Positions 1 through 64,000 of a stretch of 64,000 nt of DNA are shown one piece after another. Below the pieces are notes generated by a model. The model was not told where the DNA came from. It was given only the letters and a program-made list of their open reading frames with translations, and did not search any database. The stretch is taken from the NCBI GenBank assembly GCA_903813345.2, contig CAIIXF020000006.1:37289936-37353935 (forward strand), read 5' to 3'. How positions within the stretch are numbered: the first letter of the stretch is position 1; every line of letters begins with the position of its first letter. The position numbers and the translations under genes were made by a program. The stretch comes from Owenia fusiformis (taxonomy: Eukaryota > Annelida > Polychaeta > Sabellida > Oweniidae).

Positions 1-160
1 TTGGTTTACTATAACTTTAATTTAAAACAAGTTGAAAATGCTCACAATTTATCATTAATTTTACTTCATTACTTCTAACCGAAAAATAGTAGTTTTGGTG
101 TAAATTAAAAATTTATGTTAGGATAAAGAGATCAAACGTACGTAGTCTTATTTAAGCAAA
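1..160 (+). other. 5' untranslated leader of the first Gypsy element
   Basis: AT-rich sequence without an ORF that leads directly into the gag start. No copy of the presumed 3' LTR (which begins near 5010) and no obvious primer-binding site is seen here, so the 5' LTR probably lies to the left of the window. Confidence 0.4.
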
Positions 161-3100
161 ATGGCAGAGAAATACATAAATTTGATTGAACTTGGCAAGG
201 AACTTGGCTATACAGGAAAGAGCCTAGCTGACTTTGCAGAACTGAAATATAAAGAAGCTAAGCAAATCGAAGAGGACAAAATAGAAAGAGATGCGAGACA
301 TGAAGAAAGATGCAGAAAAGCTGAATCAGAGAAAATGAAACATGAGCTAGAAATGACAAAGATGCAAGCAGAAGCAAGAAGAGTTGAACTAGAACTTCAA
401 CTCAGAATCGAGGAAACTAAAACAACAGCGTTATCACAATCAAAACAAATTCCCAAGGCACCGAAAATGCCACCTTTTAATGAGGAGAAAGATAGTATGG
501 ATGCATATTTGGAAAGAATGGAAAGGTATGCAATTAGTCAAAACTGGCCACAAGAAAACTATTGTATGTATTTGGGAAACCTTTTATCTGGTGAAGCACT
601 CAATGTTTACAATAGAACAAATCAGTTAGTTGGTGATGATTATGAAAAGCTCAAGGAAGCACTCCTTAAATGTTATCAAATGACTGAAAGCGGTTTCCGC
701 AAAAAGTTTTTCACTAGTCATCCTGAACTGAAGGAGTCACCGACCCAGTTCATGTGTAGATTAGAAAGATATCTTTCAAGATGGATGGAATTAGCAAAAA
801 CCGAGAAAACATTTGATGCCTTAAAAGATCTTCTACTTCGAGAGCAGTACATGGCAGCTTGTAGTAGGGAAATGCGAATGTTTTTAAGGGAACATGATAC
901 AGTGTCAGCTGATCAAGTAGTCCAATTATCAGAGCGCTTTACTACAGCACATGGTTTACAAGCTATGAGACCAAAGATATTATCTTCGAATAAACCCAAA
1001 AATGATCTTACAAAGAAAACAGATGAGAAAAAGTGGGTAGAAGTGAATGAAAGAATATGTTTTGGTTGTAATGGCAAAGGGCATATGATAAAAGATTGTC
1101 CTAAAGAATCAACACAAAAAGCTGTTGCAATGGCCTGTATAGAAGATGATGATGTAAACAACCAAATGACATATGCAAGCGACGAAGATGAAATTTGTGC
1201 TGCTGTTCAGGTTATAGAAAACCATAGTGGTTGTAACATTATCATAGGGTCATGTAGTGATACAATTTCCTTTTTACCAGAAAACCTGAATATACAGGAA
1301 GGAAAAGTAGGAGAATCATATGTAAATGTATTGAGAGATACTGGGTGTAGTGGGGTAGTAGTCAATCAAAGCCTAGTTGCACCAAATCAGTTCACTGGAA
1401 AATACAAACATTATCTTATGATTGATAGAACAATTAAAAAAGCACCAACAGCTAAGATTTGCATAGATACTCCATTTCTTTCAGGTATTGTAGAAGCATT
1501 GTGCCTTCCAAATCCAATCTGCGATCTTATTATAGGCAATGTTGACGGTGCTGAAATGAGAAACAAGGAGCCCCTTTCAATGAACCAAACAGAAGAAATT
1601 AAAACACAAAGTTGTATCCCAGCATGTGCAGTTGAAACAAGAGCAATGAAAACAAAAGGTGAAAAACCACTGAGACCGCTTAAGGTGCCTGGTTATATAA
1701 ACAAGATAATATCGCCTGAGCAATTCTTACAAACACAGAATGATGATAGAAGTTTAGATAAATTTCGAGAATATGCTCAAGAAGAGAATGTAAAATGTAC
1801 TCCTGGAAAAAGCAGATACAGATTTGAAATAGAGAATAATGTTCTCTACAGATACTATTCATCTCCAAAAGTGAATGATAACAATGAAATAAAGCAATTA
1901 GTAGTTCCTAGTGTACTGAGAGATACTGTAATGAAACTCGCTCATGACTCTTTGATGGCAGGACATTTAGGTACGAAGAAAACAATGAACAAAATCACAG
2001 CAAGCTTTTATTGGCCAGGTATACACAGTGATGTGACTAAATTTGTTCAGTCGTGTAGTATTTGTCAAAAAACTACACAGAAAGGAAAGTTGAAAAAGGC
2101 GCCTGTTCAGAAAATGCCTCTTATTGAAGTTCCATTTGAAAGAGTAGCAGTAGATTTAGTAGGCCCGCTAAATCCCATGACAAGAAACAAGAACAGACAC
2201 ATTTTAACATGTGTTGACTATGCCACTAGGTATCCTGATGCTGTAGCATTACCATCCATAGAGACTGAGAGAGTAGCTGATGCTCTCATGCAAATATTTT
2301 CTAGAGTTGGGATACCCAAGCAGATTTTGAGTGACAAGGGATCACAATTTGTGTCTGAACTGATGAAGGAACTGGGTAGATTATTATCAATTAATCAAAT
2401 CACAACAACCCCATACCATCCACAATGCAATGGACTTGTGGAACGATACAATGGTACTTTGAAACTTATGTTAAAGCGGATGTGTGCCGAAAGACCTAAT
2501 GATTGGGATAGGTACTTAGAGCCAATTCTATTCGCATACCGGGAAGTGCCACAAGATAGTACAAATTACTCTCCATTTGAGTTACTCTATGGAAGGCCAG
2601 TTAGAGGACCAATGACAATCTTGAAAGAGCTCTGGGGCAAAGATGAACCAAATGAAGAAACAAAAACAACATACCAGTATGTGCTAGACCTCAAAAACAG
2701 ATTAGAAGAAACCTGCAATATAGCAAAAGAATCACTTGGTGAAAACCAAGAAATATACAAACAGCATTTTGATAAGAAAGCAAAGATGAGGTCATTAGAA
2801 GCGAATGACAAGGTTTTGGTTATGCTACCAACAGACAACAGCAAATTGCTAATGCAGTGGAAGGGACCTTATATTGTGAAAGAAAAGGTAAACCCTACTG
2901 ACTACAAGATAGATGTAGATGGAACCTTAAAAACATACCACATCAATATGCTCAAAAAGTACTATGTCAGAGTAGAAGCAGTTGCAAACATTTCAGTTAT
3001 AGAAGATGATGAGCAGGAAGAAATGAACAATGACTGCATACTACAAGAAGAAATGCTAGGTGAAAAGGAAGAAACATACAAAGAAGTGAGCATCAATCCT

Positions 3101-4480
3101 GATTTATGTCACAGTTATACTGATGAGTTAGAAAGATTGGTAGAAGAATTCAAAGATATTTTTTCATCCAAGCCAGGCTCTACATCTTTAGTGGAACATG
3201 AAATTAAACTGACAACAGATAAACCAGTTAAGGGACAAACCTTTCAACTACCACACAAATCAGTAGAAATTGTAAAACGCCTAATATTAGAGATGTCGGA
3301 ACTTGGGGTAATTGAAAGAGCAAATAGTCCATACAGTGCTCAGATGTTTCTTGTGAAGAAAAAAGGTTGTCCAGATGGAAGACCAGTGATGGACTACAGG
3401 AAACTGAACAAAGTTACAGTGTTTGACTGTGAACCTATGCAAAATGAGGATGAAATCTTTGCCAAACTTGGAAATAGTCATTACAAATCAAAGTTGGATT
3501 TTTGCAAGGGTTTTTGGCAAATTTATGTGAAAGAAGAAGATAGAGATAAAACAGCATTCAACACACCACTAGGCAGTATGCGTTTTGTTAAAATGCCCTT
3601 TGGACTCATCAATGCAGTTGCTACATACAATAGAATGATGAGGAAACTGCTAAATGGAATGGAAAATGTAGAGAATTTCGTCGATGATGTTTTGATTCAC
3701 ACTGAATTATGGAAAACACATGTGGAAATTCTCAGAGAGATGTTTAGAAGGATACGGGCAGCTAATCTGACAGTAAAGCCATCAAAATGTTTCTTTGGAT
3801 ACAATGACATGGACTTTATTGGCCATAGAGTTGCAGTAGGAACTTTAGCAACACAACATGAGAAAGTTGAAAAGATGCTCAAAGCAAGGAACCCTACAAA
3901 CAAAACAGAATTAAGATCACTACTTGGTACTGTTGGATACTACAAGAAGTTCATACCAAGGTATTCTGATATAACAGCACCTCTTACTGATCTTACAAAG
4001 AAAAGTTCACCAAACAAACTAAAGTGGGGCAATACACATGATGCAGCCTTCACAGAAGTCAAAGACATTCTAAGTACAGAACCAATACTAAAGCTTCCAG
4101 ATTTTCACAAACAGTTCATTCTTCGAACGGATGCATCTGATGTAGCAGTTAGTGGAATATTGATGCAAGAACATGAAGAAAAACTACACCCAGTTCTGTA
4201 TGGTAGCAGAAAACTTTGCCAAAGGGAGAGAAATTATTCCACCGTTGAACGAGAATGTTTGGCTATAGTGTGGGGTATAACAAAGTTTCAAAAGTACCTT
4301 TATGGAACTGAATTTGTTATTCAGACTGATCACCAATCATTACTATATTTAGAATCTGCAAAACACAAGAACTCTCGTGTCATGAGGTGGTCGCTGTTTT
4401 TACAGCAATACAAATACACCGGTCAAGTCATCCATGGCAAAGACAATATTGGAGCAGATCTTTTGAGTAGATTAGTCTAA
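161..4480 (+). CDS. Gypsy (Gmr1-like) retrotransposon Gag-Pol polyprotein, intact
   Basis: One uninterrupted 1439-codon ORF for a Ty3/Gypsy retrotransposon polyprotein. In order I see: a charged coiled coil (about residues 30-90), a Gag capsid-like region (100-280), a CX2CX4HX4C zinc knuckle (about 300-313), an aspartic protease motif DTGCS (about 394), the integrase HHCC zinc finger (about 594-636), the integrase core with D in VDLVGP (about 665), D in SDKGSQF (about 724) and E in VERYNG (about 760), then reverse transcriptase with FVDD (about 1175), and RNase H with RTDASD (about 1322) and TDHQS (about 1390). Integrase therefore comes before RT. This copia-like order inside a Gypsy-type protein is known for Gmr1-like elements. 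There is no stop or frameshift, so the copy is young or under selection. Gag and Pol are fused in one frame. Confidence 0.93.
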   Translation: MAEKYINLIELGKELGYTGKSLADFAELKYKEAKQIEEDKIERDARHEERCRKAESEKMKHELEMTKMQAEARRVELELQLRIEETKTTALSQSKQIPKAPKMPPFNEEKDSMDAYLERMERYAISQNWPQENYCMYLGNLLSGEALNVYNRTNQLVGDDYEKLKEALLKCYQMTESGFRKKFFTSHPELKESPTQFMCRLERYLSRWMELAKTEKTFDALKDLLLREQYMAACSREMRMFLREHDTVSADQVVQLSERFTTAHGLQAMRPKILSSNKPKNDLTKKTDEKKWVEVNERICFGCNGKGHMIKDCPKESTQKAVAMACIEDDDVNNQMTYASDEDEICAAVQVIENHSGCNIIIGSCSDTISFLPENLNIQEGKVGESYVNVLRDTGCSGVVVNQSLVAPNQFTGKYKHYLMIDRTIKKAPTAKICIDTPFLSGIVEALCLPNPICDLIIGNVDGAEMRNKEPLSMNQTEEIKTQSCIPACAVETRAMKTKGEKPLRPLKVPGYINKIISPEQFLQTQNDDRSLDKFREYAQEENVKCTPGKSRYRFEIENNVLYRYYSSPKVNDNNEIKQLVVPSVLRDTVMKLAHDSLMAGHLGTKKTMNKITASFYWPGIHSDVTKFVQSCSICQKTTQKGKLKKAPVQKMPLIEVPFERVAVDLVGPLNPMTRNKNRHILTCVDYATRYPDAVALPSIETERVADALMQIFSRVGIPKQILSDKGSQFVSELMKELGRLLSINQITTTPYHPQCNGLVERYNGTLKLMLKRMCAERPNDWDRYLEPILFAYREVPQDSTNYSPFELLYGRPVRGPMTILKELWGKDEPNEETKTTYQYVLDLKNRLEETCNIAKESLGENQEIYKQHFDKKAKMRSLEANDKVLVMLPTDNSKLLMQWKGPYIVKEKVNPTDYKIDVDGTLKTYHINMLKKYYVRVEAVANISVIEDDEQEEMNNDCILQEEMLGEKEETYKEVSINPDLCHSYTDELERLVEEFKDIFSSKPGSTSLVEHEIKLTTDKPVKGQTFQLPHKSVEIVKRLILEMSELGVIERANSPYSAQMFLVKKKGCPDGRPVMDYRKLNKVTVFDCEPMQNEDEIFAKLGNSHYKSKLDFCKGFWQIYVKEEDRDKTAFNTPLGSMRFVKMPFGLINAVATYNRMMRKLLNGMENVENFVDDVLIHTELWKTHVEILREMFRRIRAANLTVKPSKCFFGYNDMDFIGHRVAVGTLATQHEKVEKMLKARNPTNKTELRSLLGTVGYYKKFIPRYSDITAPLTDLTKKSSPNKLKWGNTHDAAFTEVKDILSTEPILKLPDFHKQFILRTDASDVAVSGILMQEHEEKLHPVLYGSRKLCQRERNYSTVERECLAIVWGITKFQKYLYGTEFVIQTDHQSLLYLESAKHKNSRVMRWSLFLQQYKYTGQVIHGKDNIGADLLSRLV

Positions 4481-5009
4481 ACACATATAGATAAGACAAA
4501 GGATGGTATGCATACATACATATAGGTGTTACAGTGTAAAGTTGTAAATAAAAAATAAAAAAAATAATAATAAAAAGTAGTTGTAAGAGTATTTTCTTTA
4601 TTTACTGATAGTAATAGAAGTGGATTGTGCTAAGTATTTGTAATTGAAGTCATAAAAATGACTACATAAGAGGAGTATTTTGAAATGTATCTTCTTCCAT
4701 TGTGAAACTAAGAGGATTAATATTGTATCCTTATATTTAGTGTGAAGATTTTGAGATTATTATTAAGTTTAAGAATAACTTGTGTAGTAGTAGTTGTAAA
4801 CATGTAGATTACATTTGATTTGTAAATATGTTAGTCATTTTTGTATTTTTACATATCAGAAGAAGAACTTATGTAATAGTAGTTGTAGACAGGTAGATGA
4901 CATAAGTTTGATCTGTAAATATGTTAGATTTTTTGTAATTTTACATATCATTACTATGAGTATATTATATATTTTATTTCATAAAGTATATTTTTAAAAA
5001 GGGGGATAA
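4481..5009 (+). other. 3' non-coding region of Gypsy element with internal duplication and polypurine tract
   Basis: No ORF of note. A block of about 75 bases containing the words 'agtagttgta' and 'gtaaatatgttag' occurs twice in tandem (about 4785-4859 and 4875-4951). The region ends in a purine run, aaaaaggggg (about 4996-5005), which is the expected plus-strand primer (PPT) just before the 3' LTR. Confidence 0.6.
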
Positions 5010-5279
5010 TGTCATGATATGTATTCTATTAAGCTAATCATAACACATTCTTGAGTTTTGTTTATTGCTTACTTATTAAGTAATTAACTTTAAACAGGAA
5101 TTTTGGCATACTGCTCTAGTGAATAATAATTAGCAAGGTAAAAGGTAGAGACATGAGGAAGTGTGAACTGGGTATGAGATGTTATGATGGTGTATGTAGT
5201 GTGTGCAGGTAGCAAGATGTAGGTGATTTTGGAAGCTTACGAATTTTAATTAAGAACCTTGAAAAGACTTCTAGACAAA
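5010..5279 (+). repeat. Probable 3' LTR of the Gypsy element, end not defined
   Basis: Starts with TGTCATGATA right after the polypurine tract, as an LTR should. The matching 5' LTR is not in the window, so the right end cannot be set. A different satellite begins near 5280, so the LTR may be truncated there or end before it. Confidence 0.5.
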
Positions 5280-5850
5280 TACCATGGTAAATGATGGTCA
5301 GGTACATAACAATAAAATACCATGGTATGACCATGGCATTTGATTGTCACATCGTACAATGAAATACCATCAACCATGATATACAATGGTAATACCATGG
5401 TAAATGATGGTCAGGAACATGGCAATGAAATACCATGGTATGACCATGGTATTTGATTGTCACATCTTATAATGAAATGCCATCAACCATGATATACCAT
5501 GGTAAATTATAGTCAGGAACATGGCATTATAATACCATGGTATTTGATTGTCACACCTTACAATGAAATGCCATGAAATGCAATCAACCATGATATACCA
5601 TGGTAATACCATGGTAAATGATGGTCAGGAACATGGCAATGAAATACCATGATAATATCATGGTATTTGATGGTTAACTTTGAACATGAAATACCATGAA
5701 ACATGGTATAACATGCTATACCATGGTCAAAAATTGACCAAAAAAACATCATTGCCACCATGGTCAGAGTTGATGGTAATTTCATGGCCAATCATGATAG
5801 ACCATGGTAAACCATGGTATACCATGGTATCATGGTTTACGTTTAAACAT
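5280..5850. repeat. Satellite built from TACCATGGTA palindromes
   Basis: At least four degenerate units of about 104-113 bp, recognisable by the recurring 'gatggtcaggaacat' (near 5293, 5405, 5509 and 5622). Each unit contains one or more perfect palindromes of the TACCATGGTA type (centre CCATGG). The right end (5680-5850) becomes a denser run of short 'accatggt' words. Short ORFs in this stretch are low-complexity by-products. Confidence 0.8.
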
Positions 5851-5852
5851 GG

Positions 5853-6114
5853 TACCTTCCCCAAAGTTGGTTCCGTTAGAACTAAAAAAATTGTTACACA
5901 TTACAAATTTAACTCTATACCTTCCCCAAAATTGGTACTGTACATCCAGAATAGTTAGATATTAATCATAATTTCAGTAATAGAGGATAGTACCCTGGTC
6001 AGCCCATGTACCTCCCTTGAGGGCCACCCTCCACCACTGAATGAAGTTACGTTTAAGTGTGTAACATCAAGAATAGATATGTAGATAAAAGTACTCATAC
6101 AAATAGAGTATAAG
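5853..6114. repeat. Direct repeat of about 260 bp, copy 1
   Basis: Starts with 'taccttccccaaagttgg' and ends near 'gtactcatacaaatagag'. A near-identical copy lies at 6901-7158 and a third, more diverged one at about 44036-44292. Copies 2 and 3 are part of the 3' flank of the UGT genes, so this copy is an extra local duplication. Confidence 0.8.
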
Positions 6115-6900
6115 TTCAATGAACTTACAAAACGGTATATATACGAGATGATAAACGTATACAGTTGGATCTCCGTATAAAGCTTTGCCTGCATGTGTGT
6201 GGAACAATTGACCGCAAGCATTTTTTAAGACCAATTGGCTGAGTAGGAACAGTATCCAATCAAATACTTTAACCATCAATTTGAAACACCAATCAAACCA
6301 GTAGGTTCTAGCAATTCCTGGATACCCATTCAGTAGCTCAACAAATGACATACAGGGTGTTTCATAACGAGCATCTCAAAAAGTCAATTTGAGAAGAGAT
6401 AGGTCTATAACATACGTACTATATATGAGCCTATTTTATTCTAGACAAACACATTTGGATCAACTAAACATGCTACAATTCAAGAAAGAACAAATGGCAT
6501 CCCTTTGACCTTTATTTATTACAGTCCGAGAGGATCTTTCCTGACGAAAAGCCCACATTATGAAACACCTTGTACTTTTGGTTATAAGTATAAGTATACG
6601 TTATAAGTTGTACTTTCACGCCATGCGAAATCTCTCTATTAAATATATCATAATGTTGTTGTTGTTTAAGGGTGTAGTCTGGGGGTATTTCTATATTCTG
6701 CATTTCTGAATCTGTAGTGGAACCACCACCGGACTTTCATATTTCTACCATATTATACAACTACATCAAATTTGAGTATCCATAAATTCGGGATTAAAAA
6801 ATGTTGCACCTAAGAAATATAACATATCTTCCCTGAGCTTGGTATATATATACAGAGAAATACTTTAAAAACCAGAGAATTAAATCAGCTTTATAAAGGG
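6115..6900. other. Spacer between direct repeats; start of duplicated block 1
   Basis: From about 6670 the sequence matches 43735-44035, the 3' flank of UGT-C, with extra sequence in the latter. The left part holds an unrecognised minus-strand ORF of 94 codons (6067-6351), hydrophobic and partly inside the 260-bp repeat. It has no motif I can name and I do not call it a gene. Confidence 0.5.
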
Positions 6901-7546
6901 TACCTTCCCCAAGGTTGGTTCCGTTAGAACTAGAAAAATTGTTACACATTACTTTAACTCTATACCTTCCCCAAAATTGGTAATGTACATCCAGAATAGT
7001 TAGATATTAATCATAATTTCAGTAATAGAGGATAGTACCCTGGTCAGCCCATGTACCTCCCTTGAGGGCCACCCTCCACCACTGAATGAAGTTACGTTTA
7101 AGTGTGTAACATCAAAAATAGATATGTAGATAAAAGTACTCATACAAATAGAGCATAATCACTTTCAAATGATGCGGGAAAGACAAAATTAGGTCTTGAA
7201 GTCCATAGGCATTTCAAAGGGCCAACAACCATTCCCCAAGCCATAGCCATAATCCAAAAAACAGAATAATTCACAATGATCATCAAGATCAAACTATGGT
7301 TGGATTCAATATCTATTTCTCAACATTATATTGTAGCTGGAACCTCAAAAGGTGTGTAGTGAAAAAATTATGAGATAAGTGCCAATTTCTTAAACAATTC
7401 CTACATCATTCAGCATCTCAAGTGATAAAAACTAAAACTTCAAAAGCTAATTGACATATAAAAGTCATTACTCATGGTTCAGTTTATCCTGCAAAAGGAC
7501 AGATTTGTGCCTCAAAGCCATCGATTTTAATATCGAGCAATTATTA
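6901..7546. repeat. Duplicated 3' flank of UGT gene (block 1)
   Basis: Contains the second 260-bp repeat (6901-7158) followed by non-coding sequence that aligns, with scattered differences, to 44036-44690 beside UGT-C. No ORF or RNA gene is seen. Confidence 0.75.
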
Positions 7547-7698
7547 CTTTATTAATCATATTTGTCCTTCTGATAAGAGACTAAGAAAAGAATGACTTTC
7601 TTGGCTATAATAACCAGAAGTGTTCCAATTATAATGCAAACACAACACACTAGTGCTATGATGTCGAGCAAATAGTATTGGAAGAAATTCAGTTCAGA
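7547..7698 (-). pseudogene. Remnant of a UGT C-terminus (transmembrane tail only)
   Basis: Read on the minus strand, this stretch encodes only the last ~45 residues of a UGT: NFFQYYLLDIIALVCC and the single membrane-spanning helix, ending in the same KDKYD-stop tail as UGT-C and UGT-D. It sits about 170 bp downstream of the complete UGT-A stop codon. The rest of this gene copy is missing. The equivalent position in block 2 (46037/46038) shows a rearranged UGT fragment, so both sites record deletions inside an older tandem UGT pair. Confidence 0.8.
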
Positions 7699-7868
7699 TT
7701 TTTACAAAACTAAGTTTATAAGCTTATCAGTTTCATTGGTTTCACTTGGATCTAAAATGACCCCTTGTGTGAGTTGTTGGTTATATAATGCAATGCAGTT
7801 ATATGAAATATTGTCCTCTAATTGTCTAGAATCGGACACACCTTGCCTAGCTATGTGTGAATAGTTTA

Positions 7869-9449
7869 TTAATCATATTTGACCTTCTGATAAGAGAATA
7901 TGAAGCAAATGACTTTCTTGGCTATAATTATCAGAACTGTTCCAATGATAATGCAAACACAACACACTAGTGCTATAATGTCGAGCAAATAATATTGGAA
8001 GAAATTCAGTTCATTAGCAGCTTGGGATTGTAAATGGGGTGCACCCTTATGGCGTATTACATATTCAGCCCAGTAGACAAGTTTGTCCTTTGGTGGTATG
8101 GGTTGATCATGGTATATAGCAGCAGCTCTTTCAGCATTCACCTTGTATTTTTTGTTCTCTATAACCTCCTTCATGGCTCGTTGAAGTTTCTCCATGGTGA
8201 TTCCTTCCACAGAAACAGTTTGACCAGATTTTACTCTATGGGAGAGTTTCTGGCAATAGAAAGGCTGATCAAAAAAGAATGGTACTCCAATTACAGGGAG
8301 GGCGTAATGCAAAGCTTGAAAGCTTGATGAAGCTCCACACTGTGTCACAAATAGTTTAGTAGCAGGGTGATTCAATAGGCTTTCTTGAGGTATCCATTTA
8401 CTCAATATCGTATTATTTCCAAGACCTTCTGGTGTAGGGCCTTCGTAACTCCAAATCACAGTTTGTGGCATTGCAGCAAATGCTTTGGCAAATGTGGTCC
8501 GAAGTTCTGGCCAGAGTCTACGGAACAATGACCCAAAGCTCACAACAATTATCCCATGTTTTCCAGCTTTCTCAATAATGTTGGCATAGTGTCGATCTAA
8601 AGGCTTTGGGTTTTCGAGGAAAAATCCTTCTACAGATATAACATGTGGCATTAAGGGAAGTGGGTAATGAAGTGCATCATTTCTGTTCATAAAGACCAGA
8701 GAGACAGTTTTTTCAGCATTGTTTATGTTATCACAGGCATCTCCATAACCCAATTCTTTACATATTGCAACAGATATACTGTAAACTTTCCTGTTCACTT
8801 CTTTTAGTTTATAGTACTCCCAAACATTGTAAACTCTTTCTGAGAAAGACATAATGTCAGAGGATGGGTGAAGGAAAGCAGGAACATATGCAAGATTGAA
8901 TCTTTGTACAAGATTTGTATCAAAAATCATCGGTCCCCAATTTTCATAGAGAATCAATGGAATATTGAAACTTGCACTTATAACCCTTGAAACAAACATA
9001 CGCTCATCGCTTATTATCAAGTCGAACTTTGACCTGGCAAATTTTTTCCAAATACTTCTGTCCTCCAGAGGTAAGGAAATAAAATCCGAATATATTGGTA
9101 GTACATTGTCAAATGCATTCACAGCATTACCCATCAAACTGTTTATAAAATCCTGATTCAAAGAATTCATGTCTTTGGATACATCAACAGGTGGCTTCTT
9201 GAAATGTATAACATTGAATGTTTTGTTCATAGTACTCGTCTCGCCCATTTTATACAAAGCATCGTGTTCAATCTGGTCAGAAAGCAAGAAGGTTACTTGG
9301 TGCCCTGCATTCAACATAATTCGTCCAATTTTTATCATATTTCTCATTCTGCTGTTATAGCCAAAATCCACTGGTACAACGAGAATATTTCCACATTCAC
9401 AAAGAGATGAACACAGTACAACTGATATAAAAAGTCCTGTGAAATCCAT
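7869..9449 (-). CDS. UDP-glycosyltransferase (UGT-A), single exon
   Basis: A 526-residue UGT of family GT1, the usual length for animal UGTs. It would transfer a sugar from a UDP-sugar to small lipophilic acceptors at the luminal face of the ER. Visible are an N-terminal signal peptide (about 1-20, ending CSSLCECG), the acceptor half with FDLIISDERM, the donor-binding half with the C-terminal signature around FVTQCGASSSFQAL and GVPFFFDQ, one transmembrane helix near the C-terminus (LLDIIALVCCVCIIIG), and a short cytosolic tail ending KVKYD that fits a KxKxx ER-retrieval motif. The signature is atypical: the usual THGG is TQCG and the usual Glu is Gln. The first ATG is followed at once by the signal peptide, so this start is secure. 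There are no introns. It closely resembles UGT-D. Confidence 0.93.
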   Translation of the reverse strand: MDFTGLFISVVLCSSLCECGNILVVPVDFGYNSRMRNMIKIGRIMLNAGHQVTFLLSDQIEHDALYKMGETSTMNKTFNVIHFKKPPVDVSKDMNSLNQDFINSLMGNAVNAFDNVLPIYSDFISLPLEDRSIWKKFARSKFDLIISDERMFVSRVISASFNIPLILYENWGPMIFDTNLVQRFNLAYVPAFLHPSSDIMSFSERVYNVWEYYKLKEVNRKVYSISVAICKELGYGDACDNINNAEKTVSLVFMNRNDALHYPLPLMPHVISVEGFFLENPKPLDRHYANIIEKAGKHGIIVVSFGSLFRRLWPELRTTFAKAFAAMPQTVIWSYEGPTPEGLGNNTILSKWIPQESLLNHPATKLFVTQCGASSSFQALHYALPVIGVPFFFDQPFYCQKLSHRVKSGQTVSVEGITMEKLQRAMKEVIENKKYKVNAERAAAIYHDQPIPPKDKLVYWAEYVIRHKGAPHLQSQAANELNFFQYYLLDIIALVCCVCIIIGTVLIIIAKKVICFIFSYQKVKYD

Positions 9450-9476
9450 CTTAAATATTGTATACCAATGTGATTC

Positions 9477-9488
9477 TTAATATATAAA
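9477..9488 (-). promoter_or_regulatory. Possible TATA box upstream of UGT-A
   Basis: TTTATATATTAA on the minus strand, 28-39 bp before the ATG. The same element at the same distance precedes UGT-D (47854-47865). The spacing would put the transcription start almost at the ATG, so a longer 5' UTR from another promoter is also possible. Confidence 0.3.
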
Positions 9489-11215
9489 TCACTAGTTCAA
9501 CAGTTGGTTTATTTGATTCAGTTTTGGTCGACATTGATATGTGAAGGGATAATATATACCCTATGGTCAAAAATTTTGTGCATCATCATCTAATATTTAC
9601 AGATTTTAAAAATGATTTGTATCTTTATGAACTATAATAACAGTTCTTTCAAGGACGAGTTCCTCCAATGGAGAGGATTTTGATTGAAGGATTCAATAAA
9701 TTTAAAAATGACTGGTCCCAAGGATGTACTTTAACGTTGACATAAATCACCACAACCAGAACTTTACTTATCATTCTTATATGTGCTCATACTAACACAG
9801 AAGAATTGTCAGCTACATGCATTTTCTGTTCAATTTTCTTTTCAAATTTTGATTTTGATCTAATCAGATTGAAATTGATCTTAATTTATCGTAAAAAGTT
9901 GAAGAATTGGAAGGGTTTATATTAAGAAACTGAAGTTACAACTAAGTGTGAAAGTCCTATATGTGGGCAATTATTTTCGAAAATATTTTCTCTAGTTACT
10001 TAATTTAGACAAGAAGTGTCTGATGTTCTGTATCCTAATGAAACCTTTGGAAACTGTACAATTAAATGGAATTGTAAGAGCTCTCTGGCAGGGAATAGCA
10101 ACATGATCTCAATTGGACCCACGTTTTTAATGTGAAGAACTTTAGACAATTCAGTTGATGCACAAATGTTTTGATCAGAGTGTATGCTGATCTTTACTAA
10201 CAAGAGAGTATATAGCAATAACTCATTTATCATACTTGAAGATAAGATTGTCAAAAAGTACTTACTTGGTGTCAGGTCATATACACATAGACACAACATA
10301 TAACTAGGTTTTAGGTCATATAGACATAACACATCTCATACAAAACTCACAGCTGTACTAGACTAGAGTTTATGCCTGGGTCACACTTGCTGCAATTCAT
10401 CGGCTGGTGCCTGGTCGATTGAGTATTTTGCTTAATATTGTATTCAGTTTTGAACAAAATACTCAATCAGTGCTTGTATAATTTTACTTCATATAGTTGT
10501 TGAATTAAGGATTTAAGACCTGGACTCATTCATTTGATTCCATTGAAGGTGTCATTCAGTTGAACTTGGTGTTGTTTCCAAATATTTGCATGACTGCACA
10601 GTGGGAATGCAAAGTTAAGGAAACAACGCCTGAGTGGTGATATGCCTTGGACAGCTGCCCACCTCGAAAAATGCAGTCAGAGGTGACTGCCACAGAAATA
10701 AAACCAAACAACTTTTTAACCATAGAGCCAAAACACTATGGTTGAGAGTTATTTAGTTTTTTGGGGTTTCAGTCACCCTGACAGCATTTTCATATTTTTC
10801 CAGTAAAATGTCTTTTAAGCAGGTGTCCAAGGCATCATGTTTTACAACAAACAAAGTACAGGAGCTATACATACACAGTATTTTCTTTCTTTCCTGAGCA
10901 TCATATATAAGCATACAGTTAAATTTTATTATTTTGAATTGAGTGTCGTATTGGATATTTTAGCAGAAATTCTATTCCCTCAGTCAGCCTATTATATTTA
11001 GTCCAAATTTGATAAAAAATGACATGTTCATTATTTCCCAAAAATAACCAAATCTAATCATTTTTAAGAAAAACTGCAGTCATTTGAACTGAGCAGCCAT
11101 ATTGGATTCCTTTTGAGTATAATTCCTATCAAGTGTGGTTAGACAAACAGCTTCTCAATATTATTCAAACACTTTGTTTGTTAGGATAAGGCTATACTTT
11201 AGAATATTAAAGAGA
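9489..11215. other. Upstream flank of UGT-A, duplicated in block 2
   Basis: No gene recognised. Long parts align with the region upstream of UGT-D (47866-50235), for example 10120-10380 with 48365-48610. A short segment at 10670-10900 corresponds to the ends of the foldback element at 48772-49687, whose centre is missing here. Confidence 0.65.
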
Positions 11216-11935
11216 TTTCAAAACTCACTTACATAGCGTGTTTATGAATGATGGATCCCTTATATTTATAACTTTGTGTGTTGGAATAAGTAATATATTT
11301 TAGAATATTAAAGAGATTTCGCAACTCACTTATATAGCATGTTTATAAATCCCTTATATTTATAACTCTGTTTGTTGGTATAGGTAATATATTTTAGAAT
11401 ATTTAAGAGATTATGCAACTCACTTACACTTCCAAAATGCTATCTGATTTTCGACGCCGTTTCGGTGCCAAATTTCGGTGCCGTAGTCCAGTGGCAAATT
11501 TTGGTGTTCAAAGGTTTCGGTGCCGGTGTAAAAGGGTAGGAGGTCCTATCAAATTATGGTCCTACCCTCCATTGATTTATATGGTGACCTAAATACAACT
11601 CTTTCCCTCATTATCTTATACACAATCAGGGCCAGTAAGGGCCGTTAAGAAAGGGGACTATAATCCCTGGGGGACCATCATTTCTTTGACACCGGAACGG
11701 TGTCGAAACGGTGCCGGAACAGCACCGAATGTTTTCGATGCCGAAACGGCGCCGAATTATATTGGCTGTGTATATAGTGTGTTTATAAGTCCCTTATATT
11801 TATAACTCTGTGTGTTCGAATGAGTAATATATTTGAGGTATCAAAGAGATTTCACAACTCACTTATATAGCGTGTTTATAAATCCCTTATATTTATAACT
11901 CTGTGTGTTGGAAAGTAATATATTTGAGGTATCAA
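11216..11935. repeat. Short array of 93-95 bp minisatellite units, interrupted by a MITE
   Basis: About four or five units containing 'cttatatttataactctgtg' and 'aactcacttatatagcg', the same family as the long array at 50236-52100. The array is split by the 11446-11762 insertion. In the other duplicate it has grown to about 20 copies, so array size changed after the duplication. Confidence 0.8.
11446..11762. mobile_element. Small inverted-repeat element rich in CGGTGCC/GGCACCG
   Basis: Roughly 315 bp with imperfect terminal inverted repeats: TTCGACGCCGTTTCGGTGCC on the left pairs with the reverse complement of the right end GATGCCGAAACGGCGCCGAA. Several further copies of the CGGTGCC word lie inside both ends. 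It is GC-richer than its surroundings and interrupts the minisatellite. No coding capacity. A MITE-like non-autonomous DNA element is the best guess; the superfamily is unknown. Confidence 0.6.
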
Positions 11936-13771
11936 AAACAGTGACTCCACTTTATAGTTCTATGAAGTTCTCTATATCCTATTTTGTTGTGAAATCATGT
12001 TACTTAATATTTGCTTTAATGATCTTTGAACTCACATGTCTGGCATGAAATAACATAATCAAATGTAAAAGTTCTTCAGTGAAATATCACTAGCATTCTA
12101 ATGAGATTCTGATGATGGTTTTAGTATAACTTTAAAGACTTTGAGTTCAACTTACCAAAACACATTGATATTGCTGTATACTTAATGAATGTTAATACCT
12201 ATTTAATCTAAATCAAAATTTATAATCCAGAGTTCACAAGACGTTGCTCAAAGGTTTTGTCTTGACATTCCTTTCTCACCAAAACCTACCAAATTCTCAC
12301 ACTTTTGGTAAACATTCAAGCTTTGCAGGTAGAAAATCATCACTATTTCTTGATGACTTTTTATAAAATTTCACATGTGTCATTGGCCAACTTTAGTATT
12401 GATTTCTTAAAGGCCCCATATAAAGTTTAAACCACTTTGGCTTATATTGTAGTCTTACCCAATGTTATCAAAGTGTGATATGTGAAACTTTTTTTTTTAA
12501 TTTCAAAAAATGTTTTTTGATAGACTTTTTGTTCCAAAATTTGTGAATTTATTTAAAACCAACTTTTAGAGGTCACTCATATCTTCTAATTAGCCACAAT
12601 TCATACCAATCTATAACATTCATCCTCCCATGTTTTTTGCCGAAAAAAATTAAGAAAATCGGTTCATAAATAAGCGAGAAATGAACTTATCAGTGCATAA
12701 AAATGGTTCTGAGAAAAATGCATTTCAAAATTTTAGTTCTCATAGAAACCAATGGTACAATGATATCTAAAACATAATTTATTCTTCCTTTTAACCTGGT
12801 TAGACAATCAACATTGGTTTTTTATGAAGTCTAACATATTTAGAAAAGATTGACATCGAAAAAAAAATTTCAATTTTTTTCAAAAAGTTTTTGGTACCTT
12901 AGTGACATCACTAATGTTTCAAAATATTTTTGATATGCTAAAACATTGAATTGGCCCATTAAATATGGCATTTTATTATTGAAATATTGTGTCCTTTGTT
13001 CAATCTTTGCATTGGTGTTAAATAGATAATCTCTTTTGAAATGAATTAAGAAATATTTGATGATTAAGAAATTTCAACTTTTTTTGAAAAATGGCGGGAA
13101 ATTTGAATATTTGAGAAATGAAATGCTCATAACTTTTTTTTCAAAAATCGTTTTTTGTTCAAAAATCTCTAAAATCACTTTTTAAGTCCTGACAAATAGT
13201 AAATGAAAGATAAAAAAATATTTTCAAACTTTAGACGGGGACTTTAAATATTTTATTCGATAAGACTTCTTATTTCAGCTTTGCCCACCTCAAAATTTGA
13301 GATATAAAAGAGGAATTTTGGCAGTGAAACCTCAAAACCTTGTTGCTTGAACGAACCAAAACCTGTAAGTAGCTGATTTCTCTTATAAATAAATTCTTTA
13401 ACTATACATTTGTTCTCTTGTTTTGTGAAAACTCGACATCGCCACATATAGGTATAATACTTTCTTGCAAAACACTCTATGCATATAATGTGTAATTATT
13501 TCCGTGACGAATATGGTATTCATATACCGCCTCCATTGACTAATACCAAGGGTTTAATGAGCTAGATTTATATATAATAGGCGACCAAAATTGTTTTTTC
13601 ACTTCAAGTTTTGAGTGCAGTGAATTGGATCCCAATACAATTTTTTTCTGCAGACTATGATTTTTCCAGGGTGAATATGATTTTTCTGAATGAATATGAT
13701 TTCATGATAGAAAATATGATTTAATTTCCAAGGGAAAACAGTAGTATTATGAAATAATGAAGTATATTTAC
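11936..13771. other. Duplicated MASTL intron sequence (block 1)
   Basis: Aligns discontinuously with 58690-59589 of block 2. Shared landmarks are 'attttgttgtgaaatcatgt' (near 11970 and 58710) and the stretch around 13250-13560 (59100-59420). The part from about 12400 to 13230 has no counterpart in block 2. No exon or RNA gene seen. Confidence 0.65.
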
Positions 13772-13852
13772 CCCTATTGAGAATGTTCTGGAAAACCAGC
13801 TCAGGAGTCTGGTCATTAAATGGGGGTATTCCAGTGAGGAACTCGTACAAAC

Positions 13853-16052
13853 TAGGGGTCACACGGTTAACCGTGGCTTGCGGTTACCGCGGTTCATACC
13901 TCCACGACGGTTACACGCGGTAGTATCTCTTCGGGACGTATCGAAACCACTCCGTCCCGAAAAACCGTTAATTTGAATTTAAAACCTACCCCAGTGTTTG
14001 AAAATCAAGGATTGTGAGTCTCACACTTCACCGTTTTTCTTCAAACTTGTTCCGTACAAAGCTTCACAGAAATACCTTTCAGTCGATACATTGTTTTCGT
14101 GTACAAAGTACCTCGTTTTAGCGGCGTTTTGGTCCCCAGCTGTGAGATAAAGCAAATTTTCATAACTTTCAACTGTAAGTCAAGTTATCTCGTCAGTCTT
14201 TTACCCATTCTCGCCCATAATTTCAGAATGGACTCCCATTACAACCTTCCATCGCTACGTCTTGATTTTTGGGCATCAAACGCAGCAGTTTCTAAATCAT
14301 CCACACATCTCTTCAAATTTGACCAATACGTCCCGTCATCTTCCACTAATAGATAGACTCGGCGGGGCGTAGTGGAAGGTGACGGGACGTATTAGTCAAA
14401 TTTGAAGAGATGTGTGGATGATTTAGAAACTGCTGCGTTTGATGCCCAAAAATCAAGACGTAGCGATGGAAGGTTGTAATGGGAGTCCATTCTGAAATTA
14501 TGGGCGAGAATGGGTAAAAGACTGACGAGATAACTTGACTTACAGTTGAAAGTTATGAAAATTTGCTTTATCTCAGCTGTGAGATAAAGCAAATTTTCAT
14601 AACTTTCAACTGTAAGTCAAGTTATCTCGTCAGTCTTTTACCCATTCTCGCCCATAATTTCAGAATGGACTCCCATTACAACCTTCCATCGCTACGTCTT
14701 GATTTTTGGGCATCAAACGCAGCAGTTTCTAAATCATCCACACATCTCTTCAAATTTGACTAATACGTCCCGTCACCTTCCACTACGCCCCGCCGAGTCT
14801 ATCTATTAGTGGAAGATGACGGGACGTATTGGTCAAATTTGAAGAGATGTGTGGATGATTTAGAAACTGCTGCGTTTGATGCCCAAAAATCAAGACGTAG
14901 CGATGGAAGGTTGTAATGGGAGTCCATTCTGAAATTATGGGCGAGAATGGGTAAAAGACTGACGAGATAACTTGACTTACAGTTGAAAGTTATGAAAATT
15001 TGCTTTATCTCACAGCTGGGGACCAAAACGCCGCTAAAACGAGGTACTTTGTACACGAAAACAATGTATCGACTGAAAGGTATTTCTGTGAAGCTTTGTA
15101 CGGAACAAGTTTGAAGAAAAACGGTGAAGTGTGAGACTCACAATCCTTGATTTTCAAACACTGGGGTAGGTTTTAAATTCAAATTAACGGTTTTTCGGGA
15201 CGGAGTGGTTTCGATACGTCCCGAAGAGATACTACCGCGTGGGTTAGCTCGCACACAATCTTGAAAACCGCGGTTCTTGAAGAACCGTGACATTTTCAAT
15301 TTCACTTCAGAAAAATAAAAATGTAAACTCGGAATTAAACTCCATTTCAAGCTTTCGTGTAATACCAATTAACTAAACATCGTCTCGAATCGTTAATCAT
15401 CATGCAATAATGCGCACCATACCTGATATTTACGACGATCTTCTGATATAGACGGCAGATAACAAAAACAAAAGGAAAATGTTGATAAATTTCACCGGCA
15501 TATTGACCCGGAAGTGACCTACGCTAAACATTTCGCGCAATCCTATTGGTTGATAGAACAGTATACTGTAAAAAGCCGAACGCCGAATGCATTGAATTTG
15601 CGAACGAGTCACGTTCTGTGTATTACGTTCGCCTTTGATCCATGTTGAGTCCTGACAAAGTGTTGAACTTAAGTTATATTTCTAAAGAAAACATTTATTC
15701 AGTTTAGTGAAGTACTGTGCTAATTTTGCCAACAGTTGACAAGTTATTTTATGTGTTGAAAAAACTTGAACATCAAACAAGAAGATCAACACAGTGAACA
15801 CACAGATATTTTGGGAGGGAGGGAGGGAAAAAAGACTGAACAAACAAACAAACATTGTGTGAAACTGGATACTTACAATACTGAATACAATAAAACACTG
15901 TGACACACTTAGTATGTTTTCTGATTTTCGGATCAATTTCATATATTTTTGCTCATTTCACGAGGCCCGTGAGAACCGCAATCAGAACCGAACCGAACTG
16001 TGAAATACAATAACCGAACCGAACCGTGAAATCTCAAACCGTGTGACCCCTA
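13853..16052. mobile_element. Non-autonomous hAT-like transposon, 2200 bp
   Basis: Terminal inverted repeats TAGGGGTCACACGGTT (13853 on) and AACCGTGTGACCCCTA (to 16052), flanked by an exact 8-bp target duplication gtacaaac (13845-13852 and 16053-16060). The 8-bp duplication and this terminus style are hallmarks of hAT elements. The uninterrupted target is visible at 59590-59703, where one gtacaaac is present. No transposase is recognisable; most of the interior is a giant palindrome. Confidence 0.9.
13919..15239. repeat. Giant nested palindrome inside the hAT element
   Basis: Two arms of about 660 bp each, centred near 14578, are reverse complements and look essentially identical. Each arm holds a second inverted repeat of about 215 bp, with turning points near 14356 and 14795. 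One module thus occurs four times in alternating orientation (about 14140-14355, 14365-14575, 14578-14790, 14800-15015). Identical 85-codon ORFs appear at 14099-14356 (+) and 14799-15056 (-), and identical 66-codon ORFs at 14392-14592 (-) and 14563-14763 (+), which reflects the mirror symmetry. I do not recognise the peptide. Confidence 0.92.
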
Positions 16053-16093
16053 GTACAAACACACACCAAGAGACCACCAATCCACTTCAGGAC

Positions 16094-16447
16094 CTGCAAG
16101 TAAATAGAGTGCCCTCTATTTACACATTTATGGAACATTTGAGCGAAAATAGTATATGCTGACATTGAAGCAAGCAGGTGCACTAAATTGAGATTTTAGC
16201 TTACACCAAACTGAAAACCCCATTATCACCCACTTGAAAATGATTAAAAATCATGAGTAACTGCCATATTTTGCAAATTTGGGGGTCAAACTTGAAAAAA
16301 TAGGAATTTTGCAACCACTTGAAGAAACAAGGCATAAACCTGCAAATGTCATCACCTGAATTTGCTACAGATGTTGAATGTTGAACACCAAATGCTGAAC
16401 ACCATCCCCCAAAAAAGTTGGAAGATATAGAGATTATCCTATATGAG
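16094..16447. other. Duplicated intron flank upstream of the broken MASTL exon
   Basis: Aligns with 59704-60050 next to the intact exon, including 'ttgcaaatttgggggtcaaa' in both. Homology ends near 16440, which marks one edge of the segmental duplication. Confidence 0.75.
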
Positions 16448-16561
16448 GTTCAGGATATTGGGATTATCCCGAGGCCAATATAATATATCTGCCCGAGGGC
16501 CGCAGGTCCCGAGGGAAAATATATTGTATTGGCCAAGGGATAATCCAAATATCCTGAACCG
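16448..16561. repeat. Hairpin-forming inverted repeat
   Basis: Left arm 'ggttcaggatattgggatta' and right arm 'ccaaatatcctgaacc' pair, with further pairing of 'ccaatataatatat' to 'atatattgtattgg'; the arms are about 50 bp around a GC-rich loop. No target duplication is obvious. A small MITE or foldback element is likely. Confidence 0.6.
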
Positions 16562-16739
16562 ACTATAGGATAATATGTTTATCCCATACAAATCTTGGTC
16601 ATCTGGTTCACATTGTTCAATCGTGGAAATATTTTAGAATATTCATGTCCAGTTTTGTTTTCTTGGCCGTGGGCGGATTTTCCTGTTCTGTCAAATATTC
16701 CCATATTTATTTTCTCGAATTTTTGATTGATTAAGTGGG

Positions 16740-17835
16740 ATGCTCCTTCCGTTTTTAAAATGGATAGCTTTTGGGAAAAACAATTAGAAATATCTCACTT
16801 CCCATGAAATTGCAGCTGCCCTTTGACATGGTAGGACTATGTTCTCCCCTTATCTCATGCTCCCACAGGTTCAGACACTACACCAGCAAAGGCTGGGAAA
16901 ATGATTTGGGTGCCAGTGTAGAAAACATTGCCCCAAGCTTCAGATGCAAGCCAAATGCTAGTAAAATGCAGGGGTTGTAATGGACATGACACATAGCTCA
17001 GTGATAATGATAATAGAGTGTTGAAGTGCTTAAATGCACAAAATAGGATATTTGAACTGCAGTTAAGATACCTAATAAGGTAACTTGTATCAATTAGTCA
17101 AAGTGCTCTCTTTAAAAGCCAAAATAATGTATCATTAATTATGAATTATATATTATTATATGTGGCCTTTCAATTGACTTACTTAAAGAATTTATCATCT
17201 TAACATAGATAACTGACTTAATCTTATCAATCTTAATCAGCCTTATTAGGTAATTTTCCTATTCATAATTGAAGACTCATTAACTTGTATATTAACATGT
17301 TGATAAAGTGGGCGTCGCCCTTGGTCAGGCTTTAATAATGAATATCCATGAGAAATACGGATGCAATCTTAAAAATTGTTTTTATACACTGAAAATAACA
17401 TACTAAAAATGAATATAGATCATATCAAAAAAAAATCAACAAAAAAATACTCTCCTCATTTGCAATTTTTCAGATATCATCAGGACACCATTCCCTTTGA
17501 TTTAAGAGCCAGAGCACTTGCATCTTTTTGTTGAGCACTGTTGTTTGCAGCTCCATTTTACTAGCATTTGACATGCATCTGGAGCTTGGGCAATGTTTTT
17601 CACACTGGCACCCAAATCATTTTCCCAGCCTTTGTGGTAATGGATTCCCAACTCAATTGGGAGGGTGAAGCGAGGACTGACATAGGTATAATTGTCTGGA
17701 ACCAACTTATGCAACTTATGGTGGGATGTTCTTATGGTGGGATGAGACACATAGTCCTAGCATGTCAAAGGGCAGCTGCAATTTCATGGGAAGTGAGATA
17801 TCTCTAATTTTTTACTTTTCCAAAAGCTATCCGTT
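16740..17835. mobile_element. Inverted-arm element with a degenerate protein fragment
   Basis: The segment at about 16745-16985 reappears in inverse orientation at about 17545-17835. The outer ends carry 'gatagctttt' and 'gatatctcacttcccatga' in mirrored form. Within the arms both copies encode a degenerate peptide with KGWENDLGASV, and the right arm (minus strand, 17502-17750) continues into a Cys-rich stretch CKQQCSTKRCKC. That pairing resembles C-terminal ends of transposon-associated proteins seen in invertebrates, but I cannot name the family. A stretch with 'aaagtgggcgtcgccc' lies between the arms and recurs at about 18598. Confidence 0.5.
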
Positions 17836-18995
17836 TTTCAACTTTGAGTTCTGATGATATACTGAACTGGTACTCAGCAAACATATTGACAAGGTCAAAA
17901 ACAAAAAAACAGGTGATAAGATTGCTCATTGACTGGAGATAAAGAGGGAAATTTCCCTCTCTGATAGCCCACACTTAGTTAAGGCACAGTATTTCAATTC
18001 AAATAATCTGAAACCAAAACTTAAAGACTGGTACATTCTGTTGGTCAGCACACCTTTCATCAAACTGTTTATCACTTCATTATCTAGATTCTGAACAGCT
18101 GTATATGTAGTATAGGCTCTCTTTAGAATTTAGAGACTGCAGGCTGTGACTGTGGCGGCCCTTCTGGTTCCGGTTCAAACCGTGAAAGAGGTTAAATAGC
18201 CTAAATGTTCACTGGTACTGGTACATTCTGTTGGTCAGCACACCATTAACTGTTTAGGCACTGGGTCAGCACACCATTCATCAAACTGTTTAAGCACATC
18301 ATCATCTAAATTCTGGAAGTTTGTATCTGTAGCATAGGTTCTCTTCAGGAGAAAATAGAGACTCGACATACATGTACATAGAATAGTGGATACATGTTGT
18401 AGATCTGGAACATTTGTTGCTTGCTTTCTTCTTCTAAACAGGGTTGTGATATGGTGTAAGCCTTTAAAAAGTCAAATGCTACGATTGATTATAGCACTTA
18501 ATATCAAAAAGGTATCTGGTGTTATCCAGAAAACTGAATTACATTCATTTGTTCAACCCATGATAGAGATTTAATAACCTAAATGTTCAAGGTACGAAAA
18601 GTGGGCGTCGCCCATGATTAGTCTTTAACAATGATGGAAATCAATGATAAATCATCTTGTTATGTTTGCAAAATTTCTTTACCATGAAAATAGCACACTG
18701 AAAATGTAGTATGACCATATTCAAAGAAATTTTTTATGAAAAAAATATTCCTATATCTCCCCACCCCCATGGGATTTGGTGGGAGGGGGTTCTTACTATT
18801 TTTTGACCATTCTAGTGGACCACAAAAATGGCTCTGGCTCTTAAATCAAAGGGAATGGTATTCTGATGATATGTGGAAAGTTTCATGCTTCGTTCCATGA
18901 ATGAACTGTTTGCCTGTTTTCTTGCACTATTGATCTCGCTATATATGTTACATTGATTTTAATTTTTTTTTAAATAAATAAAAAAATACAATATA
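17836..18995. other. Non-coding, with a local duplication
   Basis: No gene seen. A block of about 110 bp with 'acattctgttggtcagcaca' occurs twice (about 18025-18130 and 18213-18350). The copy of 'aaaagtgggcgtcgccc' near 18598 repeats sequence at 17306. Confidence 0.5.
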
Positions 18996-19386
18996 GAGTC
19001 CATTTCACTGCTTCAGTTCGTCAGTAGAACAGCAAAAATAAGAAATTGGGAGACTATTGTGCAATAATATATGGAAAAGTATATTCATAATGTACATGAA
19101 TGACATTTGTATATTTCAGATTTTTTAGTTTTTTGTGCAATAAGCCTGTGCCGTCTTGTAATTTGAAGAATTTCAGCCATGTTAATCTTATTGAAAATAA
19201 CATGGCAGAGAAACATCCAAATATAAGAGGCCACACACTTTATAAGCCAAACTAGAAGCAATCCAAGATATACAAATGTCATTCATGTACATTATGAATA
19301 TACTTTTCTATATATTATTGCACAATGGTCTCCCAATTTCTTATTTTTGCCGTTCTACTGACGAACTGAAGCAGTGAAATGGACTC
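18996..19386. mobile_element. Foldback MITE with ~115-bp terminal inverted repeats and TA target site
   Basis: Arms at 18996-19110 and about 19270-19386 are near-perfect reverse complements (outer end GAGTCCATTTCACTGCTTC). TA flanks both ends (18994-18995, 19387-19388), as in Tc1/mariner-type MITEs. The centre has no coding content. Confidence 0.85.
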
Positions 19387-19426
19387 TAGGTGTGCAATCA
19401 GCTATAATAGGCTGTACATAGGTATA

Positions 19427-22400
19427 CTCCAGTAAAACCGCTGTAAATTTTCATAAATAAATGAAAAAATTGCACACCAGAGCAAACCTGGTGTAATCAA
19501 TAGCCATTGGTAAGTAAAACAACATATCAAAAATCTAGAAAAATCTAAGTAGTGGAAAACCTTAAAATCACCATTTATACCCCCTGGGGTAATTTTATGA
19601 GGGGGTACTGTGATAAACATTAATAATTCCTGTTATATAACTTCAATCACAATGAAATCTTCAGTGATCATGCACATACATATAGTTAGTTGTCACAGCA
19701 AGTTTGATATCAATTGGTCAATTGGTTACTATATCAACACAATTTAATTGCTCAAATCTTTAATAGTTCAGGTAAATCCGAAGCTTCCTATAATAATAGA
19801 TGTTGTCATTTCTCTTCAAATCATTTAAAAATGAACATTAAGTTACCCTAAAAACATATTTGGGGAATGTTTAATAAGATAGCATCATTAATATGATGAA
19901 TTATATGATAACTTTGACTCTGTACTCTATTCTATTAGGTGACCACCACTCTATCTACTCAAAAGTAGGCGTGGCACTTTTTGGTGATGAATTCATAAAA
20001 ATGACATTTCTACAGAATCAGTCACAGTGATATTTATAGTGCTTATGGATACTGATGTTATTCTTTAATATGGCGAGTCTGTACTTGATTGGTCAAGGGT
20101 TGCCATAGTAACAGACCATAATAAACGCAAATAGTGTAATGCAATATGTTATTTTATAACATGGAATATGATTCAACCCCCAGCATATATGATGTGCTTC
20201 AATACCAAGAACATATCATCCGATAGCTTAATATGGTAGAGCCTTAGACCATAAAATAGTTCAGATACAAGAGCCTAAGCTGGCTCATCCTAAATAGTAT
20301 ATAGATGGTATAGCCTCAAGAGTATAAGACGGGTGCAGTCTCAAGAATATAATATGGTACAGCCTCTAGTGTGTAACATGTATTCAGCATCAAGAGTCAA
20401 AGATGCTACAAAATTCTTAATCTATGATTGCTATAGCATTAAGAGCCTATGATGGGTACAGCCTCTATGAGTCTAAGATGGTACAGTCTCCAGACCCTTA
20501 GATGATACAGCCTCTAGATATAACATGGGATCTGTCTCCAGAGATGGTAGATCCTTCAAAAGCTGATTGCTATAGCATTCAGAGCCTAGGATGGGTACAG
20601 TCTTCATGAGTCTCCAGTCTCAGATGGTGCAGCCTCCAGACATAATATGGGATCAGTTTCTAGGGTCTAAGATGGTACAGCCTTCAGACCCTGAGAAGGT
20701 CTAGGCTCCAGATATGAGAAAATGGTTTAGTCTATGAGTATAACAATCAGAGTCTAATATGGCTTTAGCCACAATAGTCTAATGGGTACATCTTCTTCTA
20801 TGATGGGTAGAACCTCCATTTCCAAGAGTATAAGATGATCCGGCCTTTATCATCAAAAATTGACACAGCCTAGTGTCTACTTTCTAATATGGTACAACCT
20901 CCAGAGTATAATATGAATTCATCCTCCAGAGACTAATATGGTGTAGCATCAATATGGATTCAGCCTCTAGAGTCAAAGATGAAAATTAGAGTCTTAGATG
21001 GGTAAAGACTCCATGAGTCTTACGATAGTATAGCCTACAAATGAGATTGTATAGCCTCCAAAAGTCTAAGATGGTATAGTCTCCAGAGTCTAAGATGGTA
21101 CAGCCACCAGAGTATAATATGAATTCAGCCTCTAGACTAATATGATGTAACTTCAGAGTATAATATGGATTCAACCTGTAGAACCAAATATAGTACAGCC
21201 ACAATAGTACCTGATTTCTATGACAGTCAGAGTCCAAGATAGGTACAGCCTCCAAGATTCTAAGATAGTACAGCCTATAAGAGCCTGAGTTGGTATAGCC
21301 TCCAAGAGTCAAAGATGGTATAGCCTCCAGAGCCTTTGATGAGTTCTGAGAATAGCCTTCAAGAGAAGATGGTGCACTTTCCAGATACAGTGTCTATAAT
21401 GGGTAAAGCCTCCAAGAGTCTAGGATAGTACAGCCTCTCCAGAGTCTATGATGGGTATAGTCTCCAAGAGTCTAAGATGGTACAGCCTCTAGAGGCTTAG
21501 AGGGTTTAGCCTTAAGTGTTTAATGGGTACATCCTCAATAGTCTACAATGGGTACAGCATCCATAATCTAAGATTCATACAGTTTACAAAGTCTAAGTTG
21601 GTACTTCTTCTAGAGTCTAAAATGTCAAGAATCAACATTTCGTCACATATAACACCAATCTGTGATTAATAATTGGGTCTAAGATGGTACAGTCTCTAGA
21701 GTTTCAGAGGATTTAGCCTCTAATTTTTAATGGTACATCCTCCAGAGTCTACAATGGGTACAGCATCCATAATCTAAGATTAATAAAGCCTACAGAGTCT
21801 AAGTTGGTACATCTTCTAGATGCCAGGAATCACCATTTAGTCACATCTAACACCAATCTGTTATTAATAAATGGGTGTAGGATAGCACAGCCTCTAGAGT
21901 CTTAGAGGGTTTAGCCTTTAATGTTTAATTGGTACATCCTCCAGAGTCTACAATGGGTACAGCATCCATAATCTAAGATCAATACAGCCTACAGAGTCTA
22001 AGTTGGTACATCTTCTAGAGTCTTAGATGTTACATATAACACCAATATGTGATTAATAAATGGGTCAGGAAATGCTTTGACAGACTGACGGGCAGACGGA
22101 CAAACAGAGTAATACTATAACAAACAGCATTATTAGTAGTGTTAACACAGCAAACGCATATCAATATCATCCAAACTTGTATTTGTTAAAAAAGATTATA
22201 CACTAAAACATTTCTTAAGGATGGATGTAATAAACAATTTGTTAAGGTATAAGGATTGCCTGAAATGATCTCTACCCACATCCTATTTACATACATTATC
22301 TTGTGTTACTATGGCAACCAATTGACAAAACATGTTTAGAATCACCATACCAGATAATAATATATGTATCAATCTGTCAATGAGCCTTGTAAATATGATT

Positions 22401-22986
22401 CTGTAAACATGGAATTATTTTGAAATGTAATAACAAAAAGCGCCACGCCCACTTTGTGGTAAATCACTTAGTAGTTATCAAACATGAATAGAGTCAAAAG
22501 CCAAATATGTCAACCTATTCATAGATTACTAGTAATCATGTTATCTTGTTGTAAACACTTTCGATATGTATTAAGCTCAACTTTGCATTCATTTTGAAAA
22601 ATTAAAAATGTCAATCTACCATCCATTTGTAGGGCCACGGTTGATTTATCCTTAATATTTTCAATATTTTGCAGTTAAATTGTGTTGCCATGGTAACCAA
22701 TAGTCCAATCAAGATTAAACTTTCCATGACTACTAACCAAACATGAATGCATGATCTCTGAAAATTTGAATGTGATTGGAGGCACATTACAGAAAATATA
22801 AATGCTTATCATAGTACCCCTCATAAAATAAGATCAAGGGGTACAAATAGTGATTTTTACATGTTTTCCACTACTTAGATTTTTCTAGATTTTTGATATG
22901 TGTTTTAACTCATCAATATGCATTTGTTGCACTAGGTTTAATTAGGTGTGCAATTTTTTCATTTATTTTTGATAATTTTACTGGAG
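19427..22986. mobile_element. 3.56-kb element with ~700-bp diverged inverted arms
   Basis: The outer ends CTCCAGTAAAA (19427) and TTTTACTGGAG (22986) are flanked by TA on both sides. The left arm (19427 to about 20130) and right arm (about 22295 to 22986) are inverted copies at roughly 70-80 percent similarity. Shared landmarks are gtgtgcaattttttcattta-type ends, 'aggcgtggcactttttg' against its complement near 22440, and 'gttgccatagtaac' against 'gttactatggcaac'. No transposase is recognised; the centre is a minisatellite. Probably an old non-autonomous Tc1/mariner-like element. Confidence 0.65.
20215..22065. repeat. Degenerate minisatellite, core about 25-30 bp
   Basis: Dozens of imperfect units of the type 'agtctaagatggtacagcct' with 'ccagag' between them. 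In the right third a higher-order unit of about 195-200 bp, containing 'tacagcatccataatctaag', occurs three times (about 21480-21680, 21680-21870, 21880-22065). It fills the centre of the inverted-arm element. Confidence 0.85.
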
Positions 22987-22988
22987 TA

Positions 22989-23426
22989 GTAATCTTGATG
23001 ATAGTGTTAGATGAAAGTCAATTTATAACAAGAAGAAATCTAATTCAGTTGACACTGCCCGATTCAGTGTTTTCTCGTACTGCTTGCTCATAATTACATG
23101 TATAAGAAAAGTTAACATTATTTTAGCAGCACATTTCATTCATCTCGTCAGTATAAAGTGACTTTCTTACACTTCAGAGGCCGAAATTGGGGATTTCAAG
23201 AAACACTTTTCAAGAAAATAGTCTTACCTTTCTATTAGGATGGCTTCAGGTGCCAAAATTAGCTGATCCATGAATATATATCATTTTGAAACTTGGAAGC
23301 AAGAATTTTGTTTTGGAAGCCATGTTTTTTTGACAGTCATGACAGGAAGTAGATTCTCAAAATGAAAACTGGATTAACAGCATTGATTCTGAATTTGGCT
23401 TAGAATATTTACTCAGATATGTATTG
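22989..23426. other. Non-coding spacer
   Basis: No ORF, repeat or RNA gene that I can support. Confidence 0.4.
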
Positions 23427-23860
23427 CAGGCCTGTCAACTTGGGAACACCTAACATGAGTGACTTGGAAATGTTAAACACCTCCCCTCAAAATGTGGACA
23501 CCTTGGTCCAAATTTGAACACCTTGATCCAAATTTTGAACACCTTGGATTAAATTTTATTACAACTTGCCAAATTTTGAACACCTCAAATTTTTCGCGCT
23601 CGCTACGCTCGCGTTTCAAACATCCATCAACGGGGGGGGGGGGTCGGTACCAAAAATTTCGAACGAAATGTGTGACATATCCGTAATTCGCGTGAAAAGT
23701 CCGAACGAAATGCGTACGTTTTTTCCCGTCGTTCGTATTTTTGCTGTGCAGATGATCTTTTTTGGAAAATTTTCTGTCACGCAAAAATAACTGGCGTGAC
23801 TTCAAATTCTTCAGCAAATGCGTGACAAATACGCAAATTGCGGGACAGTTGGCAGGCCTG
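23427..23860. mobile_element. 434-bp inverted-repeat DNA element
   Basis: Ends CAGGCCTGTCAACTT and AGTTGGCAGGCCTG are inverted repeats and are flanked by the 6-bp direct repeat gtattg (23421-23426 and 23861-23866). Inside are several short 'aacaccttg' repeats, a CpG-rich segment and a run of about 13 G near 23632. It has no transposase. The terminus resembles hAT-type ends, but the 6-bp duplication does not fit the usual 8 bp, so the superfamily is left open. Confidence 0.65.
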
Positions 23861-23979
23861 GTATTGTAATATTATTACCATGATTATTGACTACTATTTA
23901 ATAATTGTGGTGTAGAGGAAAAACATTTTTCTGAAATTATGAATGATTACTAAAAATGCATTGTGAAAGTTGAGCTGAG

Positions 23980-24049
23980 GCTGTGGCAGAGTGGTTAGGG
24001 AATCAGTCTTGCAACCTTGATTTTGCAGGTTCGAATCCTGGCCGTGGCA
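23980..24049 (+). tRNA. tRNA-like Pol III unit (tRNA gene, pseudogene or SINE head)
   Basis: A 7-bp acceptor stem GCTGTGG/CCGTGGC forms with three G-U pairs. An A box TGGCAGAGTGG (23984-23994) and a perfect B box GGTTCGAATCC (24028-24038) are present, and a T-rich run follows at 24055-24070 as a possible Pol III terminator. The T arm is good, but the anticodon stem-loop is poor: the paired arms leave a loop of about 10 nt around TTGCAA, so the anticodon (TGC or GCA) is uncertain. A degenerate tRNA or tRNA-derived SINE is more likely than a working tRNA. Confidence 0.5.
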
Positions 24050-24071
24050 TATCATGTTTTCTTTTTTTTCT

Positions 24072-25125
24072 TTATTTCTGAGCCACAATATTTTCTCTAT
24101 CTCATTTTTTATAGCACAGTGTCATATTTATTACTTTTTGGGGGGTTTTAAAATATAGGTAAAATGTCTATGTGTGGCTTTAAACACTGGTCCCGAATTC
24201 ATCCATTTTGTTATAAAAAACGTAACGTATTTATAACCAGATCAGGACAATGACACCAAATTAGTATTAGCCTATTGGGTTTACTTTATATTACTATATA
24301 CTATTCATAATCTATGTAAAACAAAAATCTGACGAATATACATAATCACAATTTCATGATAACACATGCTTGGTATCCTGGCTTGATAGCTTAAAACAAC
24401 AAATACAGATTTAAGATTAATCGGAAACTTCACTTTTTGCACATATAAACATGAGAATATCATATTGAGATTACAATCCGATTCTTAAAAATATCGTTTA
24501 CCAATACCCTGGATCAATCAACAATTCCGAGTTCAGATTTCGGTGTCCCTTGCCAATGCATGGTACTCCAAGCAGGGCATGTTTCTATCTGGGCGTGGAT
24601 AGTAATACAATAATTGCTCACCAACATAGAATATTTTATAGCATGCAATATGACCATCTTAAATGCAATTTTTTATATTAGTTATTATTAATATCATACT
24701 TGATATATAGCATGTTTAGTTGTCCAATGCTAGTTTAATTTTTGAAGGGGGCAAATGACATTAGAAAGCATGGACACAAATATGTATCCTTTTACTCACA
24801 TTTCACAATTTTTATTACACAATTGTTATTTTGTCACCTATCTTACTTCAGCTAATATTTGTTTTCAAATGAACTTTATAAAATAAAAAATTGCAAGCAC
24901 CATCAACAATGTTCCATCAATATGTCTTTATACAATTCTCAATAATATCTAAAAAGTTCTTGCAATGAACAAAGTATGTCTTCAATGTAAAGGTGACAAG
25001 GCATTAACATGCAATAGTTAAGCACCTGCCATTTGTTAAAGACGTCGAATGCCAACTGCAGAACACCATCCACAAAAAAGTAGAAGAATATGTAACCAAT
25101 TCATAACACATACTTAGTTTATGTA
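24072..25125. other. Non-coding spacer
   Basis: AT-rich, no gene, no clear repeat structure seen by eye. Confidence 0.4.
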
Positions 25126-25286
25126 CAGTAAAACTTGTGTATAGTGAACATTCTTTTGCCAAGAAAAAACGTTCACTAGAGAGAGGGTAATTTATAAAGA
25201 AGTCAGTGGACTATGTGCGTAGGAAGGGTGTCCACTAGGGACAGGTGTTCACTAGAGAGAGGTGTTCACTAAGACAGGTTTTACTG
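25126..25286. mobile_element. 161-bp MITE with CAGTAAAAC ends
   Basis: Ends CAGTAAAACTTGTGTATAGT and AAGACAGGTTTTACTG are imperfect inverted repeats flanked by TA. The interior repeats 'gttcactagagagagg'. A relative lies at 60492-60628. Fits pogo/Tigger-like MITEs of the Tc1/mariner group. Confidence 0.75.
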
Positions 25287-25344
25287 TATATAGATATGCG
25301 GAATTGATCAAAGTTTAATATAAGACTTCAGATTCTATACATTA

Positions 25345-26073
25345 GAGAGGTTAAGCAATACCACTTTTTACAACGTAAACCGCGAACGGGAAGGCGCGCG
25401 CAGGGTTTTCTCAGGATGTGACGTCATATTGTTCTACTTATTTCCCGGTTTACATACATCCAAACGTGAAAAAATCAAAGTCTAGGTCGGTCGTTCCGTA
25501 AAGGATTTTTCATACTTTATCAAGTTCGATGGAGATAAATATGATATAGGTCGAATACATAAATATGTTTGACACAAATCTGTGTATATATCGAGATCAT
25601 TTGTGTCCCAATCTAATCAAATATAACTTGAATATTGAGGCACCCATTCCATATGTAAAATCTGATGAGATTACATGCAATTGCAATTACCCACATATCA
25701 ACTCATCCTAATTCTTTATACATATTGTGACACCATAGTAATAAAACTATGAATGCTTTAAAGACTTGCTTAAAGATATTATTGCGTCCAGTTGTATTTT
25801 GTAAGATTCGGGATGTCATAGAACACTACCAGGGTGTGAAACATCTCCTTCCTTTGTTAACACTTCAATTTGTCAATAAAGTAATATTTTTTATACTTTT
25901 AAAGTAGAAAATAAAACGAAAGGCCACTTAAAGAAAAAGAAAAAAATCATTTTGAGGTTTGCGTTACGTCTTAAGTCCTCAGCTTAAAGCACCTTTGTTC
26001 ATAGTACGTAAACGGGAACGTAAAGGTTTACGTTTGCGGTTCGCGTCATAAAAATCGTCTTGCTTAACCTCTC
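25345..26073. mobile_element. 729-bp inverted-repeat element
   Basis: The left end GAGAGGTTAAGCAATACC pairs with the right end (reverse complement GAGAGGTTAAGCAAGACG). Pairing continues through 'aacgtaaaccgcgaacggga' and its mirrored version near 26010-26050. TA flanks both sides. No coding sequence. Confidence 0.7.
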
Positions 26074-26075
26074 TA

Positions 26076-26614
26076 TTAACTTATTTGCACTACCCATTAA
26101 CTTGGAGATAGTTTTGGCTAAGAGAAGAAAATGTGCCAATGACAAATCATATCTAACGATGACATGATTTATGATGTCTTATTGCTTAAAAAGTGAAAAT
26201 TCATCCAATCCTTAAACTGTATGTATGTCCATCATGTCCAAGGGAGAATATTCTTTCAATATTGTTATTTCACTTTTTGCTCTGTTGTCAGATCTGATGA
26301 CAAATTTAGTATGCACTATTTGTTGATCATTTCGCCATTGTATTAGTTCTATTGTAATACAATAATTCCTATCTCTAAAAGGTGTTCAACTTTGGAGGTG
26401 TTCCACTTTGAGAAAGTGTTCCACTTTGAGAGTGTTCCGCTTAGAGAGGTTCATTTAACATTCAGCAAGTTGGTCTTGGAACTCTGAAAGGTGATCCATT
26501 AACAGAGATATTCCACTTCAAGAGGCATTCTACTTTACAGGTTTCACTGTACTGTTATAATATACTGGCCATGTGGTCTGCATAACTGCACACTGATGAA
26601 AATAATTGGTTGAT
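26076..26614. other. 3' region downstream of MASTL stop, with MITE-like remnant
   Basis: Contains repeated 'gtgttccactttgag' words (26375-26460) and a terminal 'acaggtttcactgtac' (26536-26552), resembling the CAGTAAAAC MITE family. MASTL 3' UTR and polyadenylation sites should lie in this stretch; no single AATAAA stands out. Confidence 0.4.
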
Positions 26615-26664
26615 TTAGTTCCAGTCAAATCCAGACATCTGCACATGTTGAAGAGAGTTACGAG
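26615..26664 (-). CDS. Greatwall kinase, last coding exon
   Basis: Acceptor 'tcattttcag' precedes the exon. The split codon from the previous exon gives Ala, then RNSLQHVQMSGFDWN and a TAA stop (26615-26617). This matches the extreme C-terminus of animal Greatwall (ARN-x2-QH ... SGF), and the Ser of SGF corresponds to the C-tail phosphoserine (Ser875 in human MASTL). Phase 1 matches the upstream exon. It is only 50 bp, too short to be found as an ORF. Confidence 0.9.
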
Positions 26665-26908
26665 CTGAAAATGAAGTAATATAAAAATACAATGCATACA
26701 AATAATGTTCTTAATTGTCCATAAGAATAATACCCCTTCAAGTTGATAATTTTGTTCTTTTCAAGTTGAAGTTAACAATATGGTAAAATGGAAAAAAATC
26801 TGAGTGGTTTAATTCTAGTTTATATCAGGCAACGTAGCATTCATAATCCATTTTGAGGTATTTGACTATTTTCATACTACATGTATATAGGGCTGATTTT
26901 CACTATAC

Positions 26909-27019
26909 CATCAAAATATGCAGTGTCCGTCTCATCATCAGGCTCAGGAATGAAAGGCATAGTGAGGTCCTGTAGATTCTCCCAATCTGTAGTTTCAAAC
27001 AGTTCATGCACTCTCAGGT
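26909..27019 (-). CDS. MASTL: Greatwall kinase, AGC C-tail exon
   Basis: A 111-bp exon between acceptor 'tgtattccag' and donor GTATAG. With one base from the previous exon it encodes [17 protein letters not shown], then [17 protein letters not shown]: the end of the kinase domain and the AGC-type C-terminal tail of Greatwall, very close to the vertebrate protein in this part. It enters and leaves in phase 1, fitting 32545-32646 upstream and 26615-26664 downstream. Greatwall is the mitotic kinase that phosphorylates ENSA/ARPP19 to inhibit PP2A-B55. Confidence 0.95.
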
Positions 27020-27251
27020 CTGGAATACACAATGTATATACAACTGTAATTGCTGAGCTGAGCTAATAATTCAGCGTGGTCCAAAAAAATGGGACAATCG
27101 AATTTCAAAAATAAATATTGGTTGTCTTGAGGAAAACATGTCATATTATATACCAGTGGATAGGGAATTTACGTATCTTTAATTTGGTATATCATGAGTT
27201 CAAAACAGGTTTTCCAAAACTTGCAAAAACCAAGTTTTTTGTCAACTTGAT

Positions 27252-27440
27252 TTACATAAACAGACGCTCAATATGACCACCATTCTGATCAATTATAGCC
27301 CTCAATTTTGGCCTAAACTGGTCAAATGCATTACTGACATGCTGTTGAGACAGTGTATTCGACTTCTCAATAATTCTGTCCTTAAGGGACTGAGTAGATG
27401 TAAGGGGTTCATAGTAAAGCAATTCTGTTAGTTCTCCAAA
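27252..27440 (-). pseudogene. Mariner-type transposase fragment (C-terminus), minus strand
   Basis: On the minus strand it reads YEPLTSTQSLKDRIIEK, then FDQFRPKLRAIIDQNGGHIE, ending LFM-stop. The NGGHIE-type ending is typical of Tc1/mariner transposases. Catalytic residues are absent. Confidence 0.75.
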
Positions 27441-27530
27441 TACCCGGTAGTCGCAGATGTTGACATCGGATGATCCAATTATGTTGTTTTTGGACCATCC
27501 TGATATGAGCTATTTTCGAATCATTACATT

Positions 27531-29248
27531 TTCCAACAAGATGGGGTTCCAAGCAATGGATCTCACAAGAGTGTCAAATGTTTTAAGGAAAATATGCCTA
27601 GATTCATCCCCCTTAATCACTGCCTCGCCCAGATCACCCGATTACCCAACGTCTGCGACTACCATGTATGGGGAGGACTGACAGAATTGGTATACCATAA
27701 ATCCTTAAGATCTATTCAGTCACTTAAGGACAGGATTATTGAGAAGTGAAATTTATTGTCTCAACAGCATATCAATCATGCTATTGACCAATTTAGGCCA
27801 AAATTGAGGGCACCAATTGATCACAAGAACACAAATGTGTACAATATGTCCCCACCCATGGGTGATCCTGAAAATGAGTAGACAAGACTTCACTGTTACA
27901 ATTTTGGGACGGGAAATGCAGAATGGCCACCTTAAAATTTACCCAGAATGCCAAAAAATTAGTCAGCTGTAGATTTTCATACTAAGAACCATCCCTGAAA
28001 ATTTGATATTGATCCGCTCAAACAGTAAACCAGAAAACATGTAAACAAGACTTTACAGACAAGATTTTAGGACGGAAAAATCCAAAATGGCTGCCTTGAC
28101 ATTTGCCCAGAATGCCTAAAAACTAATCAGTTCTAGATTTTTATACTAAGAATCATCCCTGAAAATTTGAAATTGATCTACCAAACTGTTCACCTGAAAA
28201 CGCATAGACAATACTTTACAGACAAGATTTTAGGACGGAAAATCCAAAATGGCTGCCCTGACATTTATCCAGAATGCCAAAAAACTAATCAGTTCTAGAT
28301 CCCTGAAAATTTGAAATTGATCTACCAAACGGTTCACCTGAAAACACATAGACAAGACTTTACAGGCAAGATTTTAGGACGTAAAATCCAAAATGGCTGC
28401 CTTGACATTTACCCAGAATGCCAAAAAACTAATCAGATCTAGATTTTCATACTAAGTATCATCCCTAAAAATTTGAAATTGATCTACCAAACAGTTCACC
28501 TGAAAACGCGTAGACAAGACTTTACAGACAAGATTTTAGGACGGGAAATCCAAAATGGCTGCCTTGACATTTACCCAGAATGCCAAAAAACAAATCAGAT
28601 CTAGATTTTCATACTTAAAATGGTTCACCTGAAAACGTGTAGACAAGACTTTACAGACAAGATTTTAGGATGGAAAAATCCAAAATGGCCGACAATAAAA
28701 AAGTGATTATTAGTTTTCGCTGATTTCTTTTTACAAAATTATCACATATAACTACTGTTTACAATAACATAGGCTTTTACAGCAAAGTACACCTGAAATT
28801 ATTTATAAAGCTACTAAATAGTTAAAGTATGAAAACTCAAAAACACCGTTCAATATGATACAAAGTATTATCGCGCGCTTACTTTTCTTAAGACATTCAA
28901 AATGGCTGACATGACTGGGCAAACAGGTCCAAAACCTAATCAGATGTAGAATGAAGTAAGCTGAACAAGATGTTAAAGTTTTAAAAGCAACTGTGAAGCC
29001 GTTTTTCTTAAAGTTTGCAGACAAGGATTTTAGCATTTGACTTCAAAATGGCTGACAGGAAGTCCACATCTGTATGCACTCATTAGTTATCCCTGAAAAT
29101 TTGAAGGTGATATCTGTAGCGGTTTTGGAAAAAACTGCCAGACGTACGGACAGACAGACAGACCGACGCGCCTAGGACGACAATATGGCCCCACACTATG
29201 TGGTGGGGACATAAAAATGGCAGATATATTGAACATCTCTTTATGTAA
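27531..29248 (+). pseudogene. Mariner-type transposase fragment, plus strand, split by an insertion
   Basis: Begins in the DDE core (FQQDGVPSNGSHKSVK, with the second catalytic Asp) and continues through LPNVCDYHVWG to the C-terminal PKLRAPID. It is then interrupted at about 27824 by a 1.39-kb repeat and resumes at about 29214 with NGRYIEHLFM-stop. A stop codon also lies within the left part. Non-functional. Confidence 0.75.
27824..29213. mobile_element. 1.39-kb dispersed repeat with GTCCCCACC/GGTGGGGAC ends, copy 1
   Basis: Begins 'caagaacacaaatgtgtaca' and ends 'tatgtggtggggacat'. A second copy is at 61186-62683. The left two thirds consist of tandem units of about 145-170 bp, each with 'ccaaaatggctgcc' and 'caagactttacagacaag'; the right end carries a 'gacagacagac' run. 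Its insertion in the mariner fragment is recognisable because the transposase reading resumes on the other side. No protein is encoded. Confidence 0.75.
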
Positions 29249-29482
29249 GTTTTGAAACGAAAATGACGTCATTTATATTATGGACGCTGGTTGACAGAAA
29301 TTATCATGAATTTGAACTTATGTTATACCAAATTAAAGATGAGTAAATTCCCTATTCACTGGTATATAATATGACGTGTTTTCATCAAGAAAATCAATAT
29401 CTATTTTCGAAATATGAGTGTCCCATTTTTTTGGACCACCCTGTACATCAATTTCTTATAACTTAACAACACTAAAACAACA

Positions 29483-32400
29483 ACTTAGCTTCAGGTCTGA
29501 GATTAGGGTCAAACATAAGGAGTTGTTCTATAACTTGTTGTGCAGGAGGATAGAGAGCTTCATCATCTTACTTACCTTTAGCTTTAGGCCTGAGATTGGG
29601 GTCAAACATGAGGAGTTGTTCTATAACTTGTTGTGCAGGAGGATAAAGAGCTTCATCATCTTACTTACCTTTAGCTTTATGTCTGAGATTAGGGTCAAAC
29701 ATGAGGAGTTGTTCTATAACTTGTTGTGCAGGAGGATAAAGAGCTTCATCATCTTACTTACCTTTAGCTTTATGTCTGAGATTAGGGTCAAACATGAGGA
29801 GTTGTTCTATAACTTGTGCAGGAGGATAAACAGCTTCATCATCTTACTTACCTTTAGCTTTAGGTCTGAGATTAGGGTCAAACATAAGGAGTTGTTCTAT
29901 AACTTGTTGTGCAGGAGGATAGAGAGCTTCATCATCTTACTAACCTTTAGCTTTAGGCCTGAGATTAGGGTCAAACATAAGGAGTTGTTCTATAACTTGT
30001 TGTGCAGGAGGATAAACAGCTTCATCATCTTACTTACCTTTAGCTTTAGGTCTGAGATTAGGGTCAAACATAAGGAGTTGTTCTATAACTTGTTGTGCAG
30101 GAGGATAAAGAGCTTCATCATCTTACTTACCTTTAGCTTTAGGTCTGAGATTAGGGTCAAACATAAGGAGTTGTTCTATAACTTGTTGTGCAGGAGGATA
30201 AAGAGCTTCATCATCTCACTTACCTTTAGCTTTAGGTCTGAGATTAGGGTCAAACATGAGGAGTTGTTCTATAACTTGTTGTGCAGGAGGATAAAGAGCT
30301 TCATCATCTTACTTACCTTTAGCTTTAGGTCTGAGATTGGGGTCAAACATGAGGAGTTGTTCTATAACTTGTTGTGCAGGAGGATAGAGAGCTTCATCAT
30401 CTTACTTACCTTTAGCTTTAGGCCTGAGATTGGGGTCAAACATGAGGAGTTGTTCTATAACTTGTTGTGCAGGAGGATAGAGAGCTTCATGATCTTACTT
30501 ACCTTTAGCTTTAGGTCTGAGATTAGGGTCAAACATGAGGAGTTGTTCTATAAATTGTTGTGCAGGAGGATAGAGAGCTTCATCATCTTACTTACCTTTA
30601 GCTTTAGGCCTGAGATTGGGGTCAAACATGAGGAGTTGTTCTATAAATTGTTGTGCAGGAGGATAGAGAGCTTCATCATCTTACTTACCTTTAGCTTTAG
30701 GTCTGAGATTAGGGTCAAACATGAGGAGTTGTTCTATAAATTGTTGTGCAGGAGGATAGAGAGCTTCATCATCTTACTTACCTTTAGCTTTAGGTCTGAG
30801 ATTAGGGTCAAACATGAGGAGTTGTTCTATAAATTGTTGTGCAGGAGGATAGAGAGCTTCATCATCTTACTTACCTTTAGCTTTATGTCTGAGATTAGGG
30901 TCAAACATGAGGAGTTGTTCTATAACTTGTTGTGCAGGAGGATAAACAGCTTCATCATCTTACTTACCTTTAGCTTTAGGTCTGAGATTAGGGTCAAACA
31001 TAAGGAGTTGTTCTATAACTTGTTGTGCAGGAGGATAGAGAGCTTCATCATCTTACTTACCTTTAGCTTTAGGCCTGAGATTAGGGTCAAACATAAGGAG
31101 TTGTTCTATAACTTGTTGTGCAGGAGGATAAACAGCTTCATCATCTTACTTACCTTTAGCTTTAGGTCTGAGATTAGGGTCAAACATAAGGAGTTGTTCT
31201 ATAACTTGTTGTGCAGGAGGATAAAGAGCTTCATCATCTTACTTACCTTTAGCTTTAGGTCTGAGATTAGGGTCAAACATAAGGAGTTGTTCTATAACTT
31301 GTTGTGCAGGAGGATAAAGAGCTTCATCATCTTACTTACCTTTAGCTTTAGGTCTGAGATTAGGGTCAAACATGAGGAGTTGTTCTATAAATTGTTGTGC
31401 AGGAGGATAGAGAGCTTCATCATCTTACTTACCTTTAGCTTTAGGTCTGAGATTGGGGTCAAACATGAGGAGTTGTTCTATAACTTGTTGTGCAGGAGGA
31501 TAGAGAGCTTCATCATCTTTCTTACCTTTAGCTTTAGGTCTGAGATTGGGGTCAAACATGAGGAGTTGTTCTATAACTTGTTGTGCAGGAGGATAAAGAG
31601 CTTCATCATCTTACTTACCTTTAGCTTTAGGCCTGAGATTGGGGTCAAACATGAGGAGTTGTTCTATAACTTGTTGTGCAGGAGGATAAAGAGCTTCATC
31701 ATCTTACTTACCTTTAGCTTTAGGCCTGAGATTGGGGTCAAACATGAGGAGTTGTTCTATAACTTGTTGTGCAGGAGGATAAAGAGCTTCATCATCTTAC
31801 TTACCTTTAGCTTTAGGTCTGAGATTGGGGTCAAACATGAGGAGTTGTTCTATAACTTGTTGTGCAGGAGGATAAAGAGCTTCATCATCTTACTTACCTT
31901 TAGCTTTAGGCCTGATATTGGGGTCAAACATAAGGAGTTGTTCTGTAACTTGTTGTGCAGGAGGATAAACAGCTTCATCATCTTACTTACCTTTAGCTTT
32001 AGGCCTGAGATTGGGGTCAAACATGAGGAGTTGTTCTATAACTTGTTGTGCAGGAGGATAAAGAGCTTCATCATCTTACTTGTACCTTTAGCTTTAGGTC
32101 TGAGATTGGGGTCAAACATGAGGAGTTGTTCTATAACTTGTTGTGCAGGAGGATAAAGAGCTTCATCATCTTACTTACCTTTAGCTTTAGGTCTGACATT
32201 GGGGTCAAACATGAGGAGTTGTTCTATAACTTGTTGTGCAGGAGGATAAAGAGCTTCGTCATCTTACTTACCTTTAGCTTTAGGCCTGAGATTAGGGTCA
32301 AACATGAGGAGTTGTTCTATAACTTGTTGTGCAGGAGGATAGAGAGCTTCATCATCTTACTTACCTTTAGCTTTAGGCCTGAGATTAGGGTCAAACATGA

Positions 32401-32544
32401 GGAGTTGTTCTATAACTTGTTGTGCAGGAGGATAAAGAGCTTCATCATCTTTCTTACCTTTAGGTCTGAGATTAGGGTCAAACATGAGGAGTTGTTCTGT
32501 AACTTGTTGTGCAGGAGGATAGAGAGCTTCATAATCTTTCTTAC
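29483..32544 (-). repeat. Exon-derived 93-bp tandem array carrying splice donors
   Basis: About 33 tandem copies of a 93-bp unit. On the minus strand each unit is the last 84 bases of the MASTL exon at 32545-32646 (encoding the DDEALYPPAQQVIEQLL and MFDPNLRPKAK segments) followed by the first 9 intron bases GTAAGTAAG. The array is joined directly to the genuine exon and lies in the following intron. Units are highly similar. Exceptions seen: one unit is 87 bp (lacks 6 bp near 32462), one lacks 3 bp (near 29815), and one has 2 extra bases at its donor (near 32080). In the two junctions nearest the exon the donor context is GTAAGAAAG, which removes the in-frame TAA present in nearly all other units. 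Confidence 0.95.
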
Positions 32545-32646
32545 CTTTAGCTTTAGGTCTGAGATTAGGGTCAAACATGAGGAGTTGTTCTATAACTTGT
32601 TGTGCAGGAGGATAAACAGCTTCATCATCTTCTGGCCATGCTATAT
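32545..32646 (-). CDS. MASTL: Greatwall kinase, C-lobe exon and parent of the 93-bp array
   Basis: A 102-bp exon with acceptor 'aattttgttctag' and donor GTAAGAAAG. With one base from the exon at 59590 it reads DIAWPEDDEAVYPPAQQ, then VIEQLLMFDPNLRPKAK, matching the kinase subdomain X-XI region of Greatwall (human DIPWPEGEE). It starts and ends in phase 1, which fits both neighbours. Its 3' 84 bases plus the donor are the source of the downstream array. Donors at 32457 and 32364, in the first two repeat units, are equally in phase and would lengthen the exon by 87 or 180 bp without a stop; donors beyond these include TAA. Confidence 0.95.
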
Positions 32647-32701
32647 CTAGAACAAAATTTGAAACAAATGACATATTCATGCTTAATAGCTTAAACAATC
32701 A

Positions 32702-32823
32702 CAGGGTGAGCCAAAAAAGATAGCACAATCAATTATGTTAATAATTAACTCAGTCATTTAGCACGGATTTATTTTAAAGTGATACTGAACTATTTGTTTA
32801 GGTTAGTTTTTTTGTTCACCCTG
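32702..32823. mobile_element. 122-bp mariner-like MITE
   Basis: Ends CAGGGTGAGCCAAAAAAG and TTTTTTTGTTCACCCTG are inverted repeats; TA follows on the right. It lies 55 bp upstream of the MASTL exon acceptor, in the intron. Confidence 0.65.
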
Positions 32824-33120
32824 TACTTCACTTCAGGATCTCATATCCTATAGGTAATTACTAAAATTATTTATTTTTTACTATTCATATACAATTTTGA
32901 TGTTGCAAGAAAAACCATAGAACTCAAACAAAAATAATATTTTTTTAAATAAGGCAGCCGTTTAAAGTGTCGTTTAAAGAATAGCACAGAGTTCACTCTT
33001 GTACATTAGAGAAGTTCATTTTTTATTTTCATATGGGGATGAAAACTCAATATTCATGTTTTTCTGTTTTGTAACAATTACCAAGGTAATATTAATGGGG
33101 TAAAACAATGGTACTATAAG

Positions 33121-33256
33121 TTATTGAATGATTTGAAGTGCACTACAGGATATATTCTGCTTGAGAAATTCCGTTTTGGAATGAGACAAAGTCGAGTGCC
33201 AATACAGAATATCGAGACAGAATATATCCTGTATTGCACTTCAAATCATTCAATAA
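33121..33256. repeat. Hairpin with 39-bp arms
   Basis: 33121-33159 (ttattgaatgatttgaagtg ...) and 33218-33256 are reverse complements with at most one or two mismatches, around a 58-bp loop. Non-coding; probably a small MITE. Confidence 0.7.
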
Positions 33257-33265
33257 CATTTTTAT

Positions 33266-34059
33266 CGTGTGATCTTAAGCCAATACATTTTACTCAGGAG
33301 ATAATCCCTGAGAATTATTCTGTATTCTCTGTACCGCTACTGAGATCGTCCCCTCCGTACCAATATTTTTTGTATTGCTAGGGAGATGATCAATCGGGAC
33401 AATCTCAGTAGTAATACAGGTTGGTACAGCACAGGAACTGACCAATCAGAGGGCTTCACTTTACAGATCATACGATAAATTGGTGTATCTACTTGACATT
33501 CATCATTGATTGCACACACAACAGAGTAATTGGTGAAAAGAAAGAGATGTGTTGCTGGATATTTTCAATGTTAATTTTTTATTTTTAAATTTTGCCAGTA
33601 AATATGGCACAATTCAATCATTTATTTTTTGATGCAGCATTATGATATGTGTATTCACGTACAATGTTATTACAAACAACAAGCCTTCTAATACACTACG
33701 TGTACATATTAGGACTCCCAACAGTGGCTAGGGAGGTCGCTTTCAGTCACTTTTTGATATAAAATTGTCACATGTCATTTTAAATTTGACTAGTCATATT
33801 TTGTTAGTTTCATTCATTTCTAGGCTATCAAAGCATTTAATGCAACAAATCACATGTTATATTCAATGTTTGTTCAGTTTGATAATAAGTCAGAATATTA
33901 AGTGACCTTAACTTGAATCCATATACATATACGAGATGAATCACCAAGTGCAGTAATTATACTTTTTTACACTATTTAAAATGCAGACAAAGTCTTAACA
34001 ATTCCAGTAAATGTCCCTCACCACTAAGTCATCAGCATATAAAATTTGAACCAAACCTG
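33266..34059. other. Non-coding MASTL intron sequence
   Basis: No gene or repeat of note. Short inverted words near 33300-33420 ('tactgagatcgtccc' and 'gggacaatctcagta') suggest another small hairpin. Confidence 0.4.
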
Positions 34060-34063
34060 TTAA

Positions 34064-34791
34064 GGTACTATGGAAGTTAACAGGAAATGACGAAACAGGA
34101 AGTGACAAAAATTTTGCATTTCTAGACATTTTTGAACAAAGATAACAGAGTTCTGGTTTGACCTCCAGTCAATTTAACTATTTCCACATATCATTTACAT
34201 GACCAGGATCACAATGTGCATGGTCAGAATGACCCCAAACATGATGAAATAACCTTTTTAGCCAGCTAAAAGTAGGAGCTAGGGAAGGTCACTGAACAGA
34301 ATATTTTGAATTTTTCAGAAAATGTGCCCAATATAATGCTCTAACTGATACAATCTTTGAAATTTTAGAAAATTGTCTTTAAAAAATGGCGGTCATAAAA
34401 AGGAAAATAGATCGCTTTTCAAATCAGTTTTTTCATAATTTTTCTTTTTCTATGAATGCTATCAAATTTTCAAAGATTGTATCATTTAGAGCAATATATT
34501 AGGCACATTTTCTGAAAAATTCGAAAGATTCTGCTCAGTGACCTTTCCTACTTCCTTCTTTTAGCTATTTTTCAGTCACGTTTTCAGAGGGCTGAAAAGG
34601 TTATTTCATCATGTTTAGGGTCATTCTGACCATGAACATTGTGATCCTGGACCTGTAAATGGTATTTGGGACTAGTTGAATTGACTGAAGGGCAAAACAG
34701 AACTCTGTTATCTTGGTTCAAAAAATGTCTTAAAATGCAAATTTTTTTGTCACTTCCTGCTTTGTCATTTCCTGTTAACTTCCATAGCACC
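34064..34791. mobile_element. 728-bp foldback element with TTAA flanks
   Basis: Arms of about 320 bp (34064-34390 and 34470-34791) are inverted copies at high similarity; the outer end GGTACTATGGAAGTTAACAG is mirrored at the right. TTAA stands directly outside both ends (34060-34063, 34792-34795), as in piggyBac-type insertions, though the terminal bases are not the usual piggyBac CCY. Non-coding. Confidence 0.7.
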
Positions 34792-34795
34792 TTAA

Positions 34796-35170
34796 ATGGT
34801 ATTTGAATCATAGAAATTACATATATTTTCTAAATAAAATGGTGGCCATTTTATATTGAGTGGCTATATTGGAACTTCTTTCCTGAGCAAAGGTCCTATG
34901 GCCTTACAGCATTAGTCCATACTAAATCCATTCACTGGAATTTAACAACCATTCATTGCAACTACCATTTGACCTGCATAATAGCACTTAAAGCATGATA
35001 CTAGTTACAAATGTTTACTAAACAAAGAAAATAAGCTTATTGGTTTCATTAGTTTCAAAATGACCCCTTGTGTGAGTTGTTGGTTATATAATACAATGCA
35101 GTCATATGAAATACTATCCTCTGATTGATAGAAGTTGACACACCTTGCCTAGCTATGTGTGAATAGTTTA
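34796..35170. other. 3' flank of UGT-B
   Basis: From about 35030 it aligns with the 3' flanks of UGT-A (7715-7868) and UGT-D (46090-46245), including 'gtgtgagttgttggttatat'. No gene. Confidence 0.6.
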
Positions 35171-36399
35171 TTAATCATATTTGACCTTCTGATAAGAGAA
35201 TATGAAGCAAATGACTTTCTTGACTATAATAACCAGAACAGTTCCAATTATAATGCAAACACAACACACTAGTGCTATGATGTCGAGCAAATAGTATTGG
35301 AAGAAATTCAGTTCATTAGCAGCTTGGGATCGTAAATGGGGTGCACCCTTGTGGCGTATTACATATTCAGCCCAGTAGACAAGTTTGTCCTTTGGTGGTA
35401 TGGGTTGATCATGGTATATAGCAGCAGCTCTTTCAGCATTCGCCTTGTATGTTTTATTCTCTATAACCTCCTTCATGGCTCGTTGAAACTTCTTGCTGGT
35501 GATTCCTTCCAAAGAAACAGTTTGACCAGATTTTACTCTATGGGAGAGTTTCTGGCAATAGAAAGGCTGATCCCAAAAGAATGGTACTCCAATCACAGGG
35601 AGGGCATAATGCAAAGCTTGAAAGCTGGATGAAGCTCCACAGTGTGTCACAAATAGTTTAGTAGCAGGTTGATTCAACAGGCTTTCTTGAGGTATCCATT
35701 TACTCAATATCGTATTATTTCCAAGACCTTCTGGTGTGGGGCCTTCGTAACTCCAAATCACAGTTTGTGGCATTGCAGCAAATGCTTTGGCAAATGTGGT
35801 TCGAAGTTCTGGCCAGAGTCTACGGAACATTGAGCCAAAGCTCACAACAATTATCCCATGTTTTCCAGCTTTCTCAATAATTTTGGCATAGTGTCGATCT
35901 AAAGGCTTTGGGTTTTCGAGGAAAAATCCTTCTACAGATATAACATGTGGCATTAAGGGAAGTGGGTAATGAAGTGCATCATTTCTGTTCATAAAGACCA
36001 GAGAGGCAATTTTGTCAGCATTCTCTATGTAATCACAGGCATCTCCATAATCCAGTTCTTTACATATCTCAAAAGATTTACTGAACAATTTCCTGTTCAC
36101 ATTTTGAAGTTTAAAATAGTCCCAAACATTGAAGACTCTTTCTGAGAAAGACAAAATGTCCGAGTATGGTTCAACATAAGCAGAAACATATGCAAGATTA
36201 AATCTTTGTACAAGATTTGCATCAAAACTCATTGGTCCCCAGTTTTCATAAAGAATCAATGGAATATTGAAAGTTGCAGCTATAATCCTTGACACCATCA
36301 TAAGCTCATCGCTTATTATCAAGTCAAACTTTGCACTCGCAATCTTTTTCCAAACAGTTTTGTCTTTCAGAGGATGGGAAATTAAATCAAAATATATAG

Positions 36400-37243
36400 T
36401 GTTACAGTAGTGAGCTACATGCATATTATATTCTACTATATTCACCTATAGTTTAATTTGTAATGTATGTTTGCTGTATATGTTGAGCTATTCTTTATTG
36501 GAGATCTTGGGTCAAGGTCACAATGACATTATACACTGTATCTTGTAAACAAAACTGAACTGAATGACTCATTAACCCTTGACCATCCAGATAGTTCTAG
36601 AAATTATAACCATTCATTAAAATTTAATCATGTCACTAAAGATGTCCAATCAAAACTCAACAAGTAGTCTTAGTTCTAGAAGATTCTTTCTAGATGATTC
36701 TTTCACACTATAAATAAAACTGCAAAGTGGACTCAGTAGCAGATAATTAAGTAATCATAACTGGACATCTCAAAGGAACTAAATAAAGCAGAATTTCAAA
36801 GTTGATCAAAAGACATCTTCTTAGCAGAAAATAACAGACACATACTGTGGGAACATTTATAACACTACAAACATACAACCTGAGGACTTTATATGGACAT
36901 ATATTATAACACACTCTATATACGGATTATCATCAAACATTTGTGGATTATCATCAAACATTATTGGATACGAACATTATAGGATTACAACAAACATTAT
37001 TGGATTATTACAAACATTGGAGAGCTATTAACGATTATTGAATCATTTCGTGATCTGGAACATTCTCAAGGATCATCAACGACATTTATCGACATCAAGA
37101 ATAAGCCGTATCATTGATTGGACATCACTTAAGTATTAAACCTCCTTTATATTATTGTTATATTATTTAGTTTTCAAAATATAAATATATTGTTATCATA
37201 TTTTAATTGCTGTTTTTACTTTCTGTTATTTTCGAACGTAACA
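36400..37243 (+). repeat. 5' LTR (844 bp)
   Basis: Starts TGTTACAGTAGTGAGC and ends TTCGAACGTAACA. Same length and, as far as I can read, the same sequence as 41012-41855. It contains a probable TATA box and two short direct repeats with 'ggattatcatcaaacat'. Confidence 0.95.
36708..36719 (+). promoter_or_regulatory. Probable TATA box of the 5' LTR
   Basis: CTATAAATAAAA, about 310 bp into the LTR and upstream of the R/U5 part; the same element occurs in the 3' LTR near 41320. Confidence 0.5.
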
Positions 37244-37248
37244 GAAAT

Positions 37249-37266
37249 TGGGGGCTTGTCCGGGAT
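37249..37266 (+). other. Primer-binding site, tRNA-Pro type
   Basis: TGGGGGCTTGTCCGGGAT, five bases after the 5' LTR. It differs at one position from the well-known 18-base tRNA-Pro primer-binding site of gammaretroviruses, so tRNA-Pro is the likely primer for minus-strand synthesis. Confidence 0.85.
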
Positions 37267-37340
37267 TCAACTACAACAAGCTAAAATTCAAATATTTCAA
37301 AATTCGAAAATTATATTGTGAAGACAGCAATTAACTGAAA

Positions 37341-40340
37341 ATGAGTTTTGAGGTTGAGACATTCTTAGAAGCGCCCTCTTTGGAGGAATTTGATGATTTA
37401 AAGAAAACTGAACTTCTGGCAATTGCGAAACATGTTGGCCTGTCAGTCAAAAGCTCATACAATAAAGGTACAATTAAAAACTTTGTACTTCAATATTTGG
37501 TCGCAGAATCACTTCTGCCTGAGGAGCCAGCCCAGCATGTCGAGCATACTGATCCTACTAGGCTTAAAGAACTTGAATTGAGAGAGAAAGAGTTAGAAAT
37601 TCAAAAAGAAAGAGAAATTAGGGAATTGAGAGAAAAAGAGTTGCAAAATGAAAAAGAATTGAGAGTGAAAGAGTTAGAAATTCAAAAAGAAAGAGAAATT
37701 AGAGAATTGAGAGAAAAAGAGTTAGAAATGCAAAATGAAAGAGAAAAAAGAGAAAATGAAAGACAAATGAGAGAACAAGAAATTCAGAGAGAAATTGAAT
37801 TAAAACGTCTTGAGATAGAAGCTCAATCCAAATCTGAGGAACATGCTACTATGCATCAACATTTTGAAAATAGGTTTGACGCTTCAAAATTTCTCAAATT
37901 TGTACCTAAATTTCAAGAGAAAAATGTTGATAAATACTTTACACATTTTGAAAAGGTTGCTCAGAGCCTAGACTGGCCTAAATCTGCATGGCCAGTTATG
38001 CTCCAGAGTGTATTCATTGGCAAAGCAAGTGAAATATTTGCCTCTCTCTCAGCAGAAGCATGCTCTGATTATGACCTAATTAAAAATGCAATTCTTAAAG
38101 CTTATGAACTAGTGCCAGAAGCTTACAGACAAAAATTTAGAAATGCCCACAAGCAGAGTGACCAAACCCATGTTGAGTTTGCTCGAGAGCAAGAGCAGCT
38201 TTTTGACAGGTGGCTTGTCTCTAAAGATGTATCTGAAGAGTTTAAAAAGCTCAGAGAGCTTATGCTAATAGAACAATTTAAAAACTGTGTTCAGTATCAC
38301 ATTAGAACTTACTTAGATGAACACAAGGTAGAAACTTTAAGTCAAGCTGCCACCCTGTCTGATGATTATGCTCTTACTCATAAGGGTAGTTTTATCAAGG
38401 GCAATCCTAACTTTAGAGGTTATCAAGGTAACAAACCTTCATATGATACAAAATCAAACCAGTCCTCATCATCAAATACATCAAACAAAGCAAAAGACCA
38501 GTCTAATTCATCACAGAGTTCTAGCTCAAAATCAGATCAATCAAAATCGTCAGGTCCAACATCAAATGTCACCTGTAACTATTGTAAAAAGCCTGGTCAT
38601 CTTATTTCTGAATGCTATAGGATTAAGAATAGAAGAGAGATGTCTGGTTCTGCTCATTCAAATGGTTGTGCTACAGTTCCCATTTCAAGAAAGCCCATTG
38701 TTTGGGATTCATATACTCATACTGAGAAATCCACTCATGGTGATATTATGGAGGATTATAAGCCTTTCATGTCCGAAGGATCTGTGTCACTGTCAAGTGA
38801 TGGTACCAATTCAAAGCCAATTAAGATTCTTAGAGACACGGGTGCATCTCAGACTTTGTTGTTAGAAGGCGTCCTTCCTTTATCTGAGGAGTCATTCACA
38901 GGTACCCATATTTTGATGCAAGGCATTGAATTAGGATTTACTAAAGTTCCCCTCCATCGTATTCATATCACGTCTGAGTTAGTCAAAGGGCCAGTTATTG
39001 TTGGTGTTAGGCCACAACTTCCTGTTGAAGGAGTCGCATTGCTTTTAGGCAATGATTTAGCTGGGGGTAAGGTATCATTAGACCCCATTGTTTCTGATCA
39101 GCCTTGTTCTATTGAGGATTCTGTCCAAGAGGACTCTGATATATATCCTGCTTGTGCTGTTACTAGGGCTATGGCTAAAAAGTTAGCTAATAGCGGGGAT
39201 TCGTCTGTGGGAGATGACTTTGATAGTGGGTTTTTAAGCTCCTTGTTTGATGATGAATGTCACTCACCACTTGTTAAAGATGATCCTTATCCTATTTTAA
39301 AGGCACATTCTTCATTGAAACAGCCTTCTGTTCAAGCCAAGCAGTCATCTATTGAGGCAAATTCTTCATTGAAAAAGCCTATTGCCAGAGGTGATTCACC
39401 TTCTGAGCAGGATCACTATTTTAATGCGGTTTCGCCCGCTCTTGCTAGTCCTGATGAAGTTTCATCTTCTTCTGCTAGTGTTCATGAGGTTTCATCCCCT
39501 CCTTGTTCTGAGGTTTCATCCTCTTCGAGTTCTGAGGTTTCATCCTCTATTTCTGATAGTGATTCTTTGAAAAATGATCCTCATTCTAAACACATGTTAA
39601 TTTATGAACAAGAGCATGATCCATCACTCATTGATCTTCATAAAAGATGTCTTACTATTGATGAAGCTGACAAGGTCCCTGTTTGTATCTACAAAAAGGA
39701 TGGCATATTAATGCGAAAGTGGAGACCTCCTGAAGCTTCCCCAGAAGACGATTGGGCAATTGTACATCAAATTGTTGTCCCAAAATCATATCATAAGGAA
39801 ATCTTGAGTCTAGCTCATGATTCTCCCATGGCAGGTCATTTAGGAGTAACTAAAACATACCATAAAATACTCAATCATTTCTATTGGCCCAAATTAAAAC
39901 AAGATGTCCAAGAGTATTGTAGGTCTTGTCATACATGTCAAATGGTAGGGAAACCTAACCAGAAAATTCCAATTGCTCCTTTACACCCTATACCTGCATT
40001 TGATGAGCCATTTAGTAAGGTTCTTATTGATTGTGTTGGTCCATTACCAAAAACAAAATCTAATAATCAATATCTGCTCACTATTCTGTCTATGGCCACA
40101 CAGTTTCTAGAAATAAAATCACTCCTTATGCTTAGAAATAGCAAAACCAAGTATATTGTGAAATCACAAATCAACAATTTCACATTAGTTGGGCTACCAA
40201 AGGAGCTCATATCTGACTTACAATCTAACTCAGTGCTGAATGATTTCATTTGCATTGATAAAACTACCCCTGTGAGGTGTAGAGAGCTACACATGATGAA
40301 AAAGTATGTTGAGCGTGATAAATTTCTTTACTCAACATGA
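37341..40340 (+). CDS. Gag-protease-partial integrase polyprotein, RT absent
   Basis: An open frame of 999 codons. Order: an N-terminal segment (1-70), a long E/K/R-rich coiled coil (about 75-175), a Gag capsid-like region (180-350), a Ser/Asn-rich linker, zinc knuckle CX2CX4HX4C (about 412-425), protease DTGAS (about 499), a Ser-rich spacer with EVSSSSSSEVSSS repeats (about 700-750), the integrase HHCC finger (about 826-866), and the start of the integrase core with D in LIDCVGPLP (about 895). The core degenerates around SDLQSNSV (about 957), the third catalytic residue is missing, and the protein ends soon after MMKKYVERDK, a stretch that in the 161-4480 element lies between IN and RT. So the end of IN plus all of RT and RNase H are deleted, while the order PR-IN is Gmr1-like. 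Confidence 0.9.
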   Translation: MSFEVETFLEAPSLEEFDDLKKTELLAIAKHVGLSVKSSYNKGTIKNFVLQYLVAESLLPEEPAQHVEHTDPTRLKELELREKELEIQKEREIRELREKELQNEKELRVKELEIQKEREIRELREKELEMQNEREKRENERQMREQEIQREIELKRLEIEAQSKSEEHATMHQHFENRFDASKFLKFVPKFQEKNVDKYFTHFEKVAQSLDWPKSAWPVMLQSVFIGKASEIFASLSAEACSDYDLIKNAILKAYELVPEAYRQKFRNAHKQSDQTHVEFAREQEQLFDRWLVSKDVSEEFKKLRELMLIEQFKNCVQYHIRTYLDEHKVETLSQAATLSDDYALTHKGSFIKGNPNFRGYQGNKPSYDTKSNQSSSSNTSNKAKDQSNSSQSSSSKSDQSKSSGPTSNVTCNYCKKPGHLISECYRIKNRREMSGSAHSNGCATVPISRKPIVWDSYTHTEKSTHGDIMEDYKPFMSEGSVSLSSDGTNSKPIKILRDTGASQTLLLEGVLPLSEESFTGTHILMQGIELGFTKVPLHRIHITSELVKGPVIVGVRPQLPVEGVALLLGNDLAGGKVSLDPIVSDQPCSIEDSVQEDSDIYPACAVTRAMAKKLANSGDSSVGDDFDSGFLSSLFDDECHSPLVKDDPYPILKAHSSLKQPSVQAKQSSIEANSSLKKPIARGDSPSEQDHYFNAVSPALASPDEVSSSSASVHEVSSPPCSEVSSSSSSEVSSSISDSDSLKNDPHSKHMLIYEQEHDPSLIDLHKRCLTIDEADKVPVCIYKKDGILMRKWRPPEASPEDDWAIVHQIVVPKSYHKEILSLAHDSPMAGHLGVTKTYHKILNHFYWPKLKQDVQEYCRSCHTCQMVGKPNQKIPIAPLHPIPAFDEPFSKVLIDCVGPLPKTKSNNQYLLTILSMATQFLEIKSLLMLRNSKTKYIVKSQINNFTLVGLPKELISDLQSNSVLNDFICIDKTTPVRCRELHMMKKYVERDKFLYST

Positions 40341-41011
40341 GCTTGTGCTCTTAGCTCATAGGCCAAACTTGTATGTCAATGACAACTATACATGTATGTT
40401 ATTCAAGAGTCAGATATTGTAAATTATAATGATTAACTCATGAAGATTATATTATATGGTAGGCAAATTAGAGATTTGTGATAACTGTCACTTTATTTTA
40501 ACAATGTATAAAAACATTTGCCTAAATAGTGAAATTGATATTATATGAACTACAAGAATGTTTCTAGATTATGTGAGCATTATAGGTAATCTTTAAATAG
40601 TGTCACAAGATTACTTGATAACATCAGAGTGTACTATTAGAAATACTTACATAAGATCATGTGATAATTTAAAACATTGTACTAGTTTAGTGTTTGTCAG
40701 ACTCAAAAATGTATGCTATTGTACATGTTATATGATCTATTGCGTGTATTGTATTTATGACTTAATGGATAACTTATGTAGATACTATTGTAGTATATGA
40801 TTACAAGAACATTATATGTTATTAGATTGTACTCACACTGTAACGATAGAAAGTATAAAATACTTGTAAACATACTGCACATAAAAAGACTATTGTAAAC
40901 AAATATTATGTAAGTCTCAACCTCACTTTTAGAAATTGTAACGCTCGCTACTCAAGATATTATTGTAAAAGTTTTTCATTGCATTCAAAACTTTTCTTTT
41001 AAGGAGGGAGG
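40341..41011 (+). other. 3' non-coding region of LTR element with polypurine tract
   Basis: No ORF of interest. Ends in the purine tract aaggagggagg (41001-41011) immediately before the 3' LTR. Confidence 0.8.
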
Positions 41012-41855
41012 TGTTACAGTAGTGAGCTACATGCATATTATATTCTACTATATTCACCTATAGTTTAATTTGTAATGTATGTTTGCTGTATATGTTGAGC
41101 TATTCTTTATTGGAGATCTTGGGTCAAGGTCACAATGACATTATACACTGTATCTTGTAAACAAAACTGAACTGAATGACTCATTAACCCTTGACCATCC
41201 AGATAGTTCTAGAAATTATAACCATTCATTAAAATTTAATCATGTCACTAAAGATGTCCAATCAAAACTCAACAAGTAGTCTTAGTTCTAGAAGATTCTT
41301 TCTAGATGATTCTTTCACACTATAAATAAAACTGCAAAGTGGACTCAGTAGCAGATAATTAAGTAATCATAACTGGACATCTCAAAGGAACTAAATAAAG
41401 CAGAATTTCAAAGTTGATCAAAAGACATCTTCTTAGCAGAAAATAACAGACACATACTGTGGGAACATTTATAACACTACAAACATACAACCTGAGGACT
41501 TTATATGGACATATATTATAACACACTCTATATACGGATTATCATCAAACATTTGTGGATTATCATCAAACATTATTGGATACGAACATTATAGGATTAC
41601 AACAAACATTATTGGATTATTACAAACATTGGAGAGCTATTAACGATTATTGAATCATTTCGTGATCTGGAACATTCTCAAGGATCATCAACGACATTTA
41701 TCGACATCAAGAATAAGCCGTATCATTGATTGGACATCACTTAAGTATTAAACCTCCTTTATATTATTGTTATATTATTTAGTTTTCAAAATATAAATAT
41801 ATTGTTATCATATTTTAATTGCTGTTTTTACTTTCTGTTATTTTCGAACGTAACA
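41012..41855 (+). repeat. 3' LTR (844 bp)
   Basis: Same length as the 5' LTR and no difference noticed in a side-by-side reading, implying a very recent insertion. Followed by the second target copy atag. Confidence 0.95.
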
Positions 41856-42211
41856 ATAGGTAGTACAGTGTCAAAGGCATCCACAGCATCCCCTATTAAG
41901 CTGACAATATGATCCTGATTCAAAGTATTTATGTCCTTGGATGGATCAACAGGTGGCTTCTTGAAATGTAAGACATTAAATGTTTTGTTCATATTATTTG
42001 TCTCACCTAATTTAAACAAAGCATCATGTTCAATCTGATCAGAGAGCAAGAGGCTTACTTCATGTCCAGCATTCATCATAATTCGTCCAATATTTATTGT
42101 ATTCCTCATTCTGCTATTATAGCCGAAATCCACTGGTACAACGAGAATATTTCCACATTCACAAAGAGATGAACACAAAATGACTGATAACAAAAGTCCT
42201 GTGAAATCCAT

Positions 42212-43734
42212 CTTTTAATACTGTATATCACTGTAATTCTTAACATATAACTCACTAGTTCAACACATTATTTTTGATTCACTTGTGCTTGACATTGGTA
42301 TATGAACAAATAACACATATACCCTCTGGTCAAAAAATTATGTGCATCATCATCTACTATTTACAACTTTTAAAAAATGATTTTTATATTAATTTTAATA
42401 GACTAAGCAGCAAGGATTTACAACTGTCTCTTCAATTCATAATAAAATCTTCAATTGCAATTGCAAAAATAATACCATTTATAATATACATGTATATGAT
42501 ATTTACTTTAGAAATTCCTGCTGATGCACAATTCTTTGGACCAGAGGGTATGCTGATCTTTGCTACCAATAGAGTATATAGCAGTTGTAACAACTAGAGA
42601 GCAATGACTTGTTTATCACACTTGAAGAATAAAGCCCCAAAATACATTATTTATGAGGTGTTAGGTCACATTGACATAACATATGTATCTCATACAGAAC
42701 TCACAAATAAAGTGTATACTAAAGACTAAATACAGGGTATCCAAGTCAGGGCATCTGTTATTTGCCAAGACCTGTTTTATTCATATCATTACCAGCTTGC
42801 CTAATATTGCATATTATCCCATGGTTAGAAGGATATAGATCGAATATCACGTGAAGATAAATTTGATATATGGATCAGGATATCATTTTTCAGCAAAAAA
42901 TCCCCAAACCATTGAATATCACTTTTGAAACCATCAAATATCACTTTGAAACCATTCAAACCTTTTAAAAGGTGATATAAGGGTGTCAAAAGTGATATCC
43001 GATGGTTACGATTTTTTTTAAATTAATTTTTGATTTCTATAAAAAACAAAAAACCTTTAAAAACTTACCTTTTTTAGATACGATGAATGGCAAACGCTAA
43101 TTGTAAACCATATATGTTGTATGTCATAAGAAAAACAAACACTATATGTTCCAAACCCACGATCTCACGTGAAAAGAAACAATGTCCAAATACCCTTTCC
43201 TCCATCATTCAAGAACCAATATCACAATCCAAGACCAGAACACCAACGTATAGGTATAAAAAAGGGACATTTCAATCATACTGAAGTCATTACAATACAT
43301 GTTGAAGAAAAATTAGAAATTGATAGCCAATACTCATGTATGTATGTATATATTTATTGTCCTTTACAAAAAAGGTGATTTATTCATGCAATTATAAAAA
43401 GATTAATATGTACAAACAATCTAACAAACAAGCACCAAACAAATTCTAATCCATATAAATTGCCGACTTCAAGCCACTGCGTTGCCGTTTGGACAAAATA
43501 TATCAGATTAAACAGTTGTGTATGAATATGAAGAATACACCTTCCCCAAGGTTGGTATATTCAGAATAAATACTTAAAAAGTCCAGTGAGTTTCAAATGT
43601 TATAGAGGGTACCTTCCCCAAGGCTGGTACATCCATTTGTGATCATTTACGTATAACATACACATATAAAGTATGAGCATAAGTCAATAAAAAGTACCAT
43701 CAAATGACAATAATATATCATAATGTCATTGATT
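42212..43734. other. Upstream flank of UGT-B and intron spacer
   Basis: 42230-42720 is related to the upstream flanks of UGT-A and UGT-D ('accagagggtatgctgatct' against related words at 10170 and 48400). A small hairpin-like patch with 'atatcacttttgaaacc' and 'aaaagtgatatccgat' lies at about 42910-43000. Isolated 'accttccccaaggttggt' words occur at 43540 and 43610. No gene. Confidence 0.5.
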
Positions 43735-44683
43735 TAGGGTGTAGGGTTGGGGTATTTCTATATCCTGCATTTCTGAATCTGTAGTTGAACCACCATCAGG
43801 GTTTCATATTTCTACAATATTATACAACTACATCAAATTTGAGTATCCTTAAAGTCCGCATTAAAAAACGTTGTACCTAAGAAATAATATACAGGTACAA
43901 CGTTTTTAATGCCGCTTTAAGGATACTCAAATTTGATGTAGTTGTATAATATCGTAGAAATATGAAACCCCTGAGCTTGGTATATGCAGAGAAATACTTT
44001 AGAAACCAGAGAATTAAATCAGCTTTATAAAGGGTACCTTCCCCAAGGTTGGTTCGGTTAGAAGTGGAAAAAATGGTTACACATTACACATTAAACTCTG
44101 AACCTTCCCCAAAGTTGGTACTGTACATCCAGAATAGAAAGATATTAATCATAATTTCAGTAATATAGGATAGTCCCCTGGGGGCCCATGTACCTCCCTG
44201 AGGGCCACCCTCCACCACTGAATGAAGTTACATTTAAGTGTGTAACATCAAAAATAGAACTGTAGATACAAGTATTCATACAAACAGAGCATAATCACTC
44301 TCAAATGACGTGGTAAAGACAAAATCCAGCCACGGAGTTCATGGGAATTTCAAAGGGCCAACAACCATTCCCCAAGCCGTGGCCATAATCCATAAAACAC
44401 AATAATTCACAATGGTCATCAAGAAACTATGGGTGGTTTCAATATATATTTCTCAACAATCAATACTGTAGCTGGAACCTCAAAAGGTGTGTAGTGAAAA
44501 AATATGAGTTAAGTGCCAATTTCTTAAACAATTCCAACATCATTCAACATCTCAAGTGATAAAACCTGAAACTTCAAAAGCTAATTGGCATATAAAAGTC
44601 ATTACTCATGGTTCAGTCTATCCTGCAAAAGGAGATTTGTGCCTCAAAACCATCAATTTTAATGTCTAGTAAATATTACTTTA
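43735..44683. repeat. Duplicated 3' flank of UGT (block 2) with a new inverted duplication
   Basis: Counterpart of 6670-7546. Unlike that copy, a stretch of about 75 bp with 'actacatcaaatttgagtat' is present twice in opposite orientation (about 43803-43875 and 43900-43975), forming a hairpin. The third copy of the 260-bp repeat lies at about 44036-44292. Confidence 0.75.
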
Positions 44684-46037
44684 TTAATCATATTTGTCCT
44701 TCTGGTAAGAGACTATGAAAAGAATGACTTTCTTGGTTATAATTACCAGAACTGTTCCAATGATAATGCAAACACAACACACCAGTGCTATGATGTCGAG
44801 CAAATAGTGTTGGAAGAAATTCAGTTCATTAGCAGCTTGGGATCGTAAATGGGGTGCACCCTTGTGGTGTATTACATATTCAGCCCAGTAGACAAGTTTG
44901 TCCTTTGGTGGTATGGGTTGATCATGGTATATAGCAGCAGCTCTGTCAGCATTCGCCTTGTATGTTTTATTCTCTATAACCTCCTTCATGGCTCGTTGAA
45001 GTTTCTTGCTGGTGATTCCTTCCAAAGAAACAGTTTGACCAGATTTTACTCTATGGGAGAGTTTGTGGCAATAGAAAGGCTGATCCCAAAAGAATGGTAC
45101 TCCAATCACAGGGAGGGCGTAATGCAAAGCTTGAAAGCTGGATGAAGCTCCACACTGTGTCACAAATAGTTTAGTAGCAGGGTGATTCAATAGGCTTTCT
45201 TGAGGTATCCAATTACTCACAATCGTATTATTTCCAAGACCTTCAGGTGTGGGGCCTTCATAACTCCAGATCACAGTTTGTGGCAAAGCAGCAAATGCTT
45301 TGGCAAATATAGTACGAAGTTCTGGCCAGAGTCTACGGAACAATGACCCAAAGCTCGCAACAATTATCCCATGTTTTCCAGCTTTCTCAATAATGTTGGC
45401 ATAGTGTTGATCTAAAGGCTTTGGGTTTTCTAGGAAAAATCCTTCTACAGATATAACATGTGGCATTAAGGGAAGTGGGTAATGAAGTGCATCATTTCTG
45501 TTCATAAAGACCAGAGAGGCAGTTTTGTCAGCATTCTCTATGTAATCACAGGCATCTCCATAATCCAGTTCTTTACATATCTCAACAGATTTACTGAACA
45601 ATTTCCTGTTCACATTTTGAAGTTTAAAATAGTCCCAAACATTGTAGACTCTTTCTGAAAAAGACATTATGTCGGAGTATTGTTCAACGTAAGCAGGAAC
45701 ATATGCAAGATTGAATCTTTGTACAAGATTTGCATACCTCAAAACTCATTGGTCCCCAGTTTTCATAAAGAATCAAAGGAATATTGAAAGTTGCGGCTAT
45801 AATCCTTGACACAATCATCAGCTCATCGCTTATTATCAAGTCAAACTTTGCACTCGCAATCTTTTTCCAAACAGTTTTGTCTTTCAGAGGATGGGAAATT
45901 AAATCAAAATGTGCAGGTAGTACAGTGTCAAAGGCATCCAAAGCATCCCCTATTAAGCTGACAACATAATCCTGATTCGAAGTATTAATGTCATTGGATT
46001 GATCAACAGGTGGCTTCTTGAAATGTATGACATTAAA
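44684..46037 (-). pseudogene. UDP-glycosyltransferase UGT-C, truncated and frameshifted
   Basis: Encodes most of a UGT on the minus strand. Codons for the first ~85 residues including the signal peptide are missing: homology stops at 46037, where sequence from a UGT C-terminal tail is joined (46038-46075). A 4-bp insertion near 45735, relative to UGT-B, breaks the frame between the part with FDLIISDEL (45684-45941 frame) and the part from NLVQRFNLAY to the stop (44684-45742 frame). The donor signature is FVTQCGASSSFQAL, and the tail ends KDKYD. It resembles UGT-B in the N-terminal half and shares the TQCG variant with A and D. Confidence 0.9.
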
Positions 46038-46245
46038 TTATAGAGCAAATAGTATTGGAAGAAATTCAGTTCAGATTTTTACAAAACTAAGTTTATAAGC
46101 TTATCAGTTTCATTAGTTTCACTTGGATCTAAAATGACCCGTTGTGTGAGTTGTTGGTTATATAATGCAATGCAGTTATATGAAATATTGTCCTCTAATT
46201 GTCTAGAATCGGACACACCTTGCCTAGCTATGTGCAAATACTTTA

Positions 46246-47826
46246 TTAATCATATTTGTCCTTCTGATAAGAGAATATAAAGCAAATGACTTTCTTGGCT
46301 ATAATTACCAGAACTGTTCCAATGATAATGCAAACACAACACACTAGTGCTATAATGTCGAGCAAATAATATTGGAAGAAATTCAGTTCATTAGCAGCTT
46401 GGGATCGTAAATGGGGTGCACCCTTGTGGCGTATTACATATTCAGCCCAGTAGACAAGTTTGTCCTTTGGTGGTATGGGTTGATCATGGTATATAGCAGC
46501 AGCTCTTTCAGCATTCGCCTTGTATGTTTTATTCTCTATAACCTCCTTCATGGCTCGTTGAAGTTTCTCGCTGGTGATTCCTTCCAAAGAAACAGTTTGA
46601 CCAGATTTTACTCTATGGGAGAGTTTCTGGCAATAGAAAGGCTGATCAAAAAAGAATGGTACTCCAATCACAGGGAGGGCGTAATGCAAAGCTTGAAAGC
46701 TGGATGAAGCTCCACACTGTGTCACAAATAGTTTAGTAGCAGGGTGATTCAATAGGCTTTCTTGGGGTATCCATTTACTCACTATCGTATTATTTCCAAG
46801 ACCTTCTGGTATAGGGCCTTCGTAACTCCAAATCACAGTTTGTGGCAAAGCAGCAAATGCTTTGGCAAATGTGGTTCGAAGTTCTGGCCAGAGTCTACGG
46901 AACAATGACCCAAAGCTCACAACAATTATCCCATGTTTTCCAGCTTTCTCAATAATGTTGACATAGTGTTGATCTAAAGGCTTTGGGTCTTCGAGGAAAA
47001 ATCCTTCTACAGATATAACATGTGGCATTAAGGGAATTGGGTAATGAAGTGCGTCATTTCTGTTCATAAAGACCAAAGAGGCAGTTTTGTCAGCATTCTC
47101 TATGTTATCACAGGGATCGCCATAACCCAATTCTTTACATATTGCAATAGATATACTGTAAACTTTCCTGTTCACATTTTGAAGTTTAAAGTACTCCCAA
47201 ACATTGTAAACTCTTTCTGAGAAAGACATAATGTCAGAGGATGGGTGAAGGAAAGCAGGAACATATGCAAGATTGAATCTTTGTACAAGATTTGTATCAA
47301 AAATCATCGGTCCCCAATTTTCATAAAGAATCAATGGAATATTGAAACTTGCACTTATAACCCTTGAAACAAACATACGCTCATCGCTTATTATCAAGTC
47401 GAACTTTGACCTGGCAAACTTTTTCCAAATACTTCTGTCCTTCAGAGGAAAGGAAATAAAATCAGAATATACTGGTACTATAGTGTCATATGCATCTACA
47501 GCACTCACTATCAAACTGTTTATAAAATCCTGATTCAAAGAATTCATGTCTTTGGATACATCTACAGGTGGCTTCTTGAAATGTATAACATTGAATGTTT
47601 TGTTCATATTACTTGTCTCGCCTATTTTATACAAAGCATCATGTTCAATCTGGTCAGAAAGCAAGAAGGTTACTTGGTGCCCTGCATTCAACATAATTCT
47701 TCCAATTTTTATCACATTTCTCATTCTGCTGTTATAGCCAAAATCCACTGGAACAACAAGAATGTTTCCACATTCGCAAAGAGATGTCAACAGTACGACT
47801 GATATCAAAAGTCCTGTGAAATCCAT
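46246..47826 (-). CDS. UDP-glycosyltransferase (UGT-D), single exon, nested in a MASTL intron
   Basis: An intact 526-codon GT1 enzyme. I place the start at the ATG of MDFTGLLISVVLLTSL (47826), which begins the signal peptide as in UGT-A and UGT-B; six more codons upstream are open but not shared. Domains as in UGT-A: acceptor half, donor signature FVTQCGASSSFQAL with GVPFFFDQ, membrane helix, tail KDKYD (KxKxx). The TQCG and FQAL variants replace the usual THGG and EA. At the N-terminus, where animal UGTs carry the catalytic His (SHW-type motif), the sequence is GYNSRMRN without His. It shares its strand with MASTL, inside the intron 32647-59589, and closely resembles UGT-A in the duplicate block. 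Confidence 0.93.
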   Translation of the reverse strand: MDFTGLLISVVLLTSLCECGNILVVPVDFGYNSRMRNVIKIGRIMLNAGHQVTFLLSDQIEHDALYKIGETSNMNKTFNVIHFKKPPVDVSKDMNSLNQDFINSLIVSAVDAYDTIVPVYSDFISFPLKDRSIWKKFARSKFDLIISDERMFVSRVISASFNIPLILYENWGPMIFDTNLVQRFNLAYVPAFLHPSSDIMSFSERVYNVWEYFKLQNVNRKVYSISIAICKELGYGDPCDNIENADKTASLVFMNRNDALHYPIPLMPHVISVEGFFLEDPKPLDQHYVNIIEKAGKHGIIVVSFGSLFRRLWPELRTTFAKAFAALPQTVIWSYEGPIPEGLGNNTIVSKWIPQESLLNHPATKLFVTQCGASSSFQALHYALPVIGVPFFFDQPFYCQKLSHRVKSGQTVSLEGITSEKLQRAMKEVIENKTYKANAERAAAIYHDQPIPPKDKLVYWAEYVIRHKGAPHLRSQAANELNFFQYYLLDIIALVCCVCIIIGTVLVIIAKKVICFIFSYQKDKYD

Positions 47827-47853
47827 CTTAAATATTGTATACAAATGTGATTC

Positions 47854-47865
47854 TTAATATATAAA
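47854..47865 (-). promoter_or_regulatory. Possible TATA box upstream of UGT-D
   Basis: TTTATATATTAA on the minus strand, 28-39 bp before the ATG, conserved in UGT-A. Confidence 0.3.
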
Positions 47866-48771
47866 TCGCTAGTTCAACAGTTGGTTTCTTTGATTCAGTT
47901 CTGATCGGCATTGATATGTGAAGAGATAATATATACCCTATGGTCAAAAATTTTGTGCACCATCTAATATTTACAGATTTTAAAAATGATTTGTATCTTT
48001 ATGAACTATGATAACAGTGCTTTCAAGGATGAGTTCCTCCAATGGGGAGGACCTAGATTTTGATTAAAGGACTCAATAAATTTAAAATGATTGGTCCCAA
48101 GGATGTACTTTAACGTTGACATAAATCACCATAACCAGAACTTTACCTATCATTCTTATATGTTCTCATACTAACAAAGAGGGAAGGTCAGTAACAAACA
48201 GGGGGGAAGAAGGAGGTACGGATTCTGGACACCTGCTTAGGAGGATGACATTGTCTGTTCTATTTCAATTTCTATTTTGATTTTGATCTAATCTGATTGA
48301 AGTGTGGATAGCACTCACGAACAGCGCGAAAATATCATGCACGTGAAAAGTATGTGTATTTACAGTACTTTAGATAATTCAGTTGATGCACACATTTTTG
48401 GATCAGAGGGTATGCTGATCTTTACTAACAAAAGAGTATACAGTAATAACTCATTCATCATACTTGAAGATAAGATTTTCAAAAAGTACATACTTGGTGT
48501 CAGGTCATATACACATAGACATAACATATACTTACTACTTACTAGGTGTTAGGTCATATAGACATAACACATCTCATACAAAACTCGCAGCTGTACTAGA
48601 CTTTATGCCTGGGTCACATTTGCTGTAATTCATCGGCCTGCGCCTGGTAGATTGAGTATTTTGCTCAAAATTGTATACATGTTCTCCAAGCAAGGGATTG
48701 TTTCTGTCATATGCCAAGAGCTACCAGTATTGCGATAAAATATGGTTCAATTAACTCTTCATTCCAAAATA
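47866..48771. other. Upstream flank of UGT-D
   Basis: Aligns with 9489-10480 upstream of UGT-A. Contains an insertion-like purine-rich patch near 48180-48220. No gene. Confidence 0.6.
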
Positions 48772-49687
48772 CAAGGGTGTTAAAAAAAACGCAACCCAAA
48801 GAAATCGCGATATGTTGGAAAATACTAATCCAATTATGTTCATATTTTCAGGAAAGAAAGAAGAGACTGTGTATGTATAGCCCCAGTGGTTAGTTAGTTG
48901 TAAAACATGATGTCTTGGACACTTGCTCAAAACACGGTTGTACTAGCAAAATACGAAAAACGCTAATGGAAAATAACTATATCTTGGAAAATACTAATTC
49001 AATTATGTTTATTTTTTCAGGAAAAGAAAGAAGAGACTGTGTATGTACAGCTCCTGTCAATGGTTAGTTGTAAAACATGATGCCTTGGACACCTGCTCAA
49101 ATGACAGTTGTACTAGGAAAATATGAAAACGCAGTCAGAGGTGACTGCCACAGCAATAAAACCAAATAACTTTCTAACCATGGTGTTTTGCCACTTCAGA
49201 TTTGGCACAAATTATCCTCATTCAATGTGTGGTGAATTTGTGGAGTTTCATCAAAATCACTCCAGGGAATTTATAGTCATGGTCAAAATGCCTTCTTACG
49301 TCTCCCTGAACCAGGGCGTTTGACTGCAATTTGAAAGCATTTCAACCATGACTTTGAAGTCCCTGAAGTGATTTTGATTTCACTCTACAGATTTATCATA
49401 CAGTGGATGAAGATGGTTTGTGCCAAATTTGAAGAGCCAAAACACTATGGTTAGGAAGTTATTTAATTTTTTTGCGGTTGCATTCACCCCTGACTGCGTT
49501 TTTCGCATTTTGCTAGTACAACTGTCTCTTGAGCAGGTGTCCAAGGCATCATGTTTTACAACTAACCATTGACATGAGCTATACATACACAGTCTCTTCT
49601 TTATTTCCTGAAAATATGAACATAATTGAACCAGTATTTTTTAAGATATAGCAATTTCTTTGGGTTGCGTTTTTTTTTAACACCCTG
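48772..49687. mobile_element. 916-bp foldback element with ~380-bp arms
   Basis: Outer ends CAAGGGTGTTAAAAAAAACG and the reverse complement of TTTTTTTTTAACACCCTG are mariner-like. The left half contains two direct copies of a segment with 'agaagagactgtgtatgta' (about 48770-48950 and 48970-49125). The second copy and the following sequence are mirrored at 49440-49687. Non-coding; a partial copy without the centre lies at 10670-10900. Confidence 0.7.
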
Positions 49688-50235
49688 TATATGAACCGTG
49701 TAAAATAACCCTGTTTTTAGTTAACATAACTTATTGGTCATGATCTGACCTATTTTTTTAATTCAGTGCTCGTATGATTTTACTTCATTTAGTTGTTGAA
49801 TTAAGGATTTAATCCCTGGACTCATTCTTTGATTCCATTGAAGGTGTCATTCCTTTGAATTTTCCTATCTTTGTGTGACTGCACATTGGGAATGCAAAGT
49901 TTAGAAAACAACGCATGAGTGGTGATGCCTTGGACAACTGCTCAAAGATTAAAACGTAGTCAGATGTGACATCATAAGCATATGGTAATATTTAATTTTT
50001 TTGAATTGAGTGTCCATATTGGATTTTTTGAGCAGAAATTCTATTCCCTCAGTCAGCGTATAATATTTAGACCAAATTTGATCAAAAATTACATGCATAT
50101 TATGTCCCAAAAGAGAACCAAATCTGATAATCTTTACGAACTGAGCAGCCATATTAGATTCCTTTTGAGTATAATTCCTATGCCCATCAAGTGCGGATAG
50201 ACAAACAGTTTAATCAAACACACTGTTTGTTGGGA
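49688..50235. other. Non-coding flank, duplicated in block 1
   Basis: Aligns with about 10440-10640 and 10915-11200. No gene. Confidence 0.55.
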
Positions 50236-52100
50236 TAACTCATATAAAGAGATTAAAGAGATTTCACATCTCACTTACATAGTGTGTTTATAAATCCCTT
50301 ATATTTATAACTCTATGTGTTGGAATAAGTAATATTTTTGAGGTATCAAAGAGATTTGGCAACTCACTTATATAGCGTGTTTATAAATCCCTTATATTTA
50401 TAACTCTGTGTGTTGGAATAAGTAATATTTTTGAGGTATCAAAGAGATTTGGCAACTCACTTATGTAGCGTGTTTATAAATCCCTTATATTTATAACTCT
50501 GTGTGTTGGAATAAGTAATATTTTTGAGGTATCAAAGAGATTTGGCAACTCACTTATATAGCGTATTTATAAATCCCTTATATTTATAACTCTGTGTGTT
50601 GGAATAAGTAATATTTTTGAGGTATTAAAGAGATTTGGCAACTCACTTATATAGCGTTTTTATGAATCCCTTATATTTGTAACTCTGTGTGTTGGAATAA
50701 GTAATATTTTTGAGGTATCAAAGAAATTTGGCAACTCACTTATATAGCGTGTTTATAAATCAATCATATTTATAACTCTGTGTGTTAGAATAAGTAATAT
50801 TTTTGAGGTATCAAAGAGATTTGGCAACTCACTTATATAGCGTGTTTATAAATCCCTTATATTTGTAACTCTGTGTGTTGGAATAAGTAATATTTTTGAG
50901 GTATCAAAGAGATTTGGCAACTCACTTATATAGCGTTTTTATGAATCCCTTATATTTGTAACTCTGTGTGTTGGAATAAGTAATATTTTTGAGGTATCAA
51001 AGAAATTTGGCAACTCACTTATATAGCGTGTTTATAAATCAATCATATTTATAACTCTGTGTGTTAGAATAAGTAATATTTCTGAGGTATCAAAGAAATT
51101 TGGCAACTCACTTGTATAGTGTGTTAATAAATCCCTTATATTTATAACTCTGTGTGTTGGAATAAGTGATATTTTTGAGGTATCAAAGAGATTTGGCAAC
51201 TCACTTATGTAGCGTGTTTATAAATCCCTTATATTTATAACTCTGTGTGTTGGAATAAGTAATATTTTTGAGGTATCAAAGAGATTTGGCAACTCACTTA
51301 TATAGCATGTTTATAAATCCCTTATATTTGTAACTCTGTGTGTTGGAATAAGTAATATTTTTGAGGTATCAAAGAGATTTGGCAACTCACTTATATAGCA
51401 TGTTTATAAATCCCTTATATTTGTAACTCTGTGTGTTGGAATAAGTAATATTTTTGAGGTATCAAAGAGATTTGGCAACTTACTTATATAGCATGTTTAT
51501 AAATCCCTTATATTTGTAACTCTGTGTGTTGGAATAAGTAATATTTTTGAGGTATCAAAGAGATTTGGCAACTCACTTATATTATATAGCATGTTTATAA
51601 ATCCCTTATATTTGTAACTCTGTGTGTTGGATTAAGTAATATTTTTGAGGTATCAAAGAGATTTAGCAACTCACTTATATAGCGTGTTTATAAATCAATT
51701 ATATTTATAACTCTGTGTGTTGGAATAAGTAATATTTTTGAGGTATCAAAGAGATTTGGCAACTCACTTGTATAGCGTGTTAATAAATCTCTTATATTTG
51801 TAACTCTGTGTGTTGGAATAAGTAATATTTTTGAGGTATCAAAGAGATTTGGCAACTCACTTATATAGCGTGTTTATAAATCCCTTATATTTGTAACTCT
51901 GTGTGTTGGAATAAGTAATATTTTTGAGGTATCAAAGAGATTTGGCAACTCACTTATATTATATAGCATGTTTATAAATCCCTTATATTTGTAACTCTGT
52001 GTGTTGGAATAAGTAATATTTTTGAGGTATCAAAGATATTTTGCAACTCACTTATATAGCCTATTTAATAATCCCTCAAATCTACAACTCTGTTTATACC
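50236..52100. repeat. 93-bp satellite array, about 20 copies
   Basis: Regular 93-bp units containing 'ggcaactcacttatatagcg', 'tgtgtgttggaataagtaat' and 'gaggtatcaaagagatttgg'. Variant units recur in pairs (for example 'aatcaatcatatttataact' near 50757 and 51036), which suggests amplification of multi-unit blocks. Two units carry a 6-bp 'attata' insertion. Only a few units of the same family exist in block 1 (11216-11935). Confidence 0.92.
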
Positions 52101-52686
52101 ATCTGAGTCTAATTAATGACCAGATTAGGAGCTAATAGTAGTTGAATTGAAGGATTTTAGACGTAACAATTTGTACTTTGTTCCAGTGTATGCATATATG
52201 GAAGTTGTGGCATCAGCCAATGCTATATCAAAAAATGGTAAAATCACAAAATTAAGTAGCGCCATATTAACCCAACCTACAGTATTTTGCATTGCATATG
52301 TTCCTTGATTTGATGTCATTTTGATCTTTCACAGTGACTCAACTTTATAATATACAAGGGGCGATCCATATATTCTGATAAAAATGCTCTCATTTTGTGA
52401 TTTTTTCACATATCCCTTTCATTTTTTCAGAACATGTAGATTATGTAATTACACATACGATGCTAAAATATCTTAGCTGTATCTTAAATGAATTTTGAAA
52501 TAAGGTTGCCATGGTAACCTGTATTTAGGGTAGGCAGGTCAGTTAAATTATAACGTCTAAAATAGATAAATATGTTAATTTAATCATTCCTCGGTACCTA
52601 TTTTAAGCAGGTTGTGGCATCAGCCAATGCTATATCAAAAAATGGTAAAATCACAAAATTAAGTAGCGCCATATTAACCCAACCTA
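52101..52686. repeat. Partly duplicated target region left of the LINE
   Basis: A 76-bp stretch starting 'gttgtggcatcagccaatgc' occurs at about 52204-52280 and again at about 52611-52686. The sequence after the first copy ('cagtattttgcattgcatat', to about 52356) reappears right of the LINE (58622-58697). The pre-LINE locus was therefore a tandem duplication of about 155 bp separated by roughly 255 bp (52357-52610), and the LINE inserted in the second copy. Confidence 0.75.
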
Positions 52687-52709
52687 ATTTGAAGGAAGAG
52701 AATCAGAAA

Positions 52710-53216
52710 ATGAAACAACTCATCAATAAACAAAGCCAGGAGCTACTGTCTCAGAAAAATGACATTCAAACTCAAAAAGACGTAACGATCAAACTACAGC
52801 ACATGCAGATGCGTGAGAACATGCTCTTTTTTGGAATTGCAGAAAAGAAAGATGAGACGCAAGAAGAAACCAAAGAAAAACTTTACACCTTTCTCGAAAA
52901 TGTGATGAAGATAAGTAATCCAAAAGAGACTGTTAAAGTGGACAGAGTACATAGAAACGGCCCAAAGAGAGATGATAAGCGAGAAAGGCCAATAATATGT
53001 CATTTGAATCCCTATGATGGAAAACAAGTACTGTATAATCATGTGAGGAACCTAGCAAATACAAGATACAGAATGGATGAGCAATATCCTCCAGAGATCC
53101 AACAGCGGCGTAAAGCACTATTACCAGTTTTGATGGAGAACAAGAAAAAAGGACATAGAGTTGTATTGAGATATGATAAACTGTACATTAATGGCCAGCT
53201 TTATCGTAGCGAATAG
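52710..53216 (+). CDS. LINE ORF1 protein (L1 ORF1p-like RNA-binding protein)
   Basis: 168 codons from the first ATG. A short Gln/Lys-rich coiled coil (about 1-40) is followed by the RRM-type core beginning RENMLFFGI (about 50), the VDRVHRNG motif (about 87), and the C-terminal domain with PPEIQQRRKALLPVL and RYDKLYINGQLY. These are the conserved landmarks of L1/Tx1 ORF1p, the nucleic-acid chaperone that coats LINE RNA. The frame is open upstream for 32 more codons, but these come from the duplicated target sequence and hold no ATG, so the natural N-terminus is probably lost. Confidence 0.82.
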   Translation: MKQLINKQSQELLSQKNDIQTQKDVTIKLQHMQMRENMLFFGIAEKKDETQEETKEKLYTFLENVMKISNPKETVKVDRVHRNGPKRDDKRERPIICHLNPYDGKQVLYNHVRNLANTRYRMDEQYPPEIQQRRKALLPVLMENKKKGHRVVLRYDKLYINGQLYRSE

Positions 53217-54582
53217 ACATCAACATGAAAAATCATTTGGACATAGTATAGAACCAGAATAAATATTTCATTTTTGGCAAATATAAACATTTATATGGGC
53301 AATCAACCCTACATACTTCAATATTACATGTTCCAGAACAAATACATGGACAGAAAAAGCCTGCTAATTGTAACATGTGCATAAAGACAATTAATGAAGC
53401 GTTTAAAAGTCTAATCAATTTTGCAAAATTCTAGCTTTGAAAGACTATCACAATTACATTAACACTTAAAGAAAATAATGCCAATTAATCAAGCAACAAA
53501 TCATGAGTGAATGAATGATTCAATCGAAATGTTTGATATCTAAGAAAGGTAGTTAATAATCAAATGTGTGAAACTATGAAATCATTTTAATGCAAACAAT
53601 ATCGTTAACTATTAAAGGCACTTATTCAGTGCCCAGACTAGTTATTAACATGTAGACATATGTGCTCTTGGACCCATGTACATTTATCTGTAAATAGTGT
53701 CTGAACTAAACAATCAATTAAATAGTTTTAGAATTATATGTGTTTCCTTTAAACATGATCTTACTAAATGCATCCATCAACTGAGAATGTGTATGAGTGA
53801 AACTTCGTGTCACTGATTAATGTTGTTTTTTGGGTGCTTAAGTGATAACTTGGAACACAATCAGGTAGGTACCGTTTTGTTTGAATTTAAAATGCAGAAT
53901 ATTTTTAAAAGCATTTTAGAACATTTTGAACATCTCGCAATTGCACACACCATTTCATGTAAGTGTATGGATGCAAAACAGTCAAAATAACTCCAGAGCA
54001 TTGGGCCTATTGCGGTTACGGGTCAACGCGGTAGCCTGGCGTCTGGCCGTTGAATGGGGGGTGCTCTGGATGTAATATACTGCATCTAAAACTCAAAGGT
54101 ATATATTTCTCGTTATATTTCATAATCACGAAATCTAAAAAAGACGTATAATTTGACCACCAAATTAAAATAGATAAACAATTATTAAGAACATGAGCCT
54201 GTTGGCGCCATTTATTTTATTGGTTTTAATTGCCAGCTCAAAATCAAAATCTCGCACGGCAATTAACAGGTATATTGTACCTTTACATCTGAACAGCGAG
54301 TGTATAGTTTAACTGAAATAAACTGACAATTCAAATAAATAGTTATGTTTGTTGTTTTAAGATGTATAAATGTGTGGTGTGTTGTATGTATGTGTATGTG
54401 TGTGATGGTTGAGTATATTGTATATATGGTTGACTTTTGGCAAATCCTTACAATTGATACAATGCATAAATGAAATCCTTACAACTGATAACAATGTATA
54501 TTACACTACAGGTAAGTATGTACACATATGTACTGACATTTTTTGTGAAATAAACATAAAAACATTTTTGTTTGTTTGTTAA
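53217..54582 (+). other. Long spacer between LINE ORF1 and ORF2
   Basis: About 1.37 kb without a convincing ORF; unusually long for this group. A GT-rich patch (54370-54410) and a GC-richer patch (54010-54060) are present. It may be an older insertion, a decayed end of ORF1 or 5' part of ORF2, or a true feature of the family. Confidence 0.5.
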
Positions 54583-57500
54583 ATGGGTGTAAAATTTAAA
54601 GCTGTAACTCTAAATGTTAGAGGATTAAACAAATCTAGAAAAAGAATGAACACTTTTAGATGGTTAAATAATCAAAATATAGGTGTAGCCTTTTTACAAG
54701 AGACGTTTAGTCACACAAAAATAGAAAATCAATGGAGAAACGAGTGGAAAGGAATCTCAGTGTTTTCACATGGTACATGTCATAGTAAAGGAGTAGCTAT
54801 ACTTATTTCAGAAAAAATTGATGCTAATATAATTGGTAAGACAGTAGATAAAAATGGTCGGTATGTGATACTTAATGTTGAGATAGATGGCGACACATAC
54901 TGTTTTGTAAATATATACGCCCCAAATGATAAAAACCAACAAATAGACTTTTTTCAAATTGTGAATCATTTATTGTTAAACAATGTAGATACTAATTATT
55001 GTTTTTGCGCTGGTGATTTTAATTGTGCTCTTACAGAAAAAAGACAAATATGGAGGAAAACCTATACAAGAAAAGGCCAAAGTAATAAATGAGATCTTAA
55101 CGTTAAAAAATACAAATAATTTACAGGACATATGGCGATATCAGCATCCTCTAGAAAAAAGATACACCTGGCATAATGCTGACTGTAAAATTCAATGCAG
55201 GCTCGACTATTGGTTAATATCAACAGATTTAAAAGAACTGGTTAGCTCGGAAATAGGATTTGGTCCATCTCCTGATCATAATGCTGCATTTATTACATTT
55301 CAATCAAAAAATTTTAAACGACGGGGACCTGGATTTTGGAAATATAATTCGCAATGGGATAATGATAAAGAATATAAAAAGCTAATTCAAGAAGAGATTA
55401 CAAATTCTAAGGAAAAACACAGAGAGATTCAAGATTTGGGATTAAAATGGGATCTTATAAAAACAGATATTAGAGCAGTATGTCAAAAATATAGTAAGAC
55501 AAAATCAAAAGAATCCAGACTAGAAGAGGAAAGAGCACTGAAAGACTTAAATGAAGCTCAAGTTGCGCTTGACCAAAATAATAACACTGACACACTTAAC
55601 AAATATAATGCATGCAAACTTAAAGTAGAACTAATACAGGATAGAAAAACACAAAGTAGCATCATGAGATCCAAAGCAAGGTGGTGTGAGTATGGTGAAC
55701 GTTCAAGCAAATATTTTCTCAATTTAGAAAAACACAATTACTCAAATAAGATAATAAATTCTATTTATGATAATCGTGGTATATTAATTAATGACCCTGA
55801 ACAAGTATTAAAAACAGAAAAAGAATTTTACAAAGATTTATACAGTAAAAAGAACAATGATCCTGATGGTGAATATTCTAATATATTTCTACAAAATGAA
55901 ATTCTAACAATCAATAATACAGACAAGGAAATTTGCGATAAGAGAATTACATGGGAGGAATGCTTTAAATCATTAAAAACTTTCAAAAAGAACAAAACTC
56001 CTGGCACAGATGGGCTGACAGCTGAATTCTATTGCACATTTTGGGAAGATATTAAAATAGAAATGACTGACAGTTTTAACTATTCACTTATTAAAGGAGA
56101 ACTCTCCATATCTCAAAATAGAGGCATCATATCTCTTATTCCAAAAAAAGGTAAAAATAGGCAACATCTAACAAATTGGCGACCACTAACTCTGTTAAAC
56201 GTGGACTATAAAATATGTACAAAAACTATAAGTGAACGTTTCAGAGATATTTTACCGAAATTAATACATAATGATCAAGTTGGGTATGTGAAAAATAGAT
56301 ATATAGGACAAAGTATTAGACTTATATATGATATGCTAGATTATACAAAAACGAACAACATTCAAGGTCTTCTTCTTTTAATTGACTATAAGAAAGCATT
56401 TGATAGTATTGACTGGAAGTTTATGATAAACACATTAGAAAAATTTAATTTTGGGGAAACACTAATAAATTATGTCAGAGCTATATATGCAAAACCACAG
56501 AGTTGTGTTATAAATAATGGCTTCACATCTGAATGGTTCCAATTGGAAAGAGGAGTTCGCCAAGGCGACCCACTCTCTGGTGTAATTTTCATGCTTGTTG
56601 CTGAATTATTAAGTATTGCTATAAGAGCTGATCAGAGCATAAAAGGAATTCCAATTAAAGATGAATGTGAAGTCAAACTTTGTCAGTATGCTGATGACAC
56701 TACCATATTTTTGAATGATCAGGAGTCAACAAATAATGCTTTAAATTTAATTGAAAAATTTGGAAAATGTTCTGGTCTAGAAATTAACAAAGAAAAGACT
56801 GAAATAATGTGGATAGGAAGGGATCGGGAAAAACAGCAAGATATAAATGGAATCAAATCAAAAACTAGTGTAAAAGCTCTAGGAATAACATTTACCTATG
56901 ATGCAGATGATAGATCAAAATTGAACATCGCAAAGAAAATTGAAGAAATGAAAAATAAAATAAGATTATGGAACTTGAGGAATTTAACAATAATAGGCAG
57001 AATTCAAATTATCAAATCTTTAGGTATTTCTCAGTTAACATATGTAAGTTCAGTTATGCACATACCACCCCAGATTTTACAAGAAATAAACAAAACAATT
57101 TTTGAATTTGTTTGGAAAAAGAAACCACCAAAAGTAAAGAGAAAATCAATTATTGCTGAAATTGAACAAGGCGGATTAAAAATGAAAGATTATATCATAA
57201 TGGATAGATCCCTAAAATGCACTTGGATAAAACGATTGATAGACAAAGAACAATCATCCTGGAAAGAAATTCCAAATTTATTCATTAAACAACATGGTGG
57301 AATTGAGTTTCTCACTAAGTGTAACTACCATATAAAGTATTTTCAAAACTATAACGAAATTCCTAAATTTTATTTGACAATGCTAGAAACATGGGCAGAA
57401 GTAACTCATCATGATGTTAATAATTGGGATGATGTTGAAAATGAAATCATATGGAATAATAAAAATATTTTAGTCAATAATAAAATGCTGTACTTCAAGA

Positions 57501-58300
57501 AATGGCATCAAGCAGGTATTGTTAAAATTCATGATATCTTAGACAGAAATGACAACTTCTTATCTAAGACAGAACTGGAACAAAAATTTAGCATTCATAT
57601 AGACTTTTTGAAATATGCGAGTATACTTAGCGCTATTCCCAAAACATGGAAAAATCTTAAAAATAACAGATTGAAAAACAAATGCACAATTAAAACATTA
57701 CTGCTTCCCAGTCAATTGACATGTAAAACAATATATAACAAAATCCTTGAAAAAGAGGTAGAAAAACCTACATCTTTGAGAAAATGGATCCAAGAAAATG
57801 ATGTAAAGGAAACAGAAATGAAATACTATTATACGCTTGCCAAAAAGGTAACATATGAAACAAAAATTTGGAGTTTCCAGTACAAAATATTGACAAATAC
57901 ATTAATATGCAACAATAAGTTAAAAATGATGAACATTACACAGACAGACAAATGCCCATGGTGTGATGAAACCCATACCATGAAGCACATGCTCGTGAAC
58001 TGTAGAATAACAAAAGATAATATATGGAAACAATTTATTGAATGGTGGAATCAAAAAGTAAATAAAGAATCAAAGGTTACTGAAAATAATATTTTATTAG
58101 GTATCATCCGGAACGAAGAGAAAGTCAATGAGCTTAACTTATGTATACTGATTGTGAAATATATTTTATACAAATCATTTTTAGAAAGTGAAATACCTTA
58201 CTTTTTCCAATTCATCAATTATCTAAGAGTGTATCTAGACAGCATTAAGCACCTAGATCAAAGGGGTATTGATGTAAATGCACTATATATACTTTTCTAG
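54583..58300 (+). pseudogene. LINE ORF2 (endonuclease-reverse transcriptase) with one frameshift
   Basis: The first frame (54583-55092) begins the APE-type endonuclease: LNVRGLN, LQET, YAPN, GDFNC. The second frame (open from 55013 to 58300) continues it with SPDHN, then the reverse transcriptase with KTPGTDGLTAEFY, NWRPLTLLN, LLLIDYKKAFDS, GVRQGDPLS and YADD (about 56687-56698), and a C-terminal CX2CX8HX4C-type motif (CPWCDETHTMKH, about 57953). The two frames meet at a run of six A (55037-55042), where one extra A explains the break. The only other damage noted is the missing ORF1 start, so the copy is fairly young. Sequence style fits the Tx1 clade of the L1 superfamily. Confidence 0.9.
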
Positions 58301-58621
58301 ACTTTTTTTAAACACCACATTTTCTGTTTCGTTTATAAAAATAAATGGTCCATTAGGACTCTAATTGAAGAGATATACAATGAAAAAGTCAACGTGTGAG
58401 TGGGAGAATGAATGAATGAATTTGAATGGGTATGAATGAAGTTCAAGTTGTAAGATCATGTAAAATTATATCTATTTAAACTTATAGTACATATTTCTAC
58501 ATATAAAACTTTTGTGAAATTACAAATGAAATTACATTTGTACTCTTTTATATATTGTACTTGAAATGTATTAAATGAGAACTTGAATAAAAAAAAATAA
58601 ATAAAATATTAACCCAACCTA

Positions 58622-59589
58622 CAGTATTTTGCATTGCATATGTTCCTTGATTTGATGTCATTGTGATCTTTCACAGTGACTCAACTTTATAATATAGTTC
58701 TCCATATACTATTTTGTTGTGAAATCATGTTAGTTTATATTTGTATTGTAGCACTTGTTTTAATGATCCTTGAACTCACATGTCTCACGATACAATTTAA
58801 TTTAATTCTATATGATTTTGCTTCAGATGAGAGTAGTTTTTCGGCATAAAATAACATAATCAAATGTAAAAGTTCTTCAACCAATCAAATTATGTTTTGT
58901 GGAGTTAAATCGCTTAAATATTTTTTTTTCTTTTGAAATGCAAGTGAATGTGAACTTGTATATTTCTGCCACCAAAATCTTCCAACTTTCGGTAAATATT
59001 CAAGCTTGATAGAAAATCATCACTATTTCTTATTGACTTTTTATAAGATTTCACACATATTGGTCAACTTTAGTGAGTGGGATTTCTTAATACTTTTTTT
59101 TAGATAGAACTTCTTATTTCAGCTTTACCCACCTTAAAATTCGAGATATAAAAGAGACATTTTGGCATTGAAATCTCAAAACCTTGTTGATTGAACGAAC
59201 CAAAACCTGTAAGTAGCTGATTTCTCTTATAAATAAATTCTTTAACTTTACATTTGTTCTCATGTTTTGAGACTCAACATCGCCACATATACGTAATTCT
59301 TTCTTGCGAAACACTCAATGCGTATAACGTATAATTATTTCCCGGACGAATATGGTATTCATATACTGCCTCCATTGACTAATACTTAGGCTTTAATGAG
59401 GAAGATTTATATATAATAGGAGACCAAAATTGTTTTTCCAATTCAAGTTTTGAGTGCAGTGAATTGGATCCCTAATACGATTTTCCTGACAAATATAATT
59501 TTTCAGGGGTGAATATGATTTTTCTGAGTGGATATGATTTTATTTCTCAGGGAAAACAGTAGTATTATGAAATAATGAAGTATATTTAC
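58622..59589. other. MASTL intron sequence, duplicated in block 1
   Basis: Right continuation of the LINE target, then sequence aligning with parts of 11945-13771. No gene seen. Confidence 0.65.
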
Positions 59590-59703
59590 CCCTATTGAGA
59601 ATGTTCTGGAAAACCAGCTCAGGGGTCTGGTCATTAAATGGGGGTATTCCAGTGAGGAACTCGTACAAACACACGCCAAGAGACCACCAATCTACTTCAG
59701 GAC
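59590..59703 (-). CDS. MASTL: Greatwall kinase, C-lobe exon (subdomain IX)
   Basis: A 114-bp exon between acceptor 'ttacttgcag' and donor GTAAATA. With the G from the previous exon it encodes [16 protein letters not shown], then [20 protein letters not shown] and NRG, matching kinase subdomain IX of Greatwall ([19 protein letters not shown]). The conserved Asp of DWW stabilises the catalytic loop in protein kinases. Entry and exit are both in phase 1, fitting 60921-61083 and 32545-32646. A second, broken copy is at 13772-16093. The following intron is about 27 kb and contains the UGT cluster. Confidence 0.95.
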
Positions 59704-60491
59704 CTGCAAGTAAATAGACTAATAGAGTGCCCTCTATTTACACATTTATGAAACATTTGAGCTAAAAAATTGGATGCTGACATTGAAGCAAGCAGGTACA
59801 CCAAATTGAGATTTTAGATTACACCAAACTGAAAACCCCATTATCGCCCACTTGAAAATGATAATAAAAATCATGAGAAACTGCCATATTTTGCAAATTT
59901 GGGGGTCAAACTTGAAAAAATAGGAATTTTGCAACCACTTGAAGAAACAAGGCATTAACCTGCAAAATGTCACCACCTGAATTTGCTACAGATGTCAAAT
60001 GTCGAACACCAAATGCTGAACACCATCCACAAAAAAAAGTTTGAAGATATAACAATATGTCACTCTTGGCTTGACATTACACTGATATAGCTAGAGATGC
60101 TTGCTTTAAATAAATACATGTCAGTGTTCTCACTTGGCTTTAAGACTCCAGAGATTCTCCAGAGTCTAATGTCTTAAAACCCTCTTGCTCCAGAGTCTAA
60201 TAGCTTTTTTGTCACATTATTTGCTGTAAAACTCTTGAGAAAATACATAAAACTGGATACAAACAAGGAATACAAAGTCAGAAACCTTTTAGAAATAAAT
60301 ATCGGGATTAAAATAGCAAGATAAATCTTAAGAAGTATGTTGAAAAGTATACTCGATATCTCTGATCTCACATGGGGGAGAAGTAGTTGCGATACTGCGA
60401 AAAAAGTAGTCACAATACCGCTAAAAATCCGGGGTCTAAAAATTTCCTGGTGAGAACCCTGCATGTACATATTACTGTACTACAATAAGTA
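59704..60491. other. MASTL intron
   Basis: 59704-60050 is shared with 16094-16440; homology then stops. No other gene or repeat of note. Confidence 0.55.
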
Positions 60492-60628
60492 CAGTAAAAC
60501 CTGTATATCCCAACACTGTCTCGTTTTTTAACTTACCACAGACTTTCTTGTTTAAAACATTGAAATGTTAAATGATAACACCTGTTAATCTAAGCACTTT
60601 TGGCATTCACGTTAGACAGGTTTTATTG
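60492..60628. mobile_element. 137-bp MITE with CAGTAAAAC ends
   Basis: Ends CAGTAAAACCTGTATAT and TTAGACAGGTTTTATTG are inverted repeats with TA on both sides; related to 25126-25286. Confidence 0.7.
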
Positions 60629-60920
60629 TATACTTTAAAATGCGTCCTCCTAATATGTCCAGAATCCATACCTCCTTCTTCCCCCCTGCTATAGCCAATT
60701 TGGAAGCGCCCGATTTAACTGAATGACGTGATCTAATTATGCGCAATGACTTATACATGATTTCTGTCACAGTGTTGCAACAGCCAATCAGATTGCGATT
60801 TCTTAATCTGGGAAATGCTATCTGCTTATCGCAGGGGGTAAAAAGAAAGAATATATTCTGGATTTTGAAGCCCTGTGATCGGAGGATGTTTAAAATGTTA
60901 ATGAATTTTATTGTATTTAC

Positions 60921-61083
60921 CATGGTCTTTTTGTAGCAGTAGCTCCGGAGCCAAATAATCTGGAGTACCCAGAATCCTCTTGTCATCTTCTTTCTCAGGA
61001 GCAGGACCACGACGTACACTTTTTGGCGTTCTAAATGGGGTGTTGGCGGCATTTAACCCAGCAGGAGTCCTGGCAGCTGGTGT
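60921..61083 (-). CDS. MASTL: Greatwall kinase, exon joining the linker to kinase subdomain VIII
   Basis: Encodes TPAARTPAG ... TPFRTPKSVRRG, then KRILGTPDYLAPELLL and QKDHG, ending in phase 1 at a GTAAATA donor. TPFRTPKSVRRG is the end of the long Greatwall-specific insertion, with the CDK-type TPK site; GTPDYLAPE is the activation-loop/APE motif. In Greatwall these are adjacent because the insertion splits the kinase domain between subdomains VII and VIII. I place the 5' end at 61083 after acceptor 'tatctccccag' (phase 0). The frame stays open upstream to about 61150 (NPYVSPQ), so the exon could be longer. The N-lobe exons are outside the window. Confidence 0.88.
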
Positions 61084-61185
61084 CTGGGGAGATACATAAG
61101 GGTTATGTACTGGGAGGTTTTGGATATGGGGTTTATCCAGAGGGAGATATGTGTATTTCAGGGGATATATGGAGACATATTTATA

Positions 61186-62683
61186 CAAGAACACAAATGT
61201 GTACAAAATGTCCCCACCAAGTGGTGATCCCGTGAAATGGTTATCCTGAAAATGAGTAGACAAGACTTTACCAACACAATTTGAGGACGGAAAATCCAAA
61301 GTGGCCACCTTAAAATTTACCCAGAATGCCAAAAATTTAGTCAGTTCTAGATTTTCATACTAAGAACCACCCCTGAAAATTTGAAATTGATCCGTCACAC
61401 AGTTAACCAGAAAACATGTAAACAAGACTTTACAGACAAGATTTCAGGATGGAAAATCCAAAATGGCTGCCTTGACATTTACCTAGAATCTCAAAAAACT
61501 AATCTGTTTGTAGATTTTCATACTAAGAATCATCCCTGAAAATATGAAATTGATCTACCAAACGGTTCACCTGAAAACGGGTAGACAAGACTTTACAGAC
61601 AAGATTTTAGGACAGAAAATCCAAAATGGCTGCCTTAACATTTACGCAGAATGCAAAAAAAGTAATCAGATGTAGATTTTCATACAAAGAATCATCCCTG
61701 AAAATTTGAAATTGATCTATCAAACCGTTCTCCTAAAAACGCGTAGACAAGACTTTACAGGCAAGATTTTAAGATGGAAAATCCAAAATGGCTGCCTTGA
61801 CATTTACCCAGAATGCAAAAAAACTAATCAGTTCTAGATTTTCATACTAAGAATCATTCCTGAAAATTTGAAATTGATCTACGAAACGGTTCACCTGAAA
61901 ACGAGTAGACAAGACTTTACAGACAAGATTTTAGGACGGAAAATCCAAAATGGCTGCCTTGACATTTACCCAGAATGCCAAAAAACTAATGAGATCTAGA
62001 TTTTTATACTAAGAATCATCCCTGAAAATTTGAAATTGATCCACCAAACGGTTCACCTGAAAACGCGCAGACAAGACTTCACAGACAAGATTTTAGGACC
62101 GAAAAATCCAAAATGGCTGACAATAAAAAAGTCCTTATGAGTTTTTGCTGATTTCTTTTTACAAAATTATCACATATAACTACTGTTAACAATAAAGTAG
62201 GCTTTTACAGCAAAGTACATCTGAAATTATTTATAAAGCTACTAAATAGTTAAAGTATGAAAACTCAAAAACACCATTCAATATGATACAAAGTATTATC
62301 GCGCGCTAACTTTTCTTAAGACATTCAAAATGGCTGACATGACTGAGCTAGCAGGTCCAAAACCTAATCAGATCTAGAATGAAGTGAGCTGAACAAGATG
62401 TTAAAGTTTTAAAAGCAACTGTGAAGCAGTTTTTCTTAAAGTTTGCAGACAAGGATTTTAGCATTTGACTTCAAAATGGCCGACAGGAAGTAGGTATCGA
62501 GTTAATTTTTTTTCATCCACATCTGTATGCACTCATAAGTTATCCCTGAAAATTTGAAGGTGATATCTGTAGCGGTTTTGGAGAAAACTGCCGGACGTAC
62601 GGACAGACAGACGGACAGACGGACAGACAGACGGACGCGCCTAGGCCGACAATATGGCCCCACACTATGTGGTGGGGACATAA
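61186..62683. mobile_element. 1.5-kb dispersed repeat with GTCCCCACC/GGTGGGGAC ends, copy 2
   Basis: Same family as 27824-29213 along its whole length, with one more internal 150-170 bp unit and a longer GACA/GACG run (62600-62635). It lies in the MASTL intron upstream of the 61083 acceptor, about 100 bp away. Confidence 0.8.
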
Positions 62684-63039
62684 AAATGAACATGATGTCA
62701 ACAGAAGGGCCATGGTTACATTTAATCATGTATAAATAAAAGTTTAATTGATAAATTCAACAGATTGTCTACAATGTACATGTTTAAAAAAATTGAATTG
62801 GGCATTGGAAACAGTTTACATAACAAACCAGAGCAACGGCAACGCCAAAGCGTAGCAAATCCCATCGAACAGAAATGGCTGGCATTTTTACAAACGAATA
62901 GCAAATATCATAAAACAACACACCAGAAAGGCCACCATTTTCAAAATGGTTGCTCACTAGCCAAGTTGTCATCAGAAGAAATAATATGCTTTTAAGTAGC
63001 CACCTCTAAAATTTTTGAAAAATCTCACACGTACTTGTA
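62684..63039. other. Spacer leading into satellite
   Basis: Non-coding; words such as 'ccattttcaaaatggt' anticipate the array that follows. Confidence 0.4.
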
Positions 63040-63960
63040 AAATTACACACATAAAAATGGTGGCCATTTTTCAAAATGGCCAACTACTCCCCAAAGTTTT
63101 ATTAGACAATGTGCCATGCTTAAAGTATTCACATATCAAATATGAACAAAATCGCTCCACTACTTTTCGAGTTATAGTAAAATATGTTAAAATGGCGGCC
63201 ATTTTTCAAAATGGCCACCGTCTACCAAAAGTGTCATTAGAAATAGACAGTGTGCCATGCTTATAGTATTCACATACCAAATATGAACAAAATCACTCCA
63301 CTACTTTTCGAGTTATAGTAAAATACGTTAAAATGGCGGCCATTTTTCAAAATTTTTTTCAAAATGGCCGCCTTCTACCAAAAGTGTCATAGGACAGTGT
63401 GCCATACTTATAGTATTCACATACCAAATATGAACAAAATCGCTCCACTACTTTTCGAGTTATAGTAAAATACGTTTTCAATTTTTTTTTCAAAATGGCC
63501 GCCTTCTACCAAAAGTGTCATATGACAGTGTGCCATGCTTATAGTATTCACATACCAAATATGAACAAAATCGCTCCACTACTTTTCGAGTTATAGTAAA
63601 ATACGTTAAAATGGAAGCCATTTTTCAATTTTTTTTTCAAAATGGCCGCCTCCTACCAAAAGTGTCATAGGACAGTGTGCCATGCTTATTGTATTCACAT
63701 ACCAAATATAAACAAAATCGCTCCACTACTTTTCGAGTTATAGTAAAATATGTTAAAATGGCGGCCATTTTTCAAAATGGCCGCCTTCTACCAAAAGTGT
63801 TTTTAGACAGTGTGCAATGCTTATAGTATTCACATACCAAATATGAACAAAATTGCTCCACTATTTTTTGAGTTATAGCAAAAATCGTAAAATGCAAGTA
63901 AAGGCCGCCATTTTTCAAGATGGCTGCCATGTGCTTCTTTAATATCTACATTTGTAGCAT
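63040..63960. repeat. Tandem array of ~130-148 bp units with AAAATGGCGGCCATTTTT palindromes
   Basis: Six to seven units marked by 'ctccactacttttcgagtta' (about 63154, 63296, 63443, 63575, 63720, 63856). Each unit contains an inverted repeat of the type aaaatggcggccattttt followed by 'caaaatggccgcc'. Length differences come from T-rich gaps between the palindrome halves. Non-coding. Confidence 0.85.
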
Positions 63961-64000
63961 TATTAATGTCCTTTATAATTTTTTTACATTTAAAACATAT

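Follow-up and report, generated by a model that had tools for sequence, protein, structure and literature searches.

In the annelid Owenia fusiformis, the end of one coding exon of the MASTL (Greatwall) kinase gene and its splice donor are duplicated 33 further times in a tandem array that directly adjoins the exon. We consider it probable that this array is a homogenising minisatellite of the "mirage" type, spanning an exon-intron boundary, that is spliced out mainly from its first donor with some leakage. All positions given here refer to the window, i.e. the whole stretch of 64,000 nucleotides that we analysed, and the array described represents one haplotype.

Five MASTL exons were located on the minus strand of the window: exon A (61083-60921, TPAARTPAGLN...ELLLQKDHG), exon B (59703-59590), exon C (32646-32545, 102 nt), exon D (27019-26909), which every donor of the array would join, and exon E (26664-26616), the last coding exon, which ends with a stop (...SGFDWN-stop). 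The joined exons code for 179 residues matching the Pkinase domain (PF00069) and, among structures, Greatwall (8v5h, E 2.1e-61; 5loh, E 8.7e-61) far ahead of the next kinase, CBK1 (E 4.9e-24). The identity of the amplified exon as MASTL/Greatwall, proposed in the initial annotation from the letters alone, is thus confirmed, and the alignment with human MASTL (8v5h) is gap-free across the C/D junction. Exon C translates as DIAWPEDDEAVYPPAQQVIEQLLMFDPNLRPKAK, a segment that we take to lie around helices alpha-H and alpha-I of the kinase C-lobe. The kinase domain of MASTL/Greatwall, which includes an N-lobe, is divided by a long middle region; a search with the deposited Owenia protein, which is partial and continues far upstream of exon A, revealed no N-lobe exon in the window.

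The window contains several other repeats and genes. A second copy of exon B is found on the minus strand (13773-13850 and 16053-16094), its protein being 100% identical over 26 and 14 residues. An insertion (13853-16049, about 2.2 kb) carrying a near-perfect 1.3-kb inverted repeat (13914-15241, 99.7%) splits it, and some 11 bases of exon B are present in both halves, as in a target-site duplication. UGT-like genes or pieces, named by eye, lie within the 27-kb intron between exons B and C (35171-47853, on the minus strand as is MASTL), with another copy at 7869-9476. One of these genes (~35003-36397 and 41856-42393) is split by what appears by eye to be a very recent LTR retrotransposon (36399-41855), as two 845-bp direct repeats (36399-37243 and 41011-41855) that are 100% identical flank a gag-like frame. 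An unrelated second array, also of 93-bp period, comprises about 20 copies upstream of a UGT-like gene (50220-52093) and only a few upstream of its paralog (11171-11426 and 11771-11936); its units contain TATA-like words as well as AAGTGAGT, the latter read on the minus strand. Closer to exon C, a short element with ACAGGGTGA / CACCCTGT ends (32701-32823) sits about 54 bases before the exon, and an element with inverted CAGGGTGGTCC-like ends (27072-29443) occupies much of the intron beyond the array, both delimited by eye. Finally, a repeat of 1.4-1.5 kb with an inner periodicity of 162 bp is present both in the post-array intron (27823-29219) and just upstream of exon A (61185-62688), the two copies being 86% identical.

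Tandem Repeats Finder (TRF) reported a single array at the MASTL locus, extending from 29485 to 32631 with a period of 93, 33.9 copies, 96% matches and a score of 5695. A script-based split of the minus strand gave 34 copies, of which copy 1 is the end of exon C itself, i.e. its last 87 nt (32631-32545) followed by GTAAGA. Each unit is made up of 87 nt of exon homology and the first six bases of the intron, which read GTAAGT in the majority of later copies. Both analyses therefore agree with the initial proposal of an exon and its donor amplified in tandem inside their own intron; the earlier description of the unit as 84 exon bases plus GTAAGTAAG holds the same letters and cuts them at another point, the exon homology actually reaching 87 nt. 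Among the 33 copies that have a successor, 30 are 93 nt long, the exceptions being copy 2 (87 nt), copy 6 (95 nt) and copy 31 (90 nt). Copy 34 (29485-29567) is truncated and lacks a donor. No second occurrence of the unit was found within the 64-kb window.

The array probably arose when a single duplication brought the start of the intron, GTAAGT, next to a position 15 nt within exon C, creating the 93-bp unit, which unequal exchange or slippage, block duplication included, would then have expanded to 34 copies. At the far edge of the array, copy 34 ends in ...GCTAAGTTGTTG, which may be read as a six-base loss between two TAA words from ...GCTAAAGGTAAGTTGTTG (also given as ...GCTAAAGGTAAGTTG). 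A six-base loss at this edge would make GTAAGT the old start of the intron, a deduction drawn from about a dozen bases.

The copies have been homogenised. Variant counts and distances were obtained after removing the 2-nt insertion from copy 6 and trimming copy 34 to 81 nt, and the distances disregard gaps. The 34 copies then fall into 22 distinct aligned sequences with a mean divergence of 3.6%. Adjacent copies differ by only 2.8%, a value as low as this being reached in none of 5000 shuffles of copy order, and the distance between copies rises weakly with their separation (r 0.14, P 0.02). Furthermore, the block formed by copies 15-19 is repeated as copies 27-31, from which it differs by one substitution and one 3-nt loss. 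Likeness of neighbours together with a repeated block is typical of arrays shaped by unequal exchange and block duplication, i.e. of concerted evolution. The most diverged copies are not confined to the ends: inner copies 8, 29 and 5 rank first, third and fourth, copy 2 second, copy 34 fifth and copy 1 tenth. These differences also bear on the question of whether the array is shorter in the animal, or had its copies multiplied by the assembler. A published amphioxus case did have an aberrantly assembled draft version. However, 22 distinct sequences and a block repeat that is itself variant argue against the stacking of a single unit. Moreover, the published Owenia genome was assembled from PacBio reads (N50 25.75-30.75 kb) together with linked reads and optical maps; provided that the window derives from that assembly, it rests on reads several times longer than the 3.1-kb array. 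An assembly error thus appears most unlikely.

The array provides 33 donors, with GT at 32544, 32457, 32364 and so on down to 29575. The GT is intact in all 33 and GTAAG in 31 (copy 6 reads GTACAAG and copy 29 GTTAG), so the count of over 30 near-identical donors in one intron given previously was accurate. While base composition predicts about three AGGTAAG words per strand in the whole window, the array alone contains 31. Likewise, the exact word AAGGTAAGT occurs 29 times on the window's minus strand, 28 times inside the array. By a simple duplex measure of pairing with U1, donors 1, 2 and 12 reach -9.5 kcal/mol, donor 26 -11.4, donor 29 -8.3, donor 6 -5.6 and the 27 others -12.2 kcal/mol. 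By the same measure exon C has the strongest donors among the four donor-bearing exons of the window, the donors of exons A, B and D scoring -5.3, -6.5 and -6.1 kcal/mol, respectively. Within the array, 28 of the 33 donors outpair donor 1, and the exonic sequence upstream is nearly identical for all of them.

The consequences of each choice for the reading frame follow a simple rule. Donor 1 (GTAAGA, 32544-32539) adds nothing, donor 2 (GTAAGA, 32457-32452) adds 87 nt or 29 residues, and donor 3 (GTAAGT, 32364-32359) adds 180 nt or 60 residues, all three keeping the frame, the phase and the C-terminal tail. The initial annotation had made the same statement on frame and insert sizes, which our computation upholds; it had also held that nearly all more distal donors would include a TAA, which is true of all 30 (donors 4-33, GT 32271 to 29575, hexamers spanning 32271-29570, those of copies 6 and 29 being damaged). 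Every transcript from these 30 donors ends at one and the same TAA (32359-32357), located at the junction after donor 3. This stop combines the T at intron position +6 with the two bases that follow it, both of them part of the next exon copy. At junctions 1, 2 and 12, base +6 is A, which gives AAA as the junction codon; junction 26 has TGA instead, and the 2-nt insertion shifts the frame at junction 6. A single base therefore decides both properties, T giving a strong donor and a stop, and A a weaker donor and an open frame. Stops lying upstream of exon junctions usually direct a message to decay. Since the TAA precedes both the C/D and D/E junctions, decay is expected for messages spliced from donors 4-33.

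At the level of a protein model, the deposited Owenia fusiformis protein (unnamed, partial, 867 aa) is the product of donor 1, with which it is identical over 179 of 179 residues. The gene models behind it were built from short-read RNA-seq, curated junctions, prediction and protein hints, with RNA-seq support for 31,678 of 31,903 transcripts. As short reads can hardly distinguish 33 near-identical junctions, the deposited model gives no measure of leakage. Among long relatives (best 120 of 1305 matches, the Owenia protein included), all 120 are gap-free near the junction, the next three listed after Owenia being scallop proteins with 65-67% identity. Among short relatives (best 120 of 303 matches), 84 span the C/D junction; 69 of these are gap-free within eight residues of it and 15 have one to six extra residues. 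In the other 36 the alignment breaks off ahead of the junction or close to it, does not resume on the far side and is uninformative. An insert of 29 or 60 residues is present in none of the 204 junction-spanning relatives among the matches listed (Owenia and 203 others), and the reading frame through copies 1-3 (113 aa), used as a protein query, returned 18 candidates, none with E <= 0.001.

These searches weigh upon the idea that donors 2 and 3 are regularly used and that kinases with one or two extra exon C segments are functional isoforms. Both insertions preserve the frame, and the junctions that would have to be read through carry AAA in place of a stop: only three of 33 junctions have the A (1, 2 and 12), and its presence at both of the first two has a P of 0.006 under random placement, a calculation that ignores the shared ancestry of neighbouring, non-independent copies. 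In addition, synonymous changes predominate among the frequent variants (4 of 6, P 0.04; P 0.02 when weighted by frequency), again in copies that share ancestry, although by number of variants they make up 5 of 14 in the 84 columns tested (3.6 expected, P 0.27). The synonymous bias of common variants could, however, hint at exchange with the functional exon, copy 1. We regard both this bias and the first-junction A as hints rather than results and do not claim coding selection. On the other side, copy 2 is the second most diverged of the 34, has lost 6 nt and differs at two amino acids, and so does not look preserved; neither relatives carrying such an insert nor any protein matching the copies 1-3 frame were recovered in the searches described above. 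Functional coding extension is thus quite unlikely.

We also considered that the array could work as a set of decoys, its strong donors holding U1 or diverting splicing to donors 4-33, such that copy number would set the share of decayed message and thereby the dose of Greatwall. The initial annotation had raised both a decoy-donor array and a regulator of Greatwall dose. The 28 exact AAGGTAAGT sites, the greater strength of 28 donors relative to donor 1 and the position of the stop upstream of two exon junctions all agree with this idea, as does the human ABCA7 gene, where a donor-spanning repeat alters splicing with its length. Yet the donors show no extra conservation: substitution variants number two over the six intron columns, where a 2-nt insertion also occurs, and 15 over the 87 exon columns, where there are two losses as well, meaning that donor columns vary no less than exon columns. 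The deposited protein is the donor-1 product, and the predicted unpaired share of donor 1 (0.43, within a range of 0.21-0.62 over the 33 donors) does not single it out. Besides, in the same arrangement in amphioxus, the data suggest no interference with regular splicing (PMC3087553). We therefore do not retain the decoy or dose proposal, which we judge unlikely.

A variant of the dose idea would exploit the coupling between strength and stop. A strong skipped donor (+6 T) would mark its message for decay, and the A junctions 1, 2 and 12 would be weaker and open; if T is ancestral, as the far edge suggests, the first two junctions would have lost their stop. The array would then be a self-policing ladder of donors from which no isoforms other than +0, +29 and +60 survive, and copy number would serve as the dial. 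We mention this scheme as a speculation with very little chance of being correct.

The minisatellite reading, in which the spliceosome would mainly pick donor 1, the donor nearest to the exon C acceptor, and the other copies would leave as intron, remains our preferred one. Leakage to donors 2 and 3 would yield kinases lengthened in frame by 29 or 60 residues behind the segment encoded by exon C, and use of donors 4-33 a truncated and probably decayed message. Donor strength by itself would not predict a preference for donor 1, given that 28 donors pair better behind near-identical exonic sequence. In a study of human decoy donors, those closer to the true donor were likelier to be used, with a strong effect on the exonic side and a modest one on the intronic side, and decoys matching the strength of the true donor were rare within 150 nt (PMC8964760). 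Here an equal donor lies only 87 nt away and stronger ones beyond it, which makes donors 2 and 3 the natural places to look for leakage. The locus constitutes a natural experiment in a mitotic kinase, where the spliceosome chooses among 33 near-identical donors in almost equal exonic context, by distance, by strength or by both.

Two further candidates were rejected. RNA structure that hides or exposes donors was dismissed, as the fold of two units is no more stable than expected (z 0.84, 160 of 200 shuffles at least as stable) and accessibility does not set donor 1 apart. A 912-codon open frame that crosses the array on the plus strand (29418-32156) was given no weight, for it results from the period being a multiple of three and one frame being free of stops. 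Separately, each unit contains two AG sites with 12 pyrimidines in the preceding 18 bases (CAG after CCAATCT and AAG after ACAAC), the five real acceptors having 11-14. Introns could conceivably be born inside the array in this way; a splice joining a donor to the first of these AGs one unit further on would retain a fragment of about 14 nt and change the frame.

The array is a member of a rare and already described class, the minisatellite spanning an exon-intron boundary, and it displays features of mirages: boundary-spanning position, splice signals within the copies and concerted evolution. We found no report of the MASTL array in open-licence literature on splice-donor repeats, intron gain, MASTL and Owenia, although one may exist. 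The human IFI6 (6-16) minisatellite, attributed to Turri et al. in 1995, reportedly has a unit of about 12 nt in about 26 copies. It offers several donors, two downstream units being used to give three mRNAs (PMC4526556); the likeness lies in the several donors provided by a minisatellite, the MASTL unit differing in its 93 nt with most of a conserved exon. The human ABCA7 intron 18 VNTR is a 25-bp repeat whose first GT is the exon 18 donor; one isoform retains one unit by using the next donor, and splicing is affected by length (PMC5954066). That repeat is intronic and its use shifts the frame, whereas in MASTL coding sequence forms part of the copies and the frame is maintained at donors 2 and 3. 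In recent human paralogs, tandem repeats at exon-intron boundaries alter splicing and can create new introns; these repeats are variable and reside in segmental duplications, and no donor array of the size found in MASTL is described in the available portion of that paper (PMC2812944). The closest parallels are the mirages of amphioxus Adh3 and of the globins BflGb6 and BflGb9, whose units often carry AG/GT signals, whose clusters are unstable in length, and for which the authors' data suggest that regular splicing is unaffected (PMC3087553). BflGb6 has 6 and 3 units of 150-160 bp in two haplotypes and repeats the acceptor boundary, and BflGb9 duplicates the 3′ boundary of an exon (PMC3087553), while the MASTL array repeats the donor boundary in 34 copies and is hosted by a kinase gene of an annelid. 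Our results suggest that minisatellites of this boundary-spanning kind, known from amphioxus and from human genes, also exist in annelids, and the MASTL array is a striking representative of them, its 34 copies each holding most of a conserved exon.
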